Source: Antedon bifida (lineage: Eukaryota > Echinodermata > Crinoidea > Comatulida > Antedonidae). Taken from it: a stretch of DNA of 64,000 bases. Where the stretch lies: positions 29,883,409 through 29,947,408 of the forward strand of contig OY727093.1 of assembly GCA_963402885.1 (NCBI GenBank), written 5' to 3'. Below, one piece after another: positions 1 to 64,000 of the stretch (position 1 is the first letter of the stretch; every line of letters begins with the position of its first letter). Position numbers and translations under genes: made by a program. The notes under the pieces are model-generated. The model was not told where the DNA came from. It saw only the letters and a list, made by a program, of their open reading frames with translations, and did no database searches.

Positions 1-230
1 GCTTGTTCTAATTGCCAGCTATGCTTCGGTCAGTTTTTAAACTGACCACACTACTTGATCTTTTTATGACATTGGATTAGACATTGGGATGTTTAACTTG
101 AACAAGAAACTTCATTTTGTTTCCTTGAGTAGCACTTCTATTAAAATATATTACTATGACTAAACTGTTAAAAAATATAATTTTTTTTCAATGTCAAACT
201 TCTTTTGAAAAAAGAATCATATTTTGCCAG

Positions 231-395
231 CACAATTTCATGTATGGCATGCAGCTTTGACCACGCAATTCCATGTATGGCACGTATCTTTGACAGCACA
301 ATTCCATGTATGGCATGCATCTTTGACAGCACAATTCCATGTATGGCACGCAGTTTTGACAGCACAATTTCATGTATGGCACGCACTTTTTAATA
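231..395 (+). repeat. 33-bp tandem repeat, five copies
   Basis: Five consecutive 33-bp units begin with CACAATT(T/C)CATGTATGGCA and end with TTTGACAG. Because 33 is a multiple of three, several frames stay open across the array and make spurious short reading frames on both strands. Units differ at a few positions. There are no unique spacers between units. Confidence 0.9.
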
Positions 396-570
396 CAGTA
401 TTATCAGTATCAACCTATCAATTAATGTTAATTATGAATTTTAAAAGCCATAAAATATTTTAATTATCAACTATCACAAAACATGATGGCTGCAATAAAA
501 ATTGGTTTTCAAACCAGCAAAAAATAAAAATAAACAACCAAAAAACAAATTAAAAACTTGTATTAATCAA

Positions 571-921
571 TTAAAGATATATTGTCCCCCTAAAAAAATA
601 TTTTTTTAAATTTTTTTGTTGAATATGTTATTTTAATATCACATAATAGTTATTCACTCTCACAAAAAATTGGGTCTGAAAAAAATAGATTTACCTGAGA
701 AAAATGTAATTTAAAGCAAAAAATGGTCAAATTGTCTGGAAGACAATGAGTTTTTGGGTAATTTAACTGTTTATTTTGTCTTTTTATAGGTGAAATAATT
801 TTTTTCACTCGTTTTTTTCTTATGGAAGTGAACAACTTCATTAAAACTGGAAAATGGCCTATTCAAAGTCTGATTTTAAAAATCTTTATTTTTCATGATT
901 TTGGGGGACAATACATCTTTA
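571..921. mobile_element. Foldback element family B, copy 1
   Basis: The left end reads TTAAAGATATATTGTCCCCC and the right end GGGGGACAATACATCTTTAA, so the termini are inverted repeats. The interior is an AT-rich imperfect foldback with the family hallmarks TTACCTGAGAAAAA and GACAAT. No coding capacity is visible. This fits a non-autonomous miniature inverted-repeat element. Confidence 0.8.
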
Positions 922-1499
922 ATGTTAATTGTGAATTTTAAAAGCCAGAATTTTAATTATCAACTATAAAAAAACATGATGGTTGCAATAAAAATTGGTT
1001 TTCAAAACAGCAAAAAAAAGAAAGAAACAAACAACAAATTAAAACAGAATTCATTTCTAATTTATTGTAACTCTCCTCATTGTCTTCTAAAATTTGCTTT
1101 TGTTAACTATAACGTCCAAACAAACAAAATTTTGCACAAATTAAAGGCGTTCATTAAGTGTACACATAAAGTCAGTGACTATACTTCATTGATTTTTCAT
1201 CACAAGAAAGGAATTTGATATAAGATGAACAACGGGCGTGCAATGTGTAGGCGATAATTGCAATAATGTTTGCATTCAACGAAACAAGATATCAATAATA
1301 TTCTTTGACGTTTACTAATCTACGTTAAAATGAGAGTAAAGATTTCGCATAACTTTTTTAACTCCAAGGACGCGTCGATGAAAAGAACATCAATATTCAG
1401 AAACTTAATTCCAAAGCAAGACGTAAGGGGTATTGATTTATAAGTGTAATTGATGACTGGATTATCTCAATTGACCCGACCCTAACTCAGGTGGGCGAC

Positions 1500-1680
1500 A
1501 TTTAAAGTGTATAATACACATTACTTTGGGGCACCCTATTCAGGGGACACCACTATTTTCTCAGGCACCAGAAATTTGGAACCAACTCCCTCATTCCATC
1601 CGTTACACTCCATCCCCTTTCAATTCAAATCTCTCCTGAAAAACTCACCTATTTCAATAGTTATTCTGTTCATGTTGTGC
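1500..1680 (+). pseudogene. Relic of a non-LTR retrotransposon C-terminus
   Basis: One frame reads APEIWNQLPHSIRYTPSPF from about 1558, which matches the APxxWNxLPxxIR signature near the C-terminus of many LINE-type reverse transcriptase proteins. A frame change downstream leads into FKSLLKN, the usual continuation. The coding frame is broken and no upstream reverse transcriptase is present, so this is a truncated, decayed fragment. The family cannot be told from so little sequence. Confidence 0.5.
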
Positions 1681-2533
1681 TGTGATACCCCGGTAAAGAG
1701 TGTGCTCTATAAATGTTCGATATTATTATTAGGGGACAATTTCCAAGAAACATGTATACAATTTTTTTTTTTTATTCAGTTACAGTATATTACACAGAGG
1801 CACCTTACAAGATGGAACCACCTTAGCTTCAAGGAACCTCAGATTAACAAATACAACATTTTAAAACAAAAAACTAACATAAACATCAATCAAATCTTCC
1901 AGAATTAACAAGAAATTGTTGTACATAATAAAACAATAAAGCATTTTCACAATTCGAAAGAAGATCGGAACCAAAAATAAAAATTTCACTTAAAAATTTC
2001 AAATTATACGTTAAAGAAAAATCCTTGGCTAAGATATCCTCAATAATTGAGTTAGTGCTTACAAGTAGAATATCTCTTTGTGTATTTGTACAATTAAATG
2101 TGTAATTAGTTCAAAAAATCCACAGTACAAGAATATGATATTAAACATACTGTGCCTATAACTGTGTATACTAGTTAATAAATCCATGTTAAGGAAGGGG
2201 TATAAAACAACTGTGACTAAGCTATTACAACAGAGATTAGGGTGCGGAACAATGGCCAGATTAGACACAATTAAACACCTTTCAAATAGGATATGTCAGA
2301 TTACAATGTTCTAGCATTCCTCTTAGTTGTTGTTTCTATTTCTCATAGTTTACATACTGTACAAGCTTGTTTGTTTACAAATTCAAATATGTTTGTATTT
2401 AACCAAAAACTTGAAAAATATTTTATACACCATTCAAATATTTATTAACCAAAAACTTTAAAAATATTTTATATACCAAAATGCTGATTGTTTGACATCT
2501 ATATACAATATATGGACCACAATTAATAGTATT

Positions 2534-2675
2534 AAGCTCTGTCTATACTATCAAACAAAATGTGATGTGCCCATATATGGACATGATGATGTCATATCAC
2601 TACCATATTTGGGAATACCACTATCATATTTGGGCACATCACACACAAACTAGTTTGATAGTGTAGACAAAGCTT
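2534..2675. mobile_element. Foldback element family A, copy 1
   Basis: The ends read AAGCTCTGTCTATACTATCAAAC and GTTTGATAGTGTAGACAAAGCTT. The interior carries the family core of ATGTGATGTGCCCATATATGG and its inverted counterpart. It is non-coding. Confidence 0.9.
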
Positions 2676-3799
2676 TAGAGAGTTATTTGATGATTTTCCA
2701 TACAATGAATGTTTTTATGTTTACAAATTGATTTACTGCTGTGTTTTGAGCCTTTGTAATGTCAAATGGCAACAACTTACTTAAATGCTACTTTATGGTT
2801 GTCTGATTTGATGAATTTAAGAGTATTAAGTACATTTTTTAAATACATACTAAATTATATTTAAGGTCTATTTTTAACACCTTTCACAAAATGTTATTTT
2901 GTGATATGTCATTTATTTGTTTATCCATAAAACGTTACAGTATTTTCTTTTAGAGATAAAAACCAATCTTTAAAATTTCCTTCAGTATAAAATATTGACT
3001 GAATTTTTTTGGGAACTAAACTATATGTCAAACATTTTACTTTTTGATTTAAAAAAAATTAATTTATACATAATTTTACTTTCTATGGACCAGAGATTCC
3101 GAAATAAATGAATGATTGACTGAATTTAGTAATTATTATTTTAATAAACAAAACAAATGATTCTCATTGTGAAATTTTCCCAGTGTAACTGACAGATTAA
3201 AACATCTTTAGAATTATTTCAATAACTAGTACACAAACTTGGTGAACTGTGCCTGTTTACATGCAAATTGTCCCCCTTAGTTTTCCCAAAACTGATGATC
3301 ACCAAAGAAGGTACAACAGTAGCCCACCTGATCTAATAACAATTCAGCAAACATATTTTTATCCTTAAGTAAATGATCAACTTGGCAGTCAAACACTTAT
3401 AGAATTTTCCATGAGATTCTGAAAGTAAATCTTTTGGTCTTTTATTTACCGACAAGAAATTAGATATGGGACGAGAAGAGATTCTTTTTCAAGATTGCTT
3501 GTTTCGAATCTCATTAAATTTTATTCATCAATAAGTGATTATTTTGAATTGATGGTCAATCGGTCAAGTGTTGGGAATAGAATACCTAGTGTTTGGTGAG
3601 ACGCTTACGAGAGGGATAATAACGCGCTTATACAAGATGTTGATTTAGGTAATAAATAGAAAAAAGAAACACGATACTTGGATCTATTAAAATCTATACT
3701 AAGACGGACTATTATTATTGCTGACACAATCAGTTACCATATCAACAGCTTTATTAAAATATATGCTGGTCTTTCTTAGATTGTAGAAAAACAGGTCTT

Positions 3800-4103
3800 T
3801 TAAAGGTGTATTGTCCCCCAAAAACATGAAAAGTGAAGATTAATTAATTAATAATCAGACTTTGAAATGGTTATTGTGTAGTTTTAATAAAGTTAATCAC
3901 TTCCGTAGATAATGACAAAATAAATGGTTAAATTCAACCAAAAATCCATTGGCTGACAGGCAATTTGACTATTTTTTGCTTTAAATTACAGTTTTTTCAG
4001 GTAAATACATTTTTTTTCGATCCAATTTTTGGTCAAATGGATTTATTATGTAATATTAAAATGGCATATTCAACAAAAAAATGGGGGGACAATACATTTT
4101 TAA
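3800..4103. mobile_element. Foldback element family B, copy 2
   Basis: The ends read TAAAGGTGTATTGTCCCCC and GGGGGGACAATACATTTTTAA. The interior contains TTTTTTCAGGTAAATACA and the foldback partner typical of the family. Confidence 0.8.
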
Positions 4104-4443
4104 ACATTACTAAGAACTATAATTGATCAATCGTTTGAACAAAACTGTTAAACAATATCCCGTCCTCCTCTCCAATCTTTTTGAATTCATCCCTAACTTT
4201 TATCATCACAGGGAAGTACCAACCAGAAATTAATTTCTTTGAGAAGATTGGTAGAAAAATAATTAAATCAATTGAGATTCAGTGTCTATTCAATCTCTCA
4301 CAACCTTACTGTCTTTAAACAAGCTACATTGGTCTATTAATTAAATCGGGGTGAAAAGGTGAGAGAGACAATATCAACATTGTTTGAGTATTTCTAGCAT
4401 CCATTTTAATTTTACATAATTTTTACAAAGTAGCTTTGGCACC

Positions 4444-4620
4444 AGGCCATATTCACCAATAACACTTAAGTGAGACATTTCCTTTAATTAATTAAGTATT
4501 TCACTTAAGTCAATACAGTATTTCTCTTAAATTGTATTCACTTAGAATAGGACATTTTCTTAATTTTAAGGGTAAGTGTTTCCCTTAGCCTAAGTGTGAA
4601 TGGTTAATACGGCCACAGGG
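4444..4620. mobile_element. Small foldback element with GGCCNTATT ends
   Basis: The left end GGCCATATTCACCAATAACACTTA and the right end TGTGAATGGTTAATACGGCC are imperfect inverted repeats around an AT-rich foldback interior of CACTTAAG-type motifs. It has no reading frame. Only this copy was noticed in the window. Confidence 0.55.
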
Positions 4621-5925
4621 AGCTAGTATACTGTGTATACCACAGAGGAGCATTGCACCAACATTAACTGTAGCTGATACAGTATATTGAGTATCTAGTA
4701 AGTTACGTAGCAAGAGTGAGATCTGACCAATCAATTTTGAATCTTATTAGGATGGCATGACTCTAGTGCTCAATTGTTTCTTAAATCTTAATCTTTACCT
4801 CTGAAACTTTCTTAAAAAAATCTTGACCCCCAGGGGGGTAAACTTTACACATGGACACAAAAATATCAATTACCAACAAATAATGTAAAAAATATGAATT
4901 TCTAAATACTGCATTATCATTTTGATACTGTAATAATAATGCAGTCTTTTTTGGAAAATAATAATTATCATCCTTTTTACCAAATAAATGAATTAAAAAT
5001 ACAATAAATCATTTCTTTACTGAAAACATTTTATACTATTAATATTTTTAATTTTATAAAACTGTTTTAATCTTCAGACTTTTTGTTTCTATTTCTTCTA
5101 TTGTTTACTAAAATTACCATATTTAATATTTACCCCAACAAATTAGAGGTAAAATAAAAACCCTAAATGGCTTTTGCAGTATTTGAATAATGACAGATTC
5201 CAGTATCTTAAAATTGTAGAATAAAGTATATTTTATGAAGAAATAAAGAATATAAATCAATTAAATTATTAAAATTACCTGATAGATTAGAAAAATCAGT
5301 ATAGACTCAAGTATGACTGGAGTAGTTAGATATCAAATCCAAATCTTTGAGCCTCATACATCAAAACCCTGTATCTCTTGACCATTGTCAATCAAAACAA
5401 ATGTCATTTAAGCTCCACCCCCATTATACTTTTGAAAGATGACTACTCCAGCCAGAACAACCAATCACAGACAGTGTATTGTATAGCTCCACCCATTTTG
5501 TATAGGATCTGTTTGGAGTGACAGGATAAAGTCACCCACTTTATTGTTTAGACCTCCATGTTTAGACATTATGTATATCAACAACATAAGAGTAATAACC
5601 AAACCAAAAGGTCCCCTAATGAGAGTCTAATATGGAAGTATAATAAACACCTAAACAATGAAATACACACAATCATGTCAGGGGTCAATATTTAAACATT
5701 AATTATACCATCATGACATTACAGGCACAAGTTAATCATAGAAATGCCAAGACTTGCTTCACTAACTTAAAAAAAAAAATGTAATCAAACATGTTGGAAT
5801 GTTGATACAATATATTATTTATTTGGTTAAAAACATGATTACAGAATCAAACATCAGATCTAATATGAGATATTTATTTTGGATTTTGTTGTACAGTTTG
5901 TATGAGATGAAAATATTGTTGTCTT

Positions 5926-6087
5926 AAGCTCTGTCTATACTATCAAACTCTAAGTGACAAAAAAAGTGATGTGCCCATATATGGACATGATGATGTCATA
6001 TCACTACTATATTTGGGAATATCACTACCATATTTGGGTACATCACACTTCTTTTGTCAAACTAGTTTGATAGTTTAGACAGAGCTT
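5926..6087. mobile_element. Foldback element family A, copy 2
   Basis: The ends read AAGCTCTGTCTATACTATCAAAC and AGTTTGATAGTTTAGACAGAGCTT around the family core GTGATGTGCCCATATATGG. Confidence 0.9.
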
Positions 6088-6831
6088 TATAGAACAATAT
6101 TGTTGACATGTGAGTTGGAATTTGAACAAAAAGATGTTACTTACCGTTTATAATAGGAAACAGTTATTATTATATTATATGTACTTACTTACCTTTGCCT
6201 GGTACACATTCAAGTTCAACAAAGTACAACAATGCTTAACAAAAACATTGAACAAATGTGTACTTCAATGACTTCTGATCTTATAAATACTTTAAAAAAA
6301 CTTCTAATTTATGCTTCCAAAATTCCAAGCACAGTAAATGTTACCAAATGCAAGTTTCGTTTTGGTAACATGAGTTGGTCTTTTGAAATATATAATGTAT
6401 AAATACCTGTTTATTAAAGAATTATACATTTTTTTGATGAAATAAAAGTAGGAAGAAGCCACAAAAGACAAAAAAAAAAGATAAATATTTAAATTTCTTG
6501 ATGTGGTAACATAGCAAAACTAATCATCCGAAAAAATGAAAATAACAATTATTCTAATTAATCGCTACTTTTCATCAATTCAATAGGTAATATTTGATGA
6601 CAATTTTAAGGCAGTGCTTTACTGATCAGATCTCCCAAATCTTCCAATTAAGTGGCCTCACGTTACAAGTGCAATTTCTCCTCATTTTCCATAATCATAA
6701 TTTTAATCATCATCATAATGCACACTTGCACATGCAATGCTATAAATTGGGACCTCTGACTGCCTGTTGTTTATTTTGTAAATAAAATTTGTGATACACA
6801 GGTTTACATATCTATTAATGTGAAGTTAATT

Positions 6832-7163
6832 AATACCCTTTTCACATCTGCATAAATTGTAACAAACAACAACTTGTAAACCGATCTCCCGATTTATTAC
6901 ATGTTTTCATACACGATACACAAACCCTGAGAAGTATCGGAAGGAAAGTGTAGTTGCACGCTATTTGATTACTATGATTGGTCAGTTTAACACCATGGCA
7001 ATACACGCACGCCACCCAGTAAGAACTCGGAACAAAAACAGGCCTCTCATCAGTGTGTTTTTCTCCTGAAATTTCACATCTCGGAAGATTTTCCACAAAA
7101 TTGAATTCACAATATGCAAACCTGGTTACACCTTGTTACATTTTGCAGTGTGAAAAGGGTATT
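6832..7163. mobile_element. Foldback element with AATACCCTTTTCACA ends
   Basis: The left end AATACCCTTTTCACATCTGC and the right end GCAGTGTGAAAAGGGTATT are inverted repeats of roughly 30 bp about 330 bp apart. A solo CTACCCTTTTCACATCACC at 15762 may be a fragment of the same family. No protein-coding content was recognised inside. Confidence 0.6.
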
Positions 7164-7533
7164 ATATTAGTCATACAGCAATTAGGCAAATGACTACAAA
7201 GTCAATAACCAAGATGAGCTCTGTTACAGTACCTCTTGCTCTCGTTTTAAATCTTCTTTCTGTTGCTCCTGTTCATCTTGTTCTTCGAGGGCGTTGGCAT
7301 CAAAATGAATGCTTGTCCCTGGGTTGATCATGCTGGTCATCCTTATTTTGTTTTGCAGTCAACTACTACTAAAATAAAAAAGTGCCTGTGCTGGAAATGC
7401 TTATTTGCACAACTATTCATAGCAATGAACGGTAGGGGCCTATATGTAATTTATTATTTTCTATCACATGGACAATCGTGCAATTAGTTCTCTGTGCCAA
7501 TAATAAGACAACATGGTGCCATAGGCTATAGCA

Positions 7534-7793
7534 TCAATTTTATGACCCACTATACGACACCTGGGAGAGGTGTGTCATGGGAGCATCATTTCAAATAATT
7601 GATGCAGGGTGTGTGTCACAAAACCTAGATGGTATGTCACAATGCAAAATGGGTGCATCATGGTCACCTCTAACTAAGGTTTGAGTCATATTTTATCACA
7701 GCACAGGGGTGCATCATGGTATTCATAAGGTATAACAGAAATCGGACAAATGAAGCACCGGTCGTTGGTATATATAGTGGGTCATATAATTGA
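7534..7793. mobile_element. Foldback element with ATGACCCACTATA ends
   Basis: TCAATTTTATGACCCACTATA at the left pairs imperfectly with TATATAGTGGGTCATATAATTGA at the right. The interior has repeated GGTGTGTCA and GTGCATCATGG motifs in inverted arrangement. It has no coding frame and is probably a non-autonomous DNA element. Confidence 0.55.
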
Positions 7794-8329
7794 CAATTGC
7801 ATATAATAATAAATAATTATATTATATTAGGCATATTATATTCATCATCCATGGACCAGGCCTAGCCTATACTAGACATATTGTTGTAATTCCATGCATA
7901 ATAATAACCAACGGGATTGGCAAGTCCAAGCACCAACCTAGCCACTAGGCCTATGCTAGTAGTACCCAACACGGCGGACACTGGCTGACTGAGACGCATC
8001 TCTCCCCACACCACACACTACTCCACAGCACATTCACTCAGTCTAGACTAGGCCTAGCATTTATGTATGCAAAAGTACCACTATCACTTCGAAGTTAGTA
8101 ACACACAGTTGTTTAATCATTGCTGAATATATTAATTTTAATTCACATATAGATAATGATATTTTTAACTGATGAAATTACCATATATTCGAGTAAATTT
8201 ACGGAGCAAAACTTCAAGTTTCAAAACATTCTCACATCACGCGCCATATTTTTGTAAACAGTTTGAGGGCGGTGTACGTATTTTTGGGTGTTTTTTTTAT
8301 ATCGTGATCGCGGAAATTCAGTGATCGTT

Positions 8330-8412
8330 TATTATTGCCTTTTTTGGTTGTTTTTATGCCATTTATAATTCACAAGAAACGCGATGAACGGGATGGAAAA
8401 TCAATTTTAAAT
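8330..8412 (+). other. Possible 5' leader exon of RalBP1
   Basis: A good donor (AAT followed by GTAAGC) falls at 8413, and a strong acceptor (CTTGCAG) at 8843-8845 precedes the exon holding the RalBP1 start codon. The exon's 5' limit is unknown. An ATG at 8356 stays open to the donor. When spliced to 8846 it runs to a TGA overlapping the RalBP1 ATG in another frame, which would make it an overlapping upstream reading frame. Transcript data would settle this; the call is tentative. Confidence 0.35.
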
Positions 8413-8891
8413 GTAAGCCTCAGAAATAGTTTATATCATTGATTAATTGGTTAGGCTAAAGGTAATCTAGCAGTATGGAAAGGCTGGTTAAGGCTTGGCC
8501 TAGGGTAATCCTGGCCTAGTAGTGGTAATAGTCTAGCCTTTATATTAGTTAGGGTAGGACGCTAGGGTAGATTTTGTTTTGATGTCAGTCCAGAGAGACA
8601 GATGGAGGAGTATGACTATGACTATGTATGAGTGAGGTGTCACAATTGAAACGTCATAGGTCTACCCAATATTATATAAGTACAGAACAGTTGAGTAGTA
8701 GATGGATGATTATTAGTGACGATAACAGATTCAGCAGACTTGCTTATAATTGAATATTTGTTTATATTTATATTTTTAAATGATTGCTTGCAATTAATTT
8801 TACAAGCCTACTTTACGAAAACAAACATTTCTTGATTACTTGCAGATCACAGAAAACTCTACTAAAACCTGTGTACTTGTACGGTATAAAG

Positions 8892-11800
8892 ATGGCTGAC
8901 GACCGTGTGATGGAACCGGATGTGCCGTCACAGACATCAACCTGTCCAGATGATGAGGATGATGATAGTTTTAGTGGTACTGTATTGTTGACTTTAATAC
9001 TGTCTTCAATCAAGGCAATCGAACAACAGGACACTGAGCTCGCCTTGCCAAGATAGGAACTCGTAACAGTCCTTTGATCTTATGTCTGGCTGCGACAAAT
9101 ACCAACAGTACTGTACTATGCACATATTCTCCGCGGCACGCAGTGTCTGTTTTAAGAAGATTTGGACTGATCGTGTCACAGCCACAGATAAACCCTTTGA
9201 TCTCTGAAGCTCAGCATCCTGTTGTTCGATTGCATTGGTTCAATAAAACATACTACTACGCAGGGGTGGATCCAGCATTATAGATTAGTGGGGTGGGAGA
9301 AAAATAAAAATAGTAATTATTTTATTTCAAAAAGACATGGCTGTTAGATTTTAGGGGGGCTAAAGCCTGTTTAGACCCCGCCTAAATCTGCGCCTGTTCA
9401 GTATGGCCGCATATATTAGTGCCTTTCAAGACAAAAATGTTCTTTTTGAATATGATTTAAACAGTTACTTTTTACTATGTTTTGTTTTTATAGCCGAGTC
9501 AGAATTGGCAGACGCCGAACCAATAAAGGGACGCAGACTTGATGGTAAAGGGAAGAAAAAAGAACGAGGGTACAAAACATTTGAAGAAGACGAGACGTCC
9601 ACAGATGGAACCCCAGATAAGTTAGTATTTATGAAAATTAATTATGAGTATTGAAAATAGTTGAAAACAGTGAATGTAAAAATCATAAAATAATATTTGA
9701 TTTGATGATAACTAAAACTAAGAATACAGTATATTAACAAACAATTTTTGTTAATAGTTTTATCCCAATACTACTGTATATTTCATGATACTGTAAAATA
9801 AAGTACTGTACTGTTCAAATACAATAATATGTTATGTTTTTCTAATAATTTGCTTTTTTTTAAAACCTCATGCTGAGTATTGCTAAGTACAGTTTATCCA
9901 CATAATTTTCAGGAGATTTGCTTTAACAGTTATATTTACTTGTGTTTTTCTCATTTATCTGCTAGTTGTGTATTAAAACTACCCAACAACACAATTTTTT
10001 ATTTGTGTAATTTATATGTAATACTAATTGACAATTTTACACTTTTTTTAGTAGAGCAAAACTTACAAAAAAATCCAGCTTCTTTCGGATAGGGTTCCAA
10101 AAACCGAAAGTTAAAGAAAAAGATAAAGAAAAGCAAAAAGAGAAACAGAAACCAAAAGCAAAGGATAAAAGTAAAGAGAAAGAAAAAGAACGAAAAGCGT
10201 CAAAATCGAAAGAAGGAGGAAGATCAAGAAGCAAAAGTAAAGATAATAAAGACACCAAAATTAAGAAACAGTCTTCAACCGCTGGATTAGAATCACAATC
10301 AACTGAACCAGGTGGGTCATTGTTTATCAAAACCAGGTGGTAATATTTAATTATTAATCTCAGCAACCCAATGTGTCGTAACGCAGGAGACAAAAGCCCC
10401 TGTTTTAGCACTCCTTAAGCTATGTCTACACTATCAAACTAGCTTGACAAAGAAAGTGTGATGCACCCAAATATGGTAGTGATATGCCCAAATATGGTAG
10501 TGATAGTACCCAACTAATGGTACTAGTGATATACTCAAATATCCAATATCTGTCCATATATAGGCACATCACATTTTTTTGTCACATAAAGTTTGATAGT
10601 GTAGACAGAGCTTAAGAGGTCCTCCAATGCTAGGCAATTGCACTGAAGTTGCTCATGCTCTGCAGCCTGTTAAGCCACTGAATGTGTCATTTAAATGCCA
10701 TTGTATCATTCAAATGTGATTTTACAAATGTTAAGCTCCTATGTGTCCATATATATGGGCACATTCTTTTGTCACATTAAGTTTGATAGTGTAGACAGAG
10801 CTTTACACATATTTTATTACTTTATACCCTAGTTTACACTTTTACTCATTTCTCTGCTTTGTATTTTTTTCTAGTTGAGCCACGCCCTGTTTTTGGAGTG
10901 GACTTAGTGTTGGCTGTTGATCGATCCAATCCTCATGATGGTATACAAATTCCCCTTATTGTAAGGGATTGTATTGACTACATTGAAGCAAATGGTATGT
11001 TGTTTTTCATTTTCCAAATTCAAAATATTTAAAATAAGTTATGAAAATATGTGTATTTTAAAACTATTTTTAAATATTAACAATTTAGGGATGTATGTTG
11101 AGGGTATCTACCAGCTTTCTGTTGTAAAATCGAGGATAGATGCTTTACGTATATATTTAAAATAAGTTATGCAAATTTTTATATTTCACAATTTTTTTTT
11201 TAATATTAAAAATTTAGGGATGTATGTTGAGGGTATCTACCGGCTTTCTGTTGTAAAATCGAGGATAGATGCTTTACGTATATATTTAAAATAAGTTATG
11301 CAAATTTTTATATTTCACAATTTTTTTTTTAATATTAAAAATTTAGGGATGTATGTTGAGGGTATCTACCGGCTTTCTGGTGTAAAATCAAGGATAGATG
11401 CTCTACGTACTGCGTATGACACAGCGGGTGAAGATGTTGACCTGACAGACCAGGATCCACACATCGTGGCTGGATTGTTAAAACTGTTTTTACGAGAACT
11501 TCCAGAACCGCTGCTAACCCAACGAATTATGCTGTCGCTGGAAGAAGCCTCAAGTATTTATGATTCATAAACAAATTAACAAATCAAATAGAGGCAAAGT
11601 GAACTATAAAATTAGAGAATATTAAATATAGTGTGATTATATTAAAATGATATATAATTAATAATCGCACAAGAGAAAAATATAAATAATGATTTTTTGC
11701 TTGTTTTTAAGAAATTCCTGACAACAAAGTTAAAATTCAAAAGTTTCGTGGTGCTATCAACTTATTGCCAGTTTGTAATAGGACACTACTGTCATGGGTC

Positions 11801-14800
11801 ATAGTTCATATGGCCCATGTCATTGGCAACGTAAGTAGACTTGAATTGAAAGTATTTTTTGCTTTATTTAAATCACATTTTTTTTTAGGTAAATAATTTT
11901 TTTTTCGATCAGTGAATATTATTAATATTAGTTTTATATTATGTGACATAATTTTTTAGGGGGACAATATATCTTTAAAGAGTAACTATTTTCTGTAATT
12001 TATGTTTGTTAGGAAATTGAAACCAAGATGAATCTCCAGAACATTTCCATTGTTCTGTGCCCTACACTCCACATCAGCCATCGTGTGCTCAATGTCTTCT
12101 TCACTTTCTGGCGTGACATATTTGGAGATGTCGTTCTCAAAAAGTAAGTCACAATTTTTCTTTAATATTAGTATTTCCAATTTTAAGAGGAAATACATTC
12201 TGACCTATTAAATCAGTTCATCATTCTCATTAGGACCAAAATATTTGATAAGCTGAAGCTCTGTCTACACTATCAAACTAGTTTGACAAACAAAGTGTGA
12301 TGTGCCCAAATATGGTAGTGATATGACATCATGTCCATATATGGGCACATCACATTTGTCAAACTAGTTGATAGTGTAGACAAGGATTAAAGTATTGATA
12401 AAAATCTTTTGAGGGCATGCAAAGACTACATTTATTGAATGCTGTTCAGCTATGTTTATTGGTATTTAATAATCACAACAAATCCTCTGTAAAGCTCTTG
12501 TCTACACTATCAAACTTTATGTGACAAAAAAGTGTGATGTGCCCATATATGGACATGATGATATCATATCACTACCATATTTGTGTATATCACTACCACA
12601 TTTGGGCACATCACACTTTTTTTGATAAACTAGTTTGATAGTGTAGAAAGATCTTTATTTCATCGAATCCTGCTGTCCTGTGCAGTTTTGAAAAATCTGA
12701 AATGGCTATTTTTGTAATATTCTTGATACTTTAATGTTTTGAAATTCCTTCCCAGAATGAAATCAAAATTCTTGTCTGTATCTGCACCATAGTGTTTGTG
12801 TATCATCAACATCTAAAATGACTGTGTTTGTTATTGTTTTGTTGTACCCTGAGAAATAAGGAGTATCATTCAAGATTCAAAATGCATTCTAGGAGCTTGT
12901 TATGCTTTATCTTTGAAAAACTTGTCATATAAACTATTATTAACAATTTTATTTCTTTCTCTCTTCATTTAAATATCATAGAATTATCTTTCAGTCACAT
13001 GCCTTTTGCCCTAAGCTTGAACCCAGTAAAACAATTAATCATCAAACACGTATGACTTTTACTTGAAAAATAAGTATTTAAATGGAAAGAATATTTTAAT
13101 AATTTTAATTGTCCAGCATCTTATAAATTTTTTGTAACATGTATCATCACACATACAGACATTGTAGTGCTTTTGGCTGTTTGTTGTTCAGTACTACTGT
13201 ACCATGTTGGAAAGTTTACTTTACCATTTCCTCTATCTGGTGGCTTCAAATTGGGAGAGGGTGGGTGCAGGAATTCCTTTCTACCCTTAGATATACGCTT
13301 TATCTTGTCTTGTCTTGTTCGCATCTTCATTGTTGACTCACTCTTTCACATCACACAACTAGAGTCAAAAGACGACTTCGATGGCGCTCTTCTCGAACAT
13401 CTCTCGAGCTCCCAGACAGTTCACTGTAAGTCACCTCTAACCCTTTGCTTCCTTCTAATCATGCCTAATGTTTATTCATTACTCCATGTCAAAGTTCATG
13501 CTTGTTTCTTAGCAGAGGCTTAATTGTGGGAGATGTGTATTTTAGCTTTCATGTTTTGTACTAGTACTGTTATAGTCCTCCTGTTTGTTGTATTTTTAGC
13601 AAATTTTCTTGGCCTAGGTTAACTACTTACTGTAATATTTATTAATGCAAATTGCATGTTTGTTGTAAATTGTTTGTGACGTCTTGTTTTGTTTACTGAT
13701 TTTGTTTACCTGCCGTCTAAATGTTAAATGTCTGTGATGAATTTTTTGGTTAATACTGTAGATAGCATTGCAATTTTTAACAAAAAATATTATTTTTTAT
13801 ATCAAGCTAACAACAGCCAACACAACAATTATTTTCATTTAGCACAGAAACAAATTTTGTTTATAGAGTCTGGTTGATTGATTGTATATTATTTTATAGG
13901 TTAAATAACAAATAAATCGTATAATTTTGTTTACAGCCGCAAATGCAACAGGTTATATTTAGGTCAGGTTTATTAATGGGGACTGGACATTGCGTGGGAA
14001 AGTGCCTTTCTGTGGACAGGATGTTAGTGGGGACAGGGTGTTAGTAGGGACAGGGTGTTAGTGGGGACAGGGTGTTAGTGGGGACAGGGTGTTAGTGGGG
14101 ACATGTTGTTAGTTTCACTACTACTAAGTTGGGAGTTTTAATAAATTGAGTTTAATATTCTAAAATGATTTCAAAAAATGAAAATGAAGCTGCAATTAAT
14201 AAGGTTTTTTACCAATATAATTGCAGTTGCAACAAGGTTTAAACAAGTCTTTTTTACTGTTACAAATATTATGATAAATGATTCGAGATACAGTACTGCA
14301 CTTTACTCCATGCAGTGCAGTACAATGCATGTGCAGTGTATTCAATATTTATAGTTCTGTTTTGAGTTAAGAATAATCTAGGGTGAATGTTAATAAATAG
14401 GAAGAAAATATATATAAATAATAATCGATCAAAAGGCAGATTTCAATCAAAACGATAAAGTAAAACAACCATAAATAATATAATAAACATTAGGTGAAGA
14501 TCTTGATTCACATAGTCTATATTATATAGTAAATATATAATATGTCAGAATTGGAACACTTGCATTGGTATGTCTTTAGCACATAGCGTATTTTACAAAC
14601 TAATTAATATCATTTATGCATATTTTAATAATGCTAACACACTGCACTGGTGGGATTTGGAGTTAATGTTAACTTGTTTTAGGATATTTAGGATTTGTGT
14701 ATATAATGAAAAATAATATAAATAAAATATTTTTATTTTGACACATATCATTGAGGCACTTTTTGATATTATGCACTGTTTAATTCTTTATTTTAAAATT

Positions 14801-17800
14801 TGTACTTGCAGCTAGCTAAATATTATTTAAAAAAAACCACTATAATTAAAGAAAGACAACACTAAGCATGTTTTGTTAATTAAACAGCAGAAAGGTTTTT
14901 ATGACATTTCAATTTTTTTGTACATTTCTTTAACAACATTACTGTATAATTCCAATTATGTATTAAATAGATTTATTTGCACCTTTTTTGTAATCTAGAC
15001 TATAGTCCTATTTATTTTCAAATCGAATGTTTTATTGAAATAAGGAAATATTTGTATATCAATAGACTCTTCTAAAAAACTTAGCCATTCCTATTAAACA
15101 CTGTTCTTTTGGTTTTGTAGATATTATCAATAAAATTGTCATTTAAATAAAAGGAAATCATCATTTTTATCAATCACCATTTTGCTTACAAATTTCCCTA
15201 AGTTGTATTTGTGCTTAGAGCTTCTAAATGGCAAATAATTAAATTATTTATACAGGATTTTGGAAGAAGAGCTAAATAAACAAGAAGCAATCTTGTCTGA
15301 AATGCATGAACGTGTAAATAAAGGAACAGCTGATAAGGTAAGTCAAATGTTCCACAACATTTATCTGTGTAAATACTTTATTTGTCACTCTCATAACATA
15401 ATATAAAAACTTCATTAACAAATATGACAAAAAAAAGACCAAAAGAAATTGGCTTTCGCTATTCGAGTTTTGGCCTTTAACATAAAATACATTGATTTTT
15501 AAAGTTAAATTAAATAAGTTTAAATAAATTAATATAATGTTATTCATCTTATTTCCAGTTTCAGTCTTTAACAACAATATCAACAGCTAATCTCTTTTAT
15601 TTTGTTTACTAGGAGTTAAATTATTAAAATACGGTAATTTAGAAATCCAATTACAGTATGATCCTTTTTTTCTGATTACAGAATACAGAAGAGCAACTTT
15701 GGGAAGTTCAAAGAATTGTGACACAGCTGAAGCGAAAGGTAGAAGCATTGTAGTAGTTTTCTACCCTTTTCACATCACCTAGAAAAAATCTGGAGCTACA
15801 TCTGGTGGCCATCAACACTAGCATTTGGTGTCTTTTTTATTGTGCGCCCCAACTCCAGAGTTGTAAAAATTTAAAATTAATATTGCTTGCCAAAAGTTTT
15901 GGAAAGCATTTTAAATAGTAGAAAACAATATGGAAAAAAAATGTTTTTTAGAGAATGTTGAGTTTTTGAAAGGTAACTGCTTTCTTATTTACCATAGATT
16001 CGAGTTTGTAGGAAAACTTCTGAAACTGCAATTGCTCCTACTCTTGAAGAAGAGGAGAAACCAGAGACAGAAGATGAGAAACCAGTAGTGGAAGAAGACA
16101 AACCAGTATTTGAGGAAGAGAAACCAGTATTAGAAGAAGAGAAACCAGCAGTGGAAGAAAAGTCTGCTGATGATAAAGCAGAAGATTCTGTATTCCTTGA
16201 CACTGTACCAGCAGTTGCTGACAAAACAGAGGAAAAAGCACCAGAGGCAACAGAGATTAAAACAAAGGTTGACGAAGCAATCAAAGAGGAATCTGGAGTA
16301 AAACCAGAACGGAAAAAAAGTGACCAGGATGTACTGGAGAAAGTGTCGCCAAAGAAAGAAATTATTGAAGAATCTGTAGTTATTGAGAAAGGGAACGAAG
16401 TAGTAAAACAAGTAGAAGTAAAACAATCTGACCAAACTCAAGAAAGTGAAGTGAACAAAAGTAAAAATGTAGAAAATATTGCAGAAGATAGTGTTCAAGG
16501 TGTAAAAGAGAAAGAAGATAAAGAAGAAGAAAAACAGACAATTGAAGAAGTTGATAATCAACAAGTGAAAGATTCAACAGAGGAAGTATTTAAGGAAGAC
16601 GAAGAGGATGATGAAGGTAATTAATTGGCTTAACATTATCATCATTACCATCAAGTTTATTGTTTCACACAATACAATATACAGAAATTAATACCGTAAA
16701 TATAATTGTGTGAGGAGGATGCATTAAGCTAAGGCTTTAAGTTTGGTCCTCAGGATAAATAAATATATATGATTATTTAATTGAAGTGAGAAAAAAAAAA
16801 CACTTCTTTCTTCTGTCTAATTGACAAATAAAATTAAACACCAACAAGTACAAGGTTTTCTATCGGCACGGTCGACCATTCTCTTAGTTCCCTGTACCGC
16901 CATATTTATAAAACTTGTCAATAGAAAACAAGGTAATAGTCTTACAGTTGACCTTGCCGAGAATAGATATGCCGATATAGAATTTAATTCCCAGTATTCC
17001 AGATAGCCACCACACCAAAATAATAATTTACAATCACAGTGGACAGTACCTATAGAAAACAAATTACATGCACAACCGTGCTGATAGCCTTCATAAGTAG
17101 TTCTTTAATGATATACTGTATATTGTGTTCATTAGTAGCATTAGGCACTCTTTATTATTTAAATTAAAATAATATTATAATTATCATTTCTTTATACAGA
17201 AGTTATTCAATTACTTCTAATAACTCAAGCAGAAGCAATGGCAAGGCAGCAGGAATTGAAGAAGATCCAGTCAGAGTTACAGGAGAGAATCGAAGCAGAA
17301 AGAAACGACATTGAACGATTGCGGCAGAAGCTTGCTGAAGAGGAGCGCAGAGAGTCTCTTCAGTTGAGGCCATCCTCATTTGAGAGTGGTAACAGCTCAG
17401 ACTCTTCTAATAGTAGTAGTAGTGAAAGTGTATCCTTTCATTGTATGCTAATTTCACCAAAAAAAAAAACAAACTTGTGTATGCCTTATTTACTATATAG
17501 TTACTACTGTGTCTTCTTCTTCTCCTTCCTTCTTCCTTTTTTCTTCATTTTTCTTTCTTCTTCCATTTAGGAACAAACTTCATATTTGATGGCTACTGCT
17601 CGACTGGTTATAGCTGTTGCAAATGTTATTTTTATTTGCATACAGTGTGTGCTGCATACAAATTCCCAAACAAACTGGCACAATAATTAGAATAACATTT
17701 ATGTACAATATTAGTTTCTCCTTAACATATTTGTTAGGAGGATGAGGATACCTTAATGGAAATCCTAACAAAGCTAACCGAAGAAAATGAGAAATTAGAA

Positions 17801-18682
17801 GTAAGTATACAGTAACAGTGGTGGATCCAGAATTTTGAAAGATAGGGAGGGACTGCCTAGGGCTTCAAAAGTGTGAAATGGAATGCTGAACTTAACCTAA
17901 TGTAGTGGAGCTGTAGCTTGGTGGTTAACGTGCTTGCCTTCCAATCCCAACGCCCAGAGTTTAATCCTGACCTACTGCCAGGGTTGTAACTCACGACTCA
18001 ACTCCACTCCCTAAGTCTCAAATGAGACTTAGTTTATAAGCACGATAAACTATAAAATAGTGTAATGATTGGTGAGTTTGTGCTTGCTGTTGGATATAAT
18101 AATGAAAAAAATATGTCCTATCTTCTACGTTGTATCCACCTATGAGTAATGTGCCTCTTTACTTCCATAGACGGATTCACAGACAAAGGGTTAGGTTCAG
18201 GACAAAAAAGTATTTGCGTAGGTAGGGGAATTAAAATCGACGTAAGGGAGTATTTTTTGGCAAAAGAAATTCTCTATATAGTTAGAAAAGCAGTGTAAAA
18301 ATAACCATAGCATTTATATTTAGAAATAGAAAAGCATTCACTGTACAGAAAAAGTAGTTAATATTTTCAATTCATATTAAATATGATACTTTATCACTCA
18401 CAGATTGACCCTAATAATCCAGGTAGGTGATTGGTCAATGTTTAATCAGCTTTACCAGAATCCATCAGCAAATAGACAATTTTTTAGGACTATATAAGTA
18501 AAATTATTGTGTTCAATAATGTTTTTTTATAGGCTAAAAATAACGAGTTGGTTACGAGTATTCATCTTGAACGTGAACGATGCGTAGATCTACGAGTGAA
18601 AATGACTACGATGATACTAAAGGAAGATTTAGAAAAAAGGAGGTCTTTTAGTGGTCCGGCACCATTGGAAACAGATCTATAG
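8892..18682 (+). CDS. RALBP1: RalA-binding protein 1 (RhoGAP plus Ral-binding domain)
   Basis: Coding exons: 8892-8976, 9494-9620, 10052-10311, 10875-10994, 11347-11553, 11712-11830, 12013-12143, 13363-13425, 15256-15337, 15682-15738, 15998-16616, 17200-17429, 17738-17800, 18533-18682. All junctions use GT/AG, phases join, and the product is 770 residues. It opens with MADDRV; a Lys-rich region (about 71-157) precedes the RhoGAP domain (about 158-350), where GIYRLSG carries the arginine finger (Arg206). The segment LRWRSS leading into the EEELNKQEAILSEMHERV and LWEVQRI helices matches the Ral-binding coiled coil of RalBP1. C-terminal coiled coils follow. The family are Ral effectors that act as Rac/Cdc42 GAPs and adaptors in endocytosis. 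Human RalBP1 is 655 residues; much of the extra length here is one acidic exon. The start was chosen because it follows a leader-exon acceptor and begins MADD. Confidence 0.92.
9010..9238. mobile_element. Foldback element family C, copy 1 (RalBP1 intron)
   Basis: The inverted ends are CAAGGCAATCGAACAACAGGA and TCCTGTTGTTCGATTGCATTG. Diagnostic interior strings TTGCCAAGATAGGAACTCGTAAC and CAAATACCAACAGTACTGTACTA recur in inverse orientation at 25.6-25.8 kb and 52.2-52.4 kb. It lies in the intron after the first coding exon. Confidence 0.8.
10417..10613. mobile_element. Foldback element family A, copy 3
   Basis: The ends read AAGCTATGTCTACACTATCAAACT and AGTTTGATAGTGTAGACAGAGCTT. The interior has an extra run of ATATGGTAGTGATA repeats, so this copy is longer than most. 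Confidence 0.9.
10733..10803. mobile_element. Foldback element family A, internally deleted copy 4
   Basis: Only the outer left bases AAGCTC and the right half (ATATATGGGCACATTC through GATAGTGTAGACAGAGCTT) remain. It sits about 120 bp from copy 3 in the same RalBP1 intron. Confidence 0.8.
11024..11346 (+). repeat. Tandem duplication of the 5' part of a RalBP1 GAP exon
   Basis: Two extra copies of a 129-bp unit (intron end, AG acceptor and the first about 62 bases of exon) lie just upstream of the functional exon at 11347. Exon-like segments begin at 11089 and 11218, exactly 129 bp apart. Each reads GMYVEGIY(Q/R)LSVVKSRIDALR, then runs into an intron-like sequence and stops at TAA. Copy 1 has Gln where the arginine finger should be; both have Val where the functional exon has Gly. 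Use of either acceptor would truncate the GAP domain. Confidence 0.93.
11858..11979. mobile_element. Foldback element family B, 5'-truncated copy 3
   Basis: Only the right half is present: TTTTTTAGGTAAATAATTTTT, CGATCAG and the terminal GGGGGACAATATATCTTTAA. It lies in a RalBP1 intron just before the exon at 12013. Confidence 0.7.
12256..12387. mobile_element. Foldback element family A, copy 5
   Basis: The left end AAGCTCTGTCTACACTATCAAACT is intact; the right end has decayed to GATAGTGTAGACAAGGATT. Confidence 0.88.
12492..12655. mobile_element. Foldback element family A, copy 6
   Basis: The ends read AAGCTCTTGTCTACACTATCAAACT and AGTTTGATAGTGTAGAAAGATCTT, about 100 bp from copy 5 in the same intron. 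Confidence 0.88.
14012..14112 (+). repeat. 18-bp tandem repeat in a RalBP1 intron
   Basis: The unit GGGGACAGGGTGTTAGTG is repeated about five times with few changes; the outer units are degenerate. It is in the 1.8-kb intron between the exons at 13425 and 15256, where I see nothing else of note. Confidence 0.85.
15998..16616 (+). other. RalBP1 exon encoding a 206-residue acidic insert
   Basis: This single 619-bp exon encodes residues 418-624, between the Ral-binding helices and the C-terminal coiled coils. It is rich in Glu, Lys and Val. Near its start are short repeats of the form E(E/D)(E/D)KPV(F/L/V)EE. In vertebrate RalBP1 the corresponding linker is much shorter. It is predicted to be disordered. 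The phase is 0 in and 1 out, and it joins both neighbours correctly, so it belongs to the gene. Confidence 0.85.
17903..18110 (+). mobile_element. tRNA-derived SINE, copy 1
   Basis: The head GTGGAGCTGTAGCTTGGTGG followed by TTAACGTGCTTGCCTTCCAATC resembles a tRNA with an A box. AGTTTAATCCTGA about 40 bp later fits a B box. The unrelated body contains CTCAAATGAGACTTAGTTTATAA. Reverse-orientation relatives are at 21.8-22.0 kb and 26.8-27.2 kb. The 3' limit is approximate. It lies in the last but one RalBP1 intron. Confidence 0.7.
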
Positions 18683-19780
18683 TATAGAGAAATAGACAGT
18701 AGTCAGTGCGCTGTTGTCTAGTACAAGTAGGAATCAATAATCATAGTGGCACTTATCTAGATTGGTAGGTAGGACATATTACTTAAAAATACCAGAATTT
18801 CTCTCTTCTTATTTTGAAGTTCGATATATTTTGAAATATGCTTTTGATTTGCAACCCGACTAATGACCTAAGACCTACGTATATTGTGTAGTTGGTCGTA
18901 GATCCTACTGAAGAATCCAAAATGACTTAGATTGAGCTAGGAAGTGCGTGCCAATGTCCCTGAGACAAGTTCTTTGGTCAGCTCAGCTCTCTATTATCTT
19001 AAAACTTATTTTTTTTAAATGACTGAAAACAGTTTCTCAGAAGAAACTCTATATTCGTAAAGTAAAGGCTGCCATTATTTTTCTGCATTTATAGTTATTA
19101 TTAACAGCGCTATTGAATATCTAAACTATTTATTATTTAATTATCTTATAGATGCGTAATTTATATTGAATCAATTATTATAAATGTTATATTGGTGCTT
19201 TTGTATATGTTAATTAAAACAGGGTAGGGAATGTTCCACTTTCATGTTATTGATGACATTAATGGAATGATTTGTCTATTATTAGTAAATTTAATTACAC
19301 TTTTGGGAAAAAAATAATAATAAATCCACCCCAAATTTACAGTATTTTTTCTTAAATGCAGGTATAGAACAAACTTTAACAAAATACAAAAACAATTTTA
19401 AGCAGACAATGAATTTATTTAAGTCAATAAATATACAGTATTTACTATTTAAAAAATACTTGTGTATAATCTTTATTTACAGATATTTAACATTATTTGC
19501 ACCGAATTTAAAATAAATAACATCTTATTATTCCAGAAGAAATTGAGTTATTTTGTGTTACTTTCATTGTTGTTGAAAGATCATGTTAGCTTGATCTTGT
19601 AAATGGAGCTGGTAAGGATTCTGAGATTGTTAAAAACCTCTAAATTCTACAACTGTACACTTGACAGCATTGGAAATTGATGGAAATGTAAAGACATATG
19701 TTGGTACAAGTTTCTAAAATAATGGTATTGTGTAGCAGAAGCCATCTTACGACACAAAGACTATTCATTTCGTTTCGTTT
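18683..19780. other. Convergent 3' regions of RalBP1 and TMEM232
   Basis: About 1.1 kb separates the two stop codons. AATAAA-type signals on the plus strand near 19317 and 19425, and a TTTATT (minus-strand AATAAA) near 19470, could serve as polyadenylation signals for the two converging transcripts. No other reading frame or RNA gene was recognised. Confidence 0.5.
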
Positions 19781-22700
19781 TCATTCCTTCAGACTTGATG
19801 CAGTTTTCTTTTCTTCCGCCTCTTTCTGCTTCTCTTTCTCCTCATCTTCCAGCATTTCTTGGAGCTCCTTTCGCCACTTAAAAAGTAGAAAGAATGATTA
19901 CTTGAAGTGAGTCAAACTTACTATTGTTAGAATACTACTTACTTAAAAAAACAAATCTTAACAAAAAAACTATCTTAAAAGATAGCTTTTGTTGTAGTAG
20001 TAGTAGTACTACACTATCAAACTAGACACAAAATGGTAGTAATATGCCCAAATATGGTAGTGATATAATCATCATGTCCATATATTGGCACATCACATTT
20101 TTTTGTCACATAAAGTTTGATAGTGTAGACAAAGCTTAAGAACTGATGAGCAATCTAATGTTTTGACAAGTTACAAAGTTTCTTACTTGATCTTCCACTA
20201 TTCGTTTCAAGTCTAGACTTGTTCTGGTTGTGAAACTTGGTTGTTTCTCTACTAAAGCTGAAGACATCATTAATTCTTCCCTGGGGTAATACAAACAGTA
20301 TTATATCAATCATAAAATACTTTTGATTTTTCATAACATTTATTTACAAACTCTGACAAACTTTGTAGCAAAGTAACTGATTGAATGATTGAAACAGAGA
20401 ATGAAGGCAGATGACGGAAAGATGATGTTTGGGCAAGCCTTAAATAGAGAAATGAAAAGGAATAGAAAATTGCATGGTAAAGACAGGTAGATGTTGAGAC
20501 ATGATATTAATGAATAATATTTAGAAAAGATAATTTTTAATTTGATGAGAGGCAGAATTTAAAATAGATTAATACATACATTAGTTCTTTTATGATGATC
20601 TTTTATTAGGGCTATCAGTAAGTTTACTCACTTTAAAGATGGTCGAGTTGGACCCTTTTTCACTGATTGACTTGGCTTTGGTAATTCAACTTTTCTTCTG
20701 GGTGATCGTTTTGTAACTGTGACTGGAGGTGCAAGTGGGGGAAGATAAAGAGCGGACAGACTTGCAGCGAGACGTCCATCTAACGAATGCACAACATCAA
20801 TCTTCATAGCTTCTTTCTCTATTTGGGCATCCACCTGGAAAAATTAAATGACCCACATGGAATTATGCAATTTCAAATTTTTGTCTTTAGGCACATGTAG
20901 TCAAGGATAGTAATCCCCCCGATACAGATATTCAGATATGAACTTACCACATGGAATTATGCAAATTCTCTTGTGCAACACAGATGCATTCAGATGTAAA
21001 CTTACCTGGCCAACTCTTATCGCTTCTAAAACACGATCATCTTTTTCCCTGGTGTGACATTTCATAAGCATATTCCATGCCACAGTTCGCATACCATCAT
21101 TTGTCTTGTCTCCTTCAGTACAACGGCAGATCTTAACTAAACCCTGGACAGCCCCATATCGAATACGCCAACTCCAATCCTCCAAACCTGTAAAGTAAAC
21201 CACTATTTTAAAAAGAGATGCCATAATGTTGGTTTCCATTTTTAAGCCCTGTCTACACTATCAAACTAGTTTGACACAGAAAGTGTGATGTGCCCAAATA
21301 TGCTAGTGATATGCTGCCATCAAGTTTGATAAGTGTAGACATTTTTAAAGATATAGAACTTTTAAGTAGTGGGAGTATTAAGAGAGAACCCCTAAACAAC
21401 CCAGACATCTAAGTGTGAACAAGTTTCCCAATCCCAAGACTTTAAGTATAGAAACTCAACTGAATCTTGACAGAACAACGTACCTGTATCATTGACATCA
21501 GTTTCCAAATCCAGTGTAAAGGTAACAAGGTCAAGTAATCCAGCACTGGCAATGCCAAGTGATCCATTCATTTTCCCAGAGTATAGAGAACCCTTCTGCT
21601 TTTCATTTCCAACAAGAGCAACTTTCCTGATGTTTGAGGTGTTCCCATGTAGACACAGGTGCGCCATCAACTCAGTGTATGTAAATGCTACTTCCCAACG
21701 CCAACCAATCAGGCCTAGCATGTTTGGTAGCTAAAAATCGATGGTACAGAATGATGACAAACAGAAGTGCATGACAGTATGTTTCATTGGGATTTTTTTT
21801 TTATTTCATACACATCCAATAGTGAGTAATTCGCCAATTATAGAATGGATAAACTATTTTTATAATTTATCATGCGTTTAAACTAAGTCTCATTTGAGGC
21901 TTAGAGGGTGGAGTTAAAAGAGTTGTGAGTTACAACCCTGGCACTAACCCAGGACCTTATGATTGGAAGGCAAGCATGTTAATCACCAAGTTACAGCTCC
22001 ACTGGTTAAAAAGGATGATGATTAAAGAGTATACAACCTCTAATATTAATATTGTACACTGTTATTAATGAACAGAAGGTGTATTAATCTTACCCGATTT
22101 CTACTGGAAAACTTAGGTGTACTGGGTAGTGATGCAAACACAGGCCGTGAACCAGGTTGTACTATTCTTCCTGTTCTAGACGACGATTCCGTTAACTTTA
22201 TACTGGCTTTCTTAGAACTACCATCAGTACCTTTCCTTTGATCTGGAATAACCTTATCATCATCTTTACCTCTGTCAGCTGAAGCATCAAAGCTGACTTC
22301 TCTTTTCATCTTAGGCCTTTGAGCTAATTTTAAGGCTGTCTTTGGTCCTTTGGTGACATCTACCTGGTTTGGGTACACCTGGCTGTCATCACCTGGTAAC
22401 ATGTCGCTGTTGATGCTTGGCGATCGATCCTGGTTGATACCATAACCGGACATCTCACCGGCCGAGTCCAAACTTTCACGACTACTTATATTTGGAAGAG
22501 TTGCTGGGGTGCTTAACATTCTGGAATCTTTATTGAAGAAACTACTGCGATCTGTTAAAGATTCTGCATGTTTGTCCTGCGGAGTATCTATCATAGCTGC
22601 CATTGAGACATTCATTAGTTTTCTTAATGATTGACTACTATATTCTTCAAAGTTTGTTTTTTTCTTCTCCTGTTTCTCCTTGGACCAGTGCTTAGGTGAA

Positions 22701-25700
22701 AGGTCAAATTTAAGTTCACTCGTTTCTAAATCACTAAAGCTGGATTTTGTACTGGTAAGACTTGTTGCGGAATCGTGATCATCAACATATATGTCACTCA
22801 TAGTATCATTCTTGTCGTCTCTTGGCGGAAGTGGTGTTTTTGGAGGAATAATACCTTTCGCAAGGTTCTGCAGCGCCCTCAATACTGTTATGTTAGACTT
22901 TGCTGCCTCAGAAAGCACCTTAAAGGTGCATAATGCATCAATCCTAAAAAAATGCAGAAAAGTATTATCTATTTCAGTTTTAACTAATTTAATTCCACTT
23001 TTTCACTGGAATACATTTTATAAACATCAACAGGATATACAGTAGAATAATTTAAATATTGCAACATTGAAAAACAACTAAAATATACATACACCTGAAA
23101 GCAACTACCATAATCAAAATACTACTTTAGTAATCAATGCATACTGCTATAAATATATAACTGTACCAATTTTCAGTAGCCAGGCCTGTTCCACACAGCG
23201 TCAATGCTTTGACCGCTTCCTGGAAGCCATCGCTAAGATGAACAGTGCACCTCCAAACATCTAGGCTATGCCAGAGGCTAGGACTAAGATCATGTATGGT
23301 TGTCTCACTTAGTGCCTTTGAACAACTTGTTTGTCTAACAGCTTCTATATTGTCTGTTGTAGTAGAGTTTCTTCCACTAATATTTATCATCTGCTTAAAA
23401 AATAAAAACATGCTTAATTACAAATACCATATTAAAGTGAACATTTCCATTCATCACTGTGTTAAAATGAATGTACTATATTATTACAGTATTAACTTAA
23501 TAAAATAAGTTCAAGCTAGTGCACAGTAGCTTCCATATATCCACTCTTTCCAAACATTTTTTTTCATTTAAGTATAAATTTAATTGTTAAGATTTAAATC
23601 CTTTACCAATTACTTGAGGTAAATCTATCAGATTAATTTGTCTCATATAAAGGATATATTTACCGTAGTAGTCTCATTCTTTAAAATGTTGTCACTTTCC
23701 TTGATCTCTCCAGCATCCCCTGCATCATCTCCAACAATCATGGCTCCAACCTCTGCAATGTACCTCAAGGCAAGGTGGGCACTTGGGTAGGGGTTGTATG
23801 CATCTTCACATTCTGTAAAACCTATAAAGAATATCAACTATTATCATTCTGATACATAGTGGTGATTGTTATCATTTTGGCAAAATACTATACAATTACC
23901 ATACAGATATCCTCTGGTATAATCCCAACACGAACTTGGGCCGACTTTGAGGGGTGGGACTATACCCGGGAAAACCCTGGTTCAGAAAAACAAGGCCATA
24001 TACATGGCTGCAGTTGCGTGCGCAAATTTGAGTTAGTGTTTACCAACATAATGAGCTGTATAGTCATGTTTGCACACGACTAAAAATGATTGGTAAGCAT
24101 TTCTTGTAAAAACTCATCTGAACTGGCTAGAGAGAGGCCTACATCCAGACCAAAAGTCAATACTGGGCTATACCCGGGGATATACCTGTTTGCCAAATCA
24201 GACATAAATTAGTGGGATTAGACCTGAAGTGGGATTATACACGAGGATATACGATAACAAACTCGCAACTTTTGCAAATGGATTTCCTCTAAAATTAAGT
24301 GAAATTTTAAAATGTCAAATAACTCTTTTGGTTTATAATATGTACAACATTGGTGATTTTTTTTCTATTGTATAAGCTGACAGAAAATGCTACAAACACA
24401 TACAGCATGCACATTTCACAATGAAGCTATGTGAAGTCTATATAAACTCAATTACCTAATTAACGTGTTGATAAAATACATCAGGGTGACACAATATACA
24501 AAATACTGTATATAAAGATCAAAATGATTGATATCTTACATGCAAATTATTCATAAATGATGTAATGGAGATCACATTAAAACTACTGTACTAAATAACA
24601 TGCTGTATAAATAAACTGTAAATATACTATACTTTAATCAACAACATGGGAGGGAGGGGCACCTTATACTTACATCATGGACCAGTAACCAATGCAAAAA
24701 TAAATATGATGCATACAAACATAGAATGATGCACTGATTATGTTTAAATGACATAGAATTATGAGTTAAAAGTTAAAAATTTCTATTCTACACTATTGAC
24801 AAGTTCAAAAATACTACGTATAAACTAAAAATACATGTTATCCTAATAGCCAATGGAATTGAGCGTACGATTTGAATGACATCATGCACATTATAAACTA
24901 TAAACATGTGTAATGTGCGGATGTTATGCTGCTATCCTGCAATATAGGAAATGGATGCACTGACATGTGGGATCTCTTTTATATGTAGGTCACATGATAG
25001 ACAGCACATTACGACTTTACTTACCACTAATCAAAGCTTTAATAAAAAAAGAAGATAAAACTATGACAGAAGGTATATGGAAGGACATATCATATAATAA
25101 ATGGAAGGACATATTCATATCATAATAGAAATAAAATATAATATGAATATTAGACAAAAATAGATGATACTAAGAGTTCACTACATTGAGTACCAAAATA
25201 TATTTTATTTCAGTAATGACATGCAAGAAACTTGCGTTTTGCATATTAAAGTGTTATTCAGGGCCGTAGCCACCAGCACAGTTGGCAAGGTTTCAACCTG
25301 ACAACCCAGTGGCTTGAACAAAGATTGTTCCCTTTACAACCGCACCACTTTATTTCTACATCACTCTTATGTGTTATTTCATATATAATACCAACATATG
25401 TTTACCTTCTAAATATGTAATCAACCTATCTTTGTATTCTCTGTAGCCATGGAGATGACCTGCCATGTGATGAAAAAACAACCTACTGAACACAAGCTGA
25501 CCCATCTATATTAACAAAAATAAGAATTGAATTAATTAAGATTCAGTAATACTCTCTGTTTGTATATAATTGATATTGTATAGAAGGTTTAGGTTGGTGT
25601 TTTAATATTTTCGACTCAACCAAGGCAGTCTAAGAACAGAATGCTGAGCTCCAGAGATCAAAGGGTTTATCTAGCACAATCAGTTCCATGCCCCTTAAGA

Positions 25701-27575
25701 GACTTTGCGTGCTGTGGAGAATAATATGTATATAGTACAGTACTGTTGGTATTTGTCGTAGCCAGACATAAAATCAAAGGACCGTTACGAGTTCCTATCT
25801 TGGTAAGGCAAGCTCAGTGTCCTGTTGTTAGATTGCCTAGACTCAACATAACACCAATGGATTGAGATTTACTATTTTACCTTTAATAATTTGATCTCTC
25901 CTATTCTGAGGAATGGTTGATCCATAGCATCTGTCCGCAACCAGAAAAGTGTGGTCTCACCCAGGTAAAATAAACTGTTAATGTTATTTGGTGACAGTGG
26001 TGCTTGGTTGAGAGATATAATCATCACATCTAGACACTCTAGAGGTTAGAGTAGTATAGTAATGTATTAATTCATACATACAGAGATACATGATAATGAA
26101 CACCTTATTAAATAGCAAAACAAAAACTAGATCTGGACTATCAGAATGAGTGACCCATTCAACATAAAAGGAACACAGAAAACAAATTTATAATCCCAGC
26201 CAGTGGAGTAACGGCGAAGAGCGCTCACCGGCTAAACCAAGGGCCCCCGGAGCTTATGGGGGCCCCTGGAAAGAAACAGGCATTAAAATATGTTGAAAAA
26301 GGCTAATAACACCCAAGGCCTCCAGCGTTGGAGGGCCACATAGGGTTTCTTAAGCAGGAGCCTCTGCAGTACGCCAGAACTGGAGGCCAAGCTATTGGTA
26401 TGCTAGATTAATTTAATAGATTGTACTGACAAATTCAACTCAAAGTAATTGTTGTAAACCTTCTTGAACTCTGCCGCGACATTGTGCTAGCATTGAGAGT
26501 TCTGACCAGGCCTTGGGTAGATCAACATGGCTTCCTCGACTCGCATCTACCAGACCAACTCTTCGCTGTAACAATGAATAAACATTTAAAAATGTTATAA
26601 ATGTACAAATTTTAAAATACCATCCATAATTAACTAACCTAGACTAATGCTCTGTCTACACTATCAAACTAGTTTGAAAAAAAAAAATGTGTGATGTGCC
26701 CAAATATGGTAGTGATATATCCAGATATGGTAGTGATATGACATTATCATGTCCATATATGTGCACATCACATTTTTTTTGTCACATAAAGTTTGATAGT
26801 GTAGACATAGACCTAAATTTATTTATTTGTCATACACATTCAACATCAAGTAATTACAGGATGGATAAACTTGATCATGCTTTATAAAACAAGCCTCATT
26901 TGAGGCTAAAGCTCTGTTTACACACTATCAATCTTTATGAATGTGATGTGCCCATATATGGATCTGATGATGTCATGTTACTACCATATTTAAGCATATC
27001 ACTTCCATATTTGGGCACATAACTTTTTTTTTGTCAAATTAGTTTGATAGTGTAGACAGAACTTTAGTGAGTGGAGTAGAGTTAATCCCTGTTACTATTG
27101 AACAAGGGACATTGGAATGCAAGTACGCCAACCACCAAGCTACAGCTCCACTACATCCACACATATTGTCATATATTCAAAAGTTTGATTTGCATTTATA
27201 TTCAAATGACCTTTGCTCTTGCCAGCATCTTGAAGGCAAACTCTTCCAATTCTTCTTTAACTTCAAAATCAGTTGCATCATTGAAATTACTGATAAACTC
27301 TTCTGATAATTCAAATGGATTCCTTCAAATAAAAATAAACAGTAAATCAAAAATGTATATAAATATCACTACCAATCACAATGCAGTGCTTTGAATAGAA
27401 TATTTAACAAGCAAGTAGTAGTAGTACACTAAACAAACCTTGTGGTTGGAATTTCCCTGTTGCTTTTTGGAAATCCTAAGAATTTCTGTTTCATCAGTCT
27501 TTCTTGCAACTCTTCTCGTTGACTATGGGATATTATCCCAAATTTATGTACAATGGGAACTTTAGTTATAGGCAT
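19781..27575 (-). CDS. TMEM232: TMEM232-like protein
   Basis: Exons on the minus strand, 5' to 3': 27575-27439, 27322-27211, 26565-26460, 26038-25881, 25505-25406, 23812-23664, 23390-23167, 22943-22094, 21730-21484, 21187-21006, 20834-20632, 20280-20187, 19876-19781. Every junction is GT/AG and phases join to an 885-residue protein. It starts MPITKVPIVHKFGIISHSQR and contains NPFELSEEF, HVDLPKAWSELSMLAQCRG, PSLWHSLDVWRC and LEDWSWRIRYGAVQGLVKIC, ending in a charged coiled coil WRKELQEMLEDE. From memory this pattern matches TMEM232, a testis- and cilium-associated family; human TMEM232 is about 657 residues. The excess is mostly the 850-bp exon 8, encoding a Ser-rich low-complexity region (about 329-612). 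I see no strong membrane segment despite the family name. The gene model is much surer than the name. Confidence 0.75.
20009..20137. mobile_element. Foldback element family A, copy 7
   Basis: It starts CTACACTATCAAACTAGACA, lacking the outermost left bases, and ends AGTTTGATAGTGTAGACAAAGCTT. It lies in a TMEM232 intron. Confidence 0.85.
21244..21340. mobile_element. Foldback element family A, internally deleted copy 8
   Basis: The left half AAGCCCTGTCTACACTATCAAACT with GTGTGATGTGCCCAAATATG is kept. The right half is reduced to CAAGTTTGATAAGTGTAGAC. Confidence 0.82.
21800..22007 (-). mobile_element. tRNA-derived SINE, copy 2 (reverse)
   Basis: Read on the minus strand, it opens AGTGGAGCTGTAACTTGGTGA then TTAACATGCTTGCCTTCCAATC, followed by a B-box-like stretch and the CAAATGAGACTTAG body. 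It matches the copy at 17.9 kb. The tail end near 21800 is approximate. It lies in a TMEM232 intron. Confidence 0.65.
25619..25839. mobile_element. Foldback element family C, copy 2
   Basis: It begins CCAAGGCAGTCTAAGAACAGA and ends TCCTGTTGTTAGATTGCCTAG. The interior TACAGTACTGTTGGTATTTG and GTTACGAGTTCCTATCTTGG are the inverse of copy 1. It is in a TMEM232 intron. Confidence 0.8.
26646..26811. mobile_element. Foldback element family A, copy 9
   Basis: The left end GCTCTGTCTACACTATCAAACT and the right end AGTTTGATAGTGTAGACATAG enclose the usual GTGATGTGCCCAAATATGG core. Confidence 0.88.
26818..27156 (-). mobile_element. tRNA-derived SINE, copy 3, split by a family A insertion
   Basis: The minus-strand head (GTGGAGCTGTAGCTTGGTGG, then TTGGCGTACTTGCATTCCAATG) lies at about 27110-27156 and the CCTCATTTGAGGCT body at about 26890-26907. 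Between them sits a complete family A foldback element (26909-27064). Removing it restores a layout like the copy at 21.8-22.0 kb, so the foldback element moved after the SINE. Confidence 0.72.
26909..27064. mobile_element. Foldback element family A, copy 10 (inside a SINE)
   Basis: The ends AAGCTCTGTTTACACACTATCAA and AGTTTGATAGTGTAGACAGAACTT flank the family core. It interrupts the SINE at 26818-27156. Confidence 0.88.
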
Positions 27576-28744
27576 CTTCTATTTGAAAAGAAAAAAAAAA
27601 CAACAATATTAATATTTAGCAAGAGTTTTCTGAGAATAGATTATATAGGATTTTTTCACTTCAAACAAGTAATTTTTAATTTTTACAAGTTATTATTTTT
27701 AGGCTGAGATTTGATTCACATGATCCTGAATTTGTAGGCATTTAAATATGTTATTATAACATGGGCCTACTACTAGTAACAGGCAGCTGCACCTAGGCAC
27801 GCGCCAAGATTAATTTAGCTTGCCTATTAATTACTATAGCTAGCTAGGCCTAGTAAGATTTGAACCCCATCAAGAGATAGCTAGCCTACGTACTAGCCTA
27901 TAGACTAGTAGGCCTCTAGGCTAGATTTAGTTTTAGACTTAGAGTAGGTAAGTAGTAAAATTAAGTTTTGTATGGTCGCCAGCTTAGTTTGTAGCGCCAA
28001 TTATTGTTATGTTTTATATTTTACTTACAAACTATTATCAAGACATGTATTATAAGGTAGATAGAAGCGTTTCAACAATAAGGATTAAAAACATTCTCAA
28101 TTGAAAATTTCCAAGCCTAGGCCTAAATTGTTTACAGGTACCTAGCGATAAAAAGTCTTCTGCTAGAAGATTGACCAATCAATTTCAGGATAGGCTCCTG
28201 TGTTACAGCCGAGATGGTCACGGTCCAGTAATTCGATCACACACACAGTGCTTAGGCTAGGCCGATCCTTTCTATAAACACACACGAAAACGCAAAGACT
28301 ACACGGCAGCAGCAGTCCAGTGTGGTACTCTAAAATCATAACAAATCACAACGGGCGAAGCCTAGCTAGCTAGAGGTATGGCCTAAAGACTAGATGACAA
28401 CAGTTGGCAAGTATGAGGGAAAAGGTGAGATTATATAATTAAAGCAATTCAAATTTTATTGAATAATTAATTAAAATTTAATATTAATGATTAAAATACC
28501 TCCTTCCTACTATTAATTTATACCCTAGCCTAGCTAGTAATACTAGTAGGCCTATCTACAGTAGGCCTGCCTAGAACTTTTTATTTTAGAGGAGGCTAGG
28601 TAGGCATGGCATAGGCCTCCTGTGTGCTCTGAGCCTCTGTCTGTGTCCCTGGACTAGCCAACTAGAGTATTTTGATATTACTATAATGACGAAATAAAAT
28701 GAATCCGATGATAAATAAAATAATAAATAATTTTATTTTTTAAA
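27576..28744. promoter_or_regulatory. Divergent promoter region between TMEM232 and LYRM7
   Basis: The start codons of TMEM232 (minus, 27575) and LYRM7 (plus, 28745) are 1169 bp apart and head-to-head. The stretch 28100-28430 is the least AT-rich and most CpG-bearing part and is the likely core. No TATA box was identified with confidence. TAGGCCTA-type strings are frequent at 27760-27930 and 28510-28620. Leader exons may lie here but could not be defined. Confidence 0.5.
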
Positions 28745-30136
28745 ATGAAGGTACTTGCAACATTTCGTGCTCTTCATCGAACAAGACAAATGGTATTTAA
28801 AAATGATGACCATGTTTTAAATGGTAAGCTTAAAGATGTATTTTCCCTTTGACTAATTCCAAAAAACTTTTAAAAAAAAGATTTCGAAAAAAAGTGGGTC
28901 ATTTTGAAGTATCATAGTTATTAACTTTCACCAAAAATTAGTCAAAAAAAAAATAATTTAGCTGAAATATTTTGTTCAAAAAATAACTTTTGACTTCCAG
29001 TCAAAGTTTTCGATCAAAACATATCTCATAATGCAACGCGCTTGTTTGGCTACTTTGTATGCATAATCATAAAACTGTGTGAAAACACCTTCTCAACCGC
29101 GACGAGTTGTAAACAATCCTAATTAACATCAGGTATAATGCATACCCGTGGTATGAAATCTTTGTTTACTTTCGCTCGCGACGATTTGTAATCAAATTAA
29201 TTTACCTGTTAATTACGTAAACTTGTTGTTTTTGGCTCTAATTTTCGACTTAAAGTGAATAACTTTAATATTACTTTGATATGGCCAATTTAAATTTAGA
29301 ATATTTTGATCTTCATTTTTTTGTGTTTCAAGGGACAATACATCTTTAGTTAAAGAGTAAATCTAGGATATTATACTGAAATAATAACTACATATTAATA
29401 GTATGATTTTTTAGTTTATATTTCTTATTGTATGTACAGTTGAAAGGCCAACAGAGTTTCCCTATGGGGTGATAATGTTTTAATATATAATGTTGAGTAT
29501 TGTAGTTTAGTTTTTAGTAAATGGCAATTTATATTACAAATAATGAACTTTGGACTGGAGCTTTAATAAATTATTAATATTACATTTCTTACAGCTGCAA
29601 GGTTAAAAATAAATGAAGAATTTAAAAAGAACAAATTTGTGGAAGATGGTGAAGAAATTGAAAAGGTATAAAGAAAAAAACTTTAGTTTTTAAGTCTTTG
29701 CAATCTATATTTATTATTATATAAAAATCAATAATGTTGAAATGTATTTAAATTGTTTGTTTTTTTGTAGTTGGTTAAGATTGGCCAGGATGCAGAATTG
29801 TTTCTTAGAAAGAGAGTTGTTCAAGCAGAACATAGATCAGATGGTGTGGCTGGTAAGACCATTTTAAATTTAGATTTCAGACTCTAGGCCACTTCTATGC
29901 TTTTAATTTTATCTGATTGTGAGAGTCCCAAAAAAGAGAGAGTTGAGTACAAAGAAGAACTAGCTTAAGTCAATTTAATTAAAATCAAAGACAAAAGTAT
30001 TTGAAAGGACATAATATTTTGTTATTACAGTGTTAACAACACAATGAAATATCTTCTTTTAGAGCTTCAATTAAGAAATGAAGTTTTATCAGAAAACGCA
30101 AAACATCGACAGTGTGATGAAGAAACATTTCAATGA
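28745..30136 (+). CDS. LYRM7: LYRM7, complex III assembly factor
   Basis: Four coding exons (28745-28823, 29595-29665, 29771-29852, 30063-30136) join in phase to a 101-residue protein starting MKVLATFRALHRTRQMVFKN. LHRTRQ(x)VFKND and AAR(L/I)KINEEFK(x)NK are hallmarks of LYRM7 (MZM1L), and the length is close to human LYRM7 (104). The family works in the mitochondrial matrix, where it holds the Rieske iron-sulfur protein UQCRFS1 before its insertion into respiratory complex III. As in other LYRM7 proteins, the Leu-Tyr-Arg motif appears as LHR. The C-terminus (HRQCDEETFQ) is divergent. The start codon aligns two residues inside the vertebrate N-terminus, and no upstream in-frame ATG suits better. 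Confidence 0.92.
28830..29349. mobile_element. Foldback element family B, long copy 4
   Basis: The left end TTAAAGATGTATTTTCCCTTTG and the right end AAGGGACAATACATCTTTAG are family termini. The interior is about 520 bp, longer than other copies, with a less AT-rich middle. It fills most of the first LYRM7 intron, starting a few bases after the donor at 28824. Confidence 0.7.
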
Positions 30137-30390
30137 GCTTGTATTTGATTGGTCTGCAGCTTAACAGCAGTTATTTGAATACTGAACTTTAACATGTGGA
30201 ATAAGTCTGTACAGCCAAAGATAGTGTAGGCCTAGTAGCCTAGGCGGCATAGCTATACTACCTACTCTAAACTAAACAAAAGGGATATAGCCTAGGCCTG
30301 CCGCCTGGAGTGGTAGAGATAAAACATGTGGCCAGTATTAAGCCTTGTCTAGATAGACCTATCCATTGTTTCATATGCATAGTGTTGTAG

Positions 30391-30439
30391 TATTGTGTAA
30401 ATTATAGAATATTGTCAATATTCTATAATTTACACAATA
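30391..30439. repeat. 24-bp perfect inverted repeat with 1-bp spacer
   Basis: TATTGTGTAAATTATAGAAT plus ATTG at 30391-30414 is followed by one T and then its exact reverse complement at 30416-30439. Such a structure could extrude as a cruciform or form an RNA hairpin. It is not part of the recognised foldback families. Confidence 0.95.
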
Positions 30440-30635
30440 TTATTGAGGAAAAGTAAAGGGCATGACAAATATATTTATGCCTAGGCCTAGCTAGGGCCTT
30501 GTGTTATGTTTTATTGAATTTTGTATAGGCCTATATAGGAATAGCCTTTATCACACATCACACAACTGTTTTTATTTCTGTATTAAAAAAAAAAAAAAAG
30601 TTGAAAAGCAAATCAATCTCTTTTGTTAAATTGGT

Positions 30636-30651
30636 GGCTCTGAAAAGAGCC
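30636..30651 (-). terminator. Histone 3' stem-loop of H2B
   Basis: The minus-strand sequence GGCTCTTTTCAGAGCC followed by ACCA is the canonical replication-dependent histone mRNA stem-loop. It lies 30 bases after the H2B stop codon. A purine-rich AACAAAAGAGA downstream is a candidate U7 binding element. Confidence 0.96.
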
Positions 30652-30680
30652 GTTTGGTTTGAGAAAATAGGTGTCGACAT

Positions 30681-31091
30681 CTACTTCGAGCTGGTGTATT
30701 TGGTTACAGCCTTGGTTCCCTCACTCACTGCATGTTTGGCAAGTTCGCCAGGCAGGAGAAGACGGACAGCAGTTTGCACCTCACGACTGCTGATTGTAGA
30801 CCTCTTGTTGTAATGAGCCAAACGGGATGCTTCTCCAGCAATACGTTCAAAGACATCATTGACGAAGCTGTTCATGATTGACATGGCACGGCTAGAAATT
30901 CCAGTGTCTGGATGTACTTGCTTCAGAACTTTGTAAACATAGATGCTGTAGCTTTCCTTTCGTTTGCGTCGGCGTTTTGTTACAGCATTTCGTCCACGGC
31001 CTTTCCCTGCCTTCTTCATGCCTTTGCCAGCCTTCACCGGGCTCTTCTTAGGACTCTTCCTTGGACTCTTTTTTGGACTTCTTGGTGGCAT
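30681..31091 (-). CDS. Histone H2B, sperm-type N-terminus
   Basis: This is an intronless 136-residue histone H2B. The core is canonical ([44 protein letters not shown]-like C-terminus reading AVTKYTSSK). The N-terminal tail starts [20 protein letters not shown]: four tandem SP(K/R/V)K units. Such repeats are known from sea urchin sperm H2B, where they bind linker DNA and are phosphorylated on Ser. The human-type N-terminal tail is replaced and the protein is about ten residues longer than somatic H2B. The gene is divergent from H2A, with a TATA box (31147-31154) and a stem-loop 3' end. Male-germline expression is inferred from the tail, not shown. Confidence 0.95.
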
Positions 31092-31437
31092 CTTGAATTT
31101 ATTACGCTCAAAATTAAACGATGATCATTTCATTCAATTTGGCCGGTATTTATAGGCACGGTATGCAAATTAGGTTTCTAATTCGAGCTATTCCTGCAAA
31201 CACTCTTAGCCAATCAAACTATTATAAAAGATAGCCAATCATCGTTTTCCTTGTAGGTTATTGGCTAAAAAGTTTTACAGCTTGAGCCCATCTGTAATTG
31301 GTTGGCGCGCGCGTAACATTTCGATTGGATGTTGATAAACCGAACTATGAGCCTCCAAAAACCTATAAAAATAGCGGTGTACATTTATTCTCTGTTTATT
31401 TCGTGGTTGAAAATATTTGTAGTGCTGTATAACCATA
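31092..31437. promoter_or_regulatory. Bidirectional H2B/H2A promoter
   Basis: A 346-bp spacer separates the two start codons. Elements seen: a minus-strand TATAAATA (31147-31154) for H2B, an octamer ATGCAAAT (31163-31170) next to it, CCAAT boxes at 31210 and 31235, inverted ATTGG at 31260, 31297 and 31324, and a plus-strand TATAAAA (31364-31370) for H2A. Octamer and CCAAT elements are established control sites of echinoid sperm H2B promoters. The five CCAAT-type boxes form a symmetrical cluster usable by both genes. Confidence 0.88.
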
Positions 31438-31806
31438 ATGTCTGGACGAGGTAAAGGAAAAGGAGGAAAGAGAAAAGGTGGGAGGACCAGGTCAAGTCGT
31501 GCTGGACTTCAGTTTCCAGTAGGACGTGTACATCGTTTTCTTCGCAAGGGCAATTATGCCAATCGTATTGGTGCTGGTGCACCCGTTTACATGGCGGCTG
31601 TTCTCGAATATCTGACTGCTGAAATCTTGGAGTTGGCTGGAAACGCAGCGAGAGACAACAAGAAATCAAGAATAAATCCACGTCATCTTCAACTAGCTAT
31701 TCGTAACGACGAAGAGCTGAACAAATTACTCGGAGGCGTAACAATTGCTCAGGGCGGTGTTCTACCCAACATTCAGGCTGTGCTTTTGCCAAAGAAAAAG
31801 AAATAG
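31438..31806 (+). CDS. Histone H2A
   Basis: This intronless 122-residue canonical H2A starts [20 protein letters not shown]. The [20 protein letters not shown] core and the acidic patch (EYL, AEILEL, NDEEL) are intact, and it ends [10 protein letters not shown]. It forms the H2A-H2B dimer of the nucleosome. Two departures from the usual metazoan sequence stand out: RINPRH in place of RIIPRH, and a short Lys-only C-terminus without the SHHKAKGK-type tail. The N-terminus is Gly/Lys/Arg-rich. It is divergently paired with the sperm-type H2B and carries the same stem-loop, so the two are probably co-expressed. Whether it is a sperm variant cannot be decided from sequence. Confidence 0.97.
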
Positions 31807-31856
31807 GCCTAGGCCTAGATACCTAACAAAATAGGCACTCTCAACTCAAAACAAAC

Positions 31857-31872
31857 GGCTCTTTTCAGAGCC
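31857..31872 (+). terminator. Histone 3' stem-loop of H2A
   Basis: GGCTCTTTTCAGAGCC followed by ACCA starts 51 bases after the H2A stop. The 16 bases are identical to the H2B stem-loop on the other strand. An AATAAA at about 31880 directly downstream could also allow polyadenylation. Confidence 0.96.
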
Positions 31873-32131
31873 ACCAATCAATAAAAAGTGATTTAATAAG
31901 TTTTGCTTGTCTTGTTTATTTTCTTATTTTTAAAAGCCAATCTAGGAAGGGGCTTATTTAAGTTATATAATTTATAATGAATCAGTATAGAAATAACTAG
32001 GCCTAGGCTAGAGAAAACAACTAGCCTAGGCCTAGTAGGCATATAAATACAAGGGAAGAGTGATAATAAATGAGACTTGACTTGACTTGACTTGATATAA
32101 TATTTCATTCTGCCTAGCCTATAATACTCTA

Positions 32132-32173
32132 TCAAAGATAGTGTAGTATCTATCTACACTACACTATCTTTGA
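32132..32173. repeat. 16-bp perfect hairpin
   Basis: TCAAAGATAGTGTAGT at 32132-32147 is the exact reverse complement of ACTACACTATCTTTGA at 32158-32173, with a 10-base loop. Confidence 0.93.
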
Positions 32174-32269
32174 CTCTCTCTTTCTATCCATTCATTTTTT
32201 TGAATGCCGCCCCCTCTCTGTGTTGCATTATTGGGCGGCGCACACACTCTACAGTACACTCAGAGCCAT

Positions 32270-33077
32270 ATATATATATAAAGAGTTACGACATTGAAAA
32301 TTAGAAGCCATTTTTGTGTCAAAGAATTCGCACGCTGAGGGCGCGCGCGTTTCTTTTGTATAGCGTTTTCCTATAGTTCATGCATTATTTTTAGATTTTT
32401 TTGTCTATGAAATAACGCTTATATTCCGTTTTTATTTTAGTAATTAATTTTATTAATGGTATTAATTTGGTAACATATATATATTGTGTCTATAATAACA
32501 AAAGAATAAATGCTAGGGCCTACATGCAAGTCAGGATACATCAAAGCATGAACCAATACAAAAAACACACAAATTCACCCCTCTTTTTATACAGTATATG
32601 GCTCTCTGTGTGTTTTTGACACAAACTTTCAGATACTCGTTCATCATTTCATTTGTAATAATTTGCCTTTATTATTTTAATATTGTTCATACCCTATTCA
32701 ATATTTTAACAAATATATCCACGACACTTTATTATTTTATTTAGTCATCAAAACATGCATTATGAATTGAAAATATTACATAATTGTTATTAATAGGACG
32801 TAGTTATGGGATGTTTCGTTCCAAAATCAATCAATCGAACTTTATAATGTATTAGCGCACGCGCGCGCAATATTCTTTGCCGCAAGTACTTATGTACGCT
32901 GTGCACATCAATATTTCACCGTAAAATGTGCAATTACATTTTTTTAAATATAAGAAAAAGTTTAAAGTATTTTCTTGCTCCTATACTTTACATGCAATAA
33001 CGGAGACAAGTTTGACACAAATTGATCTGCATATCACGTGACTATAATCCAATGTCGTAACTCTTTATATATATGTC
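32270..33077. mobile_element. Possible DNA element with inverted ends
   Basis: ATATATATATAAAGAGTTAC followed by GACATTG at the left is the near-exact reverse complement of CAATGTCGTAACTCTTTATATATAT at the right, about 800 bp apart. Inner sequences TTTGTGTCAAA and TTTGACACAAA also pair. The AT runs resemble a TA-rich target site. No transposase frame is present, so it would be non-autonomous. Confidence 0.55.
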
Positions 33078-33287
33078 TGTCTACACTCTGTTGTACTCTT
33101 CTCTTTCGCGCCACGTGTCGTGGTGGCCGCGCCACGGTGGTCAATGGAAAGTTCAAACGCACTCTCGCACCCAAAAAATATAGAGTAGGCCTAATAATAG
33201 TTGGTGGGTAGGTGTAGGCCCGAAAGCAACAGAAAAATAAGACTTATGCTAAAAATCGATCAAACATCAATTAGTCAACATTTTACA

Positions 33288-33352
33288 TTTATATATATAT
33301 ATATATTGTTCTTTGCCTGATTTGTTTATATATATATATATATATATATATA
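33288..33352. repeat. TA dinucleotide microsatellites
   Basis: Two TA runs of roughly 16 and 24 bases are separated by TTGTTCTTTGCCTGATTTGT. Confidence 0.9.
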
Positions 33353-34774
33353 GGTTATATTAATAATAAATTTAAAAGCTAAGTTTGGGTTCCCACTAGA
33401 GGTAGGCACGCGCAGCGCAAGCACACGTACGTAGACCCAACGAGCGACTGTAAAACAAATCTATTTTTTCTCCGGATTTTAAGGAGCGACTTTAGATTTT
33501 GATGTATTGCACCACCTAAAAGGTCAACCAACAATTATACAAATCTCCTCATATCGAATGTTTATAAACATTTTCGAAACACCCTGAAGTTGAAGGTCAA
33601 AGGAGAGTCGATTTATTGGTAGTGCACGCTCCTGAGTCGATTTTTATTTATATTTGTGCAAATTCGTGTGTGGCACGCATTCAGATCCGTTGTGAGGTCT
33701 ACTGTTGTACGAAGAGGAAGAGCGTGAATGAAAGTTGCATGTTCTAATTAATATCATTAATTAAATGTTATAGTTGGATGTTGTTGTTCTTTGGTAATAT
33801 TCTTCAGATAACCAGGTCAGTATTGTTTTGCTTCATATTATAGGTTCATCATGAGTGCATTGCATGCAGCAATGAAAGACGAATTTGCGGCGCGTATTAT
33901 AGTAAAAAGATTTAAACGTGCGCGACTAAGTTTATGATGACCCATTCACAATGGCCAGCCGGCCTACGTTTGATGATTTATCATTATTGGATACCCTCAT
34001 CCCCCACACCACCACTGGGCAACTCCTGCCCCATGGTCCGACAGTTCGGGTTTACGATTGCATCTCATCATCATGTATAGATAGGCCTAACTGTATACAT
34101 GTGCATTTTGATTGAGATGAAAAAGTATACCTATTTTTATTTTGATCAGCGCTAATTCACTCATGCCTTATAGTCTCTTATGTATTGTATTATCTTTCTT
34201 ATAGAATGGCATCCACCTCTCCGAATAAGAATCGCCCTAAAGCTTCCAATTAACTCGTTTGTCCATTGGTTAATAGCCGATACTTTATCCAGTATTATTA
34301 TTGGTTGAAACAAATTGTTACGTCATATCCACTTTTACTTCTTATGCAAACAAGTTTGTGAGACACAAGGTGTTTAAAAGTGATCTTGATGTCTTATTTT
34401 GATCTTTTATAGCTCATCTTGACTTGGAAATAGCCTTTTATTGAAGATATCAACACTAACAATTCTCGACAATTTTTAAAAGTTACTGGTAGCTGTCTAT
34501 CAAGACATTTACTGTTCATTGTTGTGAAGTGGATATATCATATCGTGTGCAGATAAAATTAGTCATATATGTTTCTTCTGTAAGCATTAAACCTTAAGCG
34601 AGATGAAGGTTGGAAACTCATAATATACACCATAAATATGCTGATTTATCCAAAGGAACATTTTTACTAGGAGTGGATTTAAATTTTGTGCTATACAGAG
34701 ATTGTTGACTATACGATCGCACCGAGTTATTTTCGGTTGTTTGTGTGTGCGTATTTCGTTCGATATAATTTATA

Positions 34775-37700
34775 ATGGCGATGTTAATAATGGCGAAATT
34801 CGGAGTTTCTGTTTTTGTTTTAATATCACTTTGCTCTTTCTGCACACGCGCAAATGCGAATAGGTAAGTCTTAATTTCAACACTTGAATAATTTATGTTT
34901 GACAAGAACTTTTTATTTTGGAGTATACAATGTTTTAAACTTTACAATAATAATAGGTGACAAGTATTAGGCCTATAATGGCAGGCCTCGTTGTACTAAT
35001 TTCTAGTATCTTAATCGATGACTGAAAGGCATGCATCTAACCTTTAACATCCGTTTAAGTCTAATCATTTTGATGTTTTTTTATACAGAAGGAAGCCGTT
35101 AATACGGTTCAGTCACTAAGGAATTTGTAACTTATCCCAGGGCATGTGGCCTCGACGTTATAGCATTGTTTCCATGTGATAGTACAACTACATTGCTCAA
35201 ATCTATAGGTTTACTTTATTTTCCACCACATAATAAAACACGATTTTTACGTTAACGAATGAAACATTTGACTTTTATACCGTTTTAATATTGAAAATCA
35301 AAATAGTGATCTTAAACATGTATTCTGTACTCACTTTTCCCACGTTTAGATATGAACATGTTTAGGTTCTAAATACATTCTAAACATGTAGTCTGTATCC
35401 AACTGAACACATCAGTGCGTGTTGATTCTTAAAAATGTGGAGCAATATAAAAACACGTTTAGGTTTTAAACATGTTTAATTTGCCATGTGTGGAGCTTTT
35501 TTCCGCCACAGTAAAATCATGCACGCAACGCTAAACACGTACATAAACATGTTGACTGAACATAGTGGCATGTGGACTGCTAAACGAGTAGAGGAAAACA
35601 ACATGTACATAGCTATAAACACGTTTAGGTTTTAAACACACGTCTAAACATGTAACTACGTGTTTAAAAGCTAAATGTGTGGAAAAAGTGAGTACAAAAT
35701 AGATGTTTAAGACCTAAACACTATTTTGTGGATTGCTTCTAGTTGCCCTTTACAGTCAATCTTCAGTTTGGGTGTCTTAGGAGAGTGGAACGTAAATCTG
35801 TTCCTCATCCGATTTCAACATTCCGTTAAACGATGTGCAGGTTCTCCTGCCCCGAAGCAATGGAAAACGTTTCATCTAAATCTTTAAGACTTAGTTTTAA
35901 AAAAATGTCTCGAGTTATATAATTTTCATAAATAAATAAACTTTGATCGATTGCTAAGGATATAAAAATTAACATTTGCTTTCTAAGACAGTAATAAATG
36001 TTAATGTTGTTATTTGAAATTTCTCAAACATTGCAATTTGAACAGTTATTTTCTCGTTTATTTTCACTTCTTTTAGCTTGCCTAATACTCCCACTACACA
36101 ACTTTCCGGTCTTAAATTCGATTATAAATATTGCGAAAACTTAAGAACTGCTGAATCAAAATGCTGTGATATACTATACGGGAAGTACCCATTAAGAAAA
36201 GCCGTCTACCAAAACACGTTTGGTTGATTTCATAATTATGTTTTTAAAATCAGCAGCTCGATAAACTTACTTGACCTTAAATAATATCGTTAATTTATAT
36301 TAGTCTGCAAATGAATCCCAATGTTACATTTTATTGTTCTGCGACTCATTCAGGCCTTAATTTTGTCGTAACAAGTGTACCGAGTTGCAATTTGAATCAT
36401 TCTTGTGAAAATCAAGTTTGTTTATCATAAAATTACCTACTTTACAATTTACTGGACTCAATATTATCGAGATATATTCTCTATTAAACCAATACAATTC
36501 ACTTTGTGATAAAGTGGCAAACAATAGACCTGCAGTAGACCCACACAGAAATGTTACCGCTGCAAATACACGTTGCGGTTAAGTGGAAAACTTAGCACCA
36601 CATAACTTGCGATTATGTAACTTTGCGATTAAGTGGGAAAGTTAGCAGTAAATTTGCGATTACGTGGAAAAGTTAGTAGTAACTTTCTTATTAAGTGGGA
36701 AAGTTAGCACTGTAACTGTAAAGTTTGCGTTTAAGTAGAAAAGTTAGGTCTTAAATTGCGGCGAGTAAGTTGAATAAATTAGGACTTAACTTGCGATTAA
36801 GTGGAAAAGTTAGCACTGTAACTTTACGAGTAAGTTGGAAAGGTAGGACTTAGATTGCGGCGATTAAGTGGAAAAGTTAGCAATGGAAGTTTGCGATTAA
36901 GAACGTTAATACTACTGAGGCAGGGAAGTGAGAATAAAGAATTAAATGAGACACTTTTCCAGACATTCAATTCAAAAGATATTTATTTACATCCAACATA
37001 GGCCCATAGGACCACAGAAAACAATAATGATAAAATGGACGAAGGCGGATTCACAAGATCCATCGCTTGTGGCGGGATTACAAGTTAAGTTAATATCTTT
37101 CTGTAATCATCATATTGTGTATTAATTAAAGATATCACTTTTTAGGGGTTATCTAGTGACATGCCCATCAGTATTAAGATCGACCACAACTGATACGATT
37201 AGTGTTACAATATTCCAACCATCTGAACCTGTTTTAGTAAATGTGTCACTTATTTACGATGGGAAGGAAGTTTCATCAACACAAGAAGAAATTTTAGGTA
37301 AGTTTCTTGCTTATTCTTTTAGTTAAATTTTCAATTTGTCAGTGAAACCCATCATTTTTTTTGTAACGTGCGCGCCGTCCAATTTTAATTTGGCCACCTG
37401 CAGCCATCACGTTTGTAATTCAACTGTACCATCCATCTAATCGTTATTCTTCGTTTTTGACCTTTTTATTTATTTTTGTACCTAATACATTACGATTCCA
37501 TAAATTCAGTTTATGTTTATAGCAGTTTGTTTGAATCTACCGCATAATTAGGTGTATAGTGTACAGTACATAATTGCCTATGTTGTAGTAAAGAACCTCA
37601 ATAAAAAAAACACATGCATTTAATGCCAATATGTTAGAGAGTTGATAATGCCAGAGTATTTCAATTAAAATTTCAAATGTTGAACCCTATGAAATTGTAT

Positions 37701-40700
37701 ACATTTCATGTTTCAAAACAGTACTGCAGTGTGTATAGTTTATACTTCATCACATTCCTTGAGTTTTAACTGGTTTAATGCTATTCATATTTACAGGAAA
37801 GGGGAACATTGATTTTAAGGTAAGAATACATAATCAAATAATATGATTAAAGACCTAAACACATAATAAGTATTCCTAAAAATACAATTCAATAACAGAA
37901 AAGCCACTGCATGTTAAGCAATACACTACATTGTGCAGCAGATTTCAACACTATAAAAAGGAGAGACGTAGATGGACTTGGAACCAATATGATTGCCACT
38001 CGCTCGGTGTGGTACATAAACAAACAACATATGTAATTTACCGTTCATGATAGGTTTGATATTCTCTTTTTAATTATATAGGTCTCGGTATGTTTCCACA
38101 ATCCACTTGTTCTTGTCTGACCCCAGCGCTCTACTTTACCAGCTTCTACCCATCCAACACGATATGAAATATACACAAGCTGTATTTATATCAACGCCAT
38201 GCAATATTTATCAGTTATAGACAAATTCCAAGAATGTGAAGAGTTTTTTTAAAATATATCAGATTGTCTAAACGGAGCAAGTCGCGTTTTTATCATTAGC
38301 AGCTTTTTATTTAGGGTTTCCGTGTAAATATTGTGAGTACTCCGCAATATTCGCGACGTTATGTTTGTTTAAACACAACTTTAATGCGAACACTACTCAC
38401 GTTTAGCCAATTTAGACTAACCTTTCGAGCACCTGACAATTTTGTCTCTTATATAATGTCTATTTCACAAGCGATTAAAAGTAGGCTTTGTGTATATTAT
38501 AAACATTCCAAGATTGGGTTTATTTAGTTTGTTCACCGACTGGTGCAGTTCATTGCATCTTGAAGAAGGATATTGTATGGCAGGGGAGTTTTCTAAATAA
38601 ATCAATTATGGCCTAGTTTGAAGTACCCTAGCCCTGTCAGTCAATATCCCTTTTGACGGCGAAAATAAATGTGTTCAAATTTTAAAGAACTTCTTATAAT
38701 GAAAGTGTAATTACTAACAACAATGGAGAAAACCATGGAGTTATAAAAGTGTCATACCTCTATGATGTAGAAAACGATAACTTTTCGTAGGCCTATTGGA
38801 TTATGGTATATTACACCGCGTATAGCTTAAAATAGGCCTAATGATGTTTGATAAAATTACAATAATGTTGGCATACTATAAATGATATTTTCGTTGATTA
38901 AATTTTGAAGAAAAAAACTAACGTGATTTTAAAAATGTAGGTACCGAATCTACTACGAGGTGAAGCCATATTAAAAGTATGTGGAAACTGCGTTCCTGGA
39001 AACAGTAAAGAATATACATTTTTTAATTCAAGTCTTGTTCGTATTGAAGAAAAAGGATCTTCTGTATTTCTTCAAACTGATAGACCAATTTATAAGCCCG
39101 GTCAAACAGGTTAGTGACATTTCAGATCGATTTGTTTACAAAGTGGGCAGAGCTTTCGCGTTGTATTTTGGGAAATAGCGTTAAGTTAACGTTTACGTGC
39201 TCGTTCGAAAACTCCCTTAACTAATGTAATACCTTTTTTTGACCATTAAAAGTTTGTAAAAGTTTAAAAAAAGTTAAAATACAATAGGCGGCGTCCTGTA
39301 TTATTGTTCCCGTTTTGTGTATATTTTCTTCTTGGTGGAAAAATGTTGTGAAAAGAGGAAAACAAATAAAAAGATTAATTAATAACATTTATTGCCCATT
39401 TGGTAATCCAGTATACAGTGTAATTTTTCCAGATTATAATAAGTGTCTAAGAATTCATGTATTGTGTAATAGTAGTAGTCTTCAGTTTAAGAATCCGGTA
39501 AGTTAGGCTCAAATCACTGATTGACACTAGGTAGGCAGCAGGCCCAGCCGGCCCAGCAATAAGCTACACACAAGCACACCTGTATGTGACATATTTGCTG
39601 CTGGGTTAATTACAACCTGGGCCTAGGCCTACACTTGTTTACGAGATATTTATGCATTTGTCACACGTGTCATCTGCATTAAAAAAAATGTCATAACTTT
39701 TTTATCTGTTTGTTTTTTTACAGTTCTTATCCGAGCCTTTTTGGTGGATCCAGATTTGAGACCAAAAGATGCAGAGGTGAAGAGAAATAAAAATTGGAAA
39801 AAATGATTAAAATAATAAAATAAGAAAATTATACAAAAATCATACATTTTATGCAATGTTAACTAATAGTAATACACAGTAATTTTCAAACATTTGGTGT
39901 ATTTGATTGAGAACTTTACCATATTGAATTGAGTTTTTCCGTTGAGTATTTTGAACATTGAGGTTGAACAAGCTTGTTAATTTGATAGTAAACATTAATT
40001 GGCATTTAAATAAGCAAAGTACTTTTCTCTGAGCACAAAGGTTTTCCAATTAAATATGCCAATTATTACATTACTTAGTTGTTACAACTAAGGACAATGT
40101 TCCTTTCTATATTATCTTTTCCTTTTATCGTTTCTATCTTTATTAAAGCAGCAAGAAATGGTAATGTTTAGTAGCCATAAAGTAGGATATATTTTCGTCA
40201 AGGTCAATAACTCTGTCAGTAGGCCTAACTCCCCAAGTGCTGGAAATTATCAAATCATTTTTGTGAAGTTTAATCAATCAATACAACCTATATATAACCC
40301 AGCCACCCCTAAGTTTTCTCCTAACTAACCAGGGTGCCTATTAAATTGTAAATCCAGTGTACTGTGTTAGCTATAACAAGACTTTATTTTAAGAAAAACC
40401 AGCCAGGTTTAGTGGCTGTCCTACTAAGTGTAGTAAAAAAGGCCATTTAAGAAAATTACCTTGAATCATACTTATCGAGATTTAGAATTTTAAAATTAGA
40501 AACAAATTGTTATTTGTCCAGTAGTGTATAATTGACCTAAAAATCCAGTCTAAAAAAAGCTAGTTAAGTAACTAGTTTATTCCAAGAATTTAATATTTTA
40601 AAATAAACCAAACCATTCATGAAATAATAATCAATAAAGCTTTACATGTTGTATCACATTAAGTTTTTGAACTGAAATGTTCTAATGTTATTCACTTCTA

Positions 40701-43700
40701 GATATTTGCTTATGTGGTTGACCCCCGGGGGTCACGGATGATACAGTGGGAAAATGTGAAACCAATGTGTTGTGGTAAGATCTTTTGTTTGTTTTGCTTG
40801 TTTCAAAGTACAAAGATGGTCTCCAGGTGGAATGTCATCCTGAGATGAGTAGTAGTAATTAATAAATAAAGTCTTGTAGAGTCAAATAAGTCTCCCACCC
40901 CAATATATAACATTTACACACATGGGGAAAAAAAAATTGCGTAAACTAATAAAATATAAAAGAAAAAAAAGCTACAATCTTATTTCAGCAATTAATTATT
41001 TTAGTAATAATCATTTAATTTAATAATTCATATATTAAAATATCTAAAGCAACCAAGAATATTTATATATACAGAAGTAGAGCATAACTGAAATAATATC
41101 GTTAGTGTTTAATATCTGACTATTAAAAATGGCTGACAACATCACAACTTCCTTTTAAACTCTTATCTGCACTGTTTCAGGTTTTATCAATGTTTTCTTT
41201 TCAAATTTCTTTCTGTTTTTTTTGTGTTACAGGAATCTTTAACTTAACCTTTCCTTTGTCGGATCAACCTATTTTCGGAGAATGGTTTATTTATGCTGAA
41301 GAACAGGGCCAAGTATACAACGTTAGCTTTGAAGTCAAAGAATATGGTAAAATTAAATATTATTTTAAAGATATAATGTCCCCCTAAAAATGTCGTTTAT
41401 TATTATTAAAATTTTTTTTAATATGCTATTTTAATGTCACATAATAGTTATTCACTTTGACCAAAAACTAGATCGAAAAAAAAAATGATTTACCTGAAAA
41501 AATGTAATTGAAAGCAAAAAATACTTAAAATGTCTGTCAGAAAATGGTTTTTGGTTAAAATTAAACTTTTCTTTTGTCTTTTTATAGGTGAAATAATTTT
41601 TTGTTTGTTTTTTTTTTAAACTGCAAAATGGTGTATTAAAAGTCTGATTTTAATAATCTTCATTTTTTTATGTTTTTGGGGGACAATACATCTTTAACTT
41701 TTTTCCTAATTTTTAATTAGAAAAGTATATTCCAAAAGTACAAAATTCTTTCTTACATTTTATGATGTATTCTGAAAATACGATGCAGAGGATATGACCA
41801 TTTATGGATTTGTCACTGCACTCACTTTATAAATTAAAAAAAATAGTGTAAAAGCCTTCCATTTGGTTGCCTCAATATATTTAGGTCATACCAACAATTG
41901 TTCAATCTTCCCTAGTTATTCATACGTATTTCCTTCACTCCATAGGGTCACATGTTATCAGCTGTTGTAGTTAAGTAGGCCAGAAACGTGATGTCTGTAA
42001 TGCTGTTCTAAAGTTCTGTCTACACTATCAAACTAGTGTGATGTGCCCAAATATGGTAGGGATATGACATCATCGTGTTCATATATGGGCACATAACATT
42101 TTTTTGTTCACGTAAAGTTTGATAGTGTAGACAGAGTTTTATTTGTTGGGATTACTACATTATATTATTCATATTAAACTCAATATCATATAATTAATAA
42201 AGATGTTTCTCTGTTTCTGTCGTGTTTTTAAAATGTAATTATAATTTGACATGTCCACTAATGTGGCAACATTGTCTGAATGTCAATTGAGATACTAAAA
42301 CAGGTAAAGCTTTCAGGGAATATTCTATATTGATGAGAAATTATATCATATAAAATGTGTACCTGTATGTGAATGATACAATATTGATTACTTTTATAAT
42401 TTCTTTAGTACTGCCTCGATTTCACATTGACGTGGAACCCCCAAAGTACATAGTTGGATTTGAAGATTGTTATCCAGTTGTTATAAGTGCAAGGTAAGTC
42501 AATTACCATTATATGGCTGAATATAGTCCCATGCTTGCGTATAATCCCACCCCTAAAATAAGTTTCATATCAGGCCTCAAAATAAAAGGTTGAACTTAAT
42601 TTGATGTCCTACCTTTTGCATTACAATTTGCAAAGTTTAGGGCTCGGGCCGATTGGGGCTCCCCTTGGATCCGCCCTGGTCATTGGTAATTGTGATTTAT
42701 ATGTTGCTAAGCTACTTATTTTGGTAAATCAACTGATATTGAAGCTGCATCTAGCTCATTTTGTGAAAGAGAGGATGTAAAATGGAAGTTATCAGTGTCA
42801 GAAAGGTAATTACTTGAATTAATTCCTTCCTTTTTGGCTCACTTTGAAACCAAAATAATTCATCAACACAGCGTATCCTTAAAGATCACTAGCCTGCTCG
42901 TGTCAAAGACTTGTACAGGATGCATTCAGGATATCAATTATATAAATGTTTTCCTGTTTTGAAGAAAATGGGGATGTAGACAATTTTTTTTAATTCTAAA
43001 ATAAGGTAATTTTTTTTTAGAGAATTAAATGAATGCAAATTATTTGAAATTTTAGAGATAATTAGCATTTTTTTCTCAAATACAAAATACATTGATATTG
43101 CCAGTATTTAGGAAAGCCCAAATTGTGACAATTGCATACCAAAATTCTGTCATTTGCATAAACTATGCCAAAATGTGTACAGTATACCTTATTCTTCATA
43201 AATAAGGTAAAAGGATTGTGATCTTATCTCTATGAGTAATTTATACTGTTTACATTTACATGAGAATTGGAATTTTAAAAAGAATAGGTAGACGGGAATT
43301 AGTAAGTTACAACACTGTCTATAATCTGAAGCTTTGTCTACACTATCAAACTTTATGTGACAAAAAAATGTGATGTGCCCATATATGGACACGATGATGT
43401 CATATCACTACCATATTTGGGCATGTCACTATCATATTTGGACACACTTTTTTTTGTCAAAACTAGTTTGATAGTGTAGACAGAGCTTTATTTATTTACC
43501 ATTTCCTGTTGTAGCTATGTATATGGGCAACCAGTTCAGGGCAAGTTGATGGTGACCAGTAACGTCCACGGTGTGGGCTACTTTGAAGACCGTAGGGGAC
43601 ACCCACAGGAAAATACTGTGAACGTTAGTGTGCCAAGTTTTTAGCGGCAATAATGCATTTCCGTCAAAATATATTAACCTGTTATTAGTTATTATAGAAT

Positions 43701-46700
43701 GGTTATTTTCAATCCAATTTATAAATGCAAAGAAATGTCATTCAACTTTACCTGTAATATTGTCATTGAATTATTTGATTTCATTTCCACTTAATACTCT
43801 TTAGATGTGCAAAAAAAATACATTAAAGCTCTGTCTACACTATCAAACTTTATGTGACAAAAAAATGTGATGTGCCCATATGATGTCATAGGTAAAGGTA
43901 AAGTCGGAACCTAAGCTAATGCTAACGGCTGTGGTGCCCATCTCCATTTCCTTAGCGTTTGGGCCAGACTCCACTAAGTGTGTATGTTTGTGGGGGGTAC
44001 GCCACTCCTCCCGCACAAACGAGTCTGATTTACCTTCCCAGTACTTTTTACATACCGGTACCCATTTCTATCACCTGGGTGGGGAGGAACAATGTGGATA
44101 AAGAATCTTGCTCAAGGACTCAACACTGCAGTGACCGAGTCGGGGCTTGAACCGACAACCTCTTGATTGCAAGTCCAATGCTCTAACCACTGAACCGACA
44201 ACCTCTTGATTGCAAGTCCAATGCTCTTACCACTGCGCCACAGTGCTCCACTATGATGTCATATCATTACCATATTTGGGCATATCACCACCTTATTTGG
44301 GCACATCACACTTTTTTTCGTCAAACTAGTTTGATAGTGTAAACAGAGCTTTAAAAAAAAAAAAATTGAAGACGGAAACAAAAGCAAAACTTTTAATAAA
44401 AACAAGGATGTGAGAATTTATATTATATAAACTAATTAAAAAATCACTATTGAAACTAGTATTTAATATATTGTGCAATAAAACTTTAAAAAATAAACAA
44501 TTTTACAGATTGATGGTTCTGCAACTGTACGTGTTTGTCCGGGAAAATATGTTGATGGTCTTTACGGTGACTACTTTCGAGGCGTCCTTCACATAGAAGC
44601 CAAAGTCGTTGCATCAGATGGTAACACGTTTTCTGTGATTGATGAATCCTGTCCAATCTACAAGCAACAGTTAATACATATTAAGTTTTCTCAGGGCACA
44701 AAGCAGCATTTTAAGCCAGGCTTACCATATAAAGGAAAGGTATGAACACTAAACAACACTAAAACTTTAGAACACTAAAACACTAAACAACACTAACGTA
44801 AGAACACTAAACAACACTAAAACAGCAATTTTTATCATTAGATAACACCATAGAGAATATCTCTATGATTTACACTAGTTTCCAGCAAGCTATGTTATCA
44901 TTGTAACTTTTTCGTGACAAAAATGGGACAAATAACAGATTCAACATGTTGTGGGAGGTAAAGATGATACAGTGAAAAACAAAGTATGGCGGGAATTATA
45001 ATGATTATATTTAGGAAGCTGCTGTCATTAAGGAAAGAAATGATCATTGTTTTGAGGAAAATATTTGCACAACTGATGGAAAAAGTGAGCAGCTTTGACA
45101 TGATGCAGGAAGTATTGTCTGGTAATAGGAAGCTCGTTGATTGGACGCTAGGGCTGTCTGAATAATCTCCCCAGCTGGGTGTTTTAAAGTCATTAGGCCT
45201 TATAATTTGTTGGTAATTACTCTTGATGTTGAGATAAAGACCGTCCCACCTTTCATATACAAGAAGCAGATGTCTGAATTTTGTGTCTGCAAGATTGTTA
45301 AATTTACGAATAAAAAACAAATGTTTTTAATTTGTTGTTATGATATCAATTATAATACTTCCTGTGTTTTTTAATAGTTCAATTTTATAGCTAAATTAAT
45401 TTTGTTTTGGTTAATTAGTCTGGAGCACTTTTATCATGCCATAAAAAATATGACAACTTGCTTTGTAATGTTTTTATATTAACAAACCACATTTTATGCC
45501 TTCGTATCGTATCGTTTTATATTTGTTTTCTTGTTTTGCCTGCATATGCTTGGTCCTCCAAGCTGTGACCTGGGATGTTTGTTACATTTTTGTGTATTTT
45601 ATTTGAAATAAACGATGATTTTGAGTGAATTAAGTATTAATAATTTAACATAAAGTGTTTATTCAAGAATTTGTATATATGGGGAATAATTTTGATATGC
45701 TCTCTGAAGTAAAATTCATTTCTTTGACCGTAACATTCATATATTATAGAGATTGTACCTTTATCATAGCAAATGTCATTGTGCAAACCATTAAAAGACT
45801 TGCTGTACTATACAACTATAAACTCAACCTTCCATTCAATAAAGATGAAATAACAATATAATTCATATAATAATAGTAATAACAATATATCAATATAATA
45901 ATAGGCCTAGTGTTGTTACTTTTACAGATTTTAGTTACCTACCCAGATGGCTCGCCAGCAGATGGCGTCACTATCAGAGTCAAGACAGCAGCAGTTCAGG
46001 AGGAGGCTGCATTTAATGAGGAGTTTGTTTCAAGAAATGGCGCTGTCTCGTTTCAAATCCCAGTAATTGAGATTTCAACACAAATGCTTTGGCTTGATGT
46101 GAGTAAGCTTTCAAAATAGTGCTATTATAAGCATAACTAATTATGCTGAATACTTTATTTATTTTTGTTTATTATGCATATGTATTGCTGGGGCCCTCAT
46201 GAGACAAGCGTTTGCTTCTAGTGTGGGCCCTAGTTGTTATTATTGTTATAACTGAATAAATGTGTATGAATGAAGAGTAATAACATTTGTCTGTGTGATT
46301 TATCCAAAAAGTGCAAACATGAAACCTCCAAATGCATTTTGCACACCCATAAGTAGACATTGATTCACTATTTTATTTATAATTACAGGCTTTAGTGACG
46401 GCCATTGATGGTAAACCAGTAAAAGAATTCACTTACTACTCGGAGTACCTAACAATTTACAGTTGGTTCTCACCATCAAAGAGCCACCTTCTGCTGAGCA
46501 ATATCAATGAAGGGGAGGTTGAGGTAAGAAATGCATTGTTGCCCTGAATCTGCTCAGCTAGGCCAATAATCTTAACTTTTCCAGCACAAGCATACATTAT
46601 GCTTGCGGCTTAGAAAACATGAGATACTGTACATAAGATACTGCACACTGCAAGTGAGATACTATATATGAGATACTTTACATGGGATACTGCACATGAG

Positions 46701-49700
46701 ATACAGTACTGTACACATGGGATACTGTACACATGAGATACTGTACACATGAGATACTGTACACATGAAATACTGTACACATGAGATACTGTACACATGA
46801 GATACTGTACACATGATGGTTATCGTATAAAGGAATATAGAAAAAAAACAAAAAACAATCCTGGTTAAATTATAGTCTGAATGTTAACAAATATAATGAA
46901 TTCCAGTTCTCTAAAATATTATGTTCGTATCCGTGTACCAATTTACAGACTTGTAGAATGAATTGTTTTATTTCTATTAGGTTGGCAGCATGGCAAGAAT
47001 TGGACTCATGTCAACGATGCCATGTAACTTTACTTTAAATTACGATATCATTTCAAGAGGGCGCATAGTTACCTCCAACAGTCGCATGATTACTGAACAA
47101 CGGTCGGAAGAATTCACCTCACAAGGTCAGTAACTTCACAATTCCCATTAAAGATATTGAAATACAAGATTCATTTGTACTATGTTTTATGAATATTTCA
47201 TTATTTTTCTTAAAATCAAGATATATAATGTACTGTACATATATTTTTGATCCAGATACTTTGAATACAACAATGTTAAATGTTGGATGCCACGTAACTT
47301 TTGATGTTGAAGTGACCCACGCTATGGCTCCTGGGTTCCAGCTCGTTGGTTATATGGTCAAGCAGGACCGAGAGGGTGTGACCGACACAGTGACCATTCC
47401 AGTTGCACACAGTCTGCAGAACAAAGTACTTTTTTTTTCTTAAAAATAAATTCTAAAAAAAAAACTATGTAGCTTATTTTATGTAAAAATGATGGCTTTC
47501 TTATGTGAATTTTAAAGTAAGAAAAGTAAGAAAATTTTATATTTGTTTTCCTAGGTAACCGTGACATCATCAGTAAATGAGACTTATCCTGGTAGGAAAG
47601 TTGACATTACCATCAACTCCACACCTGGCTCGTGTGTGTGTATTACATCAGTGGACAGAAGTGTACATTTAATGAAGCCAGATTACCATATAACCATTGA
47701 CAAGGTATATGTACAAAGATAGGCTTAAAAGGCATATATAATGAGTTGTTATCACTATCACAATTCCTTATCATATACTGTATACAGGCCTCAAACTTAT
47801 ATAATGGTACCTTACAAGTAAAATTCATTTTCAACCAAAGGCTGAATTGCTGCATTTTTTCACAAGAAAATTACAAAATTAAAAATACAAAAAGTTCAAA
47901 TTTGAAAATAAATAAAAACCTTCGCTAAGGGAAATAAAATATAATGTATGTATATAAAATGAAGTAAAAGGAGTAATGATAAAAATGTAACGAAAAAAAA
48001 AGACTGTCCAGAAACAAAAGCTCTCTAATGTCATTGATAGTGAGTTGATGTGCATGTAAATGTCAAGTCATGCTTCTTAGAAATGGTTCTATTTAGCTGC
48101 ACCACGGCCACACTAATCCAATTTACCCATACTTCCTGACGCACATTGATAAACATTACATGAATGAAAATGTTTACTTTTTGAAGGAAATTGCTGTAGT
48201 GGTTGTTTGAAACTACTAGTATATATATAAACTTTATTTATTCACAAGGCTGATGTATACAGCATAACTTGTTCAATCAACATTGGATGTTTTTACACAA
48301 GTTTGTGATATTACAAAATTAATGAAACCCATATAAATACGAAAAAGAAAGAAAGAAAGTATATATTTGATTTGTTTGAGGTCTAAATATAATTTTGGCC
48401 TATGTTTATAATTCTAATAATTATAATTGTAAAAAGATTATTTAAAAGTAAGTTTAGTACTCGATAGATTTTAATGTCTTGATAGAAAAGGACTTTTTAG
48501 TTACTGAATTTATAAATTAAACATTTTAATTTCAAAAACATGTTTTTTAACCAACTTCGTCACTGCTAGATTTCTAGGAATCTTAAATGGGTTAATTGGT
48601 TTGACAGAGGGTATCAGCTTATCACATAATAAGTGACACAGCATATTGTATAATACCAAATTGACAAGCTGTAAAAATAGCATTTGACTTTCCCCATTGC
48701 ATGACCAATTGGTTGTTGAACTTTTAATTGATAAAAGGTGTATTTCTAATGTAAATATAAAGTAATATGTAATATCATTCTTTCATTTATTTATTACCCA
48801 TAATAATAACTAATCAAATAAAACAATTTCTCTTTATTCATCTCATAAACAAACAAAAACACAAAACAAACAAGGAGTAAAACATATTTTTAAAGATGAA
48901 AGGGACCTCCAGGAAACCCCAATTACTAATTATGTACATCTTTATTTTCAGGTTTTTGATGAGATGGAAAGTTATTCATCACATGATGAATATTCATATG
49001 AGAATGTTTGGTTTAGTGAGGGTAAAAGAAAAAAGAGATCTCTATGGAATTATATTGGAGGAAGAGACGCAGGACTTGCATTCACTGTGAGTGTCTATGA
49101 GTCACACTTTATTTGGTTACCAGATTAGACCGATGTCACACTTTATTTTCTAAAGGCCAACTCAGACAGCGTTGTACGACGAGGCTCATCTGGAGAAACT
49201 AAAACATGTTTAATGTTCTCCCGACAACCTAAAAACTATGCCCGGCGATATCTCAAGACGACTCGTCTCGTCGGGATTCAACTCGGAAAGCATTAACGAA
49301 TCAAGGTGTTTCATCAGGCCTCATACGATGCTGTCTGAGTTGGCCTTTACCAGACTAGAGACCGATGTCTCCACATGAGTACAGTGGAACCCTTTCTTTA
49401 GACTAATAATCAGGGGAAACTTTTATGTAAACCGACCAAGTGCAATGTATGTGTTAACGCTACAACCAATCCCTATTCAGGACACACACTTTGTTTTGGT
49501 TCCAAATGTGTCCCCTTATATGGTTCTACTGTATTCTATTATCTTATTTCTGGATTATATCTCCAAATTAATGTTGCATGTTGTTTCAAACTTTAATGTT
49601 TGTTTTCCTTTATGTTTTGACATTCAGGAAGCTGGTCTGAAGGTAATGACAGATGTTGTCTTGCTGAGGTTTCATCAGAATGGTGCTATAGATGGTAATA

Positions 49701-52700
49701 ATTATAATAATATACATATATATACAAGGTGAAACTGAGAAGGGGAGGGGTGAACCTTAAAGATGTATTATGTAAATAAGTATTTCACTTAATAAAAAGA
49801 CAAAAGAAATTTTAACCATTGTCTGACAGACAATTTAAGTATTTTTTGCTTTAGAGTATATTTTTTCCAGGTAAATAATTTTTTTTATTAGGAACAATAT
49901 ATCTTTAAAGATTAATAATATATAATATACAGTCAAAAGGCCCAAAACATCAGCTCTTTGTAAAAAGCATTTTGGAACCTCAGGAACCTAAAACAAAATT
50001 ATGGTTTTTAGCAGTATTATGAAACAACAACAATAACAACAGAGTATTTTTATAATGGTATATATTTTTGTCTTTTTTTGGTGTAAATTAGAAAGAGTTG
50101 AAGTGGTCACAACACTAAACAAAAAGAAAGAGGAGTCTCGACTTCCAAAGCGGGAAACACAAAAGAGGTCTTACTTCCCAGACACTTGGATTTGGCATTG
50201 TTTTAACATGAGGTAAACTTACGATTAATAATAATTTAGTTGGAAGCTATTATTTTATTTTGAATACCATCATGGATAAATTGATTGATAAAAAGTGGTA
50301 AAGTTAAAAAAAATGTTTTCAGAATGTCTTTAAAGCTCTGTCTACACTATCAAACTTTATGTGACGAAAAAATGTGATGTGCCCATATATGGACACGATG
50401 ATGTCATATCACAACCATATTTGGGCATATCCCTACCATATTTGGGCATATCACACTTTAGTTTTCAAACTAGTTTGATAGTGTAGACAGAGCTTAATGG
50501 AAGTGTCCATTATGTGGTTCATAGAGAAAGAAAGTTGGGAGAACTTATTTTCCCAATAACATGTTTGCATGGTTGTAAATTTCGTCCCTTAAATCTTTAG
50601 TTCAACAAGAAAACAAGAAACGTTTAGTGTCCACATTCCAGACACAATCACGTCCTGGGTAACGGATGTAGTGTCAATGTCGAAGCATACAGGTCTGGGC
50701 ATAGCAAGGCAGTCAACTATTAAGACGTATAAACCGTTCTTTATTGAATTTGCTCTGCCTTACTCAGTGATAAGAGGAGAAAAGGTGAAAATCCCTATCA
50801 CAGTGTATAACTATTTGGATACGTGTGTACAGGTAGGTGGTACTGAATTATGCTTATTAAATTGTTTAATTTTCTTGTATACGGTTTTATTTTAACTGTT
50901 TGTATTGTATGGAGTGAGTGCAGAATCTGTTTGGGCTTTAACCTACAGTATTCTCACTCCTGGTCATTTTTCATTGGTGACCGAATAAATATTATTATTA
51001 TTATCTACTATTATGGGCGGTTGGGTTGGGTTGGATTTTTGGATGGGACATCAAAGTTGTAAAAGAAATTTCATAATAGTGTAATCTGGGAGGTATAAAT
51101 AATTATTTTTATACCTCCCTGTTGTAATGTCATCAGGACAGACAATTGTTCTATATTTATATTTAAGTATTTTGTTTTCTTTTACATTGTTGGCATTTAC
51201 AGACATTTTTAAATCTCCAAGGTGATATATAATCTTATTTTATTTTAGGATTTCCAGTTGAGAAATATTTTTTGTTACATTTTAATTCATAATTTAATGA
51301 CGGCTGTTCAGTAAGTTTTGTTAGGGAGAATTTTAGGAAAAATGTGGTTTTAAACTAAGTTGTTTGGAGTTAAAATATTAAAGGTTGTTAAGGGAATAAA
51401 GTTTGGTTGGCAAAAATCCATATACTCTGATAAAAATATTGTATAAATTTATTGTATTTAATATTATGTATCTTCATAATTCTAAGGTGTCAAATTTGAA
51501 GATATTGAAAATATGAGAGAGAGAGAGAGATTGTTGTGTATATGATGGTTTGGTCTGTCCTGTATTTTAAGCTCTGTCTACACTATCAAACTAGCCAAAA
51601 AAAGTGTGATGTGCCCAAATATTGTAGTGATATGCCCAAATATGGGCACATCACATTTTGATAGTGTAGACAAGACTTTAAGGGTCAACTGCATTTACTA
51701 AAAATACATTTCTCTTCCAACAAAATTAATAAAGAAATCATTTTGTAGGCATCAGTGACTTTGCACCTGTCAGATGGTATTCATTTCGTGGACCATCCTG
51801 GAAAACGTCATGATATTTTAAAATATTGTATGGAACCAAATGAACTGAAAACAGTTGAACATTTGTTGACCTTTGACCAGCTTGGTACAGGAAAAATACA
51901 AGGTATGCATGTTATCTATGATATCCATTGTGGGTTGACTGCTAACAATAATACAGAAATAAATAGCAATGTTGATACTTCCACCTCCCCCTCCCCACTA
52001 CATTGATTTGATAACAATTTAACATTTGATGACATTTCTTGCAGCTAAAGTTGTGGCAACAAGGTCAATGTTATGCTGTGGTGATACTTCTGCAACTGAA
52101 ACACCTCTAGCCATTGACAGACTGTCAAAGCAGATAGAAGTAGAGGTAGAACCTCCTTAACATTATATTTTTGGGTGTTCCTTATACCAAGGCAATCTAA
52201 AAACAGGATGTTGAGCCCCGGAGATCAAAGGGTTTATTTATTATTTGTGGCTACGACATGATCAGTTAACCGAAACCGCGTGCTGCAGAGAATATGTAGT
52301 ACTGTACTGTTGGTATTTGTTGCAGCCAGACATAAGATCAAAGGACTGTTATGAGTTCCTATCTTGGCAAAGCAAGCTCAGTGTCCTGTTGTTAGATTGC
52401 TTTGTTTATACCAAAGACCATCAAGTAGTAACTTTATATAGATGTAGATATCCTTTTAAAAAATTCCAGTAATCGAAAATGAAATGCTTGAGATATGTAA
52501 TATTTATTTCATGTTTATATGTTGACAGGCAGAAGGAATACTTCGCTATTATACACACAGTGTATTCTTCTGTCCTAATGGTAAGTCACTTATTGATATC
52601 ACCATTTTGAATCATTTCTTTATTCTTTATACTATAGAGAAATACATATTTGTATACAGCAATTTGAATATTATTTTGTCATATAGTTTTAGAATGAAGA

Positions 52701-55700
52701 AATTGCCATTACCATTAATAATTGAAAGTTCATATGTGCTGGTAAAAAATATAAAATGTTGAATTTTGTGCTGTAAGTGTGTAAACATTTTACAATATTA
52801 ATTAGTTAATTGTTAATTGTTCAATTTTATTTTTATTTATTTTTTATTTTATTCAATTCACAACCAACAGAGATAAAAAGCTCTACTAACAGACTGAGAT
52901 AAAACAAACCAAATGTATTATTTATTTCAGAGCGTATCACAATTTCAACTCCTAACACATACGATTACAAGTATGTGAAAAAGCCATCCAACCTGCAAGT
53001 GTTTTCATTCGCATGTAAAGCCAAGAACGACGCACACATCGCATTAGCTGTCGACCCAACTGGCATGGATCTTTACGAGATTGTTCTTGGAGGATGGCAG
53101 AATACAAAGTCGTGGATCACAGCCTCTAAACAAGGTAATCATTGTTGGATTATTGTCACTCAAGTTCAACAGTTATTTACAATCAAGTATTCTCATATTT
53201 AGCTTATTAGCTTATTTCCATTGAGATTCTATATGTGTGAAAGTGAAAGTGCGACAAGAAAAATAAATTGATGTTATTATTATATTAAGGACTTTTGCTT
53301 TAAAAAAATAAAAATCTGGAAAGAAATTTTTCTTCATTCAAATCAACCTTAATTTTACATCATAAAACCTCACAAATTAAGATGAAGGACATAAAAAATT
53401 CGAAGCCTAAAAACTGTTTTTACCTAATCATACAACAAATATATTTTTATTTATTAGGAGAGCATCTAGTAACAGTTTCAACTCCTGGAATTGTATCCTG
53501 GGATGAATTTAGAGCATTCTGGATCACCTTTGAGAATGGTCTCATTGTGGTAAAGACACTTGTTATTGTTAAAGATGTATTGTTCTGCAAAAACATGAAA
53601 AATGAAGATTAATAAAATCAGACTTTGAATAGGCCATTTTGCAGTTTTATTAAAGTTATTCACTTCTGTGAAAAAAAACCCACAAAAAATAATTATTTCA
53701 CTTATAAAAAGAAAAAAGAAACAGTTAATTTTAACCAAAAACCATTGTCTGACAGACAATTTAAAAAAAAAATTATTTACCTGAAAAAGTGTAATTTAAA
53801 AAATACTTAAAAGTATTTTTTAAATTACACTTTTTTCAGGTAAATAATTTTTTTTTTCGATCAAATTTTTGGTCAAATTGAATATCTATTGATTAATGTG
53901 ACATTTAAATGGCATATTCAACAAAAGATTTGAACCCAAAAAATGTTTAGGGGGACAATATATCTTTAACTATAGTTAAGCTGTAAAATGTGAGCCTTTA
54001 CTAATTTGATAGAATATGAACTATTTAATGATGAAAATTACTTAAAATTCACAATGTACAGTAATATCCACATGTTTTATTAAATCATTGAATTGTTTAA
54101 TTTTTAGGTTGGCCATGGTGAAATTCCAAGTAATACCTCTACTATCATGAGTTGGCAGTTGGAATCTGAAATCAATGTAGATTATTTAGGATTTTCAACA
54201 GGATGGGGATCAATGGGGGAGTTTAGAATTTGGAGGAAAGAGGGTAAGTAGACATTGTAATGTTTAATTGTAGTATAGCTTAAGCTCTGTCTACACTATC
54301 AAACTTTTTATGTGACAAAAAAATGTGATGTGCCCATATATGGATGTCATATTTGGGCATATCACTACCATATTTGGACACATCACACTTTTTTTGTCAA
54401 ACTAGTTTGATAATGTAGACAGAGCTTAATATGCATAGAGAATGTTAGTTGAGATCATCATTTAATTTCATTTATTCGTCTCAAAACAATAAACAAAACA
54501 ATAAAATAATAAATAACAATTTTTTTTATGATTAATTAGATTCTCAGAATCGTTTCTTGGAAGTGTTCAACTTGGGTTTACCGTTAAACTACATTCCTGG
54601 ATCGGAGTATGCCGTGGCGTCCATGGTGGGAGATGTCATGGGGCCCACACTGACAAACCTACATAACCTAATCAGATTACCATTTGGATGTGGCGAACAG
54701 AACATGATTCATTTTGCACCGAATGTGTATGTGATGGGTTACTTGGAACGTACGCAACAGCTCCATGAAGGAACGCAGAAAGAATTGGTTACGTTCCTTG
54801 TACAAGGTGAGTGATAACAATTATTTTTATTGTCTTAAGCTCTGTCTACACTATCAAACTAGACATTAATAAATGTTGAATTATATTGTTAAACTAGTTT
54901 GACAAAAAAAGTGTGATGTGCCCAAATAGATTACTGTAGTGATATTCCCAAATATGGTAGTGGTATGAAAACATCATGTCCATATATGCCCATTTTTTTG
55001 TCACATAATGTTTGATAGTGTAGACAGAACTTTAAAACCAATGTTTTTGATTAATCTTTTTTGTATTATAGATCAATTTATGAATATGTAATGTATCTAT
55101 TTTCAATAGTAGGTAGTAGGTCTCTGAGGTGTCAATTGAAATTGAAACTTAGATTTGTGGTTAATTATATTTTGTTTAGCTCTCTGTATCATAAAATGTC
55201 AGGTTAATGATGAAGATACTTTAGTATTGGTAGACTCAGAATTGTAGTAAAAATGTCATGTTCAAGAGACTAGACCTTGGTAAACATTAATTTATAATCA
55301 TTCAAATGTAATTTTTTTTAAACTATTGATTGTTCATTGGTGACAATTTATTGTCATTTATTTGTTAGGCTATCAAAGACAGCTGACCTACAAGCATAAC
55401 GATGGGTCATTCAGTGCCTTTGGTCAACGTGATTCCTCTGGAAGTATGTGGCTTACGGCATTCGTCCTCAAGTCCTTTGCACAATCACGACCGTTCATCT
55501 TTATTGACTCAAAGTTGTTGGATGGCAGCAAATGCTGGATCATAGGCCAGCAGCTTCCTGATGGATCATTTCCTCCTGTTGGAAGAGTTCTTAACAAAGA
55601 CATCCAAGTAAGTTAGTAACTTAGTTGACTAAGTGACCAAAGTTGAGTAAGGGGCCTAAGTTGAGTAAGTGACCTTAGTTGAGTTAGTGACCTAAGTTGT

Positions 55701-58700
55701 GTAAGTGACCTAAGTTGAGTAGGTAAGTGGCCTGGTTGATCATACTGTTAAATTAATTTAAGTAAGGATCATTTTTACACAATAGCATAGTCCTAAACAG
55801 ATAATAATATTCTCTTAAAAAATACTTGTGTAATAAAATGCCTCTACAGGGTTGTGAAATAATTTCAGCCATTTTAAATCATTTTGATAGCTCTCTTAAA
55901 TTCATAGAGAACATTTTAGTAGGGTTACCTCTGCACTGCACTGACACTGGAGTAGAACCAACAACAGATTTAGATAAATGTTGAATATTAATTAATTAAT
56001 ATGAATATTCATTTACAGGGTGGAGTTAAAGGAAAAGTTTCTCTGACAGCATATGTGGTGATTGCATTACTGGAAGCTGGTGTTGAGTCTGTGGAAGAAC
56101 TCGCATCCATTGATAATGGAAAGAAATTCCTGGAAGATAACATACAGTATATAGATGACCCATACACTGCTGCACTCACAGCTTATGCATTGGTTAAACT
56201 TGACAGCCAGGAGTCAAACAGAGCTGTGAGAATATTAAGAAATATGGCCATTACACAAGGTAAGCATTCAACCTTGTTTTTGTCAATCTCAATAGTATTG
56301 TTAAATCAATCGAAACTTTAGATATCTGTACAACCCAAGAAGTCAAATGAAAATGTTTTAACATAAATATTTTAATAGTTCTATTTGTAAAGCCTATCAA
56401 ACTTTATTTGACAAAAAATGTGATTTTTTTTTCAAACTTTATTTGACAAAAAATGTGATGTGCCCATATATGGACATGATGATGTCATATCACTACCATA
56501 TTTGATCATATCACTGCCATATGTAGGCACATCAATCTAGTTTGATAGTGTAGACAGAGTTTAACGGAAAAATGTGTATTAGGGTTATTTGGTAGGCTGA
56601 TTATTGTCCTTGCCATGAAAATATTATTGTAATATTCGTAGATGGTTACACATCTTGGCGTCTAAACGGGAACCCAGTTGAGACTGTGGCGAGGTTTGGT
56701 GGATTTGAAGACCTCAAACAGACTATTAACTCAGCAGAAGTGGAAATGACAGCTTATGGTTTACTGACGTACACAGCATTAGGCGATATCGCATCATCAT
56801 TACCGATTGTAAAATGGCTGTCACAGCAGAGGAACACACTTGGGGGCTTTACATCAACACAGGTATACAAATCTATATATATTAGGAGTATCAGTGGTTG
56901 GATGTCAACGGAGATACAAATAAAATGATCAAAATGCTAAATCAAAATGGTATATAGTTAAAACAGCCAGAAAGAAGTTCCACTAGCTTTTGTAAAACAC
57001 TAGTGAGTGAGTGGCCTAGCGGTTAAGACAGTGCCGCCGTAATTACGTAGCCAAAATATCGGCAAGGGTTTGAGGCTCACTCGCTCCATAGTTCAGGACT
57101 ATAAACCGTAGGTCCAGTTTACACATCTAGCTCATGTGCACTTTAAAGAGATGAGTACACTTTTGAGACGGGTAGGGGGTTACACCGGTGTACTAGTACA
57201 TCCCAGTCACTGATTATAAACGAGCCCTCTGGGAGACCAGTCTTTGACTGAAGAGGTCGCCCAGTATTGATAAAATATTTCAATTCTATTTGATCATCAG
57301 GGCTAATTCTGAAATGTTTTAGAAATATCTTTATATAGGATACTTGTATAGCTCTACAGGCTTTGTCCGAGTATGCTTCCTTGGCATATGTTGGCGGTGT
57401 TAACTTGACCATCTCCCTGGCAACTGGTAGCTTAGAACAGAGCTTTGAACAGACCTTTGAACTTAACAATGATAACAGCAAAGTATTACAGCGAGTTTCG
57501 GTAAGTGAATCATAATACAGTATATTATGTTACCTGTGTGTAATTTTCACCATTCTATGATTTTTTTTGTTACACCTACTATAGCCAACTGTTTCAATGT
57601 TAAGCTCTGTCTACACCATCAAACTGTATGTGACAAAAAAATGTGATGCGCCCATATATGGACATGATGATGTCATATCACTACTATATTTGGGCATATC
57701 ACTATCATATTTGGGCACATCACATTTATTTGTGATAGTGTAGACAGAGCTTTATATAGTTTTGTTGCCATACATTTAGTGTGAATTTAGCCACTTTCGC
57801 CCATGTATAAATGCTACACATTAAAATGATATACAAAAAAATACAGTACAGAACTAGACTGCTTACTTGGACTTGGATATCAATTATTACTTCTTGCTAA
57901 TCGAACGAAAATTTCCCCTGACACTTGTTTTATTTTTCCAGATTCCCCAGATTCCAATTGTGATGTTTGTGAAAGCTGAAGGAGAAGGTTGTGGCTTGCT
58001 ACAGGTAAGAACAAAAATGTGATAAAAATCTATTTTTAAATGATAAAAAGCTGCTTGTAATCGCATTACATTGACAGGATTGATCTAGGATTTTGAAATA
58101 GGCTGGCACAGGGCACCTAAATGTTGTGTGAACCGACTATGCCATCATTTGTAATTCATCCTATATTTCTACCATTGTATTCTGACACTTTTTCTAGGCC
58201 CTCATTCTATTTCCAATATGTAATTGTCTTTGAAGTCTATTGTATTAAGATGATAATAAATTTACAAATAGATCGATGTTAAATATAACATACCTGATCC
58301 ATCCACCAAACAAGCTTTCAAACTCAGTGTTAAAATGAGAGATGCAAAGAAGACTGGAAATTCCATTCGTCGTAGGCGCTCTACTGATGGCCAGGAGGAG
58401 TTGCAACAAAACTCTTTTGAAGAACAAGACATAGTATTGATCCAGGCCTGTTCACGCTGGCTGCACCCAGGCTCATCCAACATGGCTGTGCTAGAAGTGT
58501 CACTCCATACCGGTCTTACTGCAGATTTAGACAGTCTTGATCAGGTAACATTGCTTTTTAGAATTGATTGGCCCTCCTGGCTCCAATTATTCCCAAAGAC
58601 TTTGAAGAGGGCATTCCATGTTAGTAAGCGCATTTTTATTTATGCATAATGAAGACGATAAATTAATATGTATGTTTTGTTTAGTTGATTTATGATCGTT

Positions 58701-61700
58701 CTACTGGTGTAAAACGTTTTGAGGTTGACGGCCGAAAGGTGTTGTTCTATTTCAATGAGATTCCAAGTCAATGTCAGACGTGTATTAACTTCACCGCATA
58801 CAGAGATTATGTTGTTGGAAATCTCAAATCTGTGCCAGCAAGAATTTATGACTATTATGAGCCAAGTAAGTCAAATTACATTACAGTATTTTTGTATTCA
58901 ATTCAATAAAAAAGAATGTATCTGTTATTGCATGTGTATCTTGCAATGTTGACTGAATTACCTCTTTTTAACCTGGTAAAATGTGTGTTTTATGTTGTCT
59001 TGCTTTTGTACTCTTTTCTTAGGGCTAGACCTTGTACCCCTCCTGGAAAACCAACCTACCAACCCTACCATTCTTGATCTCTCTGCATTTATGAATTATG
59101 CCACACATGTCTACACATATCCTATTGACAGTGACTGACTGTATTTTATTTTCAGGTTTTGAAGCTACCCAATTTTACAATGTAAGCAGAAGTAGTTTTA
59201 TTGCAAGAGACCCATGTGATGGGGATGAATGTAACAAACTACCAGATGATACACCAGACATGGCACAAGAACAAGGTAAAGGGATGTTTGTTGCAGTGTT
59301 ATTATAGTACAAGAATAATTCTTGGCAGTGCTACTACTTTTAGGTTTAGTATTGTTCTTCCTGTATTGTTGATGGTATTTCAATGTCATTTTAATTCATA
59401 TCTAGCCATTATAAAACTGCAGTACCAATTAATAATATCCTATCTCTGCCTGTGAAAGGAGAATTTCAGTCCAGATATGATAGATATTTAAAAAAGAAAG
59501 AGATTTTACAATTTGTAGAGCCTGTAGCCCTGTCTACATTATCAAACTTTATGTGACAAAAAATGTGATGTGCCCATATATGGACATGATGATGTCATAT
59601 CACTACCATATTTGGATATATCACTACCATATAGGCACATCAAACTTCTTTTGTAAAACTAGTTTGATAGTGTAGACTAACAAAACTTTTTACTAGTTCT
59701 AGACAATGATTGCAATACGTTATCCAATGATTGTGATGAAGATGATAATGATGTGGACGTGTGTGGTTGTGACCGTACATGCATCAGCACAGGAACTCAG
59801 ATCTGTGGTAGTGACAACAACTGGTATAATAGTGTCTGCCAAATGGAGGTTGCAGCTTGCAAGTCATCGTACTCTGTCTACGCAGTTCCTCCTACTTCCT
59901 GCCCAGGTACTCTTTTATTTTTATTTTTTTTTAAGTTCTCTGTAATTTCACTTGGTTCAGAGTTCAAATCATAAGTTTAGTTCTCAATTTATGTTTAACC
60001 CCGTTAATTTCTGTTGAAATAAGCATGAAAATAGTTATCAAACATATTAATGTGTGAGCCATAATGACTTTGGAGTTAGTCCTTAAGGTCATTTACAGTA
60101 TTTAATTGACATTTTTTAGAGCAACTTGAAATTCCGACTCCAGAACAACCGATAATCTCAACCAGTCGACCAGTGGATGTCAATTATGCAGGTTAGAAAT
60201 ATTTTGGCTCACTTTCTCTTTTACAAATAGTATCCAATTTTTAATTAGACTAATATAAAAAGTCTTTTAAAATCGTTTACACTGTATTTCTAGTTTATAC
60301 CAAATGAAAATATTAGCTGTAAATGAAAACTTAAAATATTCCATTTTCATTTTCCAAACTTGGTTAAAGCATCATGTTTTTTATTCTCAATGTGTAGAAT
60401 ATGGTAGCTCTGGAGACATAGGAGCAGTGTACCAACCTGAGATGGTAGACTATAGCAGCAGGTTAGGTTCTATGTATGAACTGATTTCCACCAAATTGAA
60501 ACCTAATGCTGATATTGTTGAAGATGCAGGTGAGAAGGCTTTTGGTATGGCACTTTATAACCATGGATTGCATTATAGTTACCCTACTCTCCCCATTTTA
60601 ATAACTGGCCTGTTGCCATTGCTGAATTTAACTTTTGAATAACCAGCTGTTCTGGTTCTATAAAAAGCCTCTTTGAATTTTCTTTTTTGGTATCAAGAAT
60701 GTAAGTGTAATTTTATTTATTGATAATTGAATAATATTAATTTATAGTAAACGTTGATGAAGATATTGATTATGAAGAAGACCTGATTGACTTGACAGAA
60801 GAAGCATTATCTGGAGAGAAAGTTGAAAACGATTATTTTGACTTGGCAGAAGAAAAATTACCAATAGAGGAAGTTGAAAAAGAGTTGATTGACTTAACAG
60901 AAGGAATATTACCCAGAGAAGAAGTCGAAAAAGATTATTTTGACTTAGCAGATGAAAAATTACCTGAAGAACTAGAAAAAGAGGAAATTGACTTAACAGA
61001 AGGAACTTTACCAGGAGAGGAAGTTGAAAAAGAGGAGGTTGGCTTAACAGAAGGAATATTACCCGGAGAAGAAGTTGAAAATGTTTATTTTGACTTAACA
61101 GAAGGAACATTACCTGAAAAAGAACTAGAAAAAGAGGAAATTGACTTAACAGAAGGAACATTACAAGGAGAGGAAGTTGAAAAAGAGGAGATTGGCTTAA
61201 CAGAAGAAACATTACCTGAAGAAGAACTAGAAAAAGAGGAAATTGACTTAACAGAAGGAACATTACCAGTAGTGGAAGTTGAAAAAGAGGACATTAGCTT
61301 AACAGAAGAAACATTACCTGAAGAAGAACTAGAAAAAGAGGAAATTAACTTAACAGAAGGAACATTACCAGGAGAGGAAGTTGAAAAAGAGGACGTTGGT
61401 CCAACAGAAGAAACATTACCAGCAGAGGAAGTTGTAAAAGATGAGATTGACTTAACAGAAGGAACATTACCCGAAGAAGAACTTGCAAAAGAGTTAACAG
61501 AAGGAATATTACCCAAAAAGGAAGTTGAAAACGATTATTTTGACTTAGCAGATGAAGAATTACCTGAAGAAGAACTAGTAAAAGAGGAAATTGACTTGAC
61601 AGAAGGAACATTACCAGGAGAGGAAGTTGAAAAAGAGGAAATTGACTTAACAGAAGGAGCATTACTTGAAGAAGAACTAGAAAAAAAGCAAATTGACATA

Positions 61701-63472
61701 ACAGAAGGAACATTACCAGGAGAGGAAGTTAAAAAAGAGGATGATGACTTAACAAGAGGAACATTGCCTGAAGAAGAAGTTGAAAAAAAGGAGCAGATTG
61801 AATTAATAGAAGGAACATTACTAAGAAAAGAAGTTGAAAATGATTACTTTCACTTAGCAGAGGAAAAAGTACTTAGAGAAGAAGTTGAAAAAGAGATTAG
61901 CTTACCAGAAGGAACATTACCCAAAGAAGAACTTGAAAAACAGGAGATTGAATTTACTGAGGAAAAATTACCTAGAGAGGAAGTTGAACAAGATTATTTT
62001 CACTTAGCAGAAGAAAAAGAAAAATTACCCAGAGAGGAAGTTGAAAAAGATTATTTTCACTTAGCAGAAGAAAAATTACCTAGAGTGGAAGTTGAAAAAG
62101 AGGAGGTTGGTTTAACAAATGGATCATTACCTGAAGAAGAACTTGAAAAAGAGGAAACTGAACTAACAGAAGTGATTTTAACTAGAGAGGAAGTTGAACA
62201 AGATTATTTTGACTTAGCAGATGAAAAATTACCTAGAGATGAAGTTGAAAAAGAAGAGGTTGACTTAACAGAAGGAATATTAGCGGAAGAAGAACTAGAA
62301 AAAGAAGAGATTGAATTAACAGAAGGAACTTCACCTGAAGAACTTGAAAAGGAGAAAATTGAATTAAGAGACGAAACATTACCTGAAGAAGAACTTGAAA
62401 AAGAGGAAGTTGGAAATGATTATTTTTACTTAGCAGAAGGAAAATTACCAGGAGAAGAAGTTGAGAAAGAGGAAGTTGGCTTAACAAATGGAACATTATC
62501 TGAAGAAGAGCTTAAAAAAGAGGAGGTTGGCTTAACAGAACCATTGCTTGAGGAAGAGGAAGTATCAACTGTCCTTGTGGAGCTTCAAACCGATGTTAGT
62601 GATATCCTTCTACAATCTTCAAACTATATGTCCTATCTGGCCGAATCCTTCTATACAGTTGACATTGATCAGCAAGACCCTTTTCCTGAAATGGTTAATA
62701 CCCGTCATCAAGACCCAAGTCTAGATGTTACCCCCACCCCTCATCAAGACCCAATTTATGAATTTAACCCTACACAACAAGAAGAAAACCGTCATGAAAT
62801 TGACCAAACTCAAGAGCAAGAACCCACTCCCAAACTTGACCCCACCCATGAGGAAGTACTTGTCCATAAAATATTATCCTCTCAACAGCAAGAACCTACT
62901 AAAAAGAACTCCACCCATCAACAACAGAACTCCACCCAAATTGGAAATCAACAAGAACCAGTAGCTGAAGTTGTTGCAACCCATGTGCAGAAATCGCTTG
63001 ATGAACTAGATACCACTCGCCAACCAGGTGTAATAGACGGTTCTACCCAACAACTGACGACTATTTTAGATCAAACAACTGAGATTGTAGAGGTTGAGGA
63101 AGAGAAGGATACAAAGGTACTGGAATAGAAATACATAGACAGTAATAAAAGAATTAAAACATTTAAGATATAATAAAGTTACACTAAACAGTTTTTTTAA
63201 ATTAATACATTGTTGAATCAATTGGATATATGATAATATACAATACATAGAAATCAATAACAAGTTTTAAAACATTATAAAAAAATTTATACATTTTAAT
63301 AATAATTCTTCAGTTGTTAGAATTACTGGAGTCATCAACCGTTAGGCCGATGGTGCCATCGACAGACCACTTCCCAACTGATAGTGCTTCCACAGAAGAA
63401 ATTGTTAAAAAACCAACACAAATACCCTTACAGAAGGAAGAAAATGTTGGTGAAACAGAGGTCGAATATAAG
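34775..63472 (+). CDS. CPAMD8-like thioester protein (C3/alpha-2-macroglobulin family), 3' end beyond window
   Basis: Thirty-nine exons join in phase, giving at least 2622 residues: 34775-34863, 37146-37297, 37797-37819, 38941-39109, 39724-39776, 40702-40774, 41233-41346, 42409-42493, 43515-43623, 44509-44739, 45928-46098, 46389-46523, 46981-47125, 47256-47425, 47555-47704, 48952-49086, 49628-49694, 50092-50212, 50601-50832, 51749-51902, 52045-52145, 52529-52580, 52931-53134, 53458-53549, 54108-54243, 54540-54806, 55369-55607, 56019-56259, 56642-56862, 57339-57500, 57942-58004, 58272-58544, 58685-58865, 59156-59275, 59703-59906, 60120-60191, 60398-60529, 60748-63116, 63314-63472. Order: signal peptide (about 1-28), macroglobulin domains ([14 protein letters not shown]), KRKKR (648-652), YFPDTWIW (718), FAMeT-like domain (about 911-1054), thioester GCGEQ (Cys1105), RRRR (1485-1488), Kazal-like module (1644-1711), acidic repeats (1780-2569). 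A TEP with a Kazal domain fits CPAMD8, a secreted, furin-processed innate-immunity relative. The family is certain; orthology is likely. Confidence 0.88.
35299..35728. mobile_element. 430-bp foldback element with AAAATAGTG ends
   Basis: AAAATAGTGATCTTAAACATG and TGTACTCACTTTTCCCACG at the left pair with GGAAAAAGTGAGTACA and GATGTTTAAGACCTAAACACTATTTT at the right. The interior is made of repeated, inverted TTTAGGTTTTAAACA(T/C) motifs. It is non-coding. Confidence 0.75.
36567..36905 (+). repeat. Degenerate tandem array, GATTAAGTGGAAAAGTTAGCA unit
   Basis: At least eight copies of TTGCGATTAAGTGGAAAAGTTAGCA-like units with variable linkers (ACTTTGC, CTGTAACT) occupy this stretch of the first intron. 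The period is irregular (about 30-40 bp). Confidence 0.85.
37797..37819 (+). other. 23-bp microexon of the CPAMD8-like gene
   Basis: The exon encodes only GKGNIDFK (with one base from the previous exon). It is flanked by a TTACAG acceptor and a GTAAGA donor. Phase 1 in and 0 out are exactly what the neighbours require, which supports it despite its size. Confidence 0.82.
41365..41697. mobile_element. Foldback element family B, copy 5
   Basis: The ends read TTAAAGATATAATGTCCCCC and GGGGGACAATACATCTTTAA. It starts 18 bp after the donor of the exon ending at 41346. Confidence 0.82.
42011..42139. mobile_element. Foldback element family A, copy 11
   Basis: The left end AAGTTCTGTCTACACTATCAAACT and the right end AGTTTGATAGTGTAGACAGAGTTT enclose the family core. 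Confidence 0.88.
43329..43488. mobile_element. Foldback element family A, copy 12
   Basis: The ends AAGCTTTGTCTACACTATCAAACT and AGTTTGATAGTGTAGACAGAGCTT are intact; it ends 26 bp before the exon at 43515. Confidence 0.9.
43826..44351. mobile_element. Foldback element family A, copy 13, split by a SINE
   Basis: The left half (AAGCTCTGTCTACACTATCAAACT) ends at 43890 and the right half resumes at 44252, continuing to GATAGTGTAAACAGAGCTT. A 361-bp SINE separates them, and 12 bp (TATGATGTCATA) is duplicated at both junctions. Confidence 0.93.
43891..44251 (-). mobile_element. tRNA-Cys-like SINE nested in a foldback element
   Basis: On the minus strand the head reads TCAGTGGTTAGAGCATTGGA then CTTGCAATCAAGAGG and GGTTCAAGCCCCGACTC, which are the A box, anticodon arm and B box of a tRNA-Cys-like sequence. 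The first 45 bp or so of this head is tandemly duplicated (44142-44232). The 12-bp TATGATGTCATA target-site duplication (43879-43890 and 44252-44263) marks clean insertion into family A copy 13. The rest of the element is a body unrelated to tRNA. Confidence 0.88.
44739..44830 (+). repeat. ACACTAAACAACACTAAAAC tandem repeat
   Basis: About seven degenerate copies of AACACTAAA(C/A) begin right at the donor of the exon ending at 44739. Confidence 0.75.
46623..46815 (+). repeat. 16-bp tandem repeat
   Basis: The unit GATACTGTACACATGA is repeated about eleven times; the first half is degenerate and the last six units are nearly identical. It is intronic. Confidence 0.88.
48952..49086 (+). other. 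CPAMD8-like exon with a furin-type site
   Basis: Residues 624-668. The exon encodes an acidic Ser/Tyr-rich stretch followed by [17 protein letters not shown] followed by Ser fits the furin consensus R-X-K/R-R. Its position, about residue 652, corresponds to the beta/alpha chain junction of C3. Cleavage would yield an N-terminal chain near 70 kDa, in line with the two-chain processing I recall for CPAMD8. Confidence 0.8.
49152..49349. mobile_element. Foldback element with AAAGGCCAACTCAGACAGC ends
   Basis: TAAAGGCCAACTCAGACAGC at the left pairs exactly with GCTGTCTGAGTTGGCCTTTA at the right. Related sequence CCAGA(T/C)TAGA(GA)CCGATGTC occurs on both sides, which suggests the surrounding sequence was also duplicated. 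It is GC-richer than the intron around it. Confidence 0.7.
49757..49908. mobile_element. Foldback element family B, short copy 6
   Basis: The left end TTAAAGATGTATTATG and the right end GGAACAATATATCTTTAA remain, with the CCAGGTAAATAATTTTTTTT interior; much of the middle is deleted. Confidence 0.7.
50333..50495. mobile_element. Foldback element family A, copy 14
   Basis: The ends AAGCTCTGTCTACACTATCAAACT and AGTTTGATAGTGTAGACAGAGCTT are perfect inverted repeats of each other. Confidence 0.92.
51569..51678. mobile_element. Foldback element family A, short copy 15
   Basis: A 110-bp version with both ends (AAGCTCTGTCTACACTATCAAACT and TTTGATAGTGTAGACAAGACTT) and a reduced core. Confidence 0.88.
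52188..52401. mobile_element. Foldback element family C, copy 3
   Basis: The ends are CCAAGGCAATCTAAAAACAGGA and TCCTGTTGTTAGATTGCTTTG. The interior ACTGTACTGTTGGTATTTGT and GAGTTCCTATCTTGGCAAAG matches copies 1 and 2. Confidence 0.8.
52931..54243 (+). other. FAMeT-type (Methyltransf_FA) domain exons
   Basis: Three exons (52931-53134, 53458-53549, 54108-54243) encode residues about 911-1054. The motifs in order are [51 protein letters not shown] and [16 protein letters not shown]. This is the full signature of the farnesoic acid O-methyltransferase-like domain. Despite the name, this fold has no established methyltransferase activity in such proteins and is more likely a binding module. It sits directly before the thioester domain, where it would be exposed next to the reactive site. 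Confidence 0.88.
53569..53969. mobile_element. Foldback element family B, copy 7 with a long internal hairpin
   Basis: The ends TTAAAGATGTATTGTTCTGC and GGGGGACAATATATCTTTAA flank the family interior. At about 53773-53847 an almost perfect palindrome (TTACCTGAAAAAGTGTAATT and its complement, arms over 30 bp) is present, caused by the two halves of the foldback lying next to each other. Confidence 0.82.
54282..54427. mobile_element. Foldback element family A, copy 16
   Basis: The ends AAGCTCTGTCTACACTATCAAACT and AGTTTGATAATGTAGACAGAGCTT; the core is slightly shortened. Confidence 0.9.
54837..55032. mobile_element. Foldback element family A, copy 17
   Basis: The ends AAGCTCTGTCTACACTATCAAACT and GTTTGATAGTGTAGACAGAACTT. 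An extra AAACTAGTTTGACAAAAAAAG stretch makes it about 195 bp long. It starts 30 bp after an exon. Confidence 0.88.
55612..55730 (+). repeat. GACCTAAGTTGAGTAAGT tandem repeat
   Basis: About six degenerate 18-bp units begin immediately after the donor of the exon ending at 55607. Confidence 0.82.
56389..56562. mobile_element. Foldback element family A, copy 18, rearranged
   Basis: The left end is damaged (AAAGCCTATCAAACTTTATTTGAC) and the TCAAACTTTATTTGACAAAAA segment is duplicated. The right end GATAGTGTAGACAGAGTTT is intact. Confidence 0.85.
57003..57270 (+). mobile_element. tRNA-derived SINE, second family
   Basis: GAGTGGCCTAGCGGTTAAGA looks like an A-box region and GGGTTTGAGGCTC, about 60 bp later, a B box. 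A GC-richer body follows. It lies in the intron before the exon at 57339. Boundaries are approximate. Confidence 0.6.
57602..57752. mobile_element. Foldback element family A, copy 19
   Basis: The left end AAGCTCTGTCTACACCATCAAACT and the right end TGATAGTGTAGACAGAGCTT enclose the GTGATGCGCCCATATATGG core. Confidence 0.9.
58272..58544 (+). other. Receptor-binding region exon with second polybasic site
   Basis: Residues 1453-1543. [21 protein letters not shown] contains RRRR (1485-1488) followed by Ser, a furin-type site, in the segment between the CUB-like and receptor-binding parts. CD109, a relative, is also processed by furin near its C-terminus. Cleavage here would free the Kazal and acidic-repeat tail unless disulfides hold it. 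Confidence 0.75.
59526..59689. mobile_element. Foldback element family A, copy 20
   Basis: The left end AGCCCTGTCTACATTATCAAACT and the right end AGTTTGATAGTGTAGACTAA; it stops 14 bp before the Kazal exon at 59703. Confidence 0.87.
59703..59906 (+). other. Kazal-like module exon
   Basis: Residues 1644-1711 with ten or more Cys. The pattern CGCDRTC, then [21 protein letters not shown] matches the Kazal/follistatin consensus C-x-C-x3-C ... (V)CGSD-x3-Y-x-N-x-C-x6-C. It is encoded by a single symmetric phase 1-1 exon, typical of shuffled modules. Human CPAMD8 is the family member known to have a Kazal-like domain after the receptor-binding domain. An acidic stretch precedes the module. Confidence 0.87.
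60748..63116 (+). repeat. 2369-bp coding exon with about 35 acidic 17-residue repeats
   Basis: Residues 1780-2569 are one uninterrupted exon. From about 60783 to 62556 it is a 51-bp coding tandem repeat with two unit types. One resembles [17 protein letters not shown]; the other [17 protein letters not shown]. Units vary by small in-frame changes and a few in-frame deletions, and no stop or frameshift appears. After the array comes a Pro/Gln/Thr/His-rich stretch with repeated HQDP and QQEP. The tail is strongly acidic and probably disordered. Tyr flanked by Asp/Glu is a plausible tyrosine-sulfation target, since the protein is secreted. Confidence 0.92.
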
Positions 63473-64000
63473 GTAATAACGTAATTGTTATAACTTCAGT
63501 TATACATTTTGGACTCTGCCCCCCTAAATGTATTTAAAAAAAATTTAAATGATATCTTCTCTTATTATTAGCCTGTAATGTCTTGACCTGTACCTGTCTT
63601 TTCCATACTGTAATGTAATGCTCGCCCACCTCAACATGTTTGTCTGTGTCTGGGTTGATGTCTTATTTCATAATGATATGAGTACAGTACTATTATATTA
63701 TGTAACACCATAATTTAGAATAAATTATTATTATTAGTAGTAGTAATAAGTAGTAGTTTCATTTTTGAAGTTGTTTCCATTGGCGGATCCACCTCTAATT
63801 TTCGAAAATTACAATGCAAAAGATTGATAAAACTTTAGGTTAAGTTGACCACAATTTTACACTTTCAACATCTTAGATCCGCCACTGGTTTCCCTTTTGT
63901 AATAGAATTGAGATTTAATAGGAAAAATAAGATGTATTATTCATTCATTCATTCATTTCCTTTATTTCGGATAGTACATCCATATACAAAACAAAAAGAG
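63473..64000 (+). other. Intron of the CPAMD8-like gene at the window end
   Basis: A GTAATA donor follows the exon ending at 63472. The remaining sequence contains TTGGCGGATCCACC and GATCCGCCACTGG (63781-63890), inverted ends of another small repeat, and CATT repeats near 63940. No further exon was recognised before the window ends. Confidence 0.6.

What the first reader, a model, noticed from the sequence alone, without database searches (positions are those of the whole stretch)
60748..63116. Giant acidic coding minisatellite in a thioester immune protein
A single exon adds about 790 residues to a complement-like protein, built from about 35 units of 17 residues of two alternating types (DLTEGTLP... 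and [11 protein letters not shown]...). The frame is open throughout despite heavy divergence and unit loss, which argues for selection on length and charge. I know of no C3/alpha-2-macroglobulin family member with such a tail. It could bind calcium or cationic surfaces, carry sulfotyrosines, or act as a sacrificial bait. Function is inference.
Basis: partly seen in the sequence, partly recalled or inferred. Interest (0 to 1): 0.88.

Follow-up and report, generated by a model that had tools for sequence, protein, structure and literature searches.

The report
Acidic repeat tail on crinoid CPAMD8
A feather-star protein of the alpha-2-macroglobulin family carries a very long, negatively charged, probably floppy tail made of about 35 repeats; relatives have shorter acidic tails, so it looks like an extreme, lineage-specific version of an old and unexplained feature.

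Summary
The core observation holds. Exon 60748-63116 has fitting phases, AG/GT borders and 789 open codons; 604 of its residues form an acidic minisatellite (35 parsed units, 28 of 17 residues, net charge -176). The other 185 residues are not repeat, and the two unit types do not alternate. The gene is CPAMD8, an alpha-2-macroglobulin-type protein rather than a C3-like one; it starts at 34775 and ends 452 bases beyond the window. Antedon mediterranea (core 98% identical) has the same array, 525 residues long: outer units match one to one, the middle has turned over. Anneissia japonica has homologous flanks but no array. In 15 invertebrate deuterostome proteins and a lamprey it is 316-898 residues. 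Four of these 16 tails (Antedon, Anneissia, Saccoglossus, Ptychodera) carry repeats, each different; 12 do not. Best reading: an old, disordered polyanionic tail enlarged in the Antedon lineage by in-frame duplication and kept coding. Capture of cationic proteases or matrix is the likeliest role, but inferred. Sulfotyrosine is possible; hirudin-like motifs do not exceed composition.

The parts
34775..63472 (+). CPAMD8 gene, 38 modelled exons inside the window; it continues past the window end
   Evidence: tblastn of A. mediterranea CPAMD8 (P0001) and splice-site fitting. The exon 2/3 region is short by about 14 residues; a micro-exon is probably missing there.
34775..34863 (+). first coding exon, signal-peptide region
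   Evidence: signal peptide judged by eye, not predicted
46981..49086 (+). exons of the bait-region domain and the stretch after it, with a basic KRKKR site
   Evidence: PF07703 43 bits in the frame translation; P0001 residues 462-613; sequence
50092..50832 (+). A2M domain exons
   Evidence: PF00207 85.2 bits; P0001 residues 722-813
52931..54243 (+). exons of the Methyltransf_FA (FAMeT) domain between A2M and TED
   Evidence: PF12248 51.1 and 50.9 bits in two frames
54540..54806 (+). exon with the thioester motif GCGEQNM
   Evidence: PF07678; alignment to alpha-2-macroglobulin structures
58272..59275 (+). exons of the receptor-binding domain, with an RRRR stretch just before it
   Evidence: PF07677 19 bits over a split domain, below its cut-off 21.7; 96.8 bits in P0001 at residues 1520-1612; model
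59697..59906 (+). Kazal-like exon
   Evidence: 68 of 68 aligned residues identical to P0001, with 2 gap columns; Kazal_2 18 bits in P0001, below the cut-off 22.8
60120..60529 (+). two linker exons between Kazal and the array; homologous in Anneissia
60748..63116 (+). giant tail exon, 2369 nt
60750..62561 (+). acidic coding minisatellite, 604 aa, 35 units plus an end piece
   Evidence: only strong match in the genome
62562..63116 (+). non-repeat part of the same exon, rich in Q, T, P and H; homologous to Anneissia
63314..63472 (+). next tail exon, phase 0
   Evidence: The final exon lies outside the window: L009 695-958 plus TAA, equal to window 64186-64452.

Best explanation
This is the crinoid ortholog of CPAMD8, an alpha-2-macroglobulin-type protein with an intact thioester motif and a Kazal-like domain. 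After the Kazal domain, CPAMD8 proteins have an acidic tail that looks disordered: median 89 aa in 103 listed relatives, 316-898 aa in 15 invertebrate deuterostome proteins and a lamprey (computed). In the Antedon lineage a 51-bp segment inside this tail multiplied in frame to about 35 copies; the middle keeps turning over, and changes that would break the frame are absent (computed; that selection removed them is the likely reason). The most likely role is a flexible polyanionic tether that holds cationic partners, such as proteases with basic exosites or basic matrix proteins, close to the Kazal, bait and thioester parts, with charge and disorder rather than exact sequence or length under selection (inferred). 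I put the identity and origin part at about 0.93 and the tether role at 0.35; the number below is for the whole statement and so cannot exceed the latter.
For: Identity: best hits are CPAMD8 of A. mediterranea and A. japonica; core 1597 of 1629 aligned residues identical to A. mediterranea; A2M, FAMeT, TED, receptor and bait domains found (in two of three frames; for P0001). Tail in the family: 119 of 120 listed relatives, 117 of 119 net negative, 114 of 119 at -0.079 per residue or lower. The 16 long tails have -0.08 to -0.24 against -0.008 to -0.035 in 16 of 16 cores; 16 of 16 tails fall on the disordered side of the charge-hydropathy line and 16 of 16 cores on the other side. Origin: Anneissia aligns on both sides of the array (40 of 83 and 123 of 268 aligned residues identical, above 200 shuffles each) but lacks it; I chose the Anneissia split point by eye. 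Turnover: outer units are one-to-one, the middle differs. Constraint: pN/pS 0.78 over 28 units, 0.58 and 0.62 within types; no stop in about 128 parsimony substitutions, neutral probability 1e-6 to 7e-4 depending on the mutation model.
Against: No binding partner, expression, secretion or charge function was tested. pN/pS is not far below 1, has no significance test, and the planned control in the other frames failed and was dropped. Array length varies by 79 aa between the two species, so weak constraint is possible. No transcript evidence was seen; P0001 may be a pure prediction. Only two species with the array were found. Five of 119 tails are near neutral or weakly charged (P0040, P0046, P0065, P0081, P0086).
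Confidence: 0.35

Rival explanations
1. Tolerated expansion: the array is a minisatellite that grew by slippage or unequal exchange in a disordered tail where extra acidic residues do no harm. Selection only removes stops, frameshifts and sticky sequence; the copies have no function of their own.
For: Length differs by 79 aa between two close species, turnover is in the middle, pN/pS is 0.58-0.78, and different repeats arose in the tails of Anneissia, Saccoglossus and Ptychodera.
Against: Net charge per residue is similar in both species and both keep 9 YF units although total length fell; acidic tails recur across the family.
Confidence: 0.35
2. Sulfotyrosine exosite ligand (a special case of the tether): tyrosines in the acidic DYF units are sulfated and dock on basic exosites of serine proteases, as the C4 sulfotyrosine cluster does with the C1 protease and hirudin-like segments do with thrombin.
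For: 10 of 11 array tyrosines are in acidic surroundings at one threshold, against 6.5 in shuffles (0.02 of 2000 reach it). Of 104 other relatives, 93 tails match one YYSYEYD-like pattern, and 6 of the 11 misses are variants of it. 78 of 103 such tails hold at least one hirudin-like segment by my definition, without a control. C4 and hirudin-like precedents: PMC9372746, sections 9 and 10 read.
Against: At two other thresholds the tyrosine context is not clearly unusual (0.23 and 0.08). Hirudin-like segments in the window tail number 5, within shuffled expectation (mean 3.4, maximum 9 of 500). No match to a solved exosite ligand: 5 unrelated chains at E 0.06 or worse. Sea urchin, Patiria and Acanthaster tails have 0 to 4 tyrosines. 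The 93-of-104 pattern was written after seeing examples.
Confidence: 0.2
3. Calcium or mineral binding: the tail loads calcium and places the inhibitor in the calcite skeleton.
For: A2M-like and Kazal proteins recur in echinoderm skeletal proteomes (PMC5460417 and PMC4336488, passages only).
Against: CPAMD8 is not named in the passages seen; a library search for CPAMD8 with biomineralization found 0 papers. Amphioxus and lamprey also have long acidic tails without such a skeleton (general knowledge).
Confidence: 0.12
4. Annotation or assembly artefact: the exon is not part of the mature transcript, or the copies are misassembled.
For: No transcript evidence was seen here.
Against: Phase-matched splice sites on both sides, homologous exons downstream to a stop codon, and the same array in a protein annotated from another species.
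Confidence: 0.04

Closest known systems
CPAMD8 of Antedon mediterranea (P0001, 2608 aa)
   Same: Same gene, same array with one-to-one outer units
   Different: Array 525 instead of 604 aa; middle units turned over
CPAMD8 of Anneissia japonica (P0002, 2157 aa)
   Same: Same family and homologous tail flanks
   Different: No 17-residue array; a different short repeat of period 7 farther on
CPAMD8 of vertebrates
   Same: Same family, acidic tail after Kazal in most
   Different: Tail about 90 aa, with a compact acidic tyrosine cluster in most instead of an array
Acidic sulfotyrosine segments: C4, hirudin-like motifs, GPIHBP1, fibromodulin
   Same: Flexible anionic segments with tyrosines, used for docking (PMC9372746, sections 9, 10)
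   Different: No homology found; sulfation and docking untested here; motif count not above composition

Membership tests
CPAMD8 | Closest sequence relatives are CPAMD8 over the core | tested here: met
   The 120 listed of 3795 hits are named CPAMD8, or are unnamed, hypothetical or Kazal-like proteins of the same domain set; 98% core identity to A. mediterranea CPAMD8
CPAMD8 | Methyltransf_FA domain between A2M and TED | tested here: met
   PF12248 in two frames at the right place
CPAMD8 | Intact thioester motif in a TED domain | tested here: met
   GCGEQNM, PF07678 137.4 bits
CPAMD8 | C-terminal Kazal-like domain | tested here: inconclusive
   Cysteine-rich exon 59697-59906; Kazal_2 18 bits in P0001, below the cut-off 22.8; the window exon itself was not scanned in its own frame
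CPAMD8 | RRRR processing site (PMC5142107, passages) | tested here: inconclusive
   KRKKR between bait and A2M domains and RRRR before the receptor domain in the model; homology of either to the human site was not tested
C3-like complement proteins | Anaphylatoxin and C345C/NTR domains (recalled as defining) | tested here: not met
   Neither is among the 11 families at E 0.1 in P0001, the close ortholog; the window gene was scanned only as two of three frames
Hirudin-like exosite ligands | 8-residue anionic motif with aromatic-acidic pair, above composition | tested here: not met
   5 in the tail, 500 shuffles mean 3.35, maximum 9
Sulfotyrosine proteins | Sulfated tyrosine in the secreted protein | not testable with these tools
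   Only acidic context could be counted

The most novel reading that the evidence does not exclude
The post-Kazal tail of CPAMD8 is a conserved functional part not described in the papers I could find: a polyanionic, probably tyrosine-sulfated docking arm that recruits cationic proteases to a combined Kazal, bait-region and thioester inhibitor. Vertebrates keep one compact tyrosine cluster, while the Antedon lineage carries nine DYF docking units spread through a 35-unit array.
Probability: 0.15. Interest if true: 0.7.

Novelty: new variant of a known kind. Interest (0 to 1): 0.42.

Why it matters
CPAMD8 mutations cause a human eye disease, yet the same paper calls the protein's function unknown (PMC5142107, title and passages). 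The comparison points at a part outside the folded domains, the acidic tail, found in 119 of 120 listed relatives and much longer in invertebrates. The two Antedon-type arrays give a natural length pair for asking whether charge, length or tyrosines matter. Six library searches with CPAMD8 or its full name listed no paper whose title or abstract start described the tail; I looked into the main text of two CPAMD8-related papers only (PMC9363628 and PMC5142107, passages).

Tried and rejected
Rejected: random open frame (the five other frames hold 11-78 stops). Copies elsewhere in the genome: the array protein has one full match; the 8 other places are 19-30% identical and hold stops in the matched frame. 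The best of these, L011, is a 51-bp satellite, 95% uniform, of unrelated sequence; one 220-aa frame is open in it and its coding status was not tested. No PDB sequence match to the exon at E 1. Pfam hits DUF1639 (24 bits, above its cut-off of 22.2, but 20 residues and no stretch passing alone) and PyocinActivator on the exon are taken as chance in acidic sequence. Array seed: the Anneissia spacer resembles one unit, but 12% of shuffles reach the score. The exon alone found nothing at E 1e-5 among 7990 scored candidates, not even A. mediterranea, whose protein is too long for that search. The P0001 tail found only itself among 7975; Anneissia was not returned though one search shows homology, so that search misses relatives. 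DYF units are not clearly more conserved than others between species (115 of 120 against 187 of 199). pN/pS in other frames: the script failed and the control was dropped.

Not answered: PF12248 in the own genome (CPAMD8 paralogs) and the array as DNA.

Full report
What is there. The window (33% GC) lies at C1:29883409-29947408 of a 315.6-Mb genome in 27 contigs. A gene on the + strand covers 34775 to the window end. Pfam scans of two of the three + frames find A2M, Methyltransf_FA, TED, receptor (below cut-off) and bait-region domains. A draft protein finds CPAMD8 of Antedon mediterranea and of Anneissia japonica first, then CPAMD8 of other deuterostomes (best 120 of 3795 listed). Fitting the Antedon protein gives 38 exons in the window, 7830 nt, no stop; about 14 residues near exons 2 and 3 are missing, probably a micro-exon. 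The last exon lies beyond the window, 88 residues and TAA. The protein is thus about 2,710 residues. No tool names the species; a close relative of A. mediterranea is inferred.

The repeat. Exon 60748-63116 fits in phase on both sides. The array covers 60750-62561: 604 residues, 234 acidic, 58 basic, 11 tyrosines, no cysteine. It parses into 35 units plus an end piece, 28 of 17 residues, consensus [17 protein letters not shown]. Nine are DYF-type and they do not alternate with the rest. The remaining 185 residues of the exon are not part of the array.

Is it constrained? In the array only the coding frame is open. On a tree of the 28 full units I count 128 parsimony substitutions (40, 37 and 51 at codon positions 1, 2, 3). 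If random, the chance of no stop is 1e-6 to 7e-4 for transition weights 4 down to 1 read in reverse (1.1e-6 at weight 1, 2.7e-5 at 2, 6.9e-4 at 4), with a doubled weight for changes to A or T that I chose. This treats substitutions as independent and the tree as known. pN/pS is 0.78 overall, 0.58 (7 DYF units) and 0.62 (21 others); no significance was computed, and the control in other frames failed. So the array seems kept coding, with loose constraint on residues.

Comparison with A. mediterranea. Core 1597 of 1629 identical with 14 gap columns, array region 466 of 517 with 87, post-array 167 of 189 with 27. Its array is 525 residues in 31 parsed pieces; the first five units and about the last fifteen are one-to-one, the middle is not. 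Both have 9 YF units; net charge is -176 and -144. In 19 unit pairs that I judged clear, identity is 115 of 120 residues in DYF units and 187 of 199 in others, too close to claim a difference.

Comparison with others. Anneissia aligns before (40 of 83, including the Kazal end) and after (123 of 268) the array, above the best of 200 shuffles each, and has a short acidic spacer in its place. Of the 120 listed relatives, 119 have the Kazal-like cysteine pattern and a tail after it; P0115, a partial protein, does not. 117 of 119 tails are net negative. 103 are 23-160 residues (median 89); 16 are 316-898: 15 invertebrate deuterostome proteins, three of them Branchiostoma, and a lamprey. Internal repeats above every one of 60 shuffles occur in 4 of these 16: Antedon, Saccoglossus, Anneissia and Ptychodera, with different units; 12 of 16 show none. 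So the tail is old, and repeats arose in it more than once. Relatives outside the listed 120 were not looked at.

Tyrosines. In 93 of the 104 other relatives the tail matches a YYSYEYD-like pattern that I defined after seeing examples; 6 of the 11 misses are variants, the others truncated or odd tails. Those with names are vertebrates; six are unnamed. The clustering exceeds shuffles in three checked examples (0.0005, 0.006, 0.026). In the window's array 10 of 11 tyrosines are in acidic context at one threshold (shuffle fraction 0.02) but not clearly at two others (0.23, 0.08). Hirudin-like segments do not exceed composition. Sulfation is therefore a hypothesis.

Mechanism. The thioester region aligns about equally well to alpha-2-macroglobulin, A2ML1 and CD109 structures (E 1e-80 to 1.6e-78) and less well to C3 (1.2e-40). 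At the place where, from memory, C3 has its catalytic histidine, this protein has asparagine as A2M does, so reaction with protein amines would be expected (inference). A paper gives CPAMD8 a thioester, bait region, Kazal domain, membrane association and processing into two chains, function unknown (PMC5142107, passages). A polyanionic arm next to a Kazal domain would raise the local concentration of cationic proteases; [quoted passage not shown] None of this was tested for CPAMD8. Neutral growth in a charge-tolerant tail is an equal rival.

Verdict. A real coding minisatellite in crinoid CPAMD8; a lineage-specific extreme of a family-wide acidic tail. The family-wide tail, not the array alone, is the more interesting lead.

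Noticed in passing
window, 29 places between 2593 and 59616: A 21-bp motif CATATCACTACCATATTTGGG recurs 29 times with up to 3 mismatches (expected 0.01), often as tandem pairs, several in CPAMD8 introns; looks like the core of a dispersed mobile element.
   Followed up: partly
11295-11567 (+) and 16048-16159 (+): RhoGAP domain exon and, farther on, a 21-bp repeat in an open frame rich in E, K, P and V; whether one gene or two was not tested.
   Followed up: no
30684-31124 (-) and 31423-31803 (+): Core histone genes in head-to-head arrangement: H2A on +, and on - one that looks like H2B (H2B judged by eye).
   Followed up: no
20904-21257 (-): TMEM232 family exon.
   Followed up: no
L011 1501-3933 (C7, around 33331194): A 51-bp satellite, 95% uniform, same period as the CPAMD8 array but unrelated sequence; one 220-aa frame open.
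   Followed up: partly
P0069, P0051, P0111 and other CPAMD8 tails: Compact acidic tyrosine cluster (YYSYEYD-like) after the Kazal domain, 93 of 104 by one pattern.
   Followed up: partly
C-terminal ends of P0002, P0018, P0095, P0102, P0104: These invertebrate tails have a His- and Arg/Lys-rich patch near the very end, after the acidic part; P0119 has a His run 87 residues before its end (no control made).
   Followed up: partly
G000, contigs C1, C7, C8, C9, C13, C15: 34 TED-domain exon matches: a family of thioester protein genes in this genome.
   Followed up: no
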